NCBI GenBank assembly: GCA_002049455.2
Contig: KV918867.1
Span: 124,001-188,000, forward strand
Origin: Porphyra umbilicalis
Lineage: Eukaryota > Rhodophyta > Bangiophyceae > Bangiales > Bangiaceae
DNA length: 64,000 nt
Direction of reading: 5' to 3'
This document shows, one piece after another, positions 1-64,000 of the stretch. The notes beneath the pieces are model-generated. The model searched no databases. It was not told where the DNA came from and worked only from the letters and a program-made list of their open reading frames with translations. Position 1 is the first letter of the stretch; each line of letters begins with the position of its first letter. Position numbers and translations under genes: made by a program.

Positions 1-1449
1 GTGTCGCATAAGCGACTTTGATAGCCGTTGGGCGAGTCATCTTGAGCTGCAAGCACAGCTTATTGGTGCCGTCCCAGTACATCTGGGCGGTAGCAACAGT
101 CTCGGAGAGAGTCCGATCAGGGAATTGGTCATTCAAGACCCGCACGTGCGCTTGCACAAGGTCCAAAAGACCAGTGATGAAGACGTCCTTAACGTCTTGG
201 ATGTCGAACAAACCGTTCAGGGGTCGCATTGCGTTTCGAAGCGATGACCAAAGGCCGTGGGCGCCTCGTTGTCTTGTTGCTTCATCGTAATGATGTCTTG
301 GTAGGCGTTAGCCATAGTTGCGTGTGTCGCATACTTGTAAAGAAGCCAGTTGACGGCATCTCCGTATGTACGGATGGCATAACGCTTACGTCCGAGAGTG
401 CTGTTAAGCGCGCCGGGGAAGGCCATCTTGGCGTTGCCGGCTAGTCGAAAGACCATGAGCGGAAGGGCTTGACCGTGCGTCAGCCCAGCCGCGTCGCACG
501 CGCGGTGAAAGGTCGTCAAGAACGAGAAGATGCCCAAGGGCAGGGCTCCCGTGAATGGCTGTTGCCCATGGAACGCTCCGTCTAAACGTTTGTTGAGACG
601 ATGCGACCGTTGTGCCTCCTTAGGCGTATACGTCAGTTGACAGCGGATCAGGAAGTACGTCCTGTAGTCCAGGAGTGTCTTGAAGCGGCTATTAGCCGGG
701 CGGATCACCTTGATCCTATCGGCTTTTTCAAGTCGCTCCTTCCGTTTGGTGGGGTTCGCGGGGCGCTTGCGCGCGGCCGCGTCCGATTCGCTCGAGCTGT
801 CGCTCGGTGAAGACCCACTTGGGGGCGACGGCGGGCCTGGCGGCCCGTGGCCATCGTCTGAAGAGGACGTGTCCGTCGCGTTGGGGTTGTCGTCGTCTGA
901 CGACGTCGGGCTTGACTCAGAGGCGGAATCATCGGAAGATGAGGAAGGCGCGGCGTTAGCCGGATCGTCCTTGCGGACGGTCTTGTCTTTAGTCACCTTG
1001 CTTGTCTTCTTGACAATCTTGGTCTTGTCGCCCGACTGGCGGCGAGACTTAGCCACACGGCGTTCCTCCTCGTGGGAGTCGACCTTGCGCAGGGCCTCGA
1101 CGTCGTCGACCAACTTGTCATTGGCTCGCGCCAGATACTCTTTAGTCTGTTCTTGGGCCGTTAGGCGTCGCTGAAGTGCTTCAACGGCCGCCTTCAGGCT
1201 CTCCACCACCTGCATCTGCCCGGAGACGGCTTGATCCGCAGGGACGGGAGAAGTTGGAGTACCGTCCGTTGGGGCGTCGGAGGCGGCAGGAGTGCCTTGT
1301 CCCCCGCCCGGCGGCCGGTAGCCAGTTGGTAACTTGCCGTCTCTGGCTCGCCGAGTGCCGCCGGTACCACCAGTAGACATACTGGGACCTGAACAAAGTG
1401 TTCCGACTTGGCTAACGCCCTGCGCGCCAACGTCGAAGATCTCAACCAT
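1..1449 (-). pseudogene. LTR-retrotransposon gag protein, partial, frameshifted
   Basis: Gag-like protein of the element whose 5' LTR lies just upstream at 1611-2006. The first ATG in frame is at 1449 and a second at 1380; neither can be preferred. The N-terminal part is low complexity, with a short coiled-coil-like segment, a basic stretch and a Ser/Asp-rich stretch. The C-terminal part (about 217-640) looks like the retrotransposon gag capsid family: a helical segment with FLTTFHRACDAAGL, then YATHATMANAYQ and a Q...E..F..RF pattern. The frame stops at 217-219, immediately after a run of four G (220-223). An overlapping frame then continues open to base 1 with gag-like sequence. So the gene is broken by an apparent one-base indel and also runs off the window. 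Ty3/gypsy is the likeliest lineage, but no polymerase is visible to prove it. Confidence 0.75.
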
Positions 1450-1591
1450 GATGCCCCCGGCACCACGCCCACAAGTCGATGGCTAACGCCCCGCGCGCCA
1501 AGCGACCGTATCGACACCGTCACAATGCCACGAGGCAGCGAGAAAGTTCTCGGGAACACCGTGCCGCGAGGCACGATGAAGGCGAGGGTAT

Positions 1592-1608
1592 CCCCTGCTG
1601 CTCCACCA
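1592..1608 (-). other. Putative primer-binding site of the left LTR element
   Basis: Two bases inside the LTR end, the minus strand reads TGGTGGAGCAGCAGGGG. It begins with TGG, as expected for pairing with the CCA end of a tRNA. I could not identify the tRNA. Confidence 0.5.
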
Positions 1609-1610
1609 AA

Positions 1611-2006
1611 TGTGGTATTAATAACGTTAGTTCAATTACCAGTGTACTGAGACCGACCGTAGCCAAGCAATAAAGCGAGTTCTCTTGCCGTCGCGGCGAG
1701 GAAGAAAGACCTTTTGTTGAAGGGCATCCGATGGGGAGCCGGGTGGTGCCCACGACGGCGACCCCGGACCCACGGTGATTTAATACAAACGAGGGCACCG
1801 GTCGATCGACCCTCCGATCACAAGCGATCGTAATGAGTGCCGGCAGACAGATAAGACAGGCAAGCAAACAAACAATAAAAAATGAACAATGCGGAAGTAA
1901 CCCCCCAAAGGGCGTGCCACAGGCCAATTCCCACAATACATGGGCTTTGGCCCGTCAAGGGGGCTACTCGTGGCCAATTGCCAATTGGGAGCAGAGATAT
2001 GCTACA
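1611..2006 (-). repeat. 5' LTR of the left retrotransposon (LTR family A)
   Basis: Read on the minus strand this 396-bp segment starts TGTAGCATATCTCTGC and ends TAATACCACA, so it has TG...CA ends. It is followed by a primer-binding-like site and then gag. A second copy of the same LTR, in the opposite orientation and with a target-site duplication, lies at 47635-48020. That comparison fixes both boundaries here. The matching 3' LTR must lie left of the window. Confidence 0.88.
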
Positions 2007-2532
2007 TCCGCGGACCGTACAGGCGATGAAGACGTCGCCACCTCTAGCAACTTCACAGAAAGATGCGGACAGCCCCGGCGCATGTTCCCATAGTTAAGAA
2101 AGCGCCGGGGGACGTCCTCCAACGGCGTAGGGAGCCAAACGGACCGCCAAGAACGTTTTTTTAAGTACTCCCGCAACGTGCACTAGAAAAAGGACTTTTT
2201 TTCGACGTGTGGGTGTGAGAAAGCACCCTGGACTAAAGTCCAGGGAATTGATCGACCTTTCATTTCCCAGTCGACCGCTGAGAATTGGCGTCTTGCGTCT
2301 GTCAATCGGCTTGATCGCTCGACCGGGCACGATCAACCACCGTGACAGTCCCGCAGTCACGATACGTCAATACAAATATTCTGACGGGTGCCACTTGACA
2401 TGGGAAGCTTTCCCAGAGTGCAATAACTCACGGGTACGAGTATACACCCGAAAAAAACACTCGGGTGATACCCTTGTCGAAATAGTCTTGGTGAGGCCCG
2501 ATCTGCAACCGCCATTTATTGGAGGTTACCAA
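2007..2532. other. No gene seen; small hairpin
   Basis: I see no coding signal. A perfect 9-bp inverted repeat with a 2-base loop (CCCTGGACT/AGTCCAGGG) sits at 2227-2246. The rest is unassigned sequence between two mobile elements. Confidence 0.6.
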
Positions 2533-3164
2533 TATGGTGCGTGTCCCAAAAATGAGACATGCGCGTTTTCTGAAGGACTGACACATCACTGCACGGGGGC
2601 AGGCGGCGTGGGGTACGAGAAAATTCTCGACTGGCCTCCGTGGAAAGAGCATCTCCCGACGCGTGCTTGGTTGACAACTCCTTAATACCCGCCTGTGGGC
2701 CCTGTTCTGTGGACCTCTCAGATAGCCCCGATCTTGGAGCCAGTCTTTTTCAGATTCTTGGGGTTAAAGGTTTGCAACGCCAAAGCTCATGTGCTAACTG
2801 GAGCTTCGATGAGGGGTGTCCCAAATCGTGTTTTCCTCACAGGGGGCTACATGGGGGTCTTTTTCACGTTTTTATTGGTAAGGATGTGCCCTTTTCTTCG
2901 TGCACAAATTGTCAGGACATGCCTGCTTTAGTATCTGTGCATTTGATTGGGCGGCGTGATCGTCACCTGTCGAAGTTGCAATGAATGACACTTGCCCCCA
3001 TGACATGTCAGGATCTCCCGCCTCTGCTAACACTGTCAGGGGCTGTTCTGGAAGCACAGTGGGACCGAGTGGGTCACATTACATTATTGGACCGTTGCAG
3101 AAGGCCAGTGGGCCGAGAAAAAAAGAAAAAACCGCCATGTCTCATTTTTGGGACACGCACCATA
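2533..3164 (+). mobile_element. MITE family A, copy 1 (632 bp, TA-flanked)
   Basis: A non-coding element bounded by inverted ends of about 28 bp. The left end reads TATGGTGCGTGTCCCAAAAA and continues TGAGACATG; the right end is its reverse complement. The outermost TA on each side would be the target duplication, as in Tc1/mariner-type elements. Two further copies at 47152-48168 and 48236-48866 share the whole interior, which confirms the ends. No reading frame in it resembles a transposase, so it is a non-autonomous element mobilised by something outside the window. Confidence 0.92.
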
Positions 3165-3631
3165 GCATGTCGATTTGGTGGTATTGTGGGAAACTTGAAG
3201 CTGTACTGTACGGATCAGGGAGTGGAGTTCGGTGACGTGGCATCCCGTGCGCCGCTGCTGCTAAAAGGACCTTGACGAGCCCTGTAGCCAAGCTTTGGTC
3301 AAAATAGAGCGCTTTTGAAGCGCATGTCGACAGCACATCACGTGAAGCGCCTGTGTCGTACGGACACGACTTCGACGAACCGATCAAATTTGGTCTGGGG
3401 GGCTTGCAGTCACTGGGCCAGTCGCTGCATGCAGGCCCCCTAGATCAAAGTTTAGCTTACAGCCAGCGGTCCGGAGATGGAAGTTGGACGCAACGCTTCA
3501 CGACGGCCGCGCGATAAAGCGCAACTTCCAATCTTCTCGGACGATAGATACAGTTTTTCCTGATCATAATCGGAAGCCCCATACCCTCTTTCTGAGAGAG
3601 CTTGACTCCCTGTGCTGCAGTTCCGACTCTT
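3165..3631. other. No gene seen
   Basis: Unassigned sequence between two MITEs. No convincing reading frame or repeat. Confidence 0.6.
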
Positions 3632-3764
3632 TATTGTGCTTCTCACAAAAACTGGACCTCGGTGCATCAGCTTCCGTTGCAAAGTCACTGTTTCATTGGC
3701 TCAGGGGGCGGTTCATGATGCTGAAGCGGATGTTGCGGGTCCAGTTTTTGTGAGGAGCACAATA
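3632..3764 (+). mobile_element. MITE family B, copy 1 (133 bp)
   Basis: A short element with near-perfect 27-bp terminal inverted repeats starting TATTGTGCTTCTCACAAAAA, one mismatch between the ends. TA on both sides fits a TA target duplication. A second copy of exactly the same length is at 33397-33529. It is too short to code for anything. Confidence 0.93.
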
Positions 3765-4515
3765 ACGACATTGTTCCAAAAGGCTTTCATGCATGAGATA
3801 TAAGTTTAGGCGCGGCGCCCCGCCGTCTGCACGCTGCAATGCTGCTGCAAAGAGATGGCAGGGTGGTTGCTGGGTTGATGAACACCGGCAGCTTGGCAGC
3901 GGACGGGCGCCCTGGGAAGCGCCGCTGGGTGTCGCGACGTGGGTTTGCCGTCGTCGTCGACGGCGCCTGACCTGAGAGCATTGTTAACAATGAGATGCTA
4001 TCCCCTTATTCAAGCCACGTTGCACAACGTGTCCCATTAAGCACCTGAAGTCCGATGTAACGCCACTTTTTAGACGAAGAAGCCCTTTTTTTGTTCGGGC
4101 CATGGAAATCAAACTACCTACTTGATTCTGGCTTCCGCTGACCAAGAATAGCTGTGCGGCTATCGCTTTTCTATTTCGAGTCGGAATAGCTTTTAGGATA
4201 GCCGAGGCTATCTCACGGGGGCCTCTGATTGGCCCATGTGATGGATCAACGACCCGTTTCACAGCAAATAGTAGCACGTGGCTGCAACGTGTGCGCCACG
4301 TCTGCAAGATTGACTGCCAGTTTCTTCTGGGCAGAGGTGGTGGGAACGTCCGCAAGAGCTGTCGTGCATGGCAATGGTCCTACAGTGACGTTCTTCTAGG
4401 CGTGGTCGTCATCAAGTGCTGCACATTTTGACCTGTTTCTTTGTCCGTCTGCCGACGAGCGTTCTCTGCGCCTTCGTTATGGTTGATACGGCTGCTCACC
4501 ACAGTTGTCGAGGGT
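3765..4515. other. No gene seen
   Basis: Unassigned sequence without a supported reading frame. Confidence 0.6.
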
Positions 4516-5912
4516 GTAACTGACCACGCCGACTCGACGGATGTCGAGTCGATCTCAGCCAATGGCGTGCCTCCCTGCGAAGCCCCCCGACGGGCTTTCA
4601 AATGTGACTTATACATTTGAAGGGTGCCTCACCCTAAATAGTTCAAAGCAATGCAGCAGGCTGTACAGGGTACAAGAACAATGTTTTGAACGGTACTGGA
4701 CTGCCACCGTGCGCGTGCATCCCTCCTCCTTCCCTCTCCCCCCTCCCTCCCTTTTTGGTCGGCGGACCCCCAGCCCCCTACTGTCCATGGTCGCAGCACC
4801 TTCCATCACCTTTCCCTCCGCCCTAAAACTCCGCAGCCCCACCCCCCCCCCCCCCCAGCGGCATCGTCGCCTACTCCAACCAGAGCAGGACAAAAAAAAA
4901 AAGCATAAAAGGGTAGCGGGGCCGGGGGTCGGGGGGGCGGGGGGTGGGGGAGGGACGAAGCATCAAGAGGGGGAGGGGGGAAGAGGTGGAGGGAAGAGGT
5001 GGGGGCGACGGCGGAGGATGCTGGACCGGGGCAACAAGAGGAGCGGAGGGAGGGGTCGAGACGAGGGGGACGGGAACGAAGGGCGGCTGCCACAGAGCCG
5101 GCTCTGAGCGGACGGGGGCCAGCCCCCGTTGATCAGACTCGTATTGACGTGGCCAACCCCTTTGGGCGCGCAAAATTCTGATTAACCAGTCGGTTGTCGA
5201 CCACCGACACCTCGATAGATTCAGCCAATGAGAGCGTCACAGATATCGACGGCAGCACTTGCAATCCGATCACCAAGTGGCAACAGCGCGCGCGATTTGC
5301 CCTTGGGGCGGCCGAGTCGGGCGTCGAACACCACCTGTCCCTGGGCACACGCCGCTGTGGCCGCTGCACCGCTCCCGCGTACCGTACGTTCTCGTATGCT
5401 ATCTTGCTCCCTCCCGCCACCACCCATCACGTTTCTCCTTCCCCCACCTTGGATAACCCCCCCTGTTTGCGGTTGCAGAGTTTGATGGTGGGCGAGGGGG
5501 GGGGTTGGGGGGGGTGATGCGACGTCGCTACTGTACTCTTGAGGTGGGGGGTGGCGGCGACCTGCAGGGTGAATGGGGTGGTGGGGGTGGCTGTGGCGGA
5601 GACTAGGGACAAAAGAGGGACGGGGAGAAAGCATGTACCATAGACAAGAACGAAGGGTAGTCGGAGGAGGGGACGATAGAGAAGGGGGCAGGTTGAAATC
5701 GGGTACACGGTACACCGTCGTGTCTCATGTACAAGGCTTTGGAGCAATATCCAACAAGTAGATAACAAATATTGTTGAGACTCTAAATATGTTGAGTGTC
5801 CTCTCCCCACGGGGAGAGCGTCCTTTCTGACCGTGAATTGAATTGATCTGATGACGGCCCGCCATTGGCGGAGGAAGGACTCGACATTCGTCGAGTCGGC
5901 GTGGTCAGTTAC
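4516..5912. mobile_element. Unclassified 1.4-kb element with long terminal inverted repeats
   Basis: The two ends are inverted copies over about 56 bp: GTAACTGACCACGCCGACTC at the left matches the reverse complement of the right end, with a handful of mismatches further in. Each end also contains its own small palindrome, GACTCGAC/GTCGAGTC around four bases. The interior is low complexity (C runs, GGGGA-rich purine stretches) and has no transposase-like frame. I could not find a clean target-site duplication, so the superfamily is open. It is likely a non-autonomous DNA transposon. Confidence 0.75.
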
Positions 5913-7477
5913 TCCATGCAGTTGTCATCTGCCGCTGCAGTGAATCAAGTCCTGGCAGAAAATATCGTCTTGATCGGGCCCAGACAAGGCCTGGTGTACG
6001 GAAACCTGCGGGTACTTAGGCTCATGACAGCACAGGAGCCAACCGCTGACGTACATGTGGCTGTCTCAGGACGCGGACTTGGTTCTAGAATGGATAGCCG
6101 ATAGCGATAGCCTGAGTTGTTGGCAATGCTCTGACCGGCGCTCTCTGCGGCGTCGGTCCTCTAACCGAGCCTGCGGTGCTCGGCGGCCGACGATGCCAAC
6201 TCATCCGCCAGCCCCCGTCCAGGTCAGGCCGGCGGCCCGACCGTCCTGGCCAGCTGGTGTTGCAGTCACTCCATGTCCCTCGGATGCAAAGCAGCTGACG
6301 GCTGCGCGCACCGAGAGGGCAGGGGGCTCTGGTTCTCACCAGAAAACAACCAGCCGGCTCGGCTGGGACCACGCCCCTCCCCGGGAGAGGCAGCCACGGT
6401 GAACTGGACTGGGTCCCCGCCACAACGTCGGCTCTGGCACCTGTTGGTGGGCGTAGGAAAATACTTGGCCGTTGGTCACCCCACCGGTCGACGGGGGGCG
6501 GGCTGGGGGCTGATGGCGGCAATGGAGGCGCTTTCAGCAAACGCCACCCCACGCGGAGCAAAGCCGTCGCGGCAGATGACTCGAGGCCGCACCTCGACTC
6601 GTTGAGTTTCGTGCGGCGCACGCGCGTGCCGCGCGGCGTGGGCGGGTCCACAGCACGTTGTCAAATTGGGTCACGGAGAACTTAAAATATATGCGAACCG
6701 TGAGAGGTCGTGAGAGAAATGTTTTTCCATGCAGCAAACCTCGTGACACCATCCTCGCAAATGTCGCTGTGTCGATCTCTAAAAGGCTCTGTCTGAGAAG
6801 GCTTTCTGACACCCCCAGAGACCTTCTTACCCCACCCACCTGGTCACCCCTACCCATGTGCGTACTCGTCTACTCCCAATAGCTGCGGGCACCGCCCAAC
6901 CACGGACACTTGTGCTTGCCTCCTTTCCTGTCCTCTCCCACTCCTTTCTCCTGCTGGCAGGGGGGGGGGGGGCGAGGGGGGCTGCACATACATGCCGAGG
7001 GGGTCGGGGAGGATGGGGGCGCAAACGGTGTCGCTAGAGTGGGACGGCTGCTGGCATTGCCGTGCAGAGCTCTGGCAGGGTCATGGGGCAGGTCCTCCTT
7101 GCGCGATCAAACGGCACCCTTCACACCCAGTTCAAGGCAGACTTGGCGTACACAGTATGCATTCTTGCGGGCACATGGAGACCTCTGCTCGGACGCCTCA
7201 CCGTCGTAGCTTGTGTCAGCCAGACTTTGTTCAGTACCTGTTGGCATGATAGTCTGCTACCAATGGGGACCCAGGATGCGCCCCCGGTCAACCGGGCAGC
7301 CAACCAGCGGGCTGGAAAACGTCAAGCCTTGTGCTTGGGGATAGCGGGGCGATTAGTAATAATTCGAAGTGCTGGGCGGCGCCAATGCGCGCCCTCGGCA
7401 TGTGTGCAGGTGACTGCCATGCTGCCCCCAGCCCCGCTCGTGGCTGCCGCCCAAGTGCACAAGTGCTGCCAACATCC
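5913..7477. other. No gene supported
   Basis: Several overlapping open frames exist on both strands, but all are arginine/proline-rich products of GC-rich sequence with no recognisable domain. I call nothing here. Confidence 0.55.
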
Positions 7478-7625
7478 CCGCTCGCTCTCCTGGCCGACCG
7501 CTCGGCCCACCCTCCTGGCGGACCGCCCCGCCCACCCTCTGGTCGACCGCCCCACCCACCCTCCTGGCCGGAAGCCCCGGCCACCCTCTGTTCGATCGCC
7601 CCGCCCACCCTCCTGCCGACCGCCC
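7478..7625. repeat. C-rich minisatellite, unit about 29 bp
   Basis: About five diverged tandem copies of a unit resembling CCACCCTCCTGGCGGACCGC followed by CCCGCC. Confidence 0.8.
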
Positions 7626-8439
7626 TCGTTCCTGTCGTATTCTTATCTGCATCCCCTCCATCCCACGCATTCTCTCCAGCTCGCACGGGGGCGGGGGGGA
7701 GTCACTCTACGACGGGCCGGACGACGTTTGCAGTCGCTGGACTAGTGGTGGTGGCGATTGGGTGGGGATCCACACTGGCGCAGTGTGGATAGTGTGACGC
7801 GCGCGGTGGGTGGGTGGTGGATGGGTTGGATGAACTGACCACGTACTTCTTTTTCGTGTTCGCTCGCCCGTCCCCCATGTATCCTTACCATGCATATGTG
7901 CGATGGCTTCCTCTTTCTTGGCTTCTGTTTCTTTGCAAACCAATGGGTGTTGCTGACATCGAAGTCGAGTAACTTGTGTCATACGCACATGCATGCGTGG
8001 TGTCCGCGAGTCGCTGACATGGTGAGCTTGCTGTTGTCCGGTGGCCTGTAGCTCTGTCAGAGTTTGCGGCTGTGTGCAGTTAGCTACATGTCTGCGTGAC
8101 TCTGTAGCACACCGTGGCTTTCTTATCGATTTCGTGTCTGCTCTGCCACCCGTGCCCGCGCCGAGCAACAATAAAGCGACCGTGTCTTTCAATGCATCTT
8201 TGGCATGTATCCTCAATGCTGGCCGGTGTCACATCCTTTCCTCCGTCAGGGTCTTGCTCCACTTCTTCCCCGAGACCTCCGAGGGATCATTGCGGCGAGT
8301 CTCGCAACATATGTCTCGAAGGATGTGAACTTCTCCTTAAAGATTGGGCAAAGAGGAGTTATGTACTCATTTTCGATCTCTCTCTGAACGCAAAGGGGTC
8401 GAGCAGCAATACGGTTCGGCCTTGTTGCAGATACCTTGG
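7626..8439. other. No gene seen
   Basis: Mixed-composition sequence leading into the GC block. No supported reading frame. Confidence 0.55.
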
Positions 8440-8835
8440 AACCTGACACGAGATTTCATCAACGCGCTGTGTCGGTGGCGGCGCCCGCGTGCTCGGCCGC
8501 GGGGACCCCGCCGCGGGCGCGACGCGCGCCCGCTCGTCCCTGTTGCAATGCCCACTGGGGGGGGGGTTGTAAGCGGGCGAGCCGGTCCATCATGGGGCGT
8601 CAACGGGGGCCGCAGAGGTGCTCGGTGGGGCCCCCCCCCTGCGGTATCGCGGCGTGCGCCGCTGGCACCCCGCCCGCCCACGATCAGCCGCCGCGGGGGC
8701 GTCCCAGCCGCTGGGCGTGACCGACCGTCGGCGCGAGGCAGGGGCCCCACCAGACACACCCCCAGCCTCATCTCCGGGCGCGAGGCGACCATCTCAAGGG
8801 TTGTGATCCGCCACCACGTGATGGAACCATGACGT

Positions 8836-8899
8836 GTGAGAGGGCCCCTCACAAAGCGAGTGTCACCCCCGCGCGTGCCTTTGTGAGGGGCCCTCTCAC
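8836..8899. repeat. Perfect 21-bp inverted repeat at the edge of the GC block
   Basis: GTGAGAGGGCCCCTCACAAAG at 8836-8856 (first 20 bases GTGAGAGGGCCCCTCACAAA) is repeated exactly in reverse complement at 8879-8899, separated by 22 bases. Each arm is itself partly palindromic around GGGCCC. It could form a cruciform or an RNA hairpin, or be the remnant of a small foldback element. Confidence 0.85.
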
Positions 8900-10145
8900 C
8901 TGGGCGACGGTCGCCAGGCTGCCAAAACGACGCCTCGATCTGGGGCACCGGGGGGGTGCAATCTCGGCGCCCACCAATCCGCCGCCAGGGAGCCGCCAAA
9001 ACCCTCAACCGCCGCCACCTGCAGGCGACGGGGAGCCCCACGCGCGGAGGCGGACGCTCCCCCCCACGACCAATCGCGTCGTCGACACCGGGGGGCACCG
9101 GCCCCAAACCGGCCGAGAGGGGCGGTCCGACCCGTCCATTGTTGGGCCTTGCCGGTGGGGGCGCGGGGGCCCCCGCGCCCCCCCGAGGGGGGGCGGCGTT
9201 GCGCGCTCGCCCCCCCCACACCCCGTCGTTTGGTGCCCTCTTTGGCGACGGCCGCCCCCGCGAAGTGGCGGCCCGCGCGTGTGGTCTGCGTCACGCCTCG
9301 GCGGGCATCACGGGCGTCGGTTGGTCGGCCGTCGAGGTGGGGGCCACGTCGCGTCACTGGCGGCTGGCGCGTGGGGCTCTGCCACCGCCGCCGCTGGTGG
9401 TTCCGAGCCGCCACACCCCTGTTTCCGACCGTTAAACACCCCCCCCCCCCCCCCCCCAAGCGCCGTCGTTGGCGGCTGCGCGGGAGCGCCGGTGGCGGTT
9501 GCTGGTGGCGGGCGCGCCCGCCGGGCGGCCCCTGTGGCGGGCGGCCCAATCAGCGCCGACCCGACCGGCGTTCGGGGTGCTGCGTGTTGCTCGCGCGGCT
9601 GCCGCGCCAGCGGGGACCCCCCCCACCAGGCGCAACCCGCCGGCCACGCCCTCCCCACGGCACCACTGATTGCGGGCGGGCGTCGGCGCGGCGCGTGCCG
9701 GGCGCCTTTTCGCGGCCGGCGAGCCGCCACCGCGCACCCCCCCCCAGCGGCTGGCCACGCGGCGCCGTGCCGCCTATTTATCCCCCCCCCCCCCGGCGCG
9801 TGCGCCTCGGCCGGTGGACGGTTGGACGGCGTCGACCGACGGACGGACGGCCCGTGCTCCCTTTTCCCGATTTGTCCATCCGCCACCCGTTTGCGCTCGG
9901 CACCTGCCCCCCACCCCCGCCACCTCGCTCCCCGTCACGCCGACGACGGCCGCGTCGTCGTCCGCCTCGGTGCGGACAGAGGTGCGGTCGCTGTGTCGCC
10001 TCTCCCCCTCCCTGTTCCCCGTGTCACTGGGCCGCCTCGTTCCGCCGCCGCTTTCCCCTCTCCCCCCCCACCCCCCCTCTGCTGCTCCTCGGTGGCGCGC
10101 CGCGCCACCCCCCCCCGCCCGCCACCCCCCCCCCCCGCCGCCGCC

Positions 10146-10329
10146 ATGGACGTCCGCTGCGGCGTGCGCTACTGGCACGAGGCGATGCCGACGCGGCTCC
10201 CCCCCCCCCCCCCCCCCCGCGGGGGCCAGTGCGGTCCCCCGCCGCGCGCGTCGCACCCCCCCCCCCCCCCCCCCCCCGCCCCCCCGTCCTCGTCGGCGTC
10301 GAGACGGCGGGCGGCGTGACCGACCGTGG

Positions 10330-10360
<31 letters not shown>

Positions 10361-11559
10361 GCTGCCGCCGCCGGCGCCTATGACGCGTCGATTATGCACC
10401 GGGTGCAGGCGCCCCGCCTCTTCACCGTCACCGTCAAGGCGGACGCGTCGGTGGCGGACCTCGCCACCCGCTTTGGGGTGTCCCCCAGCAGGTCTTGTCC
10501 AACTGGGTGACGACGTGCACCCCCCCCCCGTCGGGCGCCGCGTCGCCCGCCACCCCCGTGCGCCCCCCCCCCGCCGCCGCGTCTGCCGCCGTCGTGGCCG
10601 ACGGGGACCGCCGGCCGCTGCCGGTACGTGCCCCCCTTTGCGGGCGACGCCCCGCTGCCCGGGCGGTACATCCCCGCCGGCGCCGCCGCCGGCGCCGCCG
10701 GCGCCGCCGCCACCCGGCGACTGCCGCCCGGCGGGGCGGGGGCCTACACCGCCCCCCCCACGACCGAAGCCGCCTCGGCGTGCGCGTCGGTTGTTGCCGA
10801 GACGGACGCGCCGGCGCTCGACGCTGCCGCCGTGGCGACGCGCGTGTGGGCATCCTTTAACGATGCGGGCGGCGCCCTCTTTCCGCCGCCCGCCGCCGCC
10901 CGCGGCGGCGGTCACGCCGCCGCCGCCCCGCCCCGCCCGTCGGCGTCTGCCGTGGTGTGGCCACCACCCCCGCCGCCGCCGCCCGCCGGCGGCGCCGTCG
11001 ACGGCGGGCGCGTCGCCGACGCGGGGGGCGGCGGCGCAGGGCGCCCCCCCCCCCCCACGCCGCCCCCTCCCCCCTCCTGTCGGCAGAGGAGGCCGCCTTT
11101 GCCGCCCGCCTCGCCGCCACCCTCGACGGCGTGGTGCGCCACCGGCGGCGGGCGGCGGCGGCGGCGGCCGCCGCCGCCTCTGCGTCGGCCGCCGCCACGG
11201 CGGCAACGGCAACGACCGCCGCCGTGGCGGCGGTGACGGCGGCGGTGGCGTCGGCGGCGGCGGCGGCGGCCGTGGCCGCCACCGCCGCGGCGGTGGTTGT
11301 GACGCCCCTCGGGTGGACGACGCCCCCGTCGCCGCCGTCGGCTGTCGACGGGGGGTGTGGGGGGGGGGGGGCGCCCCCGACGCGGCCGCCACCGCCGCCG
11401 TCGACGTGCCGGGGGGGGGGGGGGGGGGGGGGGGGAGGGGGGGGGGGAGCGCGCGCGCCCCGGCCCGCCCGCCCGTGGTCGCCCCTGGACACGGGGCGGT
11501 GGCGGTGTGGGGGGGACCGCGGGCGGGGGGACGTCGGCTCCTTCGTCACCTCCCTGTGA
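10146..11559 (+). CDS. Putative LysM-like protein gene with homopolymer frame breaks
   Basis: A possible host gene. The ATG at 10146 has a good context (GCCGCCGCC before it) and starts MDVRCGVRYWHEAMPTRL. The frame then enters long C runs. At 10273-10530 a different frame reads sensible protein, including LFTVTVKADASVADLATRF followed by GVS. This resembles a LysM carbohydrate-binding motif (V..ADASVADLATRFGVS....L..NW). The motif itself appears to change frame at the C run near 10487. A third frame carries an Ala-rich segment and ends with a stop at 11557-11559. Several apparent one-base breaks are therefore needed, all at homopolymers. The LysM reading is my inference from pattern alone; function, exact span and integrity are uncertain. 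It converges on the minus-strand candidate to its right. Confidence 0.33.
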
Positions 11560-11723
11560 CAGGGGGGGGGGGGGGGGAGGGGGGGGGGGTCCTCCATGCC
11601 ACCCCGTGCCGCCGTGGGTGGGTGGGCGGGCGGGCGGGCGGCGGGAGCGGCGCCGCCCGTCGCCGCCGCCGCCGCCGTCGGTCGACGGTCCGCGCGGCGG
11701 GGAGCGGCGCCCGCGTCTGTCCG

Positions 11724-11765
11724 TTTCAAACATAAAAAAAAAAAGAAGAAAAAGAGCAGAAAAGC
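11724..11765. other. A-rich spacer between convergent candidate genes
   Basis: The only AT-rich stretch of this part of the GC block (AAACATAAAAAAAAAAAGAA and following). It sits between the end of the plus-strand candidate (11559) and the end of the minus-strand candidate, where 3' ends and poly(A) signals would be expected. Confidence 0.45.
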
Positions 11766-11769
11766 CCCT

Positions 11770-11993
11770 CTTGCTTGGTCCCCACCGCCGCGCACCGCCC
11801 TGCCCGCCGGCGCAGCGCCGCCGCGCCGCCGCGCGCAGCCGCCGGCCGGGCGCGTGCGCGGCCGCCGCGGCGGCGGCGGCCGACCCCCCCGCTTGCCGCG
11901 CCGGCGCCCGCGGGGCGGGGCGGGCGGGCGGGCGGGCGGCAGCAGCAGCCGCGGCGCCCCCCCCCCCCCCCGCCGCCGCCGTTACGGGGGTGG

Positions 11994-12030
<37 letters not shown>

Positions 12031-12657
12031 CGGCGCACCCCCCCACCCCCCTCCCCCCCCCTCCCGCCGCGCCGCCGCCCGCGCCGCCCGCCGCGCCGCC
12101 GCCATCCGCCCCATATCCTCCGCCACGGCCGCGCGGTCGCGGGTGGCGACCGGCGCGGCGCCGCCGACGGGCTCCACCCGCACGGCGCGGCCGCCGAGGA
12201 GGCACGACCGCGGGCCGCCGCCGCCGTCGGCGGCGGGCGCGGCCGCCCAGAGGCCCCACGGTGGGGGTGGGGGGGGGGGGGGGGGGGGGCCGCCGCCCAC
12301 CCCGCCCCGTCGGCGGCGGGTGCGGGGGCGGGGGCGGCGGGGGCGGCGGGTGCGGCGGCGGCGGGGGCGGCGGTGGGCGCGTCGGCGGCCGCCGCCGACG
12401 CGGCCACGTCGGCCGCCGCACCCGCCGCTGCCGCGCGCGGGGCGGCGTCGTCCCCCGACGAGGCGCCGTCGTCGTCGGAATCGGCCGACGGCGACGGGGA
12501 GGCGTAGGCGGTGCCCGCCGTCACGCCGAGGGCGGTGAGCACCGCGGGCGTAACCGCCGCCGCCCCCGCCGCGCCCGCCGACGAGGCGGCGGCGGCAAAG
12601 GCCGCCGCACCGCCCCAGGCGGCACCGGCGGGTGGGGGGGGGCGCGACCGCGCGCCC

Positions 12658-12698
<41 letters not shown>

Positions 12699-12755
12699 CG
12701 TTGCGCCGCCGCGTGGGCGTTTGGGGGCGGGCGCGCCGGCGGGGGGCGGGGTGGG

Positions 12756-12790
<35 letters not shown>

Positions 12791-13634
12791 CGGGGGGCGT
12801 CCCCCCCCCGTCCCCCGCCCGCCGCCGCCGCCGCCGCCCCGGCGGCGCCTCGGCAGCAGGCCCCGCGCGGCGGCGGCGGGCGGCGGCGGGGCCGGCGGGG
12901 GCGGCGGCGGGGGCGGCACCCCCCCCCCCCCGCCGTCGTCGTCGGGCGGCGGGCGCCCGCCGGGCGGCGGCGCGCGCGCCGGGGTGGATTTGCGGCGGCA
13001 CCGGGGGGGGGCGGCGGCGGCGGCGGTGGTGGCGGCGGTGGCGGTGGTGGCGCCGCCGCCGCCGCCGCCGCCGCGGGCGCGCCCGCCCGCCGCCGGGCGC
13101 CCGTCGGGCGGGCGCCGCCGCGCCGCGTCCGCCGCCACCGCCGCCGCACGCAGCGGGCGGGTGCGGGTGCGGGGGGGGGACGCGCGCGTGGGGGGGGACG
13201 ACGCCGCCGCCGCCGCCAGGGGCGACCGTGGCGCCAGTGGCGGCGGCGACGGCGCCGTCGGCGGCGGCGGCGGTGGCAGCGGTGCCGGTGCCGCCGCCGC
13301 CGCCGACGCTCGCATCGGTGCCACCGCGCCGGGTGGGGGTGGCGCCGCCACCGCCGCCGCCGCCAACGGCGCCGCCGCCGCGTCGACGGCGGCCGGCGGC
13401 GACACGCGTCGCGGCAGCGGCCGCGGCGGTGCGTCGGGCGGCGGCGGCGGCGGCGGCGGCGCGTCGGGTGCCGCGACGGCGGCGGCGGCGGCGGCGGCGG
13501 CGACGGCGGCGGCCCCGCCGCGCGCCGCGGCGACGCGCGCCGCGGGGGGCGGCGCGGGGGGCGGCGCCACGGGCGCCTCGGCCGACGCGGCAGCGCCCGC
13601 CGGCGGCGGCGGCGGCGGCGGCTCGGTCGGCGGC

Positions 13635-13674
<40 letters not shown>

Positions 13675-13968
13675 GGCGCGCCGGCAACGACGCGGCGGGG
13701 GCGGCGGCGGCGGCGGCCCCCCCCCCCCCCCCCCAAAACCCAAACGCGCCACCCGCGGCGCGCCCGCCCGCGCCGCCACCCCCGGCCGCCGCGGCGGCGG
13801 CGCCACGACGCGCGCCGATGGGGCGGGGGGGGGGGGCCCACCCCGGCGGCGGCGCCACCCCACCCCGGCGGGCGGCGGGGGGCGCCCCCCCGGTCGGGGC
13901 GGGGGCCCCACCCCACGCCGCCGGCGGGGGTGCCGCCGGGGGTGCCGGCCCCCGCGAGGCGCCCCCGC

Positions 13969-14012
<44 letters not shown>

Positions 14013-14573
14013 GCCGCTGCCGCCGCTGCCGCCGCTGCCGCCGCCGGCGACGCTGCCGGCTCAATGACAACGTCGAGCAGCGCCGCGCCGCCGCCGCCGC
14101 CGCCGCCGCACCCCCCCCGCCGCCCCCCGCCGCGACGGGCCGCAGGCGCACGGCGGTGAGGTCAAAGCCGAGCGCCCGCGCGGCCCGCCGCCACCCGTCG
14201 GCGGCGACGAGGAGGGCGGTGTAGGCGGACCGCCCGGGGGGGGGGGGGGGGGGCGCTGGCCATGGGGGGGGGGGGGAGGGGGGGGGGGGGCACGCCGCGC
14301 GGGCAGACGCGCCGTGGGGGGGGGACGCGCCGGGGGGGGGGACGCGCCGGGGGGGGGTGGGGGGGGGGCGCCCGTCGCGCGCGCCGCGCGCGCGCGCGTC
14401 GGCGCGGTGGGCCACCCACGAAAAGCGGGGCGGCGGCGCCGCGGCGCGCCGTCGGGGGGGGCGGCGGTCGCAACCGACACGGGCGTGGGCACGAGGGCAC
14501 GCGCGCGGGGCGCAAACGGCCGCGGCCGCGGCCGGCGGCACGGCACGCACACGCGGCGGCGGGCAATTGGCAT
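11770..14573 (-). CDS. Putative GC-rich gene of unknown function, frames broken at homopolymers
   Basis: Stretches of plausible protein occur in order on the minus strand, in shifting frames. An ATG at 14573 begins a basic, Arg/Pro/Ala-rich leader that could be a targeting peptide (an alternative ATG is at 14667). Around 14160-14250 there is AYTALLVAADGWRRAARALG followed by FDLTAVRLRP. Around 12400-12530 there is an acidic stretch with SPSADSDDDGASSGDD, and around 12080-12190 a segment with AVRVEPVGGAAPVATRDRAA. Between them lie poly-Ala, poly-Gly and poly-Pro translations of GCC/GGC repeats. I do not recognise a family. The 3' end is undefined. It may be a real gene with mis-sized homopolymers, a pseudogene, or partly chance coding. 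Confidence 0.28.
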
Positions 14574-14968
14574 GGCATGCAAGTACAGTACGGCACCATT
14601 CCGCCTCGATGCGCGCCTGCGGTGGGAGGAGCAACGTGGCATGCAACTGAGAGTGGCGGGCGGCCATCGCTGTCCCCGCCCAGCGGGGCGCCGCGGACGC
14701 CGAGCCCCCCGTGCCCGGCGCGCCGGGCCGCCGCCGTGGGGGCAGACACCCCCGCGGCGGCGGCCTGCGGCGGCCGCGGCCGCCCCCGGTGCCACTCTTG
14801 ACCCGCCCGCCCCCAACGTCGTGCCCGCCCCGCCCTCTGCCCGCCCCCCGCGCGGACGGTGAGCGTGGTCGGTTGCCCCCCGCCCGCCGTGCCCGCCCGC
14901 CCCCGCGGGGTGCCGCCCCCCCCGCCGCCCCCCGCGGTGGGTGCGCGGCGGCGGCGGCGGCAGTGGCA

Positions 14969-15000
<32 letters not shown>

Positions 15001-15240
15001 CATGATTTCCGCCCTCTTTGGCTGCGCCTTTTGTGCGACGGCCGTGTACCTCACCCTCCACTCGGTGCCGGTGCGGCGTCGGTCGGCCGCCGCCGCCGCC
15101 GCGTTTGCCGCCGCCGCCGCCGCCGCGGGCGCGTACGACCGCTACACGGACGCGCGGGTGGTGGCGGCGCGCGCCGCGTGGGCGCGGGGGGGGGGGGGGC
15201 ACCCCCGGCTGGGCGCCACCCCCGTCGCGGGACGTGGCGT

Positions 15241-15271
<31 letters not shown>

Positions 15272-15579
15272 GGCACCGTCGCGCACGCTGCAGGCGGCGG
15301 CAGACGGTGGGGGTGGGGGTGGTGGCGGTGGCGGCGGCGGCGGCGGCACCGTGTGGGCCCAACGCACGGTGGCGGTGCCACGCGCGGTCGCCCACCCCCC
15401 GGCGGGGGTTGCCACCCTCACCTGGGCGGGCGTCACGGGGTGGGGTCCCCCCCCGCTGCGCGTCGCCCCCGTCGACGCCCTCGTCGCCGGCATCCTCCCC
15501 GAGGTGGGGGATCTCAAGGCGGGCGTCGTGCACGTGTATGTGCTCCAAGGGTCGGCGGCGCTGTTGGTGGCGGGCCGCA

Positions 15580-15611
<32 letters not shown>

Positions 15612-15698
15612 GCGGCGGCCGCACCGTCGCTGCTCGGCTGGGCCGCCCGCCTGCTCGGCGGCGGCGACGGGGGGGCCACCGCCGCCGCTGCCGCCGAC

Positions 15699-15735
<37 letters not shown>

Positions 15736-15917
15736 GGTGCGGGGGGCTCGGTGCGGGGGGGGGGGGGGGCGGCCGGGGGGGGGTGAGCGTCCCCATTGTC
15801 GACGGGCGCCTGGCGCTCGGCGCCGGCCGGCGGCTGTGGTTGGCGAGCGGCGGCGCGCGGGGGGCCCCCGCCGACACGACGCGGCTCGTCGTGACGCTGC
15901 ACGGGGAGCGGTGGTGA
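15001..15917 (+). CDS. Unknown protein with N-terminal hydrophobic segment, one frame break
   Basis: The ATG at 15001 starts MISALFGCAFCATAVYLTLH, a hydrophobic segment suited to a signal anchor. It is followed by an Ala-rich helix and AYDRYTDARVVAARAAW. The frame breaks at the G run around 15185-15197. A neighbouring frame then continues with Gly-rich spacers and ordinary-looking protein such as LPEVGDLKAGVVHVYVLQGS and VVTLHGERW, stopping at 15915-15917. I do not recognise the family. The gene is transcribed away from the minus-strand candidate at 14573, about 0.4 kb apart, which suggests a shared promoter region. Confidence 0.4.
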
Positions 15918-16587
15918 GCGCGGGGTGGCCCGCCGCGGGCGGCGCGTGGTGGGTGGCGTGAGGCCGACGCGCGGTGCCCGCCGTCGGGGTCAACGGTCAC
16001 GGGCGGTGGGGCGGTGGGGCGGCGGTGGGCGCCCTGTGGCGGGCGCCCGTTGCCCGCGGCCGACCGTGGGGGCGTGCCGGTGCTGGCGGCACGTGGCTGT
16101 TGGCGGCCGTCGAGCCAGTGTGCCAGCGGCCGGCCCGCGCCCGCCGGTGGGGGGCTGCCGCGCGGCGGCGGCCGGTTGCACGGCTGGCCGCGTCGGCGTG
16201 CGTCTGCGGTTGCGGTGCGGGGCGCTACCGGCGCGGGGGGGGCTGTGTGGGCCCTTGGGAGGGGTGGCCACCGTCGTCCCGCGGTCTTGCCATGCCTCGG
16301 GTCGTCTGCGGCGGCGGTGGCATGGCCACCCGCTCGCCTCGTGGCGGCCGTGGCGGCCGTGGCGCCCTGCACTGTGGCCGCTGGGTGGCTTTTGTTCGAC
16401 GTCCGCCGCGTCGGCTCGAGCGCGGCGGGTGTGGCGGAGTGGGGGAGCTGGCCTCTGCGCGGAGCGTCCACGGGGCACCAGGCGTGCAAACCAAAGGTTT
16501 GGGGAGGTGCGGCTCGTTGAGGGGGAAGCAGGGTTGGGGAATGGCTTGTTATCGGCACGGCCGCAAGCTTTTGCTACACAGCGTTCG

Positions 16588-16757
16588 CGATGTGCGTGTC
16601 GTGCCCAAGACCTACCGCATCAAGGTTGTGTACAAGTGATGGGGGCGGGGCGGGTCTGCAATCTGCTTGTCCAGGGGACTCCCACCAGAGGCGGGACGGC
16701 CCCAGTAACATGATGTATCTTGTAGTCTGCTTGTACAGTGCCTCTTCGCATCTGTTC
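16588..16757 (+). repeat. Inverted duplicate of the LPMO-like gene's 3' end
   Basis: 170 bp nearly identical to the reverse complement of 17451-17620 (I noticed one mismatch). It carries the last 17 codons plus stop of the LPMO-like gene, here on the plus strand, and its 3' flank. No similarity to the rest of that gene is visible upstream of 16588. This is a truncated tail-to-tail duplicate, not a second complete gene. Confidence 0.9.
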
Positions 16758-17450
16758 CCCGACGGCCCCAAACCGTAGCCTCCAACACGATCAAAAAACA
16801 TTGCGGGGGGAAAAAGAAAAAATCGACCTGACCAGCGGATTGCGGGAACACTCTTCCACGTGTTGTTGACAAATGGACATTCAAGTCGAAACAGTCATTT
16901 AAAAGTACGGTATCGATTCTAATCGTCAGCTGCTGGGCAGCAGAACGACCGCGCCGGCCCCTGTCCGCAACCGAAATACCCCCCCAGCCCCGTCCCGATA
17001 TACAAGCTGCCGTTATTGAGGATGCGTTACCCCTCCCCCATTGTCTTCTCCTTAGTTTCTACCCCTCACCCACCCCTTCACCGATGTTGTGGCCTGCTGT
17101 CCCCGTCCTGGACGGCCGTCGAGGCGGTCGACCGAGGGAGTATTGGAGATCGTCTTCTCGCACCGGTGTCCAACACGCTGTGTCCTCCTCCCTTCCAACC
17201 GGGCTTTGACATTCTGTGGCGGTCGTGGGCTTCTTTGGCAGTCTGGGCGGCCGCGAAGACGCGACGGCGCCAGGTTGTGCCCTGTATGTCTAGAAAACAC
17301 AGCGTGAAAACTAGAATGAAAACGAGATCAACGAAATTCAGGGGCTAACTTCAACTTTTTGACCACATACTGGCTGTTACTTCCCTCTCACAGCATGTCT
17401 TTGACGGTGCTACTTGGTCAAATACCTCTCAGGTGAAATGTTGCCAGTGC
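16758..17450. other. Spacer between inverted arms; no gene seen
   Basis: About 690 bp of ordinary sequence between the two inverted arms. No convincing reading frame. Confidence 0.55.
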
Positions 17451-17620
17451 GAACAGATGCGAGGAGGCACTGTACAAGCAGACTACAAGATACATCATGT
17501 TACTGGGGCCGTCCCGCCTCTGGTGGGAGTCCCCTGGACAAGCAGATTGCAGACCCGCCCCGCCCCCATCACTTGTACACAACCTTGATGCGGTAGGTCT
17601 TGGGCACGACACGCACATCG
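17451..17620 (-). repeat. Right arm of the 170-bp inverted duplication
   Basis: Contains the true 3' end of the LPMO-like gene (stop at 17569) and 118 bp of 3' flank. It pairs with 16588-16757. Confidence 0.9.
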
Positions 17621-18816
17621 TGACCCGTGATGGCCAGCGGTGTAATTTTGACCTTGACGACCTTGCCCGCGGTCCAGTAGCCCCACGAGCGGCGGGCCTT
17701 GGTGCCCGCCCCCACGCGGGTGAGGAACCACGGCGCCGCGCGCGCAATGTGGCGCGTCTTTCCAGGCACCGCAAACGCCACCCCGTCGACGCGGACGTCG
17801 CCCCAAACCGTCGCCTCCATGGTGAAGCGCTCCAAGTCCCGGCCGAGCGCGACGACGTTGACCCGGTTGGTGCGGAGGCGCCGCTTGCGCCGCCCGTCCA
17901 AGTCGGTCACGTACGCGGCGTTGATGCCGAGCCGCCCTGCGCCCGTGGTGGGGAACCACGACGTGCGCAGCGGAGGTGGCGTTTTGCCGCCGGCAAAGGG
18001 GGCGGGCACCAGCTCCCCGCCCTGGTGGAGGGACTCGCCGTTGGCGCGCCGCCCGACGGTGCACGGCTCCTCGCGGCACGGGCCGAGGCGGTTGACCGAC
18101 GCGACGCAGCGGTTGGGGAAGCGCGTGCGCGTGCCGGGGCGGAAGGTCGGGGTGTGCGCGGGCTCGACGACGCCCCCGCCGGCGATGCGCACGTACGAGC
18201 AGTCGTAGTAGTCGCCGAGGCTTGACAAGACAGGCCGGCGCTTGGGCTTGTTGTTCCGCACCCCGCCGTACCACGCAAAGCTCAACACGTAGTCCCCATC
18301 CGGGTAGATAGACGGGATGGTCAGCCAATCTTGGTAGGCGTGGCCGACCGGCTTGTCGAGCGCATCGTCAATGCAAAAGCGCTTGCGATGGGCGCCGCCC
18401 TTACAGGCAAAGCGACCGGCCGACCAGCAGCCCCACCGGAAGGCCATTTGCTCGTGCACCTTGGCGTCCATCATGCTGCCGACGGGAACGAGCGCCCAGC
18501 GCACGAAACCACCCTCGTGGTTGTTGCGCGCCCACCGCACGCGCACCGTCTGGCCGCGGCGGTACGTGGCGGCCGGCTGGGAGGACGAGCTGCCAACGCC
18601 GTGGCGCTTCAGCATAATGTTGGGGCATGGGCCGGGGCAGTTTCGCGCCGTCGGGCCAGGGCCACGGCTGACCCGGCAGTCAGTGGTGAAGGACATGGAC
18701 GCTGGCTGGGTCAGGGACGAGTGGGCGGTGGCCACGCCAGAGAGGGCGGCGACGGTCGCGGCTGCGAGGAGTGCGGTGACGGCCGCCACGGCGGTGGCGC
18801 TAGTGCGGCGCCCCAT
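17569..18816 (-). CDS. Secreted LPMO-like (chitin-binding type-4-like) protein
   Basis: 415-residue protein. I chose the ATG at 18816 because it gives a clean signal peptide: MGRR, then an Ala/Val/Leu-rich core, ending at ...GVATA. The next residue is His32. A histidine exposed at the mature N-terminus is the hallmark of copper-dependent lytic polysaccharide monooxygenases. The second copper-ligand candidate is His100 in RWARNNHEGGFVRW, and a Tyr in GDYYDCSYVRI could be the axial residue. Paired Cys (NCPGPCP, WGCW, FACK, FCID) suggest disulfides. Residues about 265-415 form a second domain that I do not recognise. If active, it would oxidatively cut a wall or food polysaccharide outside the cell; the substrate cannot be told. 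The family (AA class) is inferred from motifs only. The last 17 codons and 3' flank are duplicated in inverse at 16588-16757. Confidence 0.8.
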   Translation of the reverse strand: MGRRTSATAVAAVTALLAAATVAALSGVATAHSSLTQPASMSFTTDCRVSRGPGPTARNCPGPCPNIMLKRHGVGSSSSQPAATYRRGQTVRVRWARNNHEGGFVRWALVPVGSMMDAKVHEQMAFRWGCWSAGRFACKGGAHRKRFCIDDALDKPVGHAYQDWLTIPSIYPDGDYVLSFAWYGGVRNNKPKRRPVLSSLGDYYDCSYVRIAGGGVVEPAHTPTFRPGTRTRFPNRCVASVNRLGPCREEPCTVGRRANGESLHQGGELVPAPFAGGKTPPPLRTSWFPTTGAGRLGINAAYVTDLDGRRKRRLRTNRVNVVALGRDLERFTMEATVWGDVRVDGVAFAVPGKTRHIARAAPWFLTRVGAGTKARRSWGYWTAGKVVKVKITPLAITGHDVRVVPKTYRIKVVYK

Positions 18817-20653
18817 GGTTCGCGGGAAGGAGGAGGCACACAGAGAGTTGGCAGGGACGAAGAGAGCGCCTCTGGTCGGGAGCCGACAGGCCAGGGGTAG
18901 ATGCTGTTGTTGCTGCCTTGGGCTGTGAAGCGGTTGCTTTCCGTCAACCAGCTGCCGGGGCACCGCCTTTGTACGTCTTCCGACCATCGCCGTGGTCGGG
19001 ATGGCACGGCTAACCCGCCCCGCACGCGCGACGGAATGGCGTGCTGTCCAGGGCCTCGCAAACCGCCCCTTGCTCGCCCCAGTACCACACGAGCTCGCCC
19101 GACTCGGCCGCCGTCGCACGCTCGGCCGCAGGGCACGCAGGACAATCACGTCGGAGAGCAATCAGCCGCTCGCCCCTCGGCACCCCGCAGGCCGCCATCT
19201 GTGCCTCGGGAATCCAGCATTGCCGGCAACATGCCTCGCGCGATGGGGACGAGTGCTCGTGCAGGTCGCTGTGCACGCCGTGGCGGGCGCCGCGGCAGCG
19301 GAATGGGGCGCGGAGTGGGCGCCGCGCCCCAAGTCCCACATGTGACTTGGAAAATAGCTCCGTGGCGGCTGCGAGTGCCAACACACAGACCGGCGGCGCG
19401 TCGTGTATCAGCCCGTCGGCTGCGCGTTTGAGCTGCCAACGGCTGGGCTATCGCATGCCCGAAAAGCTCCCACAGCGTGAACCTCCTGCGGACGGCCACG
19501 TGTGGAGGGGTTGGCAGTAACGGTCGGTCGAGCAGCCTTGCCATATTTTGCGCTGCTAGCATTACGCTTGACAGGCAACTGGCAGAAAAGCAGGGCAAGG
19601 GGAACGTCACGAGTCACGGGCTGGTGCGAGAAGGTCAAAATGGGCGGCCATGATGGGGACACCGACGCGGCGGCGGAGGCGGGACCGCCCGATCCGGCAG
19701 GTGCGTACGTCGTCGGCCGTCGCCTTGTCTGCGTTGGGGCGGCCGACGGAAAGCGCGGGTCGGCGGCATCAAATATTGTTTCGTCTGCACTCGCCAGCAC
19801 CGTTGCGGGGAACAGACGACCGGGCGCGGGGCGCCACGTCATCCCCGCCCGCCGATTGACGACCTCGGGCAGGTGCGCGCGGCCGACGGGGTGCTCATCA
19901 AGGCCAGGTCCCCATGCTATGGGGCGATTTTTTTTATTTGATTACCTAGGGCAGGCTTTAGCTTGATTTCCGCGTGGTTTTAGTGTACTTGTGGAGTTGA
20001 CACGTGTTCAAGGAATCTATTTCAATTTTCCTGTAGAATTCTCATAAGGTCATACTTGTTCGTGTGCTTCGAAGCGAACGGACCGGCGGTGTCCGTCGCG
20101 CGCCGTACGGACGCGACCACTCTGCGGTAGTCGTGGAACGCCTTGTGTGCTGCGGCGGCTTTGCGTGGGAAAGTGCCGCCTCGGAGAACTGAGTGGAGCT
20201 GTGCAGGGGGCCCCGTGGGGCACCGCCTACGGTGAAAGAGGGGCAGTAGTAGAGATGGGTTTCTTGATTGCCAGATGTGGACTAAAGCCGTTCTCATGGG
20301 CTCTTCCTCCATCGCTGACCACCCCTCCGACCCCGCATCCGAGTCGCCGACGTCTGACTCGGACCCCGCCGCTCTCCCCATATCACCTCCATGTAAGGCC
20401 TTGTCTAGACGGCGGGCCGTCGTGCACGTGATTGGGCATAAACTGCAACACAATTCCGGGAAACGGGCGTGAAACGAGCACTGCTGTCTTCACGGCAACA
20501 CGGCATGCATGAACGCGACGTGCTAAAAAATCGGCTGCCAAAATGAGTAGATCAGATCACGCTCGCATAGGCAGAAACTCACCGTGGGGAAGGCAGCACT
20601 TCGACCAATCAGAAGTGCGGAAAAGATCGCAACTGGAGGCTCAAGTTGACTTT
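18817..20653. other. LPMO upstream region and unassigned sequence
   Basis: The first few hundred bases are the presumed promoter of the LPMO-like gene. A minus-strand open frame at 20022-20453 (up to about 140 codons, no recognisable domain) is not called. Otherwise I see nothing. Confidence 0.5.
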
Positions 20654-20711
20654 CGAGCACGTTCACGTGCGCGAGATATAAAAAAATATCTCGCACACGT
20701 GAACGTGTTCG
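20654..20711. repeat. Long hairpin, about 26-bp arms
   Basis: CGAGCACGTTCACGTGCGCG followed by AGATAT pairs with ATATCTCGCACACGTGAACG followed by TGTTCG, across about 6 A/T bases and with only two or three mismatches. A wider, weaker inverted match (CCAATCAGAA near 20606 and TTCTGATTGG near 20831) suggests it is the core of a small palindromic transposon. Confidence 0.85.
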
Positions 20712-20886
20712 GCCCAAGAGGGACGAAATGGCACATTTTGGCTCGTAACTCCTTCGTGTGCCATAGCATCCGATCGGTCCGTGAAGGACGAATATGGCCC
20801 GCGTGATTCGCGTGTGATTGAAGCTGTGCGTTCTGATTGGCTAGCACTCGTCTGTGCACGCCATGCACGCGCCGTCTGGACAAGGC

Positions 20887-21466
20887 CTAAGCCGGAGTGC
20901 TGTTCAAGGTAGGAATAGCACGATTTTTGTACTGTTCGTACACCGCCGCGCGCACGCGGCTGAGCTCCTCCACTGGGATGCGTCGCTTTGAAGCACGGCG
21001 CTCGGGATCGCCCGAGGCAGGCCCGGCATCTGCCCAGCCCTCCTGGCCGACGCGAGTCACCGTGCTCCTGCTAACGCCTGCAGCTCGCACGACGCGCCGC
21101 GTGGGCTGGTTGAGCATCGTCGGGCCCCTAGCGGCCTTCTCAGCTCCGAAAAAGCAACGTAGGTTGGACAGGATCAGGGCTACGTCTCGCGTGATGCGGT
21201 GCATTGCCCGCCAGCGAGTGCGCGGGGTCTGCCTCACGGTGCGCGGCGACGGCATGCTGACGTACTGGGGGGAGGGGGGATGATGGGTGGCGGGGGCAGG
21301 CGGGGAGGTGGGTGAGGGGGGAAGCCGCACGGCACGACGTGGAATGGGTGCAGATCTCGTGTCAGCAAGGCCACGCTGCCAGCTGGAGTCGTGGGGCATC
21401 ACTGCGCACGGTTGACGAGCCAGGGCACCAAGCGTGCGCGCGCGCGCTATAAGATCTGTCGCCATC
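20887..21466 (-). pseudogene. Transposase N-terminal (helix-turn-helix) fragment
   Basis: The frame has an ATG at 21466, but the part that looks real is the C-terminal half, about 20890-21215. It contains DVALILSNLRCFFGAEKAA, then RRVVRAAGVSRSTVTRVGQE and a basic tail. A helix-turn-helix with 'GVS..TV.R' after an 'N...FF..E' helix is typical of the DNA-binding N-terminus of Tc1/mariner-like transposases and their relatives. No DDE catalytic domain follows before the stop, so this is a fragment or a chance survivor. Confidence 0.45.
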
Positions 21467-21628
21467 CAGACAAAAATGGCGGGCAACAGAACGAGCAATG
21501 TGGATCAAGTCCTCAGTAAGTAGAGTCCTTCCCAAATTGTGCGCGACTTGAACCACGATGCAATAAATGACTTTCTTTCACTCTCTCCTCTTGTCTGTTG
21601 CTCCCCCGTCATGTTGAAGCTATGAGGG

Positions 21629-21790
21629 TCATTCTACACCAGCCGGAACGCCCCGAACGTCCGAACGCTGAACGGCCATATCAAAATCCCATTGGGCGAC
21701 GTGGCATCGGCTGGGATGCTTGGCCAATGGAATTTCAATATGGCCGTTCAGCGTTCGGACGTTCGGGGCGTTCGGGTTGGTGTAGAATGA
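21629..21790. mobile_element. MITE family C, foldback type (162 bp)
   Basis: Almost the whole element is an inverted repeat: arms of about 65 bp beginning TCATTCTACACCAGCCGGAA, differing by a few bases, around a loop of about 30 bp. No coding capacity. The target duplication is not obvious. There is only one copy in the window. Confidence 0.85.
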
Positions 21791-23465
21791 TCCTGACTAC
21801 GTCACCACACAGCCTTCGAAACTTCCTTGTGGTCCTTTGACATGAACAGTGAAGAAATCTGGGCCTGTCGACCAGACTTCGATCGACAAGGGCAGAAGCG
21901 CATCATCATCTTCTCTACTATTTTTTACGTATGTGTCTCTTCACAAACGTTCCCGGCACGCGATGTACACCATGTTCTACAGAATAGAAGTGTGTGGCCT
22001 TGACTTCACTTTGCAACAAGTTGCAGCTCAATCCTACATGTAGAGGCAGGACGATGGGCAGGACAAGTTGGGTATCTATCCATGCGTCTAATAAATTGAA
22101 ATAGACTTTAGTCACCGGGGGCAGACGAGAAAAAAATGTAATGGGGACGGTGGAGTCACGGTCAGGGAGATGGCCGCCGTGGCCGCCGCCGCACGCGCGG
22201 GTCAGCGTCGGGTGACACACAGACAGGGTGTGCAGGGCGGGGCGTGGCGGCCGGCCACGGCCGTGTCGCGCCGCCATGTGTCTGCAATGACCATGACTCC
22301 GCGCCGTGCGGGAGTGTGGCCACTGATGGCGCGCGCGCGCTCGGCACGGACGCGCGCATCACAGTGGGTCGTGGACGCCGTTGCGATCACTGCGAGTCGG
22401 GGCGGACGGGGGCGACGCGGCCGCTGTTGGCCACACCCGCCGCTGTGGCTGACGACTGCGACGGGCGCGAGGCGCCCGCCCGCCGGCGACGCCGCCGCCA
22501 ATATCAGGGCAACCCGTGGCGCCGCGGCGGGAGGTCACTTGGGGGAGAGGGCGGGGGGGGGGGGGGGGCGCCCGCCTGTGTGTATCCGTGGCGATAGCGG
22601 CGCTTCTGCACGTGGCGGCGGCGCGTCGGATGGCACGGGCTTGAAGGTGGCGATGCGGGAGACCTGGCGTCCGGGGCTGGTGCCGCCGCTGCCGCGGCCG
22701 CCGGTTGGTGGTCTCTGGCCGGCGACCGTGCGGCCGGGCGTGCCGCCGCCGACGCCGCCGCCGACGCAGCGCACAACGTGTCTCGCCCGGGCGTCGCTGG
22801 GCGGCCACGACCGCGCCACGGGGGGGGATCGCGTCAAAAAACTCACACCGCACCGACGGTAACGTGTGCGGCGGTGGTGCTGCGCTCGTCGTCAAGCGGC
22901 ACGACGCCCGGGGGCCGCTCGCCGTGTGTGGCGGTGGTGCCCTCTGCACCCCCCTCCCGCCCGGTGCTCAATCCCCCCCCCCCCCCCCCCCCTCCACCCT
23001 GAATGGCGCTGCATCCGCGGCGGAACCGCCGCCGTCGCTGCCGCCATCACCACCACTGTGGCGGCCGCCGGCACCGCCGCGCGGCGGCGGCGGCGGCGCG
23101 GGGCACGGCACGAGTCGCGCCGGGTGGCGGGCGATCGGGCGTCGGCAGTCCCGGCATGTCTCTTGGTTTTTGCTTCTCTGTGACGCTTGCCTGGCCTCGG
23201 CCTTTTGGGGATGCATGCTCCGAGGTGCTCATTGCGCTTCGCGCCTTCTTTAAAAGGGGGGGGCCGGCGGTGCCGTGGAGTGCGATCGACTTAGTGCAGA
23301 GATTTCGCATTAGAGAAAGAGTTGTTATTCCATACCTTCCCGTGGAGGCGTGCAATAGGCCAGTTGGTACCTGAAAGATTCGACAGGGTGGGTCTTCACT
23401 GGCCACGTGTGTGATCCAGAGCCAATCGATTTTGAGTTAGAGCGATAACATTGGCTCAGCCAGTA
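21791..23465. other. No gene supported; GC-rich 22.16-23.27 kb
   Basis: The central kilobase is GC-rich, with GCC/GGC repeats and G or C runs (22551-22567, 22973-22991). Open frames on both strands have no recognisable domain. Confidence 0.5.
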
Positions 23466-23596
23466 CAGTGCGTTCTCGTTAAAAGAGACAGCTGATTCGG
23501 CTCAATATGAAGAAAAAGTGGCCCACACGGACGGGAATGGAAGACTCGCGACCCATTTGCTTTTGTAAATGATTATCTTATAACGAGAACGCACTG
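23466..23596. mobile_element. Pogo-type MITE D (131 bp, TA-flanked)
   Basis: Inverted ends of 16-18 bp, CAGTGCGTTCTCGTTA at the left and its reverse complement at the right, each preceded or followed by TA. The first seven bases, CAGTGCG, match the ends of the autonomous-type pogo-like element at 49585-53132. This suggests mobilisation by a related transposase. Confidence 0.85.
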
Positions 23597-24027
23597 TATC
23601 GATAAGGTATCGTCTCGGGCCATGTGAGCCAATCATTCGAACCGATAACGGCCCCACGGCATGGGGAGGTGGCCCTCATCAAGCGCGCGAGCATCGTCAG
23701 AAACCTGGTGCTCTCAGGCCCGTTCGCCGACTCGCATTTCGCTGCTTCGCATAAACATATCGCCACCCTGATTGGCAAATCACGGATCAGGCGTTATTTA
23801 ACGTTAAACAAGTCCGATTCTGCGCACATTTGGTCAATCAATTACATGAGGAAATCTGTACTGGCGTCTGTTCGGGCGTCCGGTCGGACGATCGGACAAC
23901 CGCCTTTGTCTGGCACGGACCTCACCGCGTCATCACACCGCTCCTTGCACCGACCACCTAACCAAACCACCACCCCAATCGTTGCTGTGCCACATTCCCA
24001 TCTGTTCCGGCTTGGCCACTCGACTCA

Positions 24028-24120
24028 CTGTTAATCACCTCAAGGAGGAGGAGCTGCGGCGCCGCGGCCTGCCAATTTATGGCAACAAGAACGCGTTGTT
24101 GGACCGCTGTCGTGCGAACG
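24028..24120 (+). pseudogene. SAP-motif fragment
   Basis: A short frame reads LTVNHLKEEELRRRGLPIYG followed by NKNALLDRCRANG. This is a good match to the SAP DNA-binding motif (L...LK.EL..RGLP..G.K..L..R). It runs directly into the back end of a transposase fragment on the opposite strand, so it is probably a transposon remnant and not a host gene. No complete gene can be drawn. Confidence 0.5.
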
Positions 24121-24129
24121 GCGTCTCGT

Positions 24130-24340
24130 GGAAGAGTTTACCGCATGTATCACATCCCACAACGCACGGTAGACGGTAGCAGAGTGAACTCCTAGGGCAG
24201 CGCCGATGTCAATGTAGCTCCCGCCGCCAACAATATCGGAGCGCAATCGCGGTCTGCACATCAGATGGCACGCAGAGCCGAGAAAGGCGCTGCCGCAAAG
24301 CGTCAACGAGGTCACAAAAAGCGCCAAGGGGCACACGCAT
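24130..24340 (-). pseudogene. DDE_4 / Harbinger-like transposase N-terminal fragment, frameshifted
   Basis: Minus-strand sequence matches the N-terminal region of IS5/PIF-type (DDE_Tnp_4) nucleases. PSDVQTAIALRY lies in one frame, then after a one-base shift GGGSYIDIGAALGVHSATVY followed by RALWDVIHAVN. The catalytic part is absent. It abuts the SAP fragment end to end. Confidence 0.6.
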
Positions 24341-25279
24341 AGCTCAATGAAAAATAAGTCCGTACCTTGCTTGCACATCAGCGAAAGAGACACCGGCGGG
24401 GGTGTGGTACCGGAGAGGGGAAAAAAAGCCTCTCGAGGCATACACGGCGTCTTCTACTGTGGTGACAAACTGATCATGGCGCAGGATGGAGGCGGGGTCC
24501 ATGGCGACAACCCGCCTCACGCGTGAGAAATCTGCGGGGTAGGTGAGAGCACACGCGCTGGCCGAGAACGTGAACTTTATCTGCAGGGGGATGTCGACGG
24601 CGCGTGATGGTAAGGCCGGTCTAAAATGTGATTTTTGATGGTGTATTTGAAACGAACGCTGACCGGGCCCGCATGTTTCTTTCGCAGCTTTTCGGGCGGT
24701 GTACCGGCGTTATGTGAAGCGACGTCGGAGTCTGCGAACAGGCCTCAGACGAAACCCAAACGGCCCCGGACGAACGCGAACGACACACAGTCGTTCGACT
24801 TTCAATCGAGTGTTCGTCCGGCGAACGAGCGCCGGACGTTCCCGGGTTCTCGTCCGGAGAATTCACAATCCGCCCATAGCGTTCTGTCAGAGAGGTGCCT
24901 GTCCAGGCCTCCGAGCCGGGCCGGCTGTGTTGAAGGCTCTCACAAAGCCGATTTCCATGACAGTCCTAGATCTCGACAGCGACAAGCATGGCCAATCAGA
25001 GCCCCTCTAGCAGCAAGGTCACCAAGTCTCTGAGACAAGTCAAGCTTCGAGTGCCTGTGCAGCTCCAAGTCCGAATGAGAAGGCTTTCCTGGAGGTTCAT
25101 ATGAAGCTCCAGGAACGTCGCTCGAAAAGATACCACACTACTAGGGTGCGCAAACGGTGTACTGGGGCGTACTGCGGCCTAGAATTTGTACCCAGAAAGT
25201 GAAATCAATGCTGGGGTGGCGCGGGCTCCACTGGCCTCTCACCAGCCCGTGGAAGCGCAGGCTACAAGTGGCGCCCTCA
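24341..25279. other. No gene seen; small nested palindrome
   Basis: A 10-bp perfect inverted repeat (CCGGACGAAC at 24766, GTTCGTCCGG ending 24821) encloses a second one (GAACGAC/GTCGTTC). The rest is unassigned. Confidence 0.6.
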
Positions 25280-25817
25280 GAGCAAGCCCAGCGGTGCGGA
25301 TTCTGCACCAAACTATAGTGCAGCACCAAATTATGGTGCGGAAGGGTGCCCAGCGGTCAGATTTATAGTGCACGATCCGCACCAAGTGTTGGGATGGTGT
25401 CCATCCGACACCATAATCCGGTGGTTTGGTGTCAGATCTGCACCATCCCAACGTTTGGTGCAGCGTATGGGGGAAACCCCCGATCGGAAAGAGTCAGGCC
25501 ATTGAAATGTAACCAAATATACTGCATGATTCTGTGCCACGACGCTCGCAATCCCGAGCCAAGCGCTCTCCGCTTGCCAAGTGTCTGAACTCCCAGCTGC
25601 CACACCATCTTTGAGTGCCACGATGTTGGTCCAGCATGCCTTCGCAGGCCGCCAGGGCGGGGCATGGCAGTGGCATGAATGGGTTTTGTGCTTTTCAACT
25701 CATCACCTCCTCGTGGACGCCGTGCCCGTCCAGAACGACCCCGACGACATCGCGTCAGCCCCACTGATCGCCACCGCTCTACCCCGTCAACGTGCGGCGC
25801 ACACGTAATCGTCCGCC

Positions 25818-27065
25818 ATGGAGCCAACTGTCAAGAAGGTGGTCGGCCTGGGGCGTGGCCTGGCGTGGTCGCCACTTGAGTTGCTTGCCCTCGCTGAGAC
25901 GGCCCCCCTCGTGCTCCAAGATGCTGCAATTGGGAGTGGTCAAACAGCAGCCGCGCTGCAGCGCCGCATTCACAGCCGTTTTGCGGCGCGTGCGCCACCT
26001 GCGGCGGGCACCAAGCCGGAGTCTAGGGGAAACCTCGACCCGCGTCGGTGGGGGGGGCGGACTGCTCGGGCGTGCAAAGTGCGGTGGGACGCCATCAAGG
26101 CCTCCTGCATCTTGTACAAGCAGGCCGTGGATTTTGTGGACGGGGCCAACATGACCGGCAACCCGACGGGCACGGAGAAGGCCAGGTGCTACCTGGCCTG
26201 CTTCAATGCGCACGTCGATGGGTCCGGGATGTGCGGAAGGTCGAAACATCTCACTACAATTGCTCGAGTCGCTTTTTACCCGATTGGTCCGTCGTTTGAG
26301 TACCTTCCCTGCTACCATGCTCTGGTCAAGAACAGCAACCTGCTCGTGACGTCTGGAGCGGATCAGAACCCTGGTATAGCCGGCACAGGAAATCCTAAGG
26401 GGTGTGGCATCGAGTTGGTAGGAGCTGCTGGGGAGGACCCTCGGGGTGCGGAACGAGAATCTGCCAGCGGCCTTGCAGGCGATGGGAGAGCCGCCCACGC
26501 CGGAGCTGCAGGGGACGGATGCAAGGAAGCAGAGGGAGCTGGTGGTTGTGATGGAGTGGACAAGGATGGGGTTGGTCCCCACCAGGCAACTGGTGTGGCT
26601 GGGAGCAGCCCTCGAGTTGCGCGGCCGGGAGGAAACAAGGCCGCAAAGCGAAACAAGGTGCTTAAGCGCAAGGCCGAGGCTGAGTTGGTCGAAGGGAACG
26701 AGGACGGCGGGGCAATCATGGCACAGCTGGGCTCCCTGGCGGAGGCCATCACGCAAGATACCAAGCTCAAGCGGCGGCGCCATGAGGATACTTTACGAGT
26801 TCAAGCGCACAAGCTGGCCCTCTTTACGTTTAATTCGCTCTACGCGGGGGTCTCCATGTCATTGGCGGAACGACGAGCCGCATTGGAGGAGCTGCAGCAA
26901 GATTACCTGCCGAAGGCGGCCGCAACGAGCGAAGCGACGACAACCGACGTTGGGGGTAAACCGGGCCTCCCTGCTGATGGTGGGAGCACCCTTCCACCCG
27001 CCGTTTCCACCAAGACCCTCGTCCATCCCGAGGACCCTGCCGGCGCGCCGGCAGATGCCCTGTGA
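25818..27065 (+). CDS. Harbinger ORF1, Myb/trihelix-like DNA-binding protein
   Basis: 415 residues, uninterrupted. The N-terminal 130 residues are a Myb/SANT-like trihelix domain: W in AWSPLELLALAETAP, then RTARACKVRWDAIKASC, then the motif NMTGNPTG common in Harbinger Myb-like proteins. The middle is a Gly/Glu-rich linker. Residues about 285-380 carry the conserved C-terminal block seen in NAM-associated/Harbinger ORF1 proteins (RPGGNKAAKR, then a charged coiled helix, then FNSLYAGVSMSLAERRAALE). In this superfamily ORF1 binds the element's ends and helps bring the transposase into the nucleus. The frame is clean, unlike its partner's. The ATG at 25818 is followed directly by the domain, so no other start is needed. 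Confidence 0.9.
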   Translation: MEPTVKKVVGLGRGLAWSPLELLALAETAPLVLQDAAIGSGQTAAALQRRIHSRFAARAPPAAGTKPESRGNLDPRRWGGRTARACKVRWDAIKASCILYKQAVDFVDGANMTGNPTGTEKARCYLACFNAHVDGSGMCGRSKHLTTIARVAFYPIGPSFEYLPCYHALVKNSNLLVTSGADQNPGIAGTGNPKGCGIELVGAAGEDPRGAERESASGLAGDGRAAHAGAAGDGCKEAEGAGGCDGVDKDGVGPHQATGVAGSSPRVARPGGNKAAKRNKVLKRKAEAELVEGNEDGGAIMAQLGSLAEAITQDTKLKRRRHEDTLRVQAHKLALFTFNSLYAGVSMSLAERRAALEELQQDYLPKAAATSEATTTDVGGKPGLPADGGSTLPPAVSTKTLVHPEDPAGAPADAL

Positions 27066-27394
27066 CGCGCACGTCCATGCAGCGCCGCAGTTGACGGCCA
27101 GAATGCGAGACATAGGGCGGGGAGGAGTAGAAGCGAGATAGCTAGGTACGATAGAGCCGAATGGTGCGGTGATTGTCTGCTTCTTGTGTGCGTCTTTGAC
27201 CGAAGCGTGCCACCCAGACCTTACTCACGAGTCCCATCGTCACCCCCCTGCGCACTTGAACCACTCTGTCTATCCCGAGGGCGCATGTGCGACGCGCTAG
27301 GCAGCACAAACAAACCTATGTCGGGATCACCCCGGACAATAGTCAGGGGGTGGACAACCACGTAGCCCTGGAAATGTGCGTGTTCGGCTGCTCT

Positions 27395-28452
27395 TGGGGT
27401 GGGGGGGTGGGGGGGTCTGTATAAGAGGGAACTGATGACTTTGCCCCGCTCTCTTCACGAGCTTGTACTGCACATTGAGCGCGGCTTTGGAGCCAAAGTG
27501 CGTGTTCGTGGCGCAAGAACTGACGTTGTGGTGAAATTTTCCGCATATTTCTTTGTGGTCGCCACTCTGTTCGGCGTCGGTGGACCTCCACCTGGACCTG
27601 CTTGACCTTTGGGTGGTCTGTCTGCGGAGAAAAACCGTGCTTGGATGTTGTGTGCAGGTTCTGTGGTGCGCGGCGCTTGACTGTGTGGCAGGCGGCGACG
27701 CGGTTGCCGCCGACTTGGCATCCATATGTGCGTTGTTGATGCCTCTGAGGGGGGGGGGGGGGCAGGGGGGTCTAAAGAAGGGGGAACAGAAGACGATGGC
27801 TGCTTCTTTGCAGTGTCTTGACGGCCACACCGTGCCATAGTTTACTGCGAAAGCGCGTGCTCATCGAACAGGAACTGATGTTGTGGCGTATTATTTTCGA
27901 ACACGACATGGTGCTCCTCGCATGCACAGGTCTGGTGGGTCAGCATCGTCCTTTTCTGCTCCGCTGAGCAAAACACTTTGGAGTACACGAGGCGCCCGCT
28001 GCTTTGGCGCCACCCCCCCGTTACTGGCACGCCGTGGACACCCGTGAGGTGGCCAACAACCGTGTGGCGTTGAAATTGTGCGTTTTTGGCCACTCTGGGG
28101 GTGGGGGGGTGCGGGGGTCTGTATAAGAGGGAACTGATGACTTTGCCCCGCTCTCTTCACGAGCTTGTACTGCACATTGAGCGCGGCTTTGGAGCCAAAG
28201 TGCGTGTTCGTGGCGCAAGAACTGACGTTGTGGTGAAAATTTCCGCATATTTCTTTGTGGTCGCCACTCTGTTCGGCGTCGGTGGACCTCCACCTGGACC
28301 TGCTTGACATTTGGGTGGTCTGTCTGCGGAGAAAAACCGTGCTTGGATGTTGTGTGCAGGTTCTGTGGTGCGCGGCGCTTGACTGTGTTTCCGGCGGCGA
28401 CGCGGTTGCCGCCGACTTGGCATCCATATGTGCATTTTTGATGCCTTTGAGT
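27395..28452. repeat. Direct repeat of about 355 bp inside the Harbinger element
   Basis: 27395-27750 and 28098-28452 are near-identical direct repeats offset by 703 bp. The flanking 80 bp on the left are similar but more diverged, so the original duplication was longer. Both copies are open on the minus strand (up to about 230 codons) and give similar translations, but the frames contain no domain and I do not call a gene. They lie in the non-coding space between the two convergent Harbinger genes. Confidence 0.85.
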
Positions 28453-28606
28453 CTGGGGGGTAGGGACGGGGGTGTCCCAGTAAAGGGGAACTTCTCGACT
28501 TCATAAGTTGCCTTTAGTGGCGTCATAGTGGTTCGACTACACGAGTCATGCTCAACGGGAGATTGCGTAGGACCTGCATAGTTGGTGGACATGCATGTTG
28601 GAGCCG

Positions 28607-30074
28607 CTACTCGGCCTCAGTTTCCATCTCACTCTCAGTGCTCGCGCCCCCTACGAACGCCTCCATCCCCTGGTCAAACTCATCTCCACTGCTCTCTTCT
28701 GCCTTGTTGTCACCTGGGCGGGCGTACACGTGCTCAGTCAGCGCGACTTGAAGGTCGTGGTGGTGTTTGCGGTTTTCCACCTGGCCTGCCCCTTGGTGCA
28801 ACCACTCAACGAGAGCGATGGGATCTTCTGGCGCCGCGATCTTGTGATACGTCGTCATGCCTGCATCTTCGGCTTCGGCAGCATCGGCCGCCACTCGGGC
28901 GACGCGCGTGCCCGTGTATGTGGCCTTGCGCTCCCTCACGGTCATGTTGTGCATAATGACGCATGCCTCCATAATCACGGACATGTCCTCTTGAAACCAC
29001 AGAGCACACGGCTGCCGGAGAATGCGGTAGCGACGGAAAAGAACGACAAAGAACCTTTCGATGGCCTTTCTGACGCCCTCTTGGTGCTTGCCAAAAGTCT
29101 TCTGCTTCTTGTTTAGGGGCTTTTTGTACGTTTTGACGAAGACCCGCTAATCAGGATAGATGCTGTCGGTCAGGTAATAAAACCAGGTCTGTGCCATTCC
29201 AGCGATGATTGCCTTCGACTGAGACGGTGGCTACTCGCCGCGACGGATGCGCTGGAAGAGCGTAGACGAGTAGAGGATGTTTAAGTCGTTCTTGGAGCCG
29301 GGCGCGCCAAATTTTAGGTGCCAGCAGTACAGGTCATCGTGGCACACCGCCTCCATCCGCAGCGTCGGCTTCTTACTCGCACCCTTGTAGTTTTCATGCC
29401 ACCCGACTGGACATGCGTCCCACTCCCAACCAGCGCAGTCCAAGCAGCCCACGCAGCCGGGAAACCCCAGACGCTCGTACTCATTGGCAATGCTTTGCAG
29501 CTCCTCGGCGGACGGGTCACAGAGGTCCTCGTCCTTGAAGTGATGCACAACAGCGCGTGAAAACTGCTTCAGGGATTCTGTAGCAGTAGATGACCCGATC
29601 TTAGTAGTTCCACACAGCCCTGGATGACACGCCATCGACGAGCTGCATCAAGGCGGCGCACATCTTCTGGTCAGTAGAGCACGATTGGCATCCGGTCGCG
29701 TCGCGCCTTGTTTCGTCAAAGTAGGACTCCTTTACCAACTCTACTCGAATGCGCTCATACACAGCCCTTGACATGCGCCACTGCTGGGAAAATCGGGCGG
29801 GCGAGGCCGCCGGCTGTCCGTCGCTGTCGCGACAGAAGTAGTCCCGGTCCAGCCCCTTGGCGGCATGCAGCCGCAGAGAAGATGAATTGGGCAGCCGCCC
29901 TGGTGTCAACCCACCACAACGGGCCGAGTTGCGGAGTCTGCGGCGGCGAAGAGCACGGCGGGACAAGAGGCCGACCGCCGCCGCGGCCGCCACCGCAGAC
30001 AGCACCACCTCCGCACACGACGATGATGATGAAGAAGAGCTCCAAAGAAGCTGGGCGGCCGCGTCGGGATCCAT
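28607..30074 (-). pseudogene. Harbinger DDE transposase, two frameshifts and one stop
   Basis: The start is the ATG at 30074 (MDPDAAAQLLW). The first part reads to ...MQLVDGVSSRAVWNY and stops at about 29601. A shifted frame continues with ATESLKQF and the catalytic core to 29231, showing the first Asp in GCLDCAGWEW and the second in GAPGSKNDLNIL. A further shifted frame holds TWFYYLTDSIYPD, a TAG at about 29151 where the family usually has Trp, then the catalytic Glu in HQEGVRKAIERFF. It ends at 28607. So all three DDE residues are present, but the gene is broken at about 29605, 29230 and 29150. The original enzyme would cut and paste the element at TNA-type sites. Confidence 0.92.
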
Positions 30075-30406
30075 GACAACTACAAATAGGGCGTCGTGGA
30101 AAGGGGGGAGTAGGGGTCGTGGGGTTTGTGAGGCATGCGACGTCGCGGTCGGCTCCCAGAGCCGGCGACGTCGACAACGCCACATTGTGCCGCGCAAACG
30201 ACAGATGGAAACATGAGATACAATTGGACGGAAAGTGCACAATGGATGCGAAAAATTCAGCACAACATTCCGCGTTATGGTGCGCGCACCGCTGGAGCAC
30301 AAAGATTATCGGGGGCACCATATTATAGGGGAGCCACTCACATCACGCCACGATTCCGGAAGAAATCACCATATTATGGTGTTGGTGCGCACCGCTGGGC
30401 TTGCTC

Positions 30407-32988
30407 TCAGTCCTGGTGGTGTTCCCGCCGACGTCGGTGGGATTCGGCGGGATTCCCCATCATGTAGCCTCGCCGGATCGCTACTGTAGCCTCACGGGGT
30501 CGAGAGGGAATTTTCGTGATTGAGACGATCCAATGCCTCGATGCAAGGCCTGGACGAGACTGGTCACGGATCAACTCCGGCGGTTCATCGCTGGATTTCT
30601 GGAACACTGCGCTGCGCTCTAAGTGGCCCTCACTGAACCCCCAGTGATACCCCTGGTCAGATCTCACCGTAACGACTGCATCTGCTTACAGGGCTGCGGC
30701 CACACCAACGCCTCCGCTTCGTCGATGCTAACGTCGACGGACTCTCCATCGACGCCTGATACGCACCCCCCCCCAACACCCGCCGCAGTTGCTCACGGGC
30801 GCCCATGCCCCCACTCCGTCAATGCCCTACACACACCCACCGCCAGCAATCATTCGGCCGGTCACATCTCGTAGTAACTGACGTCACCGGCTTGCAGACT
30901 GCGCCCACTGTTGAGAGTCACCAGTTCAACACCCACGGCCACCCATCCAACTAGTTGACAGTAAAGTAACCCGCTCAAGAACGCCCCTAAATCGGGTGTA
31001 GAAGTTACTTGTCAGCCGTGGTGTCATACTTCAGTGTGCTCTTCTGTCAACCATCCGCCATGTGGAGAGCTGCAAGCCTCGTGTGTGGACCCAGCACTCC
31101 TCACCATCAGTTGTGTGGAGGGCGTCACGCCTTATGCGGGGATCTCGACCCTCATTTGTTGACACTGTGAGCCTTCCTGGGCGGTCAATGGTCATCTGTT
31201 CTCACAGACATAGGCTGGGATCGGATCCTCAGTGGCCGCGTTCTGACTATCCGTTGTCTCGGGCGATCATCGATTGGTGCAGCGTATGTCGCTCTTCGGA
31301 GGGTCAGCCGACGTGGAAGCTCCCCGGGGAACGGCGTCCAGTGGGCCATTGGCCCTCAATGGTACCACTTGGCCGTGTCCCCCACCCTCCGGCAGCCCTC
31401 GCGAAACCCGGGCCCCCAGCACCCCCTGAGCCTTAAAGCCGTTCGGCCGCGGTACAGCTACCGCTGACGGCTACCGCCGTCGTCGCGCATGAAGGAGAGG
31501 CCGGGAGTCACGCCGCCGTCAAAGCTTCCTCTACCGCGTACGGATCCCGTCACGCCCGAGCTGCGCGGCGTCGACACCCCCCTCGCCCGTCCGGTATTTT
31601 TCGTTCTCAAGTACGTTAAGTGTCGTGAGTACTAGAAACACAAGGAGAGTGGTATGATGTGTGCACTGCGTATCGTTTGGTCCGCTGTTCTCCCTCCGCA
31701 AATGTGCACCCGTCCAGTGATGTGCTTCTTCTCTCTCTGCCCATGTGACCTTTGCCGCCACTTTTTCCCCTGCTGCCGCTCTTCTCCTACTGCCTGTTTC
31801 CCGCCCACTGCTCTTTTCCCTCGGCTGCCTCCTTTCCCAATACTTCTCCATTTAGCACTACTGCCCATTGTTCTTCTACTGTACCATGTATTTCGACAGT
31901 CTCATTTGCTCGTACGGCCCCTGCTACCCCTATAGTCGTTGCGGACGGCGCGGATGCGGACGGCGAGGGGGTGGGGCGCTGCATGCGCTGATCTCCCTGT
32001 CCTTGCTTCGTTCTGGCTTTTTGGGTGCGGTTCTGGTTGGGTGGCGAGGGGCGGGGGAAGAGCGCGAGGAGGTAGGAAGAGGGTGTACAACCCCCAGCCA
32101 GAGGGCGCTACAGAACCATAAAAGACGCTTCTGTTTTCTGCAACGTATTCAGCTGGTGCGGCCCTGTACGACAGCTGTCCAGCAGGCATCACGTATCAGA
32201 CCGCTGATTGAATACGAATCCAGCCCAGGTACGCACGCAATCGTGGCACCAAGGGGGGCCACGTGACTTGTCTCACCAGGTGCGGTGATGCCCCCAATTG
32301 GGGCTGTGAGGGGGGGGGGGGGCGGCTCCCGGACATGTCGTTAAACAGTGTCAGAACCGTGCTGGCCGCGCACTGTTACTCTAAACTGCGAATATGCCCA
32401 CTATACAGATAGTGTAGACACTGTGGAAAAGCGGGGTCGAATATGGCCCTGTACAGCCATTTCAGACGTACTGGCACCAATCTGAAAACCGCCGGGGTAA
32501 GTCCCCAAGTAGCGTGGCACCGTTTCGCGACGGTCATGATCATGAGAGCGTCCTGCCATCGATGGCAGACGAAGTACAGTAAGAATCGGTGCCGACGTTC
32601 GGGGTTCGATTTTTCAAACATGGGGCACCAAACAGTGCCTGTCGTACGGCCCTGCCGAGGGCAAGGAGAGGGGTGTAGGTCTTGAGTGGAAGCTACAGTA
32701 CAGGACCGTCATCCTCTCCTGGTGTACGCTCATGCACTCTGGTTACCGTGCTGCCGAGTGAGCCTTCCTGTATCTGCGACGGCAGCAGTATACGAGGGGA
32801 CGGTATGGTGAGGCACACGTTTTACGACGTGGGGGAGCGGCGATGGCTGTGGATGTTGACAGCAGTGAACGCGAAGGAGGACAGTGGCGTCGGTGGGGAG
32901 GGGTGCAGCGGTGAGCGGGGGGCGGGAGGTCGGAACGGACGAGGTCTGGACGTGAGCGAGAAGGGGTAGGTGGGGGGAAGTGCGCGAA
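30407..32988. other. No gene supported
   Basis: Only short open frames. A weak inverted repeat (GTTGACAGTAAAGTAAC near 30954, GTTACTTGTCAGC near 31004) is present. A T/C-rich tract spans about 31720-31870. Confidence 0.55.
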
Positions 32989-33125
32989 GTCGAGGGGTGG
33001 GGAGGGAGGGGCAAGGCGGGGCGCGAAAAGGCGGGGAGGGGCAAGGCGGGGAGGGGCAAGGCGGGGAGGAGGAAGGTGGTGAGGGGGAAGGAGGTGAGGG
33101 GGAAGGTGGAGAGGCGAAAGAGGAC
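32989..33125. repeat. Purine-rich minisatellite, 15-bp unit
   Basis: Tandem copies of GGCGGGGAGGGGCAA-like units on the plus strand, then GGGGGAAGGAGGTGA-like units. It forms a long polypurine tract. Confidence 0.85.
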
Positions 33126-33396
33126 CGGTGTCCTTAGCTTTGCAGTCATAGTCATCATCAATATTAGAGAAGTTGTAGCAACCAAAAGAAGTACTGTCAG
33201 GATGGTGCCGAGCTGTATTTCCGGCCCCGACGTCTGTCCGGACGAAAGGCCTTTCGTTCGGCCGCTCGTCTGACCAGACAACTGCCGATAGTGGGGACAA
33301 ACGAATGCCGATTCGTCCGGTGGATGCAATCCGAACGATAAACAGACGAACAAGGGCGTTCGTTCGAGAGCACCAGATGTCTGACGATGGTCGATG
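33126..33396. other. No gene; short palindromes
   Basis: Includes a perfect 16-bp palindrome ACGAAAGGCCTTTCGT at 33242-33257 and several CGTTCG/CGAACG words. Confidence 0.6.
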
Positions 33397-33529
33397 TATT
33401 GTGCTTCTCACGAAAGTTGGACCTCTGTGCTTCAGCTTCCGTTGCAAAATCACTGTTTCATTGGCTCAGGGGGCGGTTCATGATGCTGAAGCGGATGTTG
33501 CGGATCCAGGTTTTGTGAGAAGCACAATA
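33397..33529 (+). mobile_element. MITE family B, copy 2 (133 bp)
   Basis: Same length and orientation as the copy at 3632-3764, with the same 27-bp inverted ends and TA flanks. The interiors differ at only a few positions. Confidence 0.93.
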
Positions 33530-33680
33530 GATGCTCTGTTCAAGCACAGTGACCAGCATGTGAACCGGGTCGGTAAGTCCGGAACTGGCGCCTGCAGCGG
33601 CGGCACCGCATTGATTTGATGCGGAAGAAATCCGGTCGGTTGCGCCGGTGTGCGTCCGTAGAAGAATTCAGCCGAGTAAT

Positions 33681-34408
33681 CGCGGTGTTACCGGGGTATT
33701 ACCAAGCTGTTACAGAATGGGTTGCCCGGGTGTTACTCGGGGTGATAATCGGGGTGTTACCAGGGTGTTACTCGGGGTGTTACTGGGGTGTGACTCAGGG
33801 AGTTACCAGGTTGATACCAAGCTGTTACTGGGCGTGTGACCGGGGTGTTACTCGGTGTCTTACTCGGGGTGTTACTCGGGGTTTTCTCGGGGTCTTACTC
33901 GGGGTGTTACCGGCGTGTACTCGGGGTGTTACCAGGGTGTTACTCGGGGAGTTACAAGGGTGCTACTGAAAGTGTTACTCAGGGTGTTACCGAGGTGTTA
34001 CTTGGGGTGGTACCGGAATGATACTCGGGGTGTTACCAGTGTGTGACCAAGCTGTTACTGGGGGTGTTACCGGGTTGTCACTCGGGGTGTTGATCGGGGT
34101 GTTTCCAGGGTGTTACTCGGGGTGCTACTCGGGGTGTTGCCTGAGTGTTGACAAGCTGTTACAGGGGGTGTTACCGGGGTGGTATTCGGGGTGTTTCTCG
34201 GGGAGTTACTCGGGGTGTTACTTGAGGTGGTACTCGAGGTGTTACCGGGATGTTAATTGAAATCTTACTGGGGTGTTACTCGGGGTGTGACCGGGGTGGT
34301 ACCAATCCGTTACTGGGGGTGTTACCGTGGTGTTATTCGGGGTGTTTTTCGGGGTGCTTCTCGGGGTGTTACCGGGGTGTTACCAAGCTGTTACCGGAGG
34401 TGTTACAG
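33681..34408. repeat. 12-bp minisatellite array 1
   Basis: About 60 tandem variants of a 12-base unit close to GGGGTGTTACTC, with recurring variant units such as AAGCTGTTACTG. Because 12 is a multiple of 3, all frames translate to 4-residue repeats and stay open. This is not evidence for coding. The same repeat recurs at 44584-45252. Confidence 0.95.
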
Positions 34409-35514
34409 TCTATCTCCACCCTTAAGTACGCTTTGTGGTGATCGACCCTGCCACTGGGAAGCGCAGATTGCAGCACATGAGTGATGCGGTCGGCTTCAGA
34501 TGCGTCGTCGAAGGAAATTGACAACGGAATCGACCGACAGACTCAGCCTTCACGCGTCCAGTCAGACCACTCGAGCGTCCATCGGCGACCGAAATAAGTA
34601 CTGTCAGTTCAGCAGTTAGACTGGAGAACTCTCACCAAAAAGTGGGATCGAAAGCCCTTCTCGGGCGGTCCTCGACTTGTATTCGCCCTGCATCTTGCTG
34701 GTGCACTGCTCTGTACCCCGTCGTCCTTCACCTGCGCCCTCGCACTGCCGCCCCATGCCTGCGCACCGTGACTGACGCTGTTGCTTGAGGTTCCGCTCCC
34801 CATCCCTCGTCCTACCACGGCGCTATTTAGTTCCGCTGACAAGTAGATGCCGGATTCCAGCCCCGCAACCCCCCACCCCCCTCTGCAATCGACCACTCTG
34901 TCCCGCATGGCTCCCCGCGCTCGGCATGACCATAGTCATGATGTGAATAGCCTGTAAGTTTTCCCTGTGCGCTGGTCTGGTCCCTGGGAGAGCCAGATCG
35001 TGGGGGGAGCGACGGACGTTGTGTGGCGGGGTGCGCTTCATCGTGTAGCGATCCTGACGCGCCCACCTTCTCCCCCACTGTCGCATGCTCTGCGTGCATG
35101 TATGCATGTGTCGATTGTGCTCCTATTTCCAGTATACAAGTAAAGCATGAGCATGTCTGTCTCATCTCACACTGCCTTCTTCTCTCACCTTTCACAGAAG
35201 CAACAGCCGCAAGCTCACCGGACGGGCTCGTGCTTCACAGAGTGCTTTATGTCAGGCAAAGGCGGTGTGAGCGACAAGGGACAAGAAAATGAGAGGGGAT
35301 GGGGGGCTGGGCTGGGGCAAGGCCGTTGACGGTTGAGAATGTGGGCTGTTTCTCTGTGGGGGGGTGGCCTCGGGCGGTAGCGAATTCTTCTGGCGGGGTG
35401 TTGACCTCTGTGCCTGCGGCGTGGGACTGTGCTCAGCCTGTAGATTTCCAGACACTGGTGCGTTCCGCCATGAAGCTCTACCTTGTCACTCTCTTACTGT
35501 CCTACTTTCCGCAG
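34409..35514. other. No gene seen
   Basis: Unassigned sequence without recognisable domains on either strand. Confidence 0.55.
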
Positions 35515-36080
35515 CCGGACAGCGATACCCTGAGCCTCGCCCGCGTCGCAACCCCGTAGATCCACAGAGGCCACGCCGGGGCCAGCACAAGCACGGCCCC
35601 TCCGCTAGTTGTCGTCAACCAGTTAATTCCGCCACTCCCGCCTCCACCCCGCCTCCACCCAGTCAGTCGAACTGAGGGCCCCGCTCGAGTCGCCACCACT
35701 TTTTCTTGCTCTCGTAGCCGCCCCAGCAAACGAAACCATGAGCCTCGCCCGAATGTGTACACACCACCTGCTGCCTCCGCTTCCACCGCCAACTACTCAG
35801 CGAAACTGTGAGCCCCGCCCGAGTCGCAACCCTGTTTTTCCACAGCCACGCCTGGACAAACGCAAGTACGGCCCCCTCGCGAGTTGTCGCCAACCAGTTG
35901 CCTCTTGCACTCCCGCCCCCACCCCGCTAGTCAAACTGCGGGCCCCGCTCGAGTCACTGCCACTTTTTCTCGCTGTCGTCGCCGCCCCAGCAAATGAAAC
36001 TATGACCCTCGCCCGACTGTCTACCCACGACCTGCTGCCTCCACTTCCATCTCCCTCCAAGCAAATTTATGAGTCGCGCC
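35515..36080. repeat. Diverged tandem duplication, unit about 280 bp
   Basis: Two copies, for example GAGCCTCGCCCGCGTCGCAA at 35531 and GAGCCCCGCCCGAGTCGCAA at 35811. The second half of each unit (CCCCGCTCGAGTC... to CACCTGCTGCCTCC...) repeats about 262 bp apart. Shorter GAGCCTCGCCCG words recur inside each unit, so the array is itself made of smaller repeats. Confidence 0.8.
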
Positions 36081-36532
36081 TGTGTCACCACCTGCCGCTT
36101 TCCCCCCCCTTTCGCCTTCATGCATTCTTTCGAAGCCGTATTTCTTGGTCCTCTTGTAGCCCCAATTGGTTCTTTCATCCCCCCAGTCTCCTGGTGTGAG
36201 CGTGTCCCGCTCGGGGTGCTGCAGCTCCCACCAGTTTCAGACGCTCGTTTTCAACGACTTGGTTTATTCCGCATCCCCAGACGACCCATTCGCGTCCTCC
36301 AAGGCCCCACCTGGTTGGAAAACAATCAAATCAGCTGTGTCTACGATGGCGTCCTCCTCGTCCTCTGCCACAAACCAAGCACGCATGCCCTCCCGCGCGT
36401 CATCCTCTGTCACCCCTCCCACCACCTCCTGTCCAAGAGAAGTCCCCCGCAGAAGAGAAAGCACCTCATTCACATCATCCTCCACACTGGAAAAACCCTA
36501 CCGGTAATCGGCGTGCAGTGCCACTACAGAGG

Positions 36533-37005
36533 TGTAGTACTACGCCTGGGGCGTTGTACTCGTGGCTGTTGGCGCTGGTGCGCGGGAGCCGGGGGACCGG
36601 TGGTGTGTCGCCTTTGTGGCTTGCCGCTGCGGCTTGTGAACGCCTGCGGCGCACCTGTCCGGGTGAGCTCACCGCATTGTCGTGTGCTGACAGTGGGGCG
36701 GGTTAATCCAGATTGGGTAGTGTCATGCATTGGAGGGAATTATCTGCATCGTAGGTATTTGGCAGCGCGGGACCGGGCCAACTAGTGGCCCCGGTCCCCG
36801 CGCAGCGGTTTCCGCCCTTTTAGGACGAAGGGCGACGACGGTGGGAGGCACCGTCGTCGCCGGCAAGTAAACCGTGCCTGTTTGTCTTGGCGTTTCGGTC
36901 GGCCTGACTTCCTGGACCTCGAGTCCCATAGCGGGTGACGCACGAGCGGCTAGGACGGCCGGTACTTCCCTCCTCTCCGAGGTGATCGCGATTCATTGTA
37001 CTACA
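36533..37005. repeat. Solo LTR, family C, copy 1 (473 bp)
   Basis: Ends are TGTAGTAC...GTACTACA. Flanked on both sides by the 5-bp duplication AGAGG (36528-36532 and 37006-37010), which proves an independent insertion followed by LTR-LTR recombination. It sits within the C-terminal coding part of the pogo-like gene. Confidence 0.93.
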
Positions 37006-38442
37006 AGAGGCATTCATGAAAACAGGCAAAATAGTCGACTTCACCCAACATTGCACAATGGACTCGCTCGTTACCTTGTCGCACTCCTCGGAAATAAAAG
37101 TTGCGGCATCAAGGAGGTGGGCCTGGCCGCGCCCAGCCAGTCCGCAATTCCGGGCCGGTCGCGGCTCCTGGTCCGGCGGGGGGAGGACGGCGGCCAAAAG
37201 GCTTGCCTGTGCCTGGGCATCGGCGTCCTCGTCCATGACCTCAAGCCCGGCCAACCGCGGCGCGCCGTACTCCTACAGAACGTCTGTTATCAAGTTAACC
37301 CACAGCTCGACATTCTCGGCGCGGAAGCCAAATGGTGGCGGTGGGGGAGTGCGCTGCAGGGCAATCGGTGGAGTTGATGGGGGGGGGGTGGGGGGAGTGG
37401 GGGGAGGTCGGGGGGGGGGGGGGGAGTGGGAGAAGGTCGAGGCGGCGGGTCCGGGGGTGGCGGCGGATCCAGCGGCACAGGAAACCGCTGCACCAGGATA
37501 GCCAATAGGCCTCGTTTGTAGCGGCGCTTGAGCGCCGCAATCACGCCAGCGTCCATCGGCTGGTAGACGGCCGTGGTGTTGGGGGGAAGATAAAAGATCT
37601 TGACGTCGTCGGCCATTAGTTCCACGTCGTGCGTTGAAGAGTTGTCCATAATCAGGGCGCATTTCGCACCCCGGTGTCGCTCCTGCACCGCCGGCAGGAA
37701 TACAGTATTCCACCACCGAGCGTAGACGAGTTTGTCCATCCACGCCCTTCTTTGGTCGAAGTAGGGGAGCGGACACTCGTTTCCGTCCCCGCGGAAGCAT
37801 AGAATGTTGGCAGCCTCGCCAATTATGGCCACGGGGAGCTTGTGGGTGCCAGTCGCGTTGGTGCACAGGACAAGAGTGACGCGGTCCATACGCCGCATGG
37901 CCTTCGTTCCCCGCGCACGCCTGCGGTCCTTCCGGGGCACATAGGAGCGCGACGGGAGGCAGCGGGAGAGCAGCCCCGTATCGTCCATGTTGTAGATGCG
38001 GTCCGGGGGGAAGCCGCTAGCCGGCGCCGGATCTCCTCCACCGCGGCAGCGGCCGCCACCAAGTTGACAGATCCCGCGTGGCCGTGCATGGCCACATTCC
38101 AGATGTCAACCCGCTTAAGGAAGCCCCGTGTCCAGCCATGGCTCGCCGGAAACCCGATATGGTCGAGACGACCAGCAATCATCGTCGCTGCTTCTTGGAA
38201 CAGCGCGGTGGGGATCGGTATTCGACGATGACCAAGTGCATAAACGGCTAGATACCTTTTGTACACTAGTGCGTCGAATTTCGGCCACTTTGCCTCCCGA
38301 GGGTTATTGCGGCGCAGTGTGCACGCATCATCAGGCATCGCCCGGTAGACCGCCGCCGCCGTCATAATATTTTGGCTTTGCGCTTGGTCACAGGAACAGG
38401 CAGCTGCCGCAAAACCACAGACCATGAAACTTGACCATCCCG

Positions 38443-38840
38443 TGTGAAGTGAGCGGTAGTTGGGTGGATGCGTTGCTTTACTCGAGAGCAGTCTGAGGCG
38501 CGAGGCCAGCAGGCTCTTAAACCCTCCGTGTGCCTCTCTCGCCACGTTCTGCCGGCGCACCCCCCGCCAGCGCAGTGCTCCCTCCCTTGGAAGGTACATG
38601 CTCTCACCACCCCACAAGTCGCGACGCCCCTCGATGACCCCACGAGAATCTTCTCGAGCTCAGCTCCAAAAGGAGCTGTCCTCAACATACAAGTACAAGT
38701 AATTATATCACACACATACAGCAATGCATGACAATGGCACAGCCAAACAAGCCGATGACCGCATAAGTACTCCCGGAATTAGCCAGGCAGTCCGCGGTAA
38801 CTCCGACTTACCTGCGCGGGCTTGGGGGGCTGCCTCCACA
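38443..38840 (-). repeat. 3' LTR of the Copia element
   Basis: 398 bp; read on the plus strand it starts TGTGAAGTGAGCGG and ends CTCCACA. The purine-rich stretch just inside it (minus strand CTGGGGAAG) is a candidate polypurine tract. Confidence 0.93.
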
Positions 38841-39583
38841 CTTCCCCAGCGCCTCACAGTCCGCGCCATGGACGCTGCGTCACGGCCACAGCCCGTCCCG
38901 ACCAGTGCGAGATTTTCCGCCAACATCCGCGGTCGAGAAAAAAAAAACGGCGAAGTCGATCTCATCAACTTGGCCGAAATCGGCTCGATTTTCTGGGAGC
39001 AGGAGGTCTACAGCTCCCAGCGAGTCGAGCCGGTTTCGGCCTTGTAAAATCGACCTCCGCCGGAATCGCGAAAATCACCACTGACGTGAAGCAGACGTCG
39101 AGGTGACTACAGCGCACCCGAGCGCGTCTCGAACGGAGACGATCGGGCGCATCGGCGGCCCGTCAAAGTCTGCTCGCTGGGAGCAGTAGGCCTACTGCTC
39201 GCGGCGAAAATCGGGGCCCACTCCTTCCGGCCAAAATTGACCAAATTCGACTTGCACCAAAATCGACTCGTGCCCGTCGGGAGCAGGAGGCCTACTGCTC
39301 CCGGCCAAACGCGACTTGCACAAATTATAGACAAGGGCGACCACCGCGAACCCGCGGCTGCGCCACTGGACGTCCGCAGTGGCGCCGCAGCGCCCCAGGA
39401 CGGTCCCCACCGGCCGTCCCCCGAGTCTTCGGCCCGCGCAACCGCGCCTCATTTCCGGTTCCACGCAAGTGGACGGTAGCGCAACCGTCCACAGCCGACA
39501 CCGGCCCGCAGCAAAGTCGACGGGGGTAGCTGCCGCGAAACCGGGGCTGCGCCACTGGACGCCACCAGTGGCGCCGTGGCGTC
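38841..39583 (-). other. Copia 3' non-coding region with hairpins
   Basis: About 740 bp between the RNase H stop and the 3' LTR. It contains repeated near-palindromes of the form GGGAGCAG...CTGCTCCC (near 39178 and 39279) and a diverged direct repeat around GGCTGCGCCACTGGACG (near 39357 and 39544). Confidence 0.7.
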
Positions 39584-41813
39584 TCAGCACTCCTGCAACG
39601 GGGGGTCGCCAAGCTTGGCGCCCTGCGCAACCGCGCCCAGGTCTTCATCAACCCTGACGGCAGCCCGAAAAGCCGTGAACGCCGGCGACGGCAGCGGCTT
39701 GGTGAGCCCATCCGCCGGCATTTCGACGCTCGGGAGGAAGTAGAAGGCCCTATCCCCACGCGCCTGGTAGTCGCGAACCATGTGGTAGGCGACGTCGACA
39801 TGCTTGGTCCGCCCCGTCGCCTTGAGGTTGTTGACCAGGGCGAGACACGATTGGTTGTCCACCCCCATCGGCACGGCTGCGCCGACGCCGCCCAAAGCCG
39901 ACAGCAGCTTGCGTAGCCACAGCGCCTCCTTGGTCGCCATCGCGGCGGCCACGTACTCGGCCTCGGCCGTCGAGATGGCCACGGTCGATTGGCGCTTACT
40001 TGCCCACGCAATCGCCCCGCCATTGCAGGTGAAAACGAAGCCGGTTGTCGACCGACGACCGTCGATGTCGCCGGCCCAGTCGGCGTCGACAAACCCTTGC
40101 AGCAGCTCGCTGCCGCTGTAGACCAAACCCAGGCGAGTCGTCCCGCGCAGGCAGCGCAGAACCCGTTTGGCCGCGCGCATGTGGTCCTCCTCAGGGCAGG
40201 ACATGAAGCGCGACAGCACCCCCACGGCAAAGGCGATGTCTGGCCTTGTCGTGGTAGACAGGGAGAGGAGGGAGCCGACCAACTCGGCGTAGCGGTTGCT
40301 CTCTGGCAGAAGGCCCTCCCCTGTCTTGGTCAGCTTGACCCCCGACGCCATCGGCGTGCTTTTTTAGCGTCGCATTGTCCATCCCAAACGCCTCCAGTAG
40401 CGTCGCGGTGTGCCCCGGGTTGCTCAACGTCAGAGTCTAGGCCGCCCGGTTGCGCATGACCTTCATGCCGATAAAGTCCTTGACCTCCCCCATGTCGCGC
40501 ACCTCAAACTTGGCAGACACGGAGCGCTTGACTGCCTCGACCCCAGCCAGCTTCTCGCCTGCCACGATAAGGTCGTCGACGTACACGAGAATGAAGATGC
40601 ACCCGTGCACGGGGTGGTGCCACTCATAGAGGCACGGGTCCATCTTGGACTGGACCGCCCCCATCTCTTTGAGCTCTTTTTCGAGCTTGATGCCCCACAG
40701 CCGCCTCGCCTGCTTTGTCCCGTAGAGCGCCAGGTTAAGCCGACACATCTCCTCCAGCCCCTCCGGTTCGACACCGTCGGGGAGTTCGATGTACATCTCC
40801 TTGTCCGACTTGGCGTTGAGGAAGGCTGTCTTGACGTCGACACAGTGAATCTCCCAGCCCATGGCTGCCGACACAGAAAAGAGAGCACGTGTCGTGGCCG
40901 TGTTGGGTACCGGAGCCCACGTCTCGTCAAAGTCTCGTCCGGGCACCTGGTTGAACCCTTGGGCCACGAGTCCAGCCTTGTAGCGCGTCAGCTTGCCCTC
41001 TGCCTCGTGCTTGATGTCGAACACGAATCGCGTCTTGATGGCCTTGTGATTCTTGTTGTTCCCCTTGGTCTTGGACCAGGTGAGGAGGGGTGTCTTGGCG
41101 TCGACATAGTGAATCTCCCAGCCCATGGCTGCCGACACAGAAAAGAGAGCACGTGTCGTGGCCGCGTTGGGTACCGGAGCCCACGTCTCGTCAAAGTCTC
41201 GTCCGGGCACCTGGTTGAACCCTTGGGCCACGAGTCCAGCCTTGTAGCGCGTCAGCTTGCCCTCTGCCTCGTGCTTGATGTCGAACACGAATCGCGTCTT
41301 GATGGCCTTGTGATTCTTGTTGTTCCCCTTGGTCTTGGACCAGGTGAGGAGGGGTGTCTTGACGTCGACATAGTGAATTTCCCAGCCCATGGCTGCCGAC
41401 ACAGAAAAGAGAGCACGTGTCGTGGCCGCGTTGGGTACCGGAGCCCACGTCTCGTCAAAGTCTCGTCCGGGCACCTGGTTGAACCCTTGGGCCACGAGTC
41501 CAGCCTTGTAGCGCGTCAGCTTGCCCTCCGCGTCGTGCTTGATGTCGAACACGAATCGCGTCTTGATGGCCTTGTGATTCTTGTTGTTCCCCTTGGTCTT
41601 AGACCATGTGCCAAGGTCCTTGTGTGCTGCCACCTCTTCCTTAATGGCCTGCTTCCACAGCGGCCATTCAGGACGAGCGCGCGCCTCCTTCTCGTTTGCA
41701 GGCGGCTTGTGCAAGTCCCAGCCCGCCTCAGCCGCGGAAGCGTTACCTCTTGCCAAGTGCGCCTTGCGTTCCTTCTCCCACCATGTGACCTTGGGAGCTG
41801 GCTTGCGCTTCTA
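39584..41813 (-). pseudogene. Copia polymerase remnant (RT and RNase H), with triplicated segment
   Basis: Downstream of a stop at 41811-41813 the frame enters the RT domain. The first part of the RT (WSKTKGNNKNHKAIKTRFVF to the 'ALFSVSAAMGWEIHYVDVKT' region) occurs three times in tandem in the same frame. The normal continuation then follows through KSDKEMYIELPDGVEP and the catalytic box LVYVDDLIVAG (about 40560). A TAG at 40437-40439 and a shift at the T6 run at about 40359 interrupt it. RNase H then reads cleanly (DADWAGDIDGRRSTTGF, STAEAEYVAAAMATKEA) to the stop at 39584. The product would make cDNA from element RNA; this copy cannot. Confidence 0.95.
40815..41606 (-). repeat. In-frame tandem triplication (3 x 264 bp) in the Copia RT
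   Basis: Three copies offset by exactly 264 bp (88 codons). The first two end at VKTPLL and restart at TWSKTKG; the last goes on to the usual VKTAFLNAK. The copies differ at only a few bases. The frame is kept throughout. Confidence 0.95.
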
Positions 41814-42898
41814 GCGACGAGGCCCCGGTGTGACGCTGTCACTGGCCGCAGGTGCTTGAGAAGTTGCAGGTGTCGAGCCACCGACGCCGCCCTCGACCTC
41901 CTCCTGGCTATCGCCAGCAAAGGAAGGAGGATCGACTTCGTTGTCGCTGTCAGAGGTGTCGTCGGGGGAGTATTCGTCCTCTCGCTCGCCTTCTGCGCCG
42001 AGCATGTCCATTGCCCCTTCCGTGGCTCCATCCTTGTCGCCGTCATGCTCCCGGTATTGGCAGTACAAGCAGTGTAGGACAGAGCGGCAGCCGCGTGGGG
42101 ACCGCCGCCATGACCGCCTTCACGGCAACCACCGCCATGCTTGCCCTTGCCCTTGGCCTCGTCCCCCTCCTTCATGTGGCAGTCGCGCTGCATATGTCCC
42201 TTCTTGTTGCAGTAGAAGCACACGACCGACTTCTTTTCAAACGGCTTCTTAGGCGCCGCTGCCGCAAAGGCTTGTGACTTGAAACTGCCAGAAGGCCCGG
42301 AAGCGCCGACAGAAATGCTCCGCTGCTCGACTTGAAGCAGCCTAGCCGTCACGTCCGACATGACGAGCTTAGTGTTCTTGTTCTCCAACACCGTCCTGAG
42401 CATCCCGTTCTCTGCCGGAAGCCCTGCCAGGACACGCAGCGCAAGTGTGTTGTCGTCCACCGGGATTCCGAGAATGGCGAGCTCGTCATGGAGCATCTTG
42501 GCGCGCGACGCAAACTTGATGATGTTCTCGTCACCGCCCATCTTCAGGCTGCTCAGTTCGTCCATGAGCCGCAGCAGCTGCGCATTGTCTCGCGCCTCGA
42601 ACATGACCTTGAGCGCGTCCCACGCCTCTTTGGCCGTGTCCACCGACGGGACCGTGTTGAGATGCACGGGCTTGACCGACATCTGGATGGTCGCCAGCGC
42701 CGCCTCGTTCATGGCGTCCCACGCGTCGACCACCGGGTCAGACTTCTTGTCGTCGGACAAAGATGCCGGTCGGTCCGTCACGACCGCCGCCCAGAGCTTC
42801 TCCTTCTTGAGCTGCGCACGCTGGTACGCTGCCCACACCATGTAGTCGTCGTCCAGCTGCGCAAACCGCGGGCCGCCATAGCAGCCGTGGTCTGCCAT
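41814..42898 (-). pseudogene. Copia gag with zinc knuckle, fused to a linker; protease and integrase absent
   Basis: Starts at the ATG at 42898. Residues about 20-215 are the UBN2/gag helical domain, followed by a CCHC zinc knuckle CFYCNKKGHMQRDC and a Gly/Lys/His-rich tail. After about 42060 the sequence that makes sense lies in another frame. It is the acidic linker normally found between integrase and RT (EREDEYSPDDTSDSDNEVDP), ending at the stop 41811-41813. So protease and integrase are deleted between gag and linker, with a frame change at the junction. Confidence 0.9.
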
Positions 42899-43040
42899 GT
42901 TGACGACCTCGGCGCCGCACAGAGCCGCACTAACGACTTAGGGAGCAAAACACGCCCGCCAAACGCTGGAACACACCGCGATCCCCGCGACGTCGTCTCG
43001 CCAGCGACCGCAAGGAAGACGACGGTTACCACCAGCGACA

Positions 43041-43055
43041 GCTGGGCCCATAACC
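43041..43055 (-). other. Copia primer-binding site, initiator-tRNA anticodon type
   Basis: Immediately inside the 5' LTR the minus strand reads GGTTATGGGCCCAGC. This is complementary to the anticodon stem-loop of eukaryotic initiator tRNA-Met, the half-tRNA primer known from Drosophila copia, and not to a tRNA 3' end. Confidence 0.88.
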
Positions 43056-43453
43056 TGTGAAGTGAGCGGTAGTTCGGTGGATGCGTTGCTTTACTCGAGA
43101 GCGGTCTGAGGCGCGAGGCCAGCAGGCTCTTAAACCCTCCATGTGCCTCTCTCGCCACGTTCTGCCGGCGCACCCCCCGCCAGCGCAGTGCTCCCTCCCT
43201 TGGAAGGTATATGCTCGCACCACCCCATAAATCGCGACGCCCCTCGATGACCCCACGCAAATCTCCCCGAACTCAGCTCCAAAAGGAACTGCCCTCAATA
43301 CACAAGTACAAGTAATTACATCACACACATACAGAAATGCATGATAATGGCAAAGCCGAACAAGCCGATGACCGCATAACTACTCCCGGAATTAGCCAGG
43401 CAGTCCGCGGTAACTCCGACTTACCTGCGCGGGCTTGGGGGGCTGCCTCAGCA
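43056..43453 (-). repeat. 5' LTR of the Copia element
   Basis: 398 bp, the same length as the 3' LTR. It is flanked outside by TCCCG and inside by the primer-binding site. Confidence 0.93.
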
Positions 43454-43772
43454 TCCCGGAGACGAATGATCTGCTTTTTTGCACGGATCGAAATCTCCTG
43501 GCGCAGCATACGCCGCCGCCTTCCCGCCGCCAGGATGGCTGGCCGGGGTCCGTTTGGTTCTGCCGCCTGGTACTCATGCCTTGATTGGCGCTCCCTCGCC
43601 GCCACGAGGCCCTCGCACGTCGCCGCGGCCGCTCTTGCCGCGTCCGTGGTAGCATGCGGCCGCTCCTGCATCAAATGTGGTACAGCCCTGTCAAACGCAG
43701 CCTCAACCGTCGCTGCAATAGCACTGCCAGACGTGGATATGGGTGGGGAGGGGGCCAGGAATGTGATACTTG

Positions 43773-44245
43773 TGTAGTACTACGCCTGGGGCGTTGTACT
43801 CGTGGCTGTTGGCGCTGGTGCGCGAAAGCCAGGGGACCGGTGGTCTGTCGCCTTCGTGGCTTGCCGCTGCGGCTTGTGAACGCCTGCGGCGCACCTGTCC
43901 GGGTGAGCTCACCGGATTGTCGTGTGCTGACAGCTGGGCGAGTTGATCCAGATTGGGTAGTGTCATGCATTGGAGGAAATTATCTGCATCGTAGGTATTG
44001 GGCAGCGCGGGACCGGGCCAACTAGTGGCCGCGGTCCCCGCGCAGCGCTTTCCGCCCTCTTAGGACGAAGGACGACGACGGTAGGAGGCACCGTCGTCGC
44101 CGGCAATTAAACCGTGCCTCTTTGTCTTGGCGTTTCGGTCGGCCTGACTTCCTGGACCTCGAGTCCCATAGCGGGTGACGCACGAGCGGCTAGGACGGCC
44201 GGTACATCCTTCCTCTCAGAGGTGATCGCGATTCATTGTACTACA
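43773..44245. repeat. LTR family C, copy 2 (473 bp)
   Basis: Same length, ends and orientation as the solo LTR at 36533-37005. Its 5-bp flanks (ACTTG left, ATTAG right) match at only three of five positions, so either the duplication has decayed or the copy was rearranged. It abuts the 5' end of the split pogo-like gene. Confidence 0.88.
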
Positions 44246-44583
44246 ATTAGGGGGGGTGGCCGGCGGATCCGACATCATTGGTAGGATGGGAACGGGGGGG
44301 GATGGGGGCGGGAGGGGGGGGGGGCTGCGGACAGAGATGGTCCGGGCGACGACGACGGTCGGATTGGTGGTAGGTGGGCGCGACCACAGCTGTCGCGGTC
44401 GCCGTCGAATATTTAAATATGGCCATTATTGGAATTGCAGGCGAGTAACTCGGTTGATAAGTCACCATTCCAATGGGTATGAGAACGATCGCAGAGGTCG
44501 TAGGAGCACCATCGGTCGACCTGCTTCTGCTGCTAGGCACCAGTGCCCAAGAAAAGATGTCACAGAAATGGAGAAAGACTGTA
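44246..44583. other. No gene seen
   Basis: G-rich start, then ordinary sequence leading into the minisatellite. Confidence 0.6.
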
Positions 44584-45252
44584 CTGGGGTGTTCATCGGG
44601 GTGTTACTTGGGGAAATCCTCGGGGTGTTACTTGGGGTGTTACTCGGGGTGTTCTAGGGATGTTAGTCGGGATCTTATTGGGGTGTTACTCGGAGTGTCA
44701 CCGGGGTGTTACCAATCTGGCACTGGGGGTGTTACCGGGGTGTGATTCGGGGTGTCACTCGGGGTGTTACACGGGGTGTTCCTCGCTGTCTTACCGGGAT
44801 GTTACACGGCATGTTACCGTGGTGTTATTCGGGGTGTGACCGGGGTGTTACGAAGCTGTTACTTGGGGTGTTACCGTGGTGTTATTCGGGGTGTTACTCG
44901 GGATGTTAGTCGCGGTTTTACTCGAGGTGTTACCGGGATATTTCACGGTATGTTACCGTGGTTTTATTCGAGGTGTGACTGGGGTGTTACCAAGCTGTTA
45001 CTGGGGGTGTTTTCAGGAGGTTACTCGGGGTGTTTATCGTGGTGTCACTCGGGGTGTTACCTGGGTGTCGCTTGGGTCATTTTTCAGGGTGTTTCTCGGG
45101 GTGTTACCGGGGTGTTACTCGGGGTGTTAATAGGGGTGTTACCGGGGGTGTTTCTGGGTTTATACTGGGGCTGTTACTCGGAGTGTTACTTGGGGTGCCA
45201 CCGGGCTGCCACTGGTGGGGTTTCCGGGCTGCAACTTTTGGTGTTACTTGGA
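44584..45252. repeat. 12-bp minisatellite array 2
   Basis: About 55 variants of the same GGGGTGTTACTC-like 12-mer as at 33681-34408, on the same strand and with the same variant units (ACCAAGCTGTTACTGGGGGT, GTTATTCGGGGTG). Confidence 0.95.
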
Positions 45253-46668
45253 GTTCTGTCATTCTGCTACCAGTCTGTGATAAGTTCGCTTTGCTTTTTG
45301 TTGGACTTCCCTGTATGTGATGATGGTTCATGAAAGTACTGTTCGCGTGCGCGGAGGAGTGCAGCGACATGCTGCCATGGATGGCAAGCCACTCGCCGCC
45401 CCCGCAGCGGCTGCACTTGCCAGGCGCGACCTGACGACGCCTGCGGTCGATGCGGCCGCCGCGCGGGTGCCCTCCCCACTGCGAGGCGCCAGACGGACGG
45501 CCACCGCGTGGAGGCGGGCGACGCACAGTGCTGGCGCCGCCGCCGCCGCCGACGCAGCGTCGTCGACTGGAGCCACGCTGCCGGGCGACAGGTGCGGCGG
45601 CCGCGACCGCGGCGGTGTGGACACGCGCGGGAATCATACCGCAGTGGGCGCAGGGACGGGCGCAGTGGTCACCGCTGGCGCGGGTGCGACCGCCGCAAGC
45701 ACCCAGAGCGGGCGGCGCCCGCGCGCGGCAGTCACTAGCGTTGGCCGCCGCCGTGGCCGACGGCGGTCGGCAGGTCCGCGTCGGTCTTGGGCCGTTGACG
45801 GTGCTGTCGAGGCGCGGGCGGGAGGCGGCGCACCGTTGGAGGTGCGGGGGGGGGAGAGCGGCGTGGCGGGGAAGTGTGGCGTGGTGAGGTGCGGATTAGG
45901 GAGACTTGAGAAGGGGGGGGGGGGGGGGGGGGTTTCGCGCGTGGCGGTTATCATCAGCGCATGTCGTCAGTTGTCATCAGCGCATGTCGTCCGTTGGGGC
46001 CCGATGGTCGGGTCGGCCGCGCCCCCCTCGCGGTCGCGCAGGCGGGTGAGCGAGCAGCTTTGCCATGTACTGTCGCTGACAAGCAATTGGTTGGCGGTGG
46101 GGAGCCCCCGCGTCGCCTTCCTCGCCGCCCGCGGTTATTTCTTGTTGCCATCCGCGCGGCCTCTGCGTCGAGGAGAGGGGAGGCGTGTCGCAGCCGAAGC
46201 GGACTGTCTCAGGCAATGGGGTGAGTGGCGACGCCGCCACCCGGCATGGCTGGCGGCGCGGCCGCAGCCGACGCTTGCGGCAGAGCGAAAGGAGTGGGGG
46301 TTGCGGCGAGCCAACAGGGCCGGGATGCGCTGTGTTTTTAAGGAAAAGTGGCGCTCCTGGAGGGGATCGTTTGCATCGTTGCTTCTGTATGATATGCTGT
46401 GTTTATACATTCCTTCGGAACATTTTTCTGAGGTGGCACGCGCCGAGGCTGTTCGCTGCGCTTGCGCCCTCTTTAATAAAGCATTTGTGCTTTTTTTGTT
46501 TTAGAAATCTTATCTTTTGAGGCTTGACGAGTTTGCAAGATGACATACACGCCTTATGCTCTTTGACGTCCTCTTTCTGATGGTGCTCCCTGCGATCATC
46601 ATGCTTCTCTCCTAGGCACGTAGCGCTGGTGTCTTTCCAAGAACATATCGTCAGAACAGTGGACACTT
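45253..46668. other. GC-rich stretch, no gene supported
   Basis: An open frame runs 45317-46504 on the plus strand, but it is Ala/Arg/Gly-rich, shares its length with frames on the other strand, and has no recognisable domain. AATAAA occurs at about 46474 in an AT-rich end (CTCTTTAATAAAGCATTTG), so a transcript could end here. Confidence 0.5.
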
Positions 46669-46778
46669 GAACGGGAGCCTGAACGGGAGTCCCTTTCAAG
46701 AAGCCCTTGAACGGGATATTTACCGTCCAGGCGCTTCTGCTGTAGCAAAGGCCTGAACGGGAGAAGTTCCCGTTCAGG
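46669..46778. repeat. GAACGGGA repeat with hairpin, copy 1
   Basis: The word TGAACGGGA occurs four times. The last begins a hairpin, CCTGAACGGGA (46752-46762) with TCCCGTTCAGG (46768-46778). A similar arrangement recurs at 49470-49556. Confidence 0.75.
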
Positions 46779-47151
46779 GAAGCTGTGCCAGGCCCCGAAC
46801 CATCTCGTGGGTGGCCCCAAGGTCATGCAACACTGTCGCACAAATCCGAGCCAATGATATCCTTGCAATGGGTAGCGAAGACGTAAACTGTCCAGGTCAG
46901 GTCCTGCACGGGCCTGGATGCCTCTTTCCCACGACGATGCGGTGCATAAAAAGTGGACGCCAAGGAGTGTTCTCGGACCTGAGGTGCTCGCGCGAGACCG
47001 CGGCCGCCTCTCCAGAACTTACCTCAAGTTGCTCTGTCAAGTCCATGGATGACCAAATGATTGTAAACATCGTGAGACGACGAATGCTGTCAAGCATATA
47101 TGCGGATGGCCGGCAAATCAAAGTGAGCTATGCCACACGTAGCCCTCGTGG
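46779..47151. other. No gene seen
   Basis: Unassigned sequence to the left of the foldback. Confidence 0.6.
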
Positions 47152-48168
47152 TACGGTGCGTGTCCCTAAAATGAGACATGCGCGTTTTCTGAAGAACTGA
47201 CACATGACTGCACGGGGACAGGCAGCGCGGAGTACGAGAAAATTCTCGACTGGCCTCCATGGAAAGAGCCTCTCCCGACGCGTGCTTGGCTGACAACTCC
47301 TTAATACGCGCCTGTGGGCACTGTTCTGTGGACCTTTCATATAGCCCCGATCTTGGAGCCAGTCTTTTTCAGATTCTTGGGGTTAAAGGTTTGCAACGCC
47401 AAAGCTCATGTGCTAACTGGAGCTTCGATGAGGGGTGTCCCAAATCGTGATTTCCTGACAGGGGGCTACATGGGGGTCTTTTTCAGGTTTTTATGGGTAA
47501 GGTGGTGCCCTGTTCTTCGTGCACGAATTGCCAGCACATGCCTGCTCTGGTATATGTGCATTTGATTAGGCCGCGTGATCGTCACCTGTTGAAGTTGCAA
47601 TGAATGACTCTTTCCCCCATGGCACGTCAGGATGTGTAGCATATCTCTGCTACCAATTGGCAATTAGCCACGAGTAGCCCCCTTGACTGGCCGAATCCAC
47701 GGATGTGTGTGACTCGGCTTGTGGCACGCCCTTTGGGGGGTTACCTCCGCATTGTTTATTTTTTATTGCTTGCCTGTCTTATTTGTCTGCCGGCACTCAT
47801 TACGATCGCTCGATCGGATGGTCGATCGACCAGTGCCGTTGTTTGTATTAAACCACCGTGGGTCCGGGGTCGCCGTCGTGGGCACCATTCGGCTCCCCAT
47901 CGGATGCCCTTCAACAAAAGGTCTTTCTTCCTCGCCGCGACGGCGATAGAACTCGCTTTATTGCTTGGCTACGGTCGGTCTCAGTACACTGGTAATTGAA
48001 CTAACGTTATTAATACCACAGGATGTGCCGCCTCTGCTAACACAGTCAGGGGCTGTTCGGGAAGCACAGTGGGACCGAGTAGGTAACATTACATCATCGG
48101 ACCGTTGCAGAAGGCCAGTGGGCCGAAAAAAACACACACCACGTCTCATTTTCGGGACACGCACCATA
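47152..48168 (+). mobile_element. MITE family A, copy 2, interrupted by a solo LTR
   Basis: Same orientation as the copy at 2533-3164. Without the 386-bp LTR and one 5-bp duplication it is about 626 bp. Ends TACGGTGCGTGTCCCTAAAA... and ...GGGACACGCACCATA are slightly diverged. Confidence 0.92.
47635..48020 (+). repeat. Solo LTR, family A (386 bp)
   Basis: Starts TGTAGCATATCTCTGC and ends TAATACCACA, flanked by the 5-bp duplication GGATG on both sides (47630-47634 and 48021-48025). Same family as the LTR at 1611-2006, in the opposite orientation. It inserted into MITE copy 2; the uninterrupted target is visible in copies 1 and 3. Confidence 0.95.
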
Positions 48169-48235
48169 CGGTGCATACTATGGTGCCTACCATATGGCAC
48201 TCGCGCCGTATGGTGCGAAACATGGTGCACCCCAT

Positions 48236-48866
48236 GTGGTGCGCGTGCCAAAAATGAGACGTGGCGGTTTTGTATTTTTTTCTCTGCCAACTGGCCTTCT
48301 GCAACGGTCCGATGATGTAATGTTACCTACTCGGTCCCACTGTGCTTCCAGAACAGCCCCTGACTGTGTTAGCAGAGGCGGCACATCCTGACGTGCCATG
48401 GGGGAAAGTGTCATTCATTGCAACTTCAACAGGTGACGATCACGCGGCCCAATCAAATGCACATATACCAGAGCAGGCATGTGCTGGCAATTCGTGCACG
48501 AAGAACAGGGCACCACCTTACCCATAAAAACCTGAAAAAGACCCCCATGTAGCCCCCTGTCAGGAAATCACGATTTGGGACACCCCTCATCGAAGCTCCA
48601 GTTAGCACATGAGCTTTGGCGTTGCAAACCTTTAACCCCAAGAATCTGAAAAAGACTGGCTCCAAGATCGGGGCTATATGAAAGGTCCACAGAACAGTGC
48701 CCACAGGCGTGTACTAAGGAGTTTTCAGCCAAGCACGCGTCGGGAGAGGCTCTTTCCATGGAGGCCAGTCGAGAATTTTCTCGTACTCCGCGCCGCCTGT
48801 CCCCGTGCAGTAATTTGTCAGTCCTTCAGAAAACGCGCATGTCTCATTTCTGGGACACGCACCATA
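48236..48866 (-). mobile_element. MITE family A, copy 3, inverted
   Basis: 631-bp copy in the orientation opposite to copy 2, separated from it by 67 bp. The two form a long foldback. Ends ...ATTTCTGGGACACGCACCATA on the right and TGTGGTGCGCGTGCCAAAAA on the left. Confidence 0.92.
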
Positions 48867-49469
48867 GGTCGGACGTCTCCATAATAAAAACGAGCTTATC
48901 AGGTCGATTGTAGACAGCTCAGAGTGAGAGCCTACATGGGCTACCGTCCATGCATGTTTTCTTCCTGCATATCGTGTATGTCTTTCTCCCACTTCCTGAT
49001 TGGGTTTCTCTCTCCCCCCGCCTCCCTACGCCCGTACCCCGCTTCCTGCCCTCCATCTCGTACGTCCCCACTTTTGTCCTGTCGTACCGTTGCTTTTGTT
49101 TCTTAGTCTTCTTCTCTCTCGATATCTTGAGCTCTCGTTTGATGTGGGCTTGGATAGTACGGCATGTGTCGCGGTCTTTGTGCCTTGTTCGCGGTACTAC
49201 CAGCCGACTGGCTCCCCCACTTGTGTTGCTGCCGCCGTTGGTACATGGTCAGCTATGATGGGTGCACCGTCTAGTTGCCCTTATGGCCGTAGTCCCAGCC
49301 GTAGTCTTTCCAGAAATAAACCAGAGCAGCATCAACGAGCAGTGTGCATGGGCCGCCAGTTACCTGTCATCGCCCAGAGATCAGTGCAATAATAATGGAC
49401 GCTGGTTAACAGGAGTATCAAGTGTGTATCCCGCGATTTTTTGACGTCCGACCTCGAGATCAGGTCCGT
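48867..49469. other. No gene seen
   Basis: T/C-rich sequence, no supported frame. Confidence 0.6.
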
Positions 49470-49556
49470 GCACCTGAACAACGTTTGTAACAGGAGTTCC
49501 CTTGTTCAGGCGCCGTGCCGTAACAGGAACCTGAACGGGATTTCCTCCCGTTCAGG
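49470..49556. repeat. GAACGGGA repeat with hairpin, copy 2
   Basis: The hairpin CCTGAACGGGA (49530-49540) with TCCCGTTCAGG (49546-49556) is preceded by CTGAAC, GTTCAGGCGCCG and TAACAGGA words in the same order as at 46669-46778. Confidence 0.75.
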
Positions 49557-49584
49557 ATGACCATTGTTCTGACGATGTCAGGTA

Positions 49585-52500
49585 CAGTGCGTCTCCATTC
49601 ATATCCCACCCTCCTGAGACAGATGTCGTTTCCATTCTGCACTGGCAATATGAGATTGGCACGATTGACCCACAATATTGACGTTGACCCACCGATCAAG
49701 TCCGGCAATCGGCCGCCAGACTCTTGCATGATCGGCAGGCGTAACCCGAGCGTTGCCATGCGTGAGCATTCCGCCGACTCCACCGACACTGCCCTTTCCC
49801 CATCCGCCCCCTCAGCGGCGGTAGCGGGACGTTGCCGACGCGCCTGATCGACTGTCGCCCATACGCGTGGCGCTGGGTTGGGCGGTCGAGGGGGGGGGAG
49901 CTCCTACCCGCACCCCCCCCCCCCCCCCCGCCCCCGCCGCCGCTAACGCCAGTCATCCCCCCTTTCCCGCCGCCAACGCCCGCCATCCCCCGCCCCCCCT
50001 CATACTTCCTGTGCACCGTCTCTACCCTGGCACGCGGATCGCTTCCTCCCTTCTCCTCTACACCTCCCTCCCAGCTATCCCCATGAACCGCGCGACGGTG
50101 GCCGTCGCTATTTCCCCGCTGTTGGTGCGCCGCTTGGCACCTCCCCCCACTGCTGTGCGCTCATCTGGCGGGCGTCGCGTAGGCGCTGTTCGCCAACGGT
50201 GGCATCCACGAGCGCTTCCTACCGGTGGCAATTTCTCAACAACGGTGCAAGGGGCGGTGCTGCTCGGAGGGCGGGGGAGGTGACGGGAGACTAGCGGACA
50301 AGGGCGCAGGCGGCGAGGACGTGCAGCAGTGGACCGGAATGGCGTTCTCGTCGGAGGGCGACGCTATTCTGTGGGGAATCACAAAGTGTTGTCGAGGAGC
50401 CATCGGCAGTGTGGCGCGTGAGTGCGGTGGGGGGTGGTGGAGGATTGAGCGGGCGTGTTGGAGGGTTGTGCGTACGGGGTGTGTCCATACGGGATAGTTT
50501 TTTCTTTCGATTTGTGGCATCATGCCCATGATGCACGCACAGCGATCCTGCTTGAAAAGACGTTCACGGGTGGGAAAGGGGTTGGGGGGTGCTGCCAAGG
50601 TGCATTCATAAGGGGGACAATGTGCCTGCCGAAGAGGATGGACGCCAAGGGTCAGATGCAAAGAAGTGAAATTCTCACCACTTAAGTCAGCACAATCAAA
50701 CACGAGGGCTTCAACTACGAGTCGGCACTATCGGCCACGTCTGCACCCGCGGCATTCATATCCTACACAACGGCATCCACTGCGCCGACAACACCAGCAG
50801 GGCGCTCTTCAATATTCATCTACTCCTCCACCACGGCCCGCTGGGCCACGTCGTCCAGCCCCGCCAGGGCCTCGCTGCCCAGCGACGTGCCCTGCATGAG
50901 CTCCAGCATAACATTGACGTCGTCGGACACCGATCGGATCGTCCGGCGGTACTCGCCGTGGAGGCGGAGCAGGTCCACCGTGCGGATGGCGCCGAGCACG
51001 TCCGTATTGGCCCAGCAATGCGCAATGGCAGACGACGACAGCTCCTCCCACGCGTCCTTGATTATGATGGCAACGTCCATCAGGTCTGCCGCCCCGCCGG
51101 CGACCAGGCCTTCCCCCCAGCCGGCGGGGCGGCCGTGCGGCCGCGCCACGACGCGGGCACGCTCTTGGTCTCCCAGCGCCTGTACGTACTCGTCTGGCGG
51201 GATGACAAACGAAGTCCCACCGTACGCGGTCGCGGGGGGGGGGCGTGCAGCCACGATGATGACGTCGGCGGATGCAGGCACGACCGCTGCCGGCGCGAGG
51301 TCCGCCACAATGATGGTGTCGGCGGCCGTAAGGGCGGCTGCGGCCCATGCGGAGACGGCTGCGGCCGACGCGGGGCCGGCAACGATAATGGCGTCGTTGA
51401 ATGCGGGGAGCGCCTCGGCCGACGCGGGGGCGGCCCAGGACGATGCGGGGGCGGCCACGACCGATGCGGGGACGGGGGCGGCACCCCCACCGGCTTCCAT
51501 GGCGCCACCCTGGACAGCAGCCAGCGCGCCGCGTCGAGGGGCTGCCCCGGCGTTTCCTCCTGCGGGGGCAACTGCTCGAGGGGGTCCAGTGGGGAACACT
51601 TCGTCGTTCGCCCTCGACACCACGTCACCGAGGGCGGTTACAGTGCGCACGAGAAAGCGGCGCCGGTAACCGCGCTTGACAGCAGCAGTAATGCCCGCAT
51701 CCATTGGCGGGGCCTTGCCGTGGAATTGGGGGGAAGAAAGATGGTTTCCACTTGAGGATGACCCACCTCGCACCCGTGGGAGGACGCGTTGTCCATGATC
51801 AAGGTGACCCGGCGGGGGCGCTCTGCCACGGTCCCCGGCACGAAGACCCTGTGAAGCCACTGCTGGAAGCGAGTGTTGTCCATCCAGGCGTTCGACTGGT
51901 CGAAGTAGGGGACGGGGGGGGTACGTCCAGTTCCTGGAAAGTACAGTGGGGCGTTCGACTTCCCGATGATGGCGATCGGTAGCTTCTCTGTCCCAGCTGC
52001 GTTGGTGCAGCAAACCAGCGTCACGCGGTCCTTCGAATTCATGAACTTGAGCCCGCGCGCCTCACGGCGCGCCCCGGCGGACACGTTCGACTGCGAGGGC
52101 AAGCAGCGGAAGAAAAGGCCCGTCTCATCCATGTTGAAGATGTCCTCCGCGCTGTACGCCTCCAGCCGCTTCCGCACCACCTCCATGCCGCGCTCCACCG
52201 CCTCCCTGTCCACCGCGCCGCCTTGGCCGTGCATCCTCACGGATTTAATGCCAGTGCGTGACAAAAAGCCGCGTAAATAGCTTCGGCTGGCGCGAAAGTC
52301 GTCCAGCTTCAGAGCCCGCCCAATCTTAACCGCCTTGGCCTGCAAAAGCGCGAAAGAAATGGGCACCGTCTTCTGGTCCAACTGCTCGATGGCCGCCAGC
52401 CACTCCCGCAGGCGGTCTTCAACGCCTGCGAAGTGCCCCTTGCACATGACCGTCCGCATCTCGGTCGCGTCGTCATTGGGCATCGCGAGCCATTTGTTCC

Positions 52501-53132
52501 GCGCCCTGTACACCTTGCGTGCCGCCTCCTTGGAGATCCCCGTTGGAAGCGCGGCCAGCACCGACGACCACGTGCGCCCCTGCGAGCGCAAGCGGCAGAT
52601 CTGCTTCTTGACCGCGATGGTGATGGGCACGCGCTCCTTTCGCGGCTTGTTGGTGATCAACGTCGAGTCATCCGACGCCGGGGGTACAGCCACCGCGCCA
52701 AGCTCGGCGCGGCTCTCACTCGCGGAAAGGATGGCCTCCCCCGCAGCCGTAGCCGCCACCGTAGCGCGGGCTACTGCCTCGCCGTGGGAGGAGAGGGAAG
52801 CCATGGGGCAGTCCAAAAGTGCGCCAGTATCGGACGGGGCGGGGCAAAGGGGGAGGGGGGTTTGGGGGGGAGGGAGGGGGGGGAGTCGAGTGGTCGGGCG
52901 ACATCAGTGCGGCCGAAGACGGCGGCGATGACCGCGATGGTCGCCAGCGACGGCGGCGGTGCGCCCATTTATGGACCCAGAAATATTATCTCCATAGGGC
53001 CACTGACGATCGACTGCGCTTCACTCGCTGTCATTCAGAACAGTCGATCGCAAGAGATGTATCGATCGTTCAATTTCTCGTCCGTATCCCACCGGGTTAG
53101 CATCCGGGCGGGATATGAATGGAGACGCACTG
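49585..53132 (-). mobile_element. Pogo/Tigger-like DNA transposon, complete ends, 3.5 kb
   Basis: Terminal inverted repeats of 23 bp begin CAGTGCGTCTCCATTCATAT and are flanked by TA on both sides (49583-49584 and 53133-53134). CAGT... ends plus TA duplication plus a CENP-B/DDE_1 transposase are the pogo signature. About 1.2 kb of non-coding sequence, with a C run at 49912-49929, lies between the left end and the transposase stop. The transposase has at least one frameshift, so this copy is probably inactive. Confidence 0.94.
50820..52804 (-). pseudogene. Pogo/Tigger-like DDE transposase, one frameshift
   Basis: The start is the ATG at 52804 (MASLSSHGEAVARA). In order: an N-terminal HTH (VKKQICRLRSQGRTWSSVLA), a CENP-B-type HTH (about 52270-52400; FALLQAKAVKIGRALKLDDF ... 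SYLRGFLSRTGI), and a DDE_1 core with Asp in FNMDETGLFFRCLP (about 52120) and VTLIMDNASSHG (about 51795). The next motif, FLPPNSTA, is the last in that frame. The third catalytic Asp (PPMDAGITAAVKRGYRRR, about 51705) and all downstream sequence lie in a second frame that ends at 50820, so there is a one-base break at about 51720. The C-terminal part carries a long Ala/Pro/Val-rich linker and then the conserved IIIKDAWEELSSSAIAHCWA segment. Confidence 0.93.
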
Positions 53133-53917
53133 TACGTTCGACCAGGACGGAGAGCCTTGCACGAAATCGCTCTCTCAGGGGCAATCCGCATGGATTGTTC
53201 GGCTACTTCTGAACCAAGCGGCCCTGGAGGCCTCGGCCATTGAATGCCTCAAGCTCCGTTCGGCACAGCACAAAAGAATCTGAGACTTCTGAAGTAAAGC
53301 GCCACATTTAATCTCACATGGTAGCGCCCTCGCGTTGCTTCTTTCTCGGGCGGTGTGCTGGACGTACATCGTATTGGGCACTCCCCGTGTCCAGGCCGCA
53401 CATGGTGCTCGGCTCGCGCTCTGTTTACTTGTTTCCCCCCCCCCTCCCCCCCCCCCTCCACATTCTCCGTCGCCATGTCTTCCTCCCGCTTTCTCACACC
53501 CCCAGCACATGGATGGAACGACGACAAATTTCCAGCTGAGGAACTCGGCTGCACTGGTCCCGAAGGTGAAAATTGGAGCACTGCCCAGTGCTTTTCAAAC
53601 ATGCGGAGAAAAGTTTGAAGCATCAAGTCAAATATGGATAAATATGGGATCTCAAATGTACTATGTGATTTCAATTGAACTCGTCGGTAAAAGTGGCCCC
53701 CCAAAGAGGTTGCATTTGTTGCTGTTTTGTCGTCGCCGTCGACGTGGCCCGTGTCCCACCCGTACAGTACCGTCCATCTTCCCACTGTTCCGTCATCCTT
53801 CCCTTCTCCCCCGCGTCTCGTTCGAGTCATCCTGTGTGGACAGTATCACCACACCACCACCACCACCTGCATTTTTTATTTTTGATCTCTTCTGTTCCGT
53901 TCCGCGGTCGCTCCACG
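53133..53917. other. Upstream region of the LLPH-like gene
   Basis: No supported gene. It contains a C-rich tract (53430-53460) and a CCACCACCACCACCACC microsatellite (53849-53866) close to the start codon, presumably part of the 5' leader. A minus-strand open frame at 53249-53830 has no recognisable domain. Confidence 0.55.
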
Positions 53918-54601
53918 ATGGGCAAGTCCCTCCGGTCCAAGGTCAAAAAGACCTACCGCGGCCTCCGGCGGCAGGTGCTCGAACCGGCCGCGTCGTCCAA
54001 GACGCTCGCGCTCGCGGCGCCGCTCTACTCTGCGGCAGGCCTGCCGCTGCCCGACCCCACCACGTCCGGCCTCGGCACCGGCTCGGGTGGCAACCGCGCT
54101 GCATGGACGCACGGCGGCTTTGTGCCGCTCACGTCGTTTGTGCCGACGCCCCCCGGCGTGCGTCTCAACCGCGTGCACGGGCCGTTGGCCGAGGCGGACG
54201 TGGCGCTGGCGGCGGAGCGAAAGGAGACGCCACCGCGGCAGGATTTTGTTGGGGAGCGGGAGGAGCCGGCGGTGGTGGCTAAGGACCTGCCCCTCAAGCT
54301 GCCGATGCTCTTTGAGGGCGCCGCGGGTGGGCCGGCGGGCGCGCCCCCGCTCGGCACCCTGTCCATGACGGGCGTGGCGGCCGCAGAGGCCTCGGCTGGG
54401 GCGGCGGCGCGGGACGCGGGCCACGACCAGGAACCGGGGGACGTGGCCATGGCGGGCGCGGGCGTGTCGCCGTCGGGCGTGCGCGGCAACCGGAGGAGAG
54501 ACCCGAGGCGCCCTCGAGCTGGGGGGGTGAAGAAGGGCTCCAAATCCGCAAAGAGCCGCCACTCGCGCAACAAGGCGGCTAAGCGGCACCGCGTCAAGTA
54601 G
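53918..54601 (+). CDS. LLPH/DUF2423-like nuclear protein
   Basis: 227 residues. The N-terminus MGKSLRSKVKKTYRGLRRQV matches the conserved start of the DUF2423 family (animal LLPH, yeast YBL028C: M.KSLRSK.K...R..KR). The C-terminus is strongly basic (KKGSKSAKSRHSRNKAAKRH), a nuclear/nucleolar localisation type. The middle, about 150 residues, is a low-complexity Ala/Gly/Pro linker that includes LPLKLPMLFEG. Known members are small nucleolar proteins linked to large-subunit ribosome biogenesis; this one is longer because of the linker. The assignment rests on the two ends. The ATG at 53918 is the only start that gives the family N-terminus. It is convergent with the CHD gene. Confidence 0.7.
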   Translation: MGKSLRSKVKKTYRGLRRQVLEPAASSKTLALAAPLYSAAGLPLPDPTTSGLGTGSGGNRAAWTHGGFVPLTSFVPTPPGVRLNRVHGPLAEADVALAAERKETPPRQDFVGEREEPAVVAKDLPLKLPMLFEGAAGGPAGAPPLGTLSMTGVAAAEASAGAAARDAGHDQEPGDVAMAGAGVSPSGVRGNRRRDPRRPRAGGVKKGSKSAKSRHSRNKAAKRHRVK

Positions 54602-55036
54602 CAAGCGTCGTCGGATTGTGTGCGCCGGGGTGGCGGCAGAGTGGCGGCGGGTCAGCAGCGGGTGGACGGACGGTGGCCGACGGTGCCGCCTCTTGTCCTT
54701 TTTGCGTTGCTCATGTCGTACTTTTTACGGCGGCCCTCCTATTGAGCCGCGTTGTACTCTCATCTTGCTCCGCTCTATTGAGCTGCCTCTCGTCAACTTA
54801 GGACGCGTTTCGTGGCGGCTGGTCTTCTTGCGGATGTCTCCGTTCATGCATCATTTTGCCGAGATGGATGTAAGCGAGGACGAAGCGGGAAAAAGTAGAG
54901 GTGCTCCAATGCGGGGTGGCCGCTCAATCTGGGTCTGTTGCGGGAGAGCAACAGTGACGTGCTACTGGAAGCAAGATACACAACATACAAAGCAGGAGAA
55001 CAAGACATAAAACCAAGAAAAACCACTTCCAGGACC
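54602..55036. other. Convergent 3' region
   Basis: 435 bp between the stop codons of the LLPH-like and CHD genes. Both 3' untranslated regions must fit here. No other feature seen. Confidence 0.7.
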
Positions 55037-58000
55037 CTACGACGCATCGTCTGACTCATCGTCGCTTGACGGTGGTGGAGACGCCGACGCGTAGCCGTTG
55101 CCGGGCACAGACGCACGGCGGCGATTTCCCTCGGATGTCGCCAACGGGTCCCCACTGGCCGACCCTCGCCTTAGGTCCGCGGCTGGTGGGACGGGTGCTG
55201 CCGGGTCGCCCGACACAGCATCCACCGGCGCCGCGTGTGGTGACGCGGCCGTTTCGCGCTTGCGCTTACTGCTCGGCCCCCCACCACCAGTTAGGCGCCG
55301 CTTGGGCGGCGTCGCCGCCCCTGGACGCGCGTCCACGTCCATGGGTGTGCCACCCGAATCAGCACCGTGGCCTGACGCAGCGGCGACAGCTGCTGCTGCT
55401 GAGGTTCCCGGTGCGCGGCGGAAGACACGAGGCACGAAGCCAACGCACTTGTCCACATTTGGAAGCCCCTGAAGCAGCTCCTGCACGATCACATGCGCAA
55501 AGCCAAAGTACTCGGGCCCCGACACGTTGACCCGCTGGCGCCACCGCGGCTCGGGCATCCGCTCCCGGATGCCGACCATGACTTGGCCCCACGCGGCGGA
55601 CGGGCTCTCGCCGAGGAAAGTGAACACATCCGGGTCGTCCGAGCAGGACACACGAAACTTGGGCGTCACATCACCATCGTCCACCACCTCACACACATAG
55701 TTGCACTGCGTGTCGGGGTTCACCAGGGACAGGTAGCACCGAAGAGAGCGGTACCCAATTGGGTACAGAGTCCTCTCGGTGTGGAAGCCCGGGCGCTCGT
55801 ACTCAATGACACCTAGGTTTTCCACCGTGAGGACACCGAGCTGCAGCGGCATCCGCGGGCTGCCGTCGCCGTTGCGCTGGACGCGATGGAGTAGCGATTG
55901 CCTGGGCTCGTTGAGCGCACGCGGGGCCTTGCCGAGCAACGCCCCGTTGCCGTGAAGCCCACGACTGCCGATGGAGGGGGCATGGCGGGGAGCGCCCTTG
56001 TCGGGTCGCGCAGTCGGTGGTGCCAACGCATGCGACAAAGAAGCTGCTGCGTGCCGTGAGCGAGCCTCGGCGACGACTCGTTGCTGCGGCGGTTGCTGAT
56101 GATGCTGCTGTTGCTGCCGCACCTGCTGCAAGTACTCCCCGTCCTGTTGCTGCTGCAGAAGCTGCTGCTGCTGCGCCTCCCGGCTCCACTTGTCCATCTG
56201 CCGAACGGGGGCCAACGGGTGCGAGGAAGATGGCCCTGCATGTCGCGAGCGAGCCTCGGCGATGCTCCGTTGTTCCTGCTGCTCCTGTAAATGCTGCTGG
56301 TGTAGCTGCTGCTGCTGCTGCTCTCGAGTCGCCTTGTCCATCCCCAGAGGCACCCGCCGCTCGCTCGCACCCCCGGGCTCCCCCTCCTGCGCAAGAGCCG
56401 ACGGCCCCAGGAGCTGGCGGGGAAGCTGGCGCGTCAAAGGTCGTGGTTGCTGCGATTCACGATGCAGCTGCTGACGACCTTGCTCTGATTGCAGGTGGTC
56501 GCGCTGCTGCTGCTGCTGCTGTTGGTACTGATGCTGCTGGTGCTCCAGACGAGCGCCTCGCGCACCGCGAGACGGCTGCAAAGCAGCCTGTTGCGCCGTC
56601 AAAGAGCCGTGGAAAGACGTATCGGCCGATCCCCGCCCGAAGTTGCCGTCAAAAGGGGGACCGGGCCCAGCCTGGGAGCCTGGCGGCGGTTGACCAAAGG
56701 CTCCGTCAGGTGGGTGCGCTCGGTACTGCGCGCCATCATGGCCATGGTGCGGCGGCGGTAGGGGCGCCTGTATCAGCGGCTGCTGCTGCTGTTGTGCATT
56801 GAACTGCTCCTGCTGCTCCTGCTGCTCCTGATCTTGACGATGTCGCTGCCGCTGCCGTGCACGAGGCTGCGGTTGCCCTGAAAGGGGCACATCACCGCCA
56901 CCATGCGGCGCTGACGAGTCGACACCCCCGTCGACGGGACTGATGAGATTGCCATGCAAGTCCACAACAGACACGTACCCACTGGTCGGAGCGTCAAACG
57001 CGTACTGCCGCTTGTCCCAGTCCGGCAGCACCACTGGGTAGTAGTTGTTCGCCGGTGTCCGCTTGTACGCCTTGAGGGTCTCCAGCAGGCGAGGCGTCAG
57101 CAGATTGAAGTCAAAAACCTCGAAACACGCGACAGGGACTGCCAGAGGCGGGCGTGGGGAAAGACGCTCTTGCCTTGGCGGCGGCCCCTGGTCGTGCGCC
57201 TGTACGTCACCCAGCATCACCGGGGCCGCCGCACTTGACTTCCGGGCCGTCGCCGTCCGCCGGGTGCGCTCCCCGGTGTGAGCGGCGACGCCATGCGGGT
57301 CTCGAGGGAACGGCGGCGCCGCCACGCGTGCAGTACGCACAGCGCCTGCGTGGGAGATGCCAGCGCTGATGCCGTGCGGTGCCATGGACTTGCGCTTGAG
57401 TTTGCGCGAGGCCCGGCGTAGAGCGGCAGCATCCGCCTCAGCCACGTCGGCGACCGGCGCTTGGGGGGGAGCGGGAGGGGCTTCGACGGCCGACACCTTG
57501 GCCGGAATCGAACGGCGCTGGGCAGGTACCCGGGTCGGTGGAGGTGGCGGAGGGCGGTCCGGAATAAGCAGCACCTGGTTGAGCGCTTGTACACGAGAGA
57601 AGATGGCGCGCTCTCGCGGGAAAAAGTTGAGAATGTCCCCCTCCTTGAGGTCCGCCGCCGTCGACGGGGGCGTGGGCATCGAGTACGGCAACGCCGGGTC
57701 GGCCTCCGCAGGCGTATTGGCATAGTAGGCCAGCGCAGAAGTGATGGCCCGGGCCCGCAGTGGCGCGATGCGCATCAATTCGGTGATGTCAAACCCGTGG
57801 CGGGCCACTCCTCGCAGCAAGAGCGCGTCATGGCCGGCTACGTCTTCGACCCACCACGTGGGCATACCATCGCTGGACAATGCGGCAGAGCAGCGGCGGA
57901 GGCGGGCCGAGCCATCAGGCCGCACAAGCGAGGCAATCACCTTGTGCCGCAGCACGTACAGCTCGTGGCTGCGCTCACGCAGCCGCCGCGCCGTCGGCAG

Positions 58001-61000
58001 TACCACGCGGGCGTCCTCCAGCTCTTGCGCCGAGAACTCGCCGAAGTCGCTCTTATACGGGTAGTCGGCGATGAGCGACGCGTGCGTGATGGCCCAGTCC
58101 TCAATGTCCACCACCTGAAGGCACATACGCACGAAGCGCTGCGTGTAGGCCGCCAACGAGTCGGGTCCTTTTCGCCCGAGGCCCGTCAGACGCTGCAGCT
58201 CCACATACGACGGTGCGCCAGCGTCGTCCAGCGGGACGCCCCCCACAATGGAGAAGAACTTGGCAAAGTCGGTGCGCTCTTTCTTCGACCACACCATGTT
58301 GGCTTCCGCCATGCGCTGCTCCCGCCGAGACCGAGCCGCCTCCTTCTCCGCCTCCTTCGCTTGTTTGCGCTCCTCCTTAGCAGCCCGCACTTGCTCTGCA
58401 GCCACTTCAGCCCACAACTTGCGCGCCTCCTTCTTGCGGCGGCGCATGTAGGCCCGAACTAACTTCTTAACACGTACGTTAAGCACGTTGACAGAGGGCC
58501 AGGTCCGGCTCTGCAGCTCCTCAATCGAAATACAGTCCGCCGCTGAGACGGGCGCCCCAGAAAGCGACAAAACAACACCGTTGCCACCCATGGCGGGCTG
58601 CTCCACCTCCATCTTGGCCCCAGGGAGAGGGGGAGTCTTCGGATCAGGCGTCGCCGACATGGGCGCCTTCCCCGAGTCCGGCTTCCCGGCGCTAGCAACA
58701 ACAGGTTTGATGTCAACCGGCAACGGCGATGGGCGCACAACAGCCGCCACAGCCTCACCCGCCAACATCACCGCCGCCGTCGTCGTCGCAGTCGCTGCTG
58801 TCGATGCAGCCGCTGAAGGGTCCTTGTCCTCAGGCGCGGCGGTCTCGACAACCACATTGGTGGGGTCCGCCGCATTGTCGAGCGACGGATCTAGGGTCTC
58901 CTCCATCACCTGTCGCTCGGTAGCATCGTCGCCGTCCTCCACCAGCACATCCGAAACGGGCTCACTCCTGCCCAAAAAGACCAACTCGGGGTCGAGGCGC
59001 AACAGGCGGTGACACCCGTACCCATGCTTGACGGTACCACGCAGGAGGTCCCGGTCGAAGCGGTCCTCCCACCAGGGCCCGATCAGTTGCGAGCCGCTGG
59101 CCCCAATCGTCGGCACCGGCTGGTCGTCTCTCAGACTCCCTTCATGGTACAGCTCGTACAGCTCCCGCAGCATCTGCAACCGGTCCAACATCGTCCCACA
59201 GTTGCGCTCCAGGTACTGCAGGTAGTCGGGCGACTCCAGGACCGGCTCCTGTTCTAGCGCTTCAGCGTCGGTCTCGACCACCTCTCCGAGCAGGTTGCCA
59301 TACATGTCCGTCTCCCCATGCGGTGGGGCCAGCGTGGCTGCCGCAGTCGACGGCTGCGGTGGAGCGGTATGAGCCGCACCCGTCGAAGCGGCTGGCGTGT
59401 TTACTACCGCTCCCGCATCGGCGCCAGGGTCATGCTTAGCAGGCGTCGCCGCCGGAGTGACGCCTTCAATTGCACCGTCCAAGGCAGCGCTGGCAACCGG
59501 TCCTAGCGAATTCGGAGCGGTCGCAAAAGCCGCTTCTGGGGACAGCACCTCCCGGTGCGGAGCCGCCACCTCATTCAAGAAGGGGCACCGCTGCTGCAGG
59601 TCCGCCAAGACGGTCTCCCCACTCTGGGCCACCTTGATCACAGCCCGAAGGATGATTCGCACGTAGCGCGCCGTGTCGTCCACGCTCCGACGGCGGGAGA
59701 TGCAGGCCACCTGGCGGATGGCCGCCCAGCGGCCCCATCCAAACGTCATGATAGCGCGCTGTAATCGGTGACGCTCACTCTTGGTCAGTAGCCGACGGCC
59801 GGCCGGCGCTCCGTCGGGCGAAGGCGGCTCAGCAAAGTCGGCCGCTGTCGGCGCAAACGCCTCATCCTCCGACGGCAGCTCCTCCATTTCAGACGCGCTC
59901 GATTCCTCCTGGCCAGGAGCGTACCGCTGGGTCGGCCGCCGCCGGCGAGGCAGCGGGTCCAGACTCTCCCCACTCTTGCCGTGGATCTGCGGCATGATCT
60001 TCTTCCAAAAGTCAGGGTCGTCGAGCCGGATGGCCTCCTCCCCAGCAGGGACGGCCTCGGCTGCAAAGGAGGCCTTGGAGAAGGCGGATGGCGCTTGCGT
60101 GCCCGTGTTCTCGACAATGCGCTGCGTCCGCCGCTCCAGGATGAGGTCGATGTCCTCGTTGGTGAACGCATCGGCTGCGGAGTCGTCCTCGTTGAAGACA
60201 TCGTAGGCACCCTTTTTGAGCAGCGCGTCGACGTCGTTGCGAGACAGGTCAGTGAAAGTGTTGCCGGTCTTGCCGGCCCCCGAGCCGCCAGTGCTGCGGA
60301 GGCCACCCAGGTTCCCAATGGCGTCACCCTTGCCCATATCCTGTAGCACCGCCTGATCAAGGCCAAGCTTCTTGGACGCCCGGTCAAACATATCTTGCTC
60401 GTAGGTCGCCCGTGTGATGAGGCGAAACACCTTCACGTCCTTCTGCTGGCCAATGCGGTGGCACCGCGCCTGCGCCTGCACGTCGTTTTGCGGGTTCCAA
60501 TCCGAGTCGTAGATGATGACCGTGTCCGCAATAGTCAGGTTGATGCCCTGCCCGCCCGCCCGCGTGCACAGCAGGAAGACAAACTTCTCCGACTCGGGCT
60601 TGGAGAACCGGTCGATGGCCTGCTGCCGCTCATTTCCACGTACCCGCCCGTCAATGCGCTCGTAGCCCCACCGATGGGCAATCAGGTAGTCCTCCAAAAT
60701 GTCCAGTACTCGCACCATCTGCGAGAAGATGAGCACCCGGTGGCCAGCGGCCTTGAGGCGCGGCAACATCTTGTCGACGAACACCAGCTTGCCCGACGCG
60801 TCGACCAGCACCTGCGCCATGAGGTCCTCTGCAGAGGCTGGGGTCGCCACCACCTTGTCCGCTGAGACATCAGCGGCAGCCGCTTTGGCCTCTTTGCTCT
60901 TTTTGTCCGCCTTGACGGCCGCCTCAAGCTCGATGGGCTCGACGCCCTGAATGAGGAAAGGGTGATTGCAGCACTTGCGCAGTTCCATGACAATGTTGCG

Positions 61001-64000
61001 CAGGTTGCCGATGTTGGCCGGCCGTGCGCCCATGTCAAGGAATGAGAAGTTCTTCTCCAACAGAGCCCGGTACCACTTCTTCTGCACGCGCGTCAGCTCG
61101 ACCATTACAATTGTCTCCTCTTTGGGAGGGATACTCTTCTCCACGTCCTCCTTCTTCCGACGCAGCAGGTACGGCCGCAATACTTCCTTGACGGCGTTGA
61201 CCGCGGCGACGTTCATGTTGCCAAAGCGGCTCGCAAAATCGTCCTCAGATGCAAACGCGTCCGGGTCGACAAAGTTGAGCAGCGCCCACACCTCGAGCAG
61301 GTTGTTTTGTAACGGCGTGCCCGTCAGCAGCACTCGATGGTCGCTGCTGAAGGACTTGAGCTCGTCGACCAGGCGGGACGACCGGTTCTTGAGTCGATGA
61401 GCCTCGTCGACGACAATGGCATTCCACTTGATGCGCCGCAGACGGGACGCCTCCTGTAGCACCGTCTCGTAAGTGGTGATGAGCACCTGCCACTTGTACG
61501 GGGGGCCCTGCGAGGGCACCTGTCCGGGCACCACCCACTCGTGCTGGTGGATGACGTTGCGGCTCTCGGAGTTGCCGTGGTAAACAATAGCGTTGAGCTC
61601 CGTCCAGGTATCAATCTCCCGCGCCCAATGGCCGAGCGTCGACAGCGGAGCGAGCACCAAAAACGGACCGCGGATGTTCTGCTCTTCGAACAGGAAGTGC
61701 AGCAGCGAAACGGACTGAATGGTCTTGCCGAGCCCCATCTCGTCCGCTAGGATACAGCCGCGGCGCTGGAACCAGCACGAGACCAGCCAGTTATGGCCTT
61801 CAACCTGATAGGGCCGCAGAACGCCGTCATTCTTGAATGACGGCTGCTCTCGCGGCACAAACGCGTCACGTGATGGACGCGGCAGCGGCTGCACATCGGA
61901 CGCGCTCAGGCGCTTGTTGCGCTGCTGGAACTCAGACACTTTGGCGTCATCTTGCACATCCTCCGCGGCCTCCCACGTGGACTCGCCATAGGAGAGCGCC
62001 GCCCACTTGATGAGGTACTTGCGCTTGCCGGCGCGAGTGCTCTTCTCCGCCAGGATCCGGTCGACCGTGATGAAACCTTCCGGGATGAGCTCGTCGTCCA
62101 CGTCAGCTTCGTCCCGCCGCATAGCCGCGGTCGCCTCTTTGCGGAGGAAGCGCTGAAGCCGGGACTTGCCTTGCGACTGCGCGAGAATGATGGCCTCCAC
62201 GACCCATTCGCAGTGGATGTAGGAGAGACCCTTCCATTTGACCAGGTACTCGCTGACCACATCCTCACCAGCGGCTTCGGCTTCGGCGAGTGCCATACTC
62301 ACGCCCGCCTTGCCGCTGGCCGCCAGGCGCGAGCTTGTGGCCTTCATCGCCGACGGTGATATTGCGTTTGCCGCCCCTGCCACCGCCGGCTCCTTGCCCG
62401 GCCCGTCGGCGTCCGCCACCTTAGCATTGCCATCTGCGAGAGCGGCAGGGCCCGCCACGGCCTTGTCGCCAGCGATGGCCGTGGCCTCACCGTCCGCGGC
62501 GGCACCTGCAGCCTCGTTCTCAGCAGCGGCGCCCGAAGCATTCTCCCCAGCCACGGCGGCGGCAGCAGTCAGTTGAGCGACGCGCCGGGCCAAGATCTTT
62601 TCCATCACCGGCACGGGCTCCTCATCATCGCTGGCACCGGACGCGGCGCCACTGCCACCCGCTTGCGCCCCCGCCGCATTATCCTCGTCGCCAAAAATGT
62701 CACCAAGGTCAGCGCCAAGCGACTCGCGTGCGCCACCGTCTTCGCTGAGTGACGACAGCCGGGACTTGCGCGTGCGCTGCGACACCCGCGACGGCGCTGG
62801 GGGCGTCGAGCGGCTGCCCCGCCCGCGACCGCGGCCGCGGGCGCTAGCGGTTCCGCCTCTACCACGGGAGCGCCCCCGTACAGATGCAGAACCGCGGCGC
62901 CGTGTGGACGGCGGTTCATCCTCCTCATCGTCGTCCTCTCCGTCACCGGCCGAGTCGACCAAGCTCGCCGCTCGGCGACGGGTCGCCGCAGGCGTAGCTT
63001 TGGACGCCGCGGCGCGCCGCTTGGTCGCAGTCGACGCCCGCGAACGGCGAGACGGCGATGGGGACACGGCGAGTGTCTCTGCCTCCGACTCGGATTCCGA
63101 TGACTCCTCCGTGTCGACGAGCGAAGATGGCACCGTCGAGGCGGCCGCGTCACTGATGGCGGGCGACGGGCGGCGGCGCAACTCGAGCCCGTGCTTGCGA
63201 ATGTCTTCGCTCGCATCCCGCCGCACGCTCGGAGTCCGCCGCGTCGCTGGTGGCCGTGGCGGCCTCCCTCCACGGCCCACCGCGGTCAGGCCAGCGGGCT
63301 CCTCCTCGTCATCGCTGTCCCCACCCTCCACCACAGGAACGTGAGGTGTGCCAGACCCCTCTGCCGCACTCTCACTCCCAGTGTCGCCGCCGCCGCCCGC
63401 GCGCTTAGCTCGTGCCGCGCGGGAGCGGCGGGTGCGACTGACAGGACGCGGAGCATCGCTGCCGTCGCCACTGTTGTCACCGCCGACACCTTTGCCCTGA
63501 GCCGCGCTCGGTGCATGTCGCGCGCGGGACCGGGCGGCGGAGGCGGCGGCACGGGTGACTGTTGGCGGGCGCCGGGCGGGGAGCGGCTCATCACTACCAT
63601 CACCATCGTCCAGGTCCTCGCTGTCGACCTCGTCATCTGCAGCACTAGCCAGCCCAGCTGTCGCCACGTCCGAGCCGACCTGGTCCGCATCGTTCGCATC
63701 CTCCACATCCTCCGCGTCGTCCGCATCCTCCGCGTCGTCCGCATCCTCCGCGTCGTCCGCATCCTCCGCGTCGTCTGCATCCTCCATGTCCTCCCCATTG
63801 TCGCCGCCTGACTCGTCGTCCCCATCAGCCAGCTCCCTCATCGCCGCCGGAGGGACCTCTCCGGGTGAGGACGAGCCGCCCAGGCCGCTGTCGTCTTCGG
63901 TACCGCTGTGCTCGGCTGCAGCTAAGGCGGCGAGGCGGCTGCGTTTGGCCGGCGGCAAAACGTCATCCTCATCCTCATCGGTATCGTTGAGGCCGGCGGC
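55037..64000 (-). CDS. CHD-type chromatin remodelling ATPase (CHD7/8/9-like) with FYR domain, 5' partial
   Basis: One open frame of about 2,985 codons that stays open to the window edge, so the start lies outside. Order from the N-terminus: acidic Asp/Glu/Ala repeats (63690-63790); long disordered Ser/Arg/Ala part; two chromodomains (about 62140-62265, EYLVKWKGLSYIHCEWV; about 61955-62060, YLIKWAALSYGESTWE); SNF2 ATPase with ADEMGLGKT (about 61730), VVDEAHRLKN (about 61400) and C-terminal helicase motifs (LLCTRAGGQGINLT, ARCHRIGQQKDVKVF, about 60445-60580). Then come the CHD7-group blocks LLKKGAYDVFNEDD, LILERRTQRIV and LDDPDFWKK (59990-60220), a SANT-like segment (59650-59790), Gln-rich tracts (56100-56870), and an FYRN/FYRC module (55466-55852). 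The product would slide nucleosomes in the nucleus. All catalytic motifs look intact. The FYR module is the odd part. Confidence 0.95.
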   Translation of the reverse strand, partial: AAGLNDTDEDEDDVLPPAKRSRLAALAAAEHSGTEDDSGLGGSSSPGEVPPAAMRELADGDDESGGDNGEDMEDADDAEDADDAEDADDAEDADDAEDVEDANDADQVGSDVATAGLASAADDEVDSEDLDDGDGSDEPLPARRPPTVTRAAASAARSRARHAPSAAQGKGVGGDNSGDGSDAPRPVSRTRRSRAARAKRAGGGGDTGSESAAEGSGTPHVPVVEGGDSDDEEEPAGLTAVGRGGRPPRPPATRRTPSVRRDASEDIRKHGLELRRRPSPAISDAAASTVPSSLVDTEESSESESEAETLAVSPSPSRRSRASTATKRRAAASKATPAATRRRAASLVDSAGDGEDDDEEDEPPSTRRRGSASVRGRSRGRGGTASARGRGRGRGSRSTPPAPSRVSQRTRKSRLSSLSEDGGARESLGADLGDIFGDEDNAAGAQAGGSGAASGASDDEEPVPVMEKILARRVAQLTAAAAVAGENASGAAAENEAAGAAADGEATAIAGDKAVAGPAALADGNAKVADADGPGKEPAVAGAANAISPSAMKATSSRLAASGKAGVSMALAEAEAAGEDVVSEYLVKWKGLSYIHCEWVVEAIILAQSQGKSRLQRFLRKEATAAMRRDEADVDDELIPEGFITVDRILAEKSTRAGKRKYLIKWAALSYGESTWEAAEDVQDDAKVSEFQQRNKRLSASDVQPLPRPSRDAFVPREQPSFKNDGVLRPYQVEGHNWLVSCWFQRRGCILADEMGLGKTIQSVSLLHFLFEEQNIRGPFLVLAPLSTLGHWAREIDTWTELNAIVYHGNSESRNVIHQHEWVVPGQVPSQGPPYKWQVLITTYETVLQEASRLRRIKWNAIVVDEAHRLKNRSSRLVDELKSFSSDHRVLLTGTPLQNNLLEVWALLNFVDPDAFASEDDFASRFGNMNVAAVNAVKEVLRPYLLRRKKEDVEKSIPPKEETIVMVELTRVQKKWYRALLEKNFSFLDMGARPANIGNLRNIVMELRKCCNHPFLIQGVEPIELEAAVKADKKSKEAKAAAADVSADKVVATPASAEDLMAQVLVDASGKLVFVDKMLPRLKAAGHRVLIFSQMVRVLDILEDYLIAHRWGYERIDGRVRGNERQQAIDRFSKPESEKFVFLLCTRAGGQGINLTIADTVIIYDSDWNPQNDVQAQARCHRIGQQKDVKVFRLITRATYEQDMFDRASKKLGLDQAVLQDMGKGDAIGNLGGLRSTGGSGAGKTGNTFTDLSRNDVDALLKKGAYDVFNEDDSAADAFTNEDIDLILERRTQRIVENTGTQAPSAFSKASFAAEAVPAGEEAIRLDDPDFWKKIMPQIHGKSGESLDPLPRRRRPTQRYAPGQEESSASEMEELPSEDEAFAPTAADFAEPPSPDGAPAGRRLLTKSERHRLQRAIMTFGWGRWAAIRQVACISRRRSVDDTARYVRIILRAVIKVAQSGETVLADLQQRCPFLNEVAAPHREVLSPEAAFATAPNSLGPVASAALDGAIEGVTPAATPAKHDPGADAGAVVNTPAASTGAAHTAPPQPSTAAATLAPPHGETDMYGNLLGEVVETDAEALEQEPVLESPDYLQYLERNCGTMLDRLQMLRELYELYHEGSLRDDQPVPTIGASGSQLIGPWWEDRFDRDLLRGTVKHGYGCHRLLRLDPELVFLGRSEPVSDVLVEDGDDATERQVMEETLDPSLDNAADPTNVVVETAAPEDKDPSAAASTAATATTTAAVMLAGEAVAAVVRPSPLPVDIKPVVASAGKPDSGKAPMSATPDPKTPPLPGAKMEVEQPAMGGNGVVLSLSGAPVSAADCISIEELQSRTWPSVNVLNVRVKKLVRAYMRRRKKEARKLWAEVAAEQVRAAKEERKQAKEAEKEAARSRREQRMAEANMVWSKKERTDFAKFFSIVGGVPLDDAGAPSYVELQRLTGLGRKGPDSLAAYTQRFVRMCLQVVDIEDWAITHASLIADYPYKSDFGEFSAQELEDARVVLPTARRLRERSHELYVLRHKVIASLVRPDGSARLRRCSAALSSDGMPTWWVEDVAGHDALLLRGVARHGFDITELMRIAPLRARAITSALAYYANTPAEADPALPYSMPTPPSTAADLKEGDILNFFPRERAIFSRVQALNQVLLIPDRPPPPPPTRVPAQRRSIPAKVSAVEAPPAPPQAPVADVAEADAAALRRASRKLKRKSMAPHGISAGISHAGAVRTARVAAPPFPRDPHGVAAHTGERTRRTATARKSSAAAPVMLGDVQAHDQGPPPRQERLSPRPPLAVPVACFEVFDFNLLTPRLLETLKAYKRTPANNYYPVVLPDWDKRQYAFDAPTSGYVSVVDLHGNLISPVDGGVDSSAPHGGGDVPLSGQPQPRARQRQRHRQDQEQQEQQEQFNAQQQQQPLIQAPLPPPHHGHDGAQYRAHPPDGAFGQPPPGSQAGPGPPFDGNFGRGSADTSFHGSLTAQQAALQPSRGARGARLEHQQHQYQQQQQQQRDHLQSEQGRQQLHRESQQPRPLTRQLPRQLLGPSALAQEGEPGGASERRVPLGMDKATREQQQQQLHQQHLQEQQEQRSIAEARSRHAGPSSSHPLAPVRQMDKWSREAQQQQLLQQQQDGEYLQQVRQQQQHHQQPPQQRVVAEARSRHAAASLSHALAPPTARPDKGAPRHAPSIGSRGLHGNGALLGKAPRALNEPRQSLLHRVQRNGDGSPRMPLQLGVLTVENLGVIEYERPGFHTERTLYPIGYRSLRCYLSLVNPDTQCNYVCEVVDDGDVTPKFRVSCSDDPDVFTFLGESPSAAWGQVMVGIRERMPEPRWRQRVNVSGPEYFGFAHVIVQELLQGLPNVDKCVGFVPRVFRRAPGTSAAAAVAAASGHGADSGGTPMDVDARPGAATPPKRRLTGGGGPSSKRKRETAASPHAAPVDAVSGDPAAPVPPAADLRRGSASGDPLATSEGNRRRASVPGNGYASASPPPSSDDESDDAS
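56100..56870 (-). repeat. CAG/CTG-rich polyglutamine-coding tracts in the CHD gene
   Basis: Repeated CTG/TTG triplets on the plus strand encode several Gln-rich stretches with interspersed Glu, His and Leu. They lie between the CHD core and the FYR module and are probably disordered linker. Confidence 0.9.
63690..63792 (-). repeat. 18-bp tandem repeat coding acidic residues in the CHD gene
   Basis: About five copies of an 18-base unit (CGCGTCGTCCGCATCCTC on the plus strand) encode repeated Glu-Asp-Ala-Asp-Asp-Ala. This kind of array is prone to length change. Confidence 0.9.

Follow-up and report, generated by a model that had tools for sequence, protein, structure and literature searches.

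A predicted CHD-type chromatin remodeller with a C-terminal FYR module in the red alga Porphyra umbilicalis

The function of FYR domains is poorly characterized; they are chiefly known from enzymes that methylate histones and from proteins that assist other remodellers. The locus described here raises the question of what kind of remodeller carries such a module at its C-terminus and what the module might do there. It lies in a 64 000-nucleotide stretch of Porphyra umbilicalis DNA (the window; positions 124001-188000 of contig C107), in which a single minus-strand frame, referred to here as CHD-FYR, had been read as a CHD7/8/9-like protein fused to FYRN and FYRC. The frame (protein P0001) was compared with Pfam by hmmscan, and 14 families matched at E<=1. 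SNF2, Helicase_C, FYRN, Chromo, FYRC, ResIII (E 4.5e-10) and HTH_CHD6-9 scored above the Pfam cut-offs; DEAD, HTH_CHD1_Hrp3, HDA2-3, MIT1 chromo, Myb, AAA_22 and SDH_beta scored below them. The features, from the N-terminus to the C-terminus of the protein, are as follows.

55037..64000, minus strand: CHD-FYR coding sequence, with 6 more bases past the window end to the ATG; a further 5' exon is possible
62321..64000, minus strand: low-complexity N-terminal region, acidic and then R/S/G/A-rich (P0001 residues 1-560; from the sequence)
62171..62281, minus strand: first chromodomain, divergent, containing SYIHCEW (62204-62224); its limits were drawn by eye around a weak match to MIT1 chromo
61919..62068, minus strand: second chromodomain (PF00385, residues 645-694)
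60956..61810, minus strand: SNF2 ATPase lobe 1, with DEMGLGKT (61721-61744) and DEAH (61397-61408) (PF00176, residues 731-1015, E 3.5e-83)
60449..60784, minus strand: Helicase_C lobe 2, with the RCHRIGQ motif at 60446-60466 (PF00271, residues 1073-1184, E 8.6e-24)
59681..59803, minus strand: weak SANT/Myb-like segment (PF00249, E 0.11, below cut-off; boundaries set by eye)
58979..59074, minus strand: SLIDE-like block beginning WWEDRF (PF23588, 24.5 bits, cut-off 27)
58103..58348, minus strand: CHD6-9 tri-helical domain (PF23078, HTH_CHD6-9, residues 1885-1966, 29.5 bits, cut-off 27, E 7.1e-7)
57731..57883, minus strand: second WW block, PTWWVED... (from the sequence; no Pfam match)
56951-57193, minus strand: block of ordered appearance, PVACFEVFDFNLLTP..., lying after the CHD part and before the Q-rich linker (without Pfam match)
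55931..56833, minus strand: Q-rich linker, 67 Q in 301 residues (from the sequence)
55679..55852, minus strand: FYRN (PF05964, residues 2717-2774, E 5.7e-20, 71.1 bits, cut-off 24)
55427..55663, minus strand: FYRC (PF05965, residues 2780-2858, E 1.9e-12, 47.6 bits, cut-off 21)
55040..55426, minus strand: low-complexity C-terminal tail with basic KR-rich stretches (from the sequence)

The predicted combination of a CHD part with a FYR part was thus borne out, with Chromo (E 5.1e-19, two stretches), SNF2, Helicase_C, FYRN and FYRC all above their cut-offs in one frame, and each of the four models with which the original prediction was to be checked (FYRN, FYRC, Chromo and SNF2) gave a significant match. 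When the FYR piece was excised and compared with Pfam by itself, FYRN and FYRC were recovered at E 1.5e-21 and 5.1e-14, respectively. FYRN comes first and is separated from FYRC by 5 residues, and some 600 residues, about 300 of them Q-rich, lie between the last CHD-like block and the FYR module.

The front part of the protein has the arrangement of a CHD remodeller, that is, tandem chromodomains ahead of an SNF2/Helicase_C motor (PF00385 twice, PF00176 and PF00271). The first chromodomain is supported by there being two PF00385 stretches and by a match to PF23615 (residues 574-600, 16.6 bits, below cut-off). The ATPase motifs DEMGLGKT, DEAH, LTGTPLQN and RCHRIGQ are all present. Judged by its sequence, CHD-FYR is a CHD-type remodeller with intact ATPase motifs and a predicted motor.

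Its assignment to a subfamily is less straightforward. The tri-helical model of CHD6-9 was passed narrowly in the Pfam comparison (35.1 bits in the genome search), and the second WW block resembles a post-ATPase block of CHD7/8. No PHD, CHDNT or CHDCT domain of subfamilies I and II was present among the 14 Pfam families at E<=1, and PF23588, the only subfamily I/II model that scored, remained under its cut-off. In animal CHD7-9, C-terminal BRK domains are usual and occur in pairs. BRK was not found in the CHD-FYR frame (Pfam, E<=1), and none of the six BRK matches in the genome was on contig C107; because of this, CHD-FYR was not filed as a canonical CHD7/8/9 protein. None of the best 60 of 104 PDB matches was named CHD6-9, and the post-ATPase segment (residues 1501-2114) gave two PDB matches, both at E 0.64 and to chains named Chromo domain-containing protein 1. 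Thus, the earlier placement in subfamily III holds as far as the CHD6-9 helical model and the lack of any I/II-specific match at cut-off are concerned, but not with regard to BRK. CHD-FYR resembles CHD6-9/Kismet proteins in its tandem chromodomains, SNF2/Helicase_C motor, CHD6-9 tri-helical domain and long low-complexity flanks, and differs from them in having a C-terminal FYR module and no detected BRK.

All contigs of the genome (665 contigs, 83.8 Mb) were then searched in six frames. The six BRK matches, all above cut-off, were paired in three other frames (68.4, 60.3 and 45.3 bits for L081, L082 and L083, respectively; cut-off 23), and two control genomes also matched in this search, below cut-off.

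C521:13650-14693: L081, two BRK domains
C25:60820-61116: L082, two BRK domains
C105:219764-220318: L083, two BRK domains

No other Pfam family was found in these three frames at E<=0.01. In addition, a 976-aa ORF on contig C20 (L078:4687-7617) combined an FHA domain (28.5 bits, cut-off 20.7) with a CHD6-9 tri-helical match (35.7 bits, cut-off 27) and had no chromodomain or ATPase match. On account of the BRK-pair frames and this FHA/tri-helical ORF, parts typical of CHD subfamily III seem to be spread over several proteins in this genome. The fusion further suggests that the subfamily was built in modules early in the history of eukaryotes, with either BRK or FYR attached at the C-terminus.

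The same search returned one FYRN match and one FYRC match, both in CHD-FYR; neither a second FYR gene nor an MLL protein with FYR was found in the 83.8 Mb. A query made of the chromodomains plus ATPase had 39 matches, and CHD-FYR was the only one to span the chromodomains, the other 38 starting at query residue 140 or later, past the second chromodomain. A second CHD with its chromodomains in other exons would escape such a search, whereas the FYR of CHD-FYR is the sole one found in the genome. Its fusion to a remodeller motor suggests that FYR and nucleosome remodelling are functionally tied. Among the titles and abstract starts of the open-licence papers listed, no CHD-FYR fusion was found, and in a viral collection no relative was confirmed for either FYR (2 pattern matches) or the chromo-ATPase part (6 pattern matches).

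To which known FYR module is the algal one closest? A phmmer search of the PDB (E<=10) with the FYR module matched three distinct sequences, the best being TBRG1 (2WZO, 7.9e-26), followed by two KMT2D-bearing chains (1.3e-10). Together with the Pfam values of 5.7e-20 and 1.9e-12, this excludes a chance match. Identities were 52/139 between alga and TBRG1, 37/132 between alga and KMT2D and 38/130 between TBRG1 and KMT2D, and 24 columns were invariant among the three. The algal module thus leans toward TBRG1 over KMT2D, which is a lean and not a classification because the set of solved FYR structures is small; KMT2D may simply evolve fast, in which case a ranking of TBRG1 over MLL from three sequences could mislead. 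The structure of TBRG1 was reportedly described by Garcia-Alai in 2010. A single-sequence AlphaFold model of the algal FYR region was unusable (mean pLDDT 38.5), and the predicted FYR fold is supported through the alignment to 2WZO.

Compared over the FYR part, CHD-FYR has FYRN and FYRC adjoining as in TBRG1/NIAM; TBRG1 is a separate protein, whereas the algal module shares a reading frame with a CHD motor. With the MLL/KMT2 (Trithorax) proteins it has the FYRN and FYRC Pfam families in common, but it lacks a SET domain (none in Pfam at E<=1) and the cleaved stretch between FYRN and FYRC. Since the two stand side by side, they should fold together within the chain as one domain, which is the situation in TBRG1, and would not have the task, known from MLL1/2, of re-joining two cleaved halves.

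Considering these data, we lean, by a modest preference, to the reading that CHD-FYR is a CHD remodeller with a CHD6-9-type post-ATPase region, to which a complete TBRG1-like FYR domain is attached by a long Q-rich tether and serves as an integral accessory or targeting module. The CHD motor would slide nucleosomes, and the FYR module on its flexible tether would contact partners by which the remodeller is positioned or tuned. Within one chain, the module may fill the role that TBRG1 may have next to INO80, and FYRP next to ISWI. In Trypanosoma brucei, FYRP is reported to co-purify with TbISWI, and its knock-down derepressed a silent expression site 26-61-fold (PMC4646403). Like CHD-FYR, it is described there as a FYR-family protein working with a nucleosome remodeller; it differs in being a separate, loosely bound subunit of ISWI instead of CHD, with the lowest score among the four members of the complex and a Pfam match to FYRC only (PMC4646403). 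TBRG1 is reported to co-purify with INO80 in substoichiometric amounts (PMC10954555), and Niam/TBRG1 to pull down INO80 and B-WICH subunits (PMC5557939). As MYST2, ARF and MDM2 are also given as TBRG1 binders in the latter source (PMC5557939), a role with remodellers would not be exclusive. A survey of five model organisms classes FYRN and FYRC as DNA-binding (PMC2993927), which would be a different role from the one favored here.

The fusion hints at a possible direct role of FYR domains in remodelling machines, and it could also be a lineage oddity, as it comes from one genome only. It may in addition help to explain the link between CHD7/8 and MLL3/4 in animals (CHARGE and Kabuki syndromes), a tie that FYR-type contacts may provide. 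A broader proposal, possible but doubtful, is that FYR was at root an accessory of ATP-dependent remodellers (INO80 with TBRG1, ISWI with FYRP and CHD in cis) and not of H3K4 methyltransferases; on such a reading, fusion in the alga would reveal a direct partnership whose members are separate proteins in other lineages, while BRK and the CHD6-9 tri-helical domain are in the same genome also found on separate proteins.

The best-surviving alternative, which we nevertheless consider unlikely, is that the FYR module moved from an MLL/Trithorax protein onto a CHD and docks the remodeller to the COMPASS/Trithorax H3K4-methylation machinery. In the 484-aa ORF of the top SET match of the genome (L005/L079, 92.7 bits), a SET domain but no FYR was detected, as would be compatible with a moved FYR, and this SET domain presumably ends in a SET1/Trx-like post-SET. 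COMPASS parts may exist in the genome, as Dpy-30 had one match above cut-off. Sites and targets common to Kismet and Trr are reported in PMC6547167, which also cites co-immunoprecipitation of CHD7/8 with WDR, ASH2L and RbBP5; an association of CHD8 with WDR5-ASH2L-RbBP5 is cited in PMC10903457. According to the table in PMC2993927, FYRN/FYRC co-occur with PHD and SET, and because that table gives only these two as partners, CHD plus FYR differs from the combinations given there. H3K4me1 is reported as unaltered in kismet mutant clones (PMC6547167). Against a docking to COMPASS stand the greater closeness of the algal FYR to TBRG1 than to KMT2D, and the re-joining of cleaved halves by FYRN/FYRC of MLL2 (PMC8401916), which an adjoining pair does not need. 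An accessory module in cis is favored over an H3K4-methylation module because FYR is nearer to TBRG1 and because TBRG1 is reported with INO80 and FYRP with ISWI. The tie to H3K4-methylation complexes put forward in the original prediction is consequently unsupported as stated.

Could the FYR module be a passenger of an expressed fusion, with no function of its own? Its tethering by low-complexity sequence and its occurrence in one genome only would be in line with this. On the other hand, the 24 columns invariant across alga, TBRG1 and KMT2D and the finding of no other FYR in the genome speak for constraint on the module, and we consider a mere passenger improbable.

All of the above supposes one protein, and so the frame itself was analyzed. 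It is open from 55037 to 64000, in agreement with the earlier claim of a single uninterrupted frame, and when the neighboring genome sequence is added it reaches an ATG that lies 6 bases beyond the window, at coordinate 64006. The coding sequence has 2990 codons including the stop (2989 aa), within a stop-to-stop frame of 3039 aa. An acceptor-like polypyrimidine-AG (CCCCCAG) precedes the ATG at 66 nt and a GTACG at 265 nt; thus the N-terminus is not fixed, and one more 5' exon is plausible. In the 3'-most 720 codons the sole stop is the terminal one, whereas 11.6 +/- 3.4 stops would be expected, and none of 1000 simulated sequences (first-order Markov, same bases) was stop-free. Third-position GC was 0.66-0.85 in all 150-codon steps. 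Codons 2701-2850, nearly the whole FYR module, had GC of 0.67, 0.43 and 0.80 at positions 1, 2 and 3, which is similar to ATPase codons (for example, 0.62, 0.39 and 0.82). Within the low-complexity stretches the coding signature was faint (0.83, 0.51 and 0.67 for codons 2401-2550, for example), and linker codons 2551-2700 were free of stops in the two other same-strand frames too. It should be noted that the openness of the linker alone is for this reason less telling than that of the whole frame, and that the linker is the least secure part of it. Taken as a whole, the frame data support a single coding frame, probably expressed as one protein.

Two neighboring in-frame genes, a CHD ending by splicing before ~57 kb and a TBRG1-like gene beginning within the Q-rich region, would suit the free-standing nature of TBRG1 elsewhere and a boundary least visible just where two further same-strand frames are stop-free (codons 2551-2700), but they would require the join to be open by luck within a frame of 2990 codons with a terminal stop only, of which the 3' part had no stop-free counterpart in the simulations, and we give them little credit. 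An assembly chimera is likewise disfavored by a frame open throughout, which supports the earlier view that it is not an assembly join of two genes.

Several other features were observed in the window. A Tc5/pogo-like transposase ORF occupies 51638-52816 on the minus strand (DDE_1 1.8e-22, HTH_Tnp_Tc5 2.5e-8), and a small plus-strand ORF at 53915-54601, convergent with CHD-FYR, has a weak match to the N-terminal part of the YBL028C ribosome biogenesis factor (E 0.0056, below cut-off). GC content rises up to 0.83-0.91 over about 6 kb at 10001-16000.

Elsewhere in the genome, SET domains were very numerous (85 matches, 100 candidates scored; for example, L009:1477-3318). An ORF could be read by a crude filter in 19 of the 30 SET loci examined, and all 19, L005 included, match each other at E<=1e-10. 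Several SET ORFs have a Cys-rich E(z)-like stretch ahead of SET (L009 preSET_CXC, 21.1 bits, below the cut-off of 23.3). These genes look like an amplified, perhaps mobile, methyltransferase family. JmjC domains gave 105 matches among 112 scored candidates, often within ORFs of 1000-2570 aa, and look like a histone-demethylase-like family that was amplified alongside the SET one. Chromodomains had at least 148 matches (150 of 417 candidates scored), and L080:1611-4895 encodes a Ty3/gypsy-like polyprotein with a reverse transcriptase and an integrase identified by eye and a chromodomain at its end. Finally, in line with a red alga and a genome of this size, 10 of 11 phycobilisome-domain matches were on the plastid-like contig C665 and one was on C128. 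L072, one of these matches, encodes a phycoerythrin beta-like protein: its best PDB match (2.4e-103) is to a chain called bacterial fluorescent protein beta, R-phycoerythrin follows at 1.2e-102, and cryptophyte chains are lower, at 1.6e-92 and below. An alpha-type ORF comes after L072.
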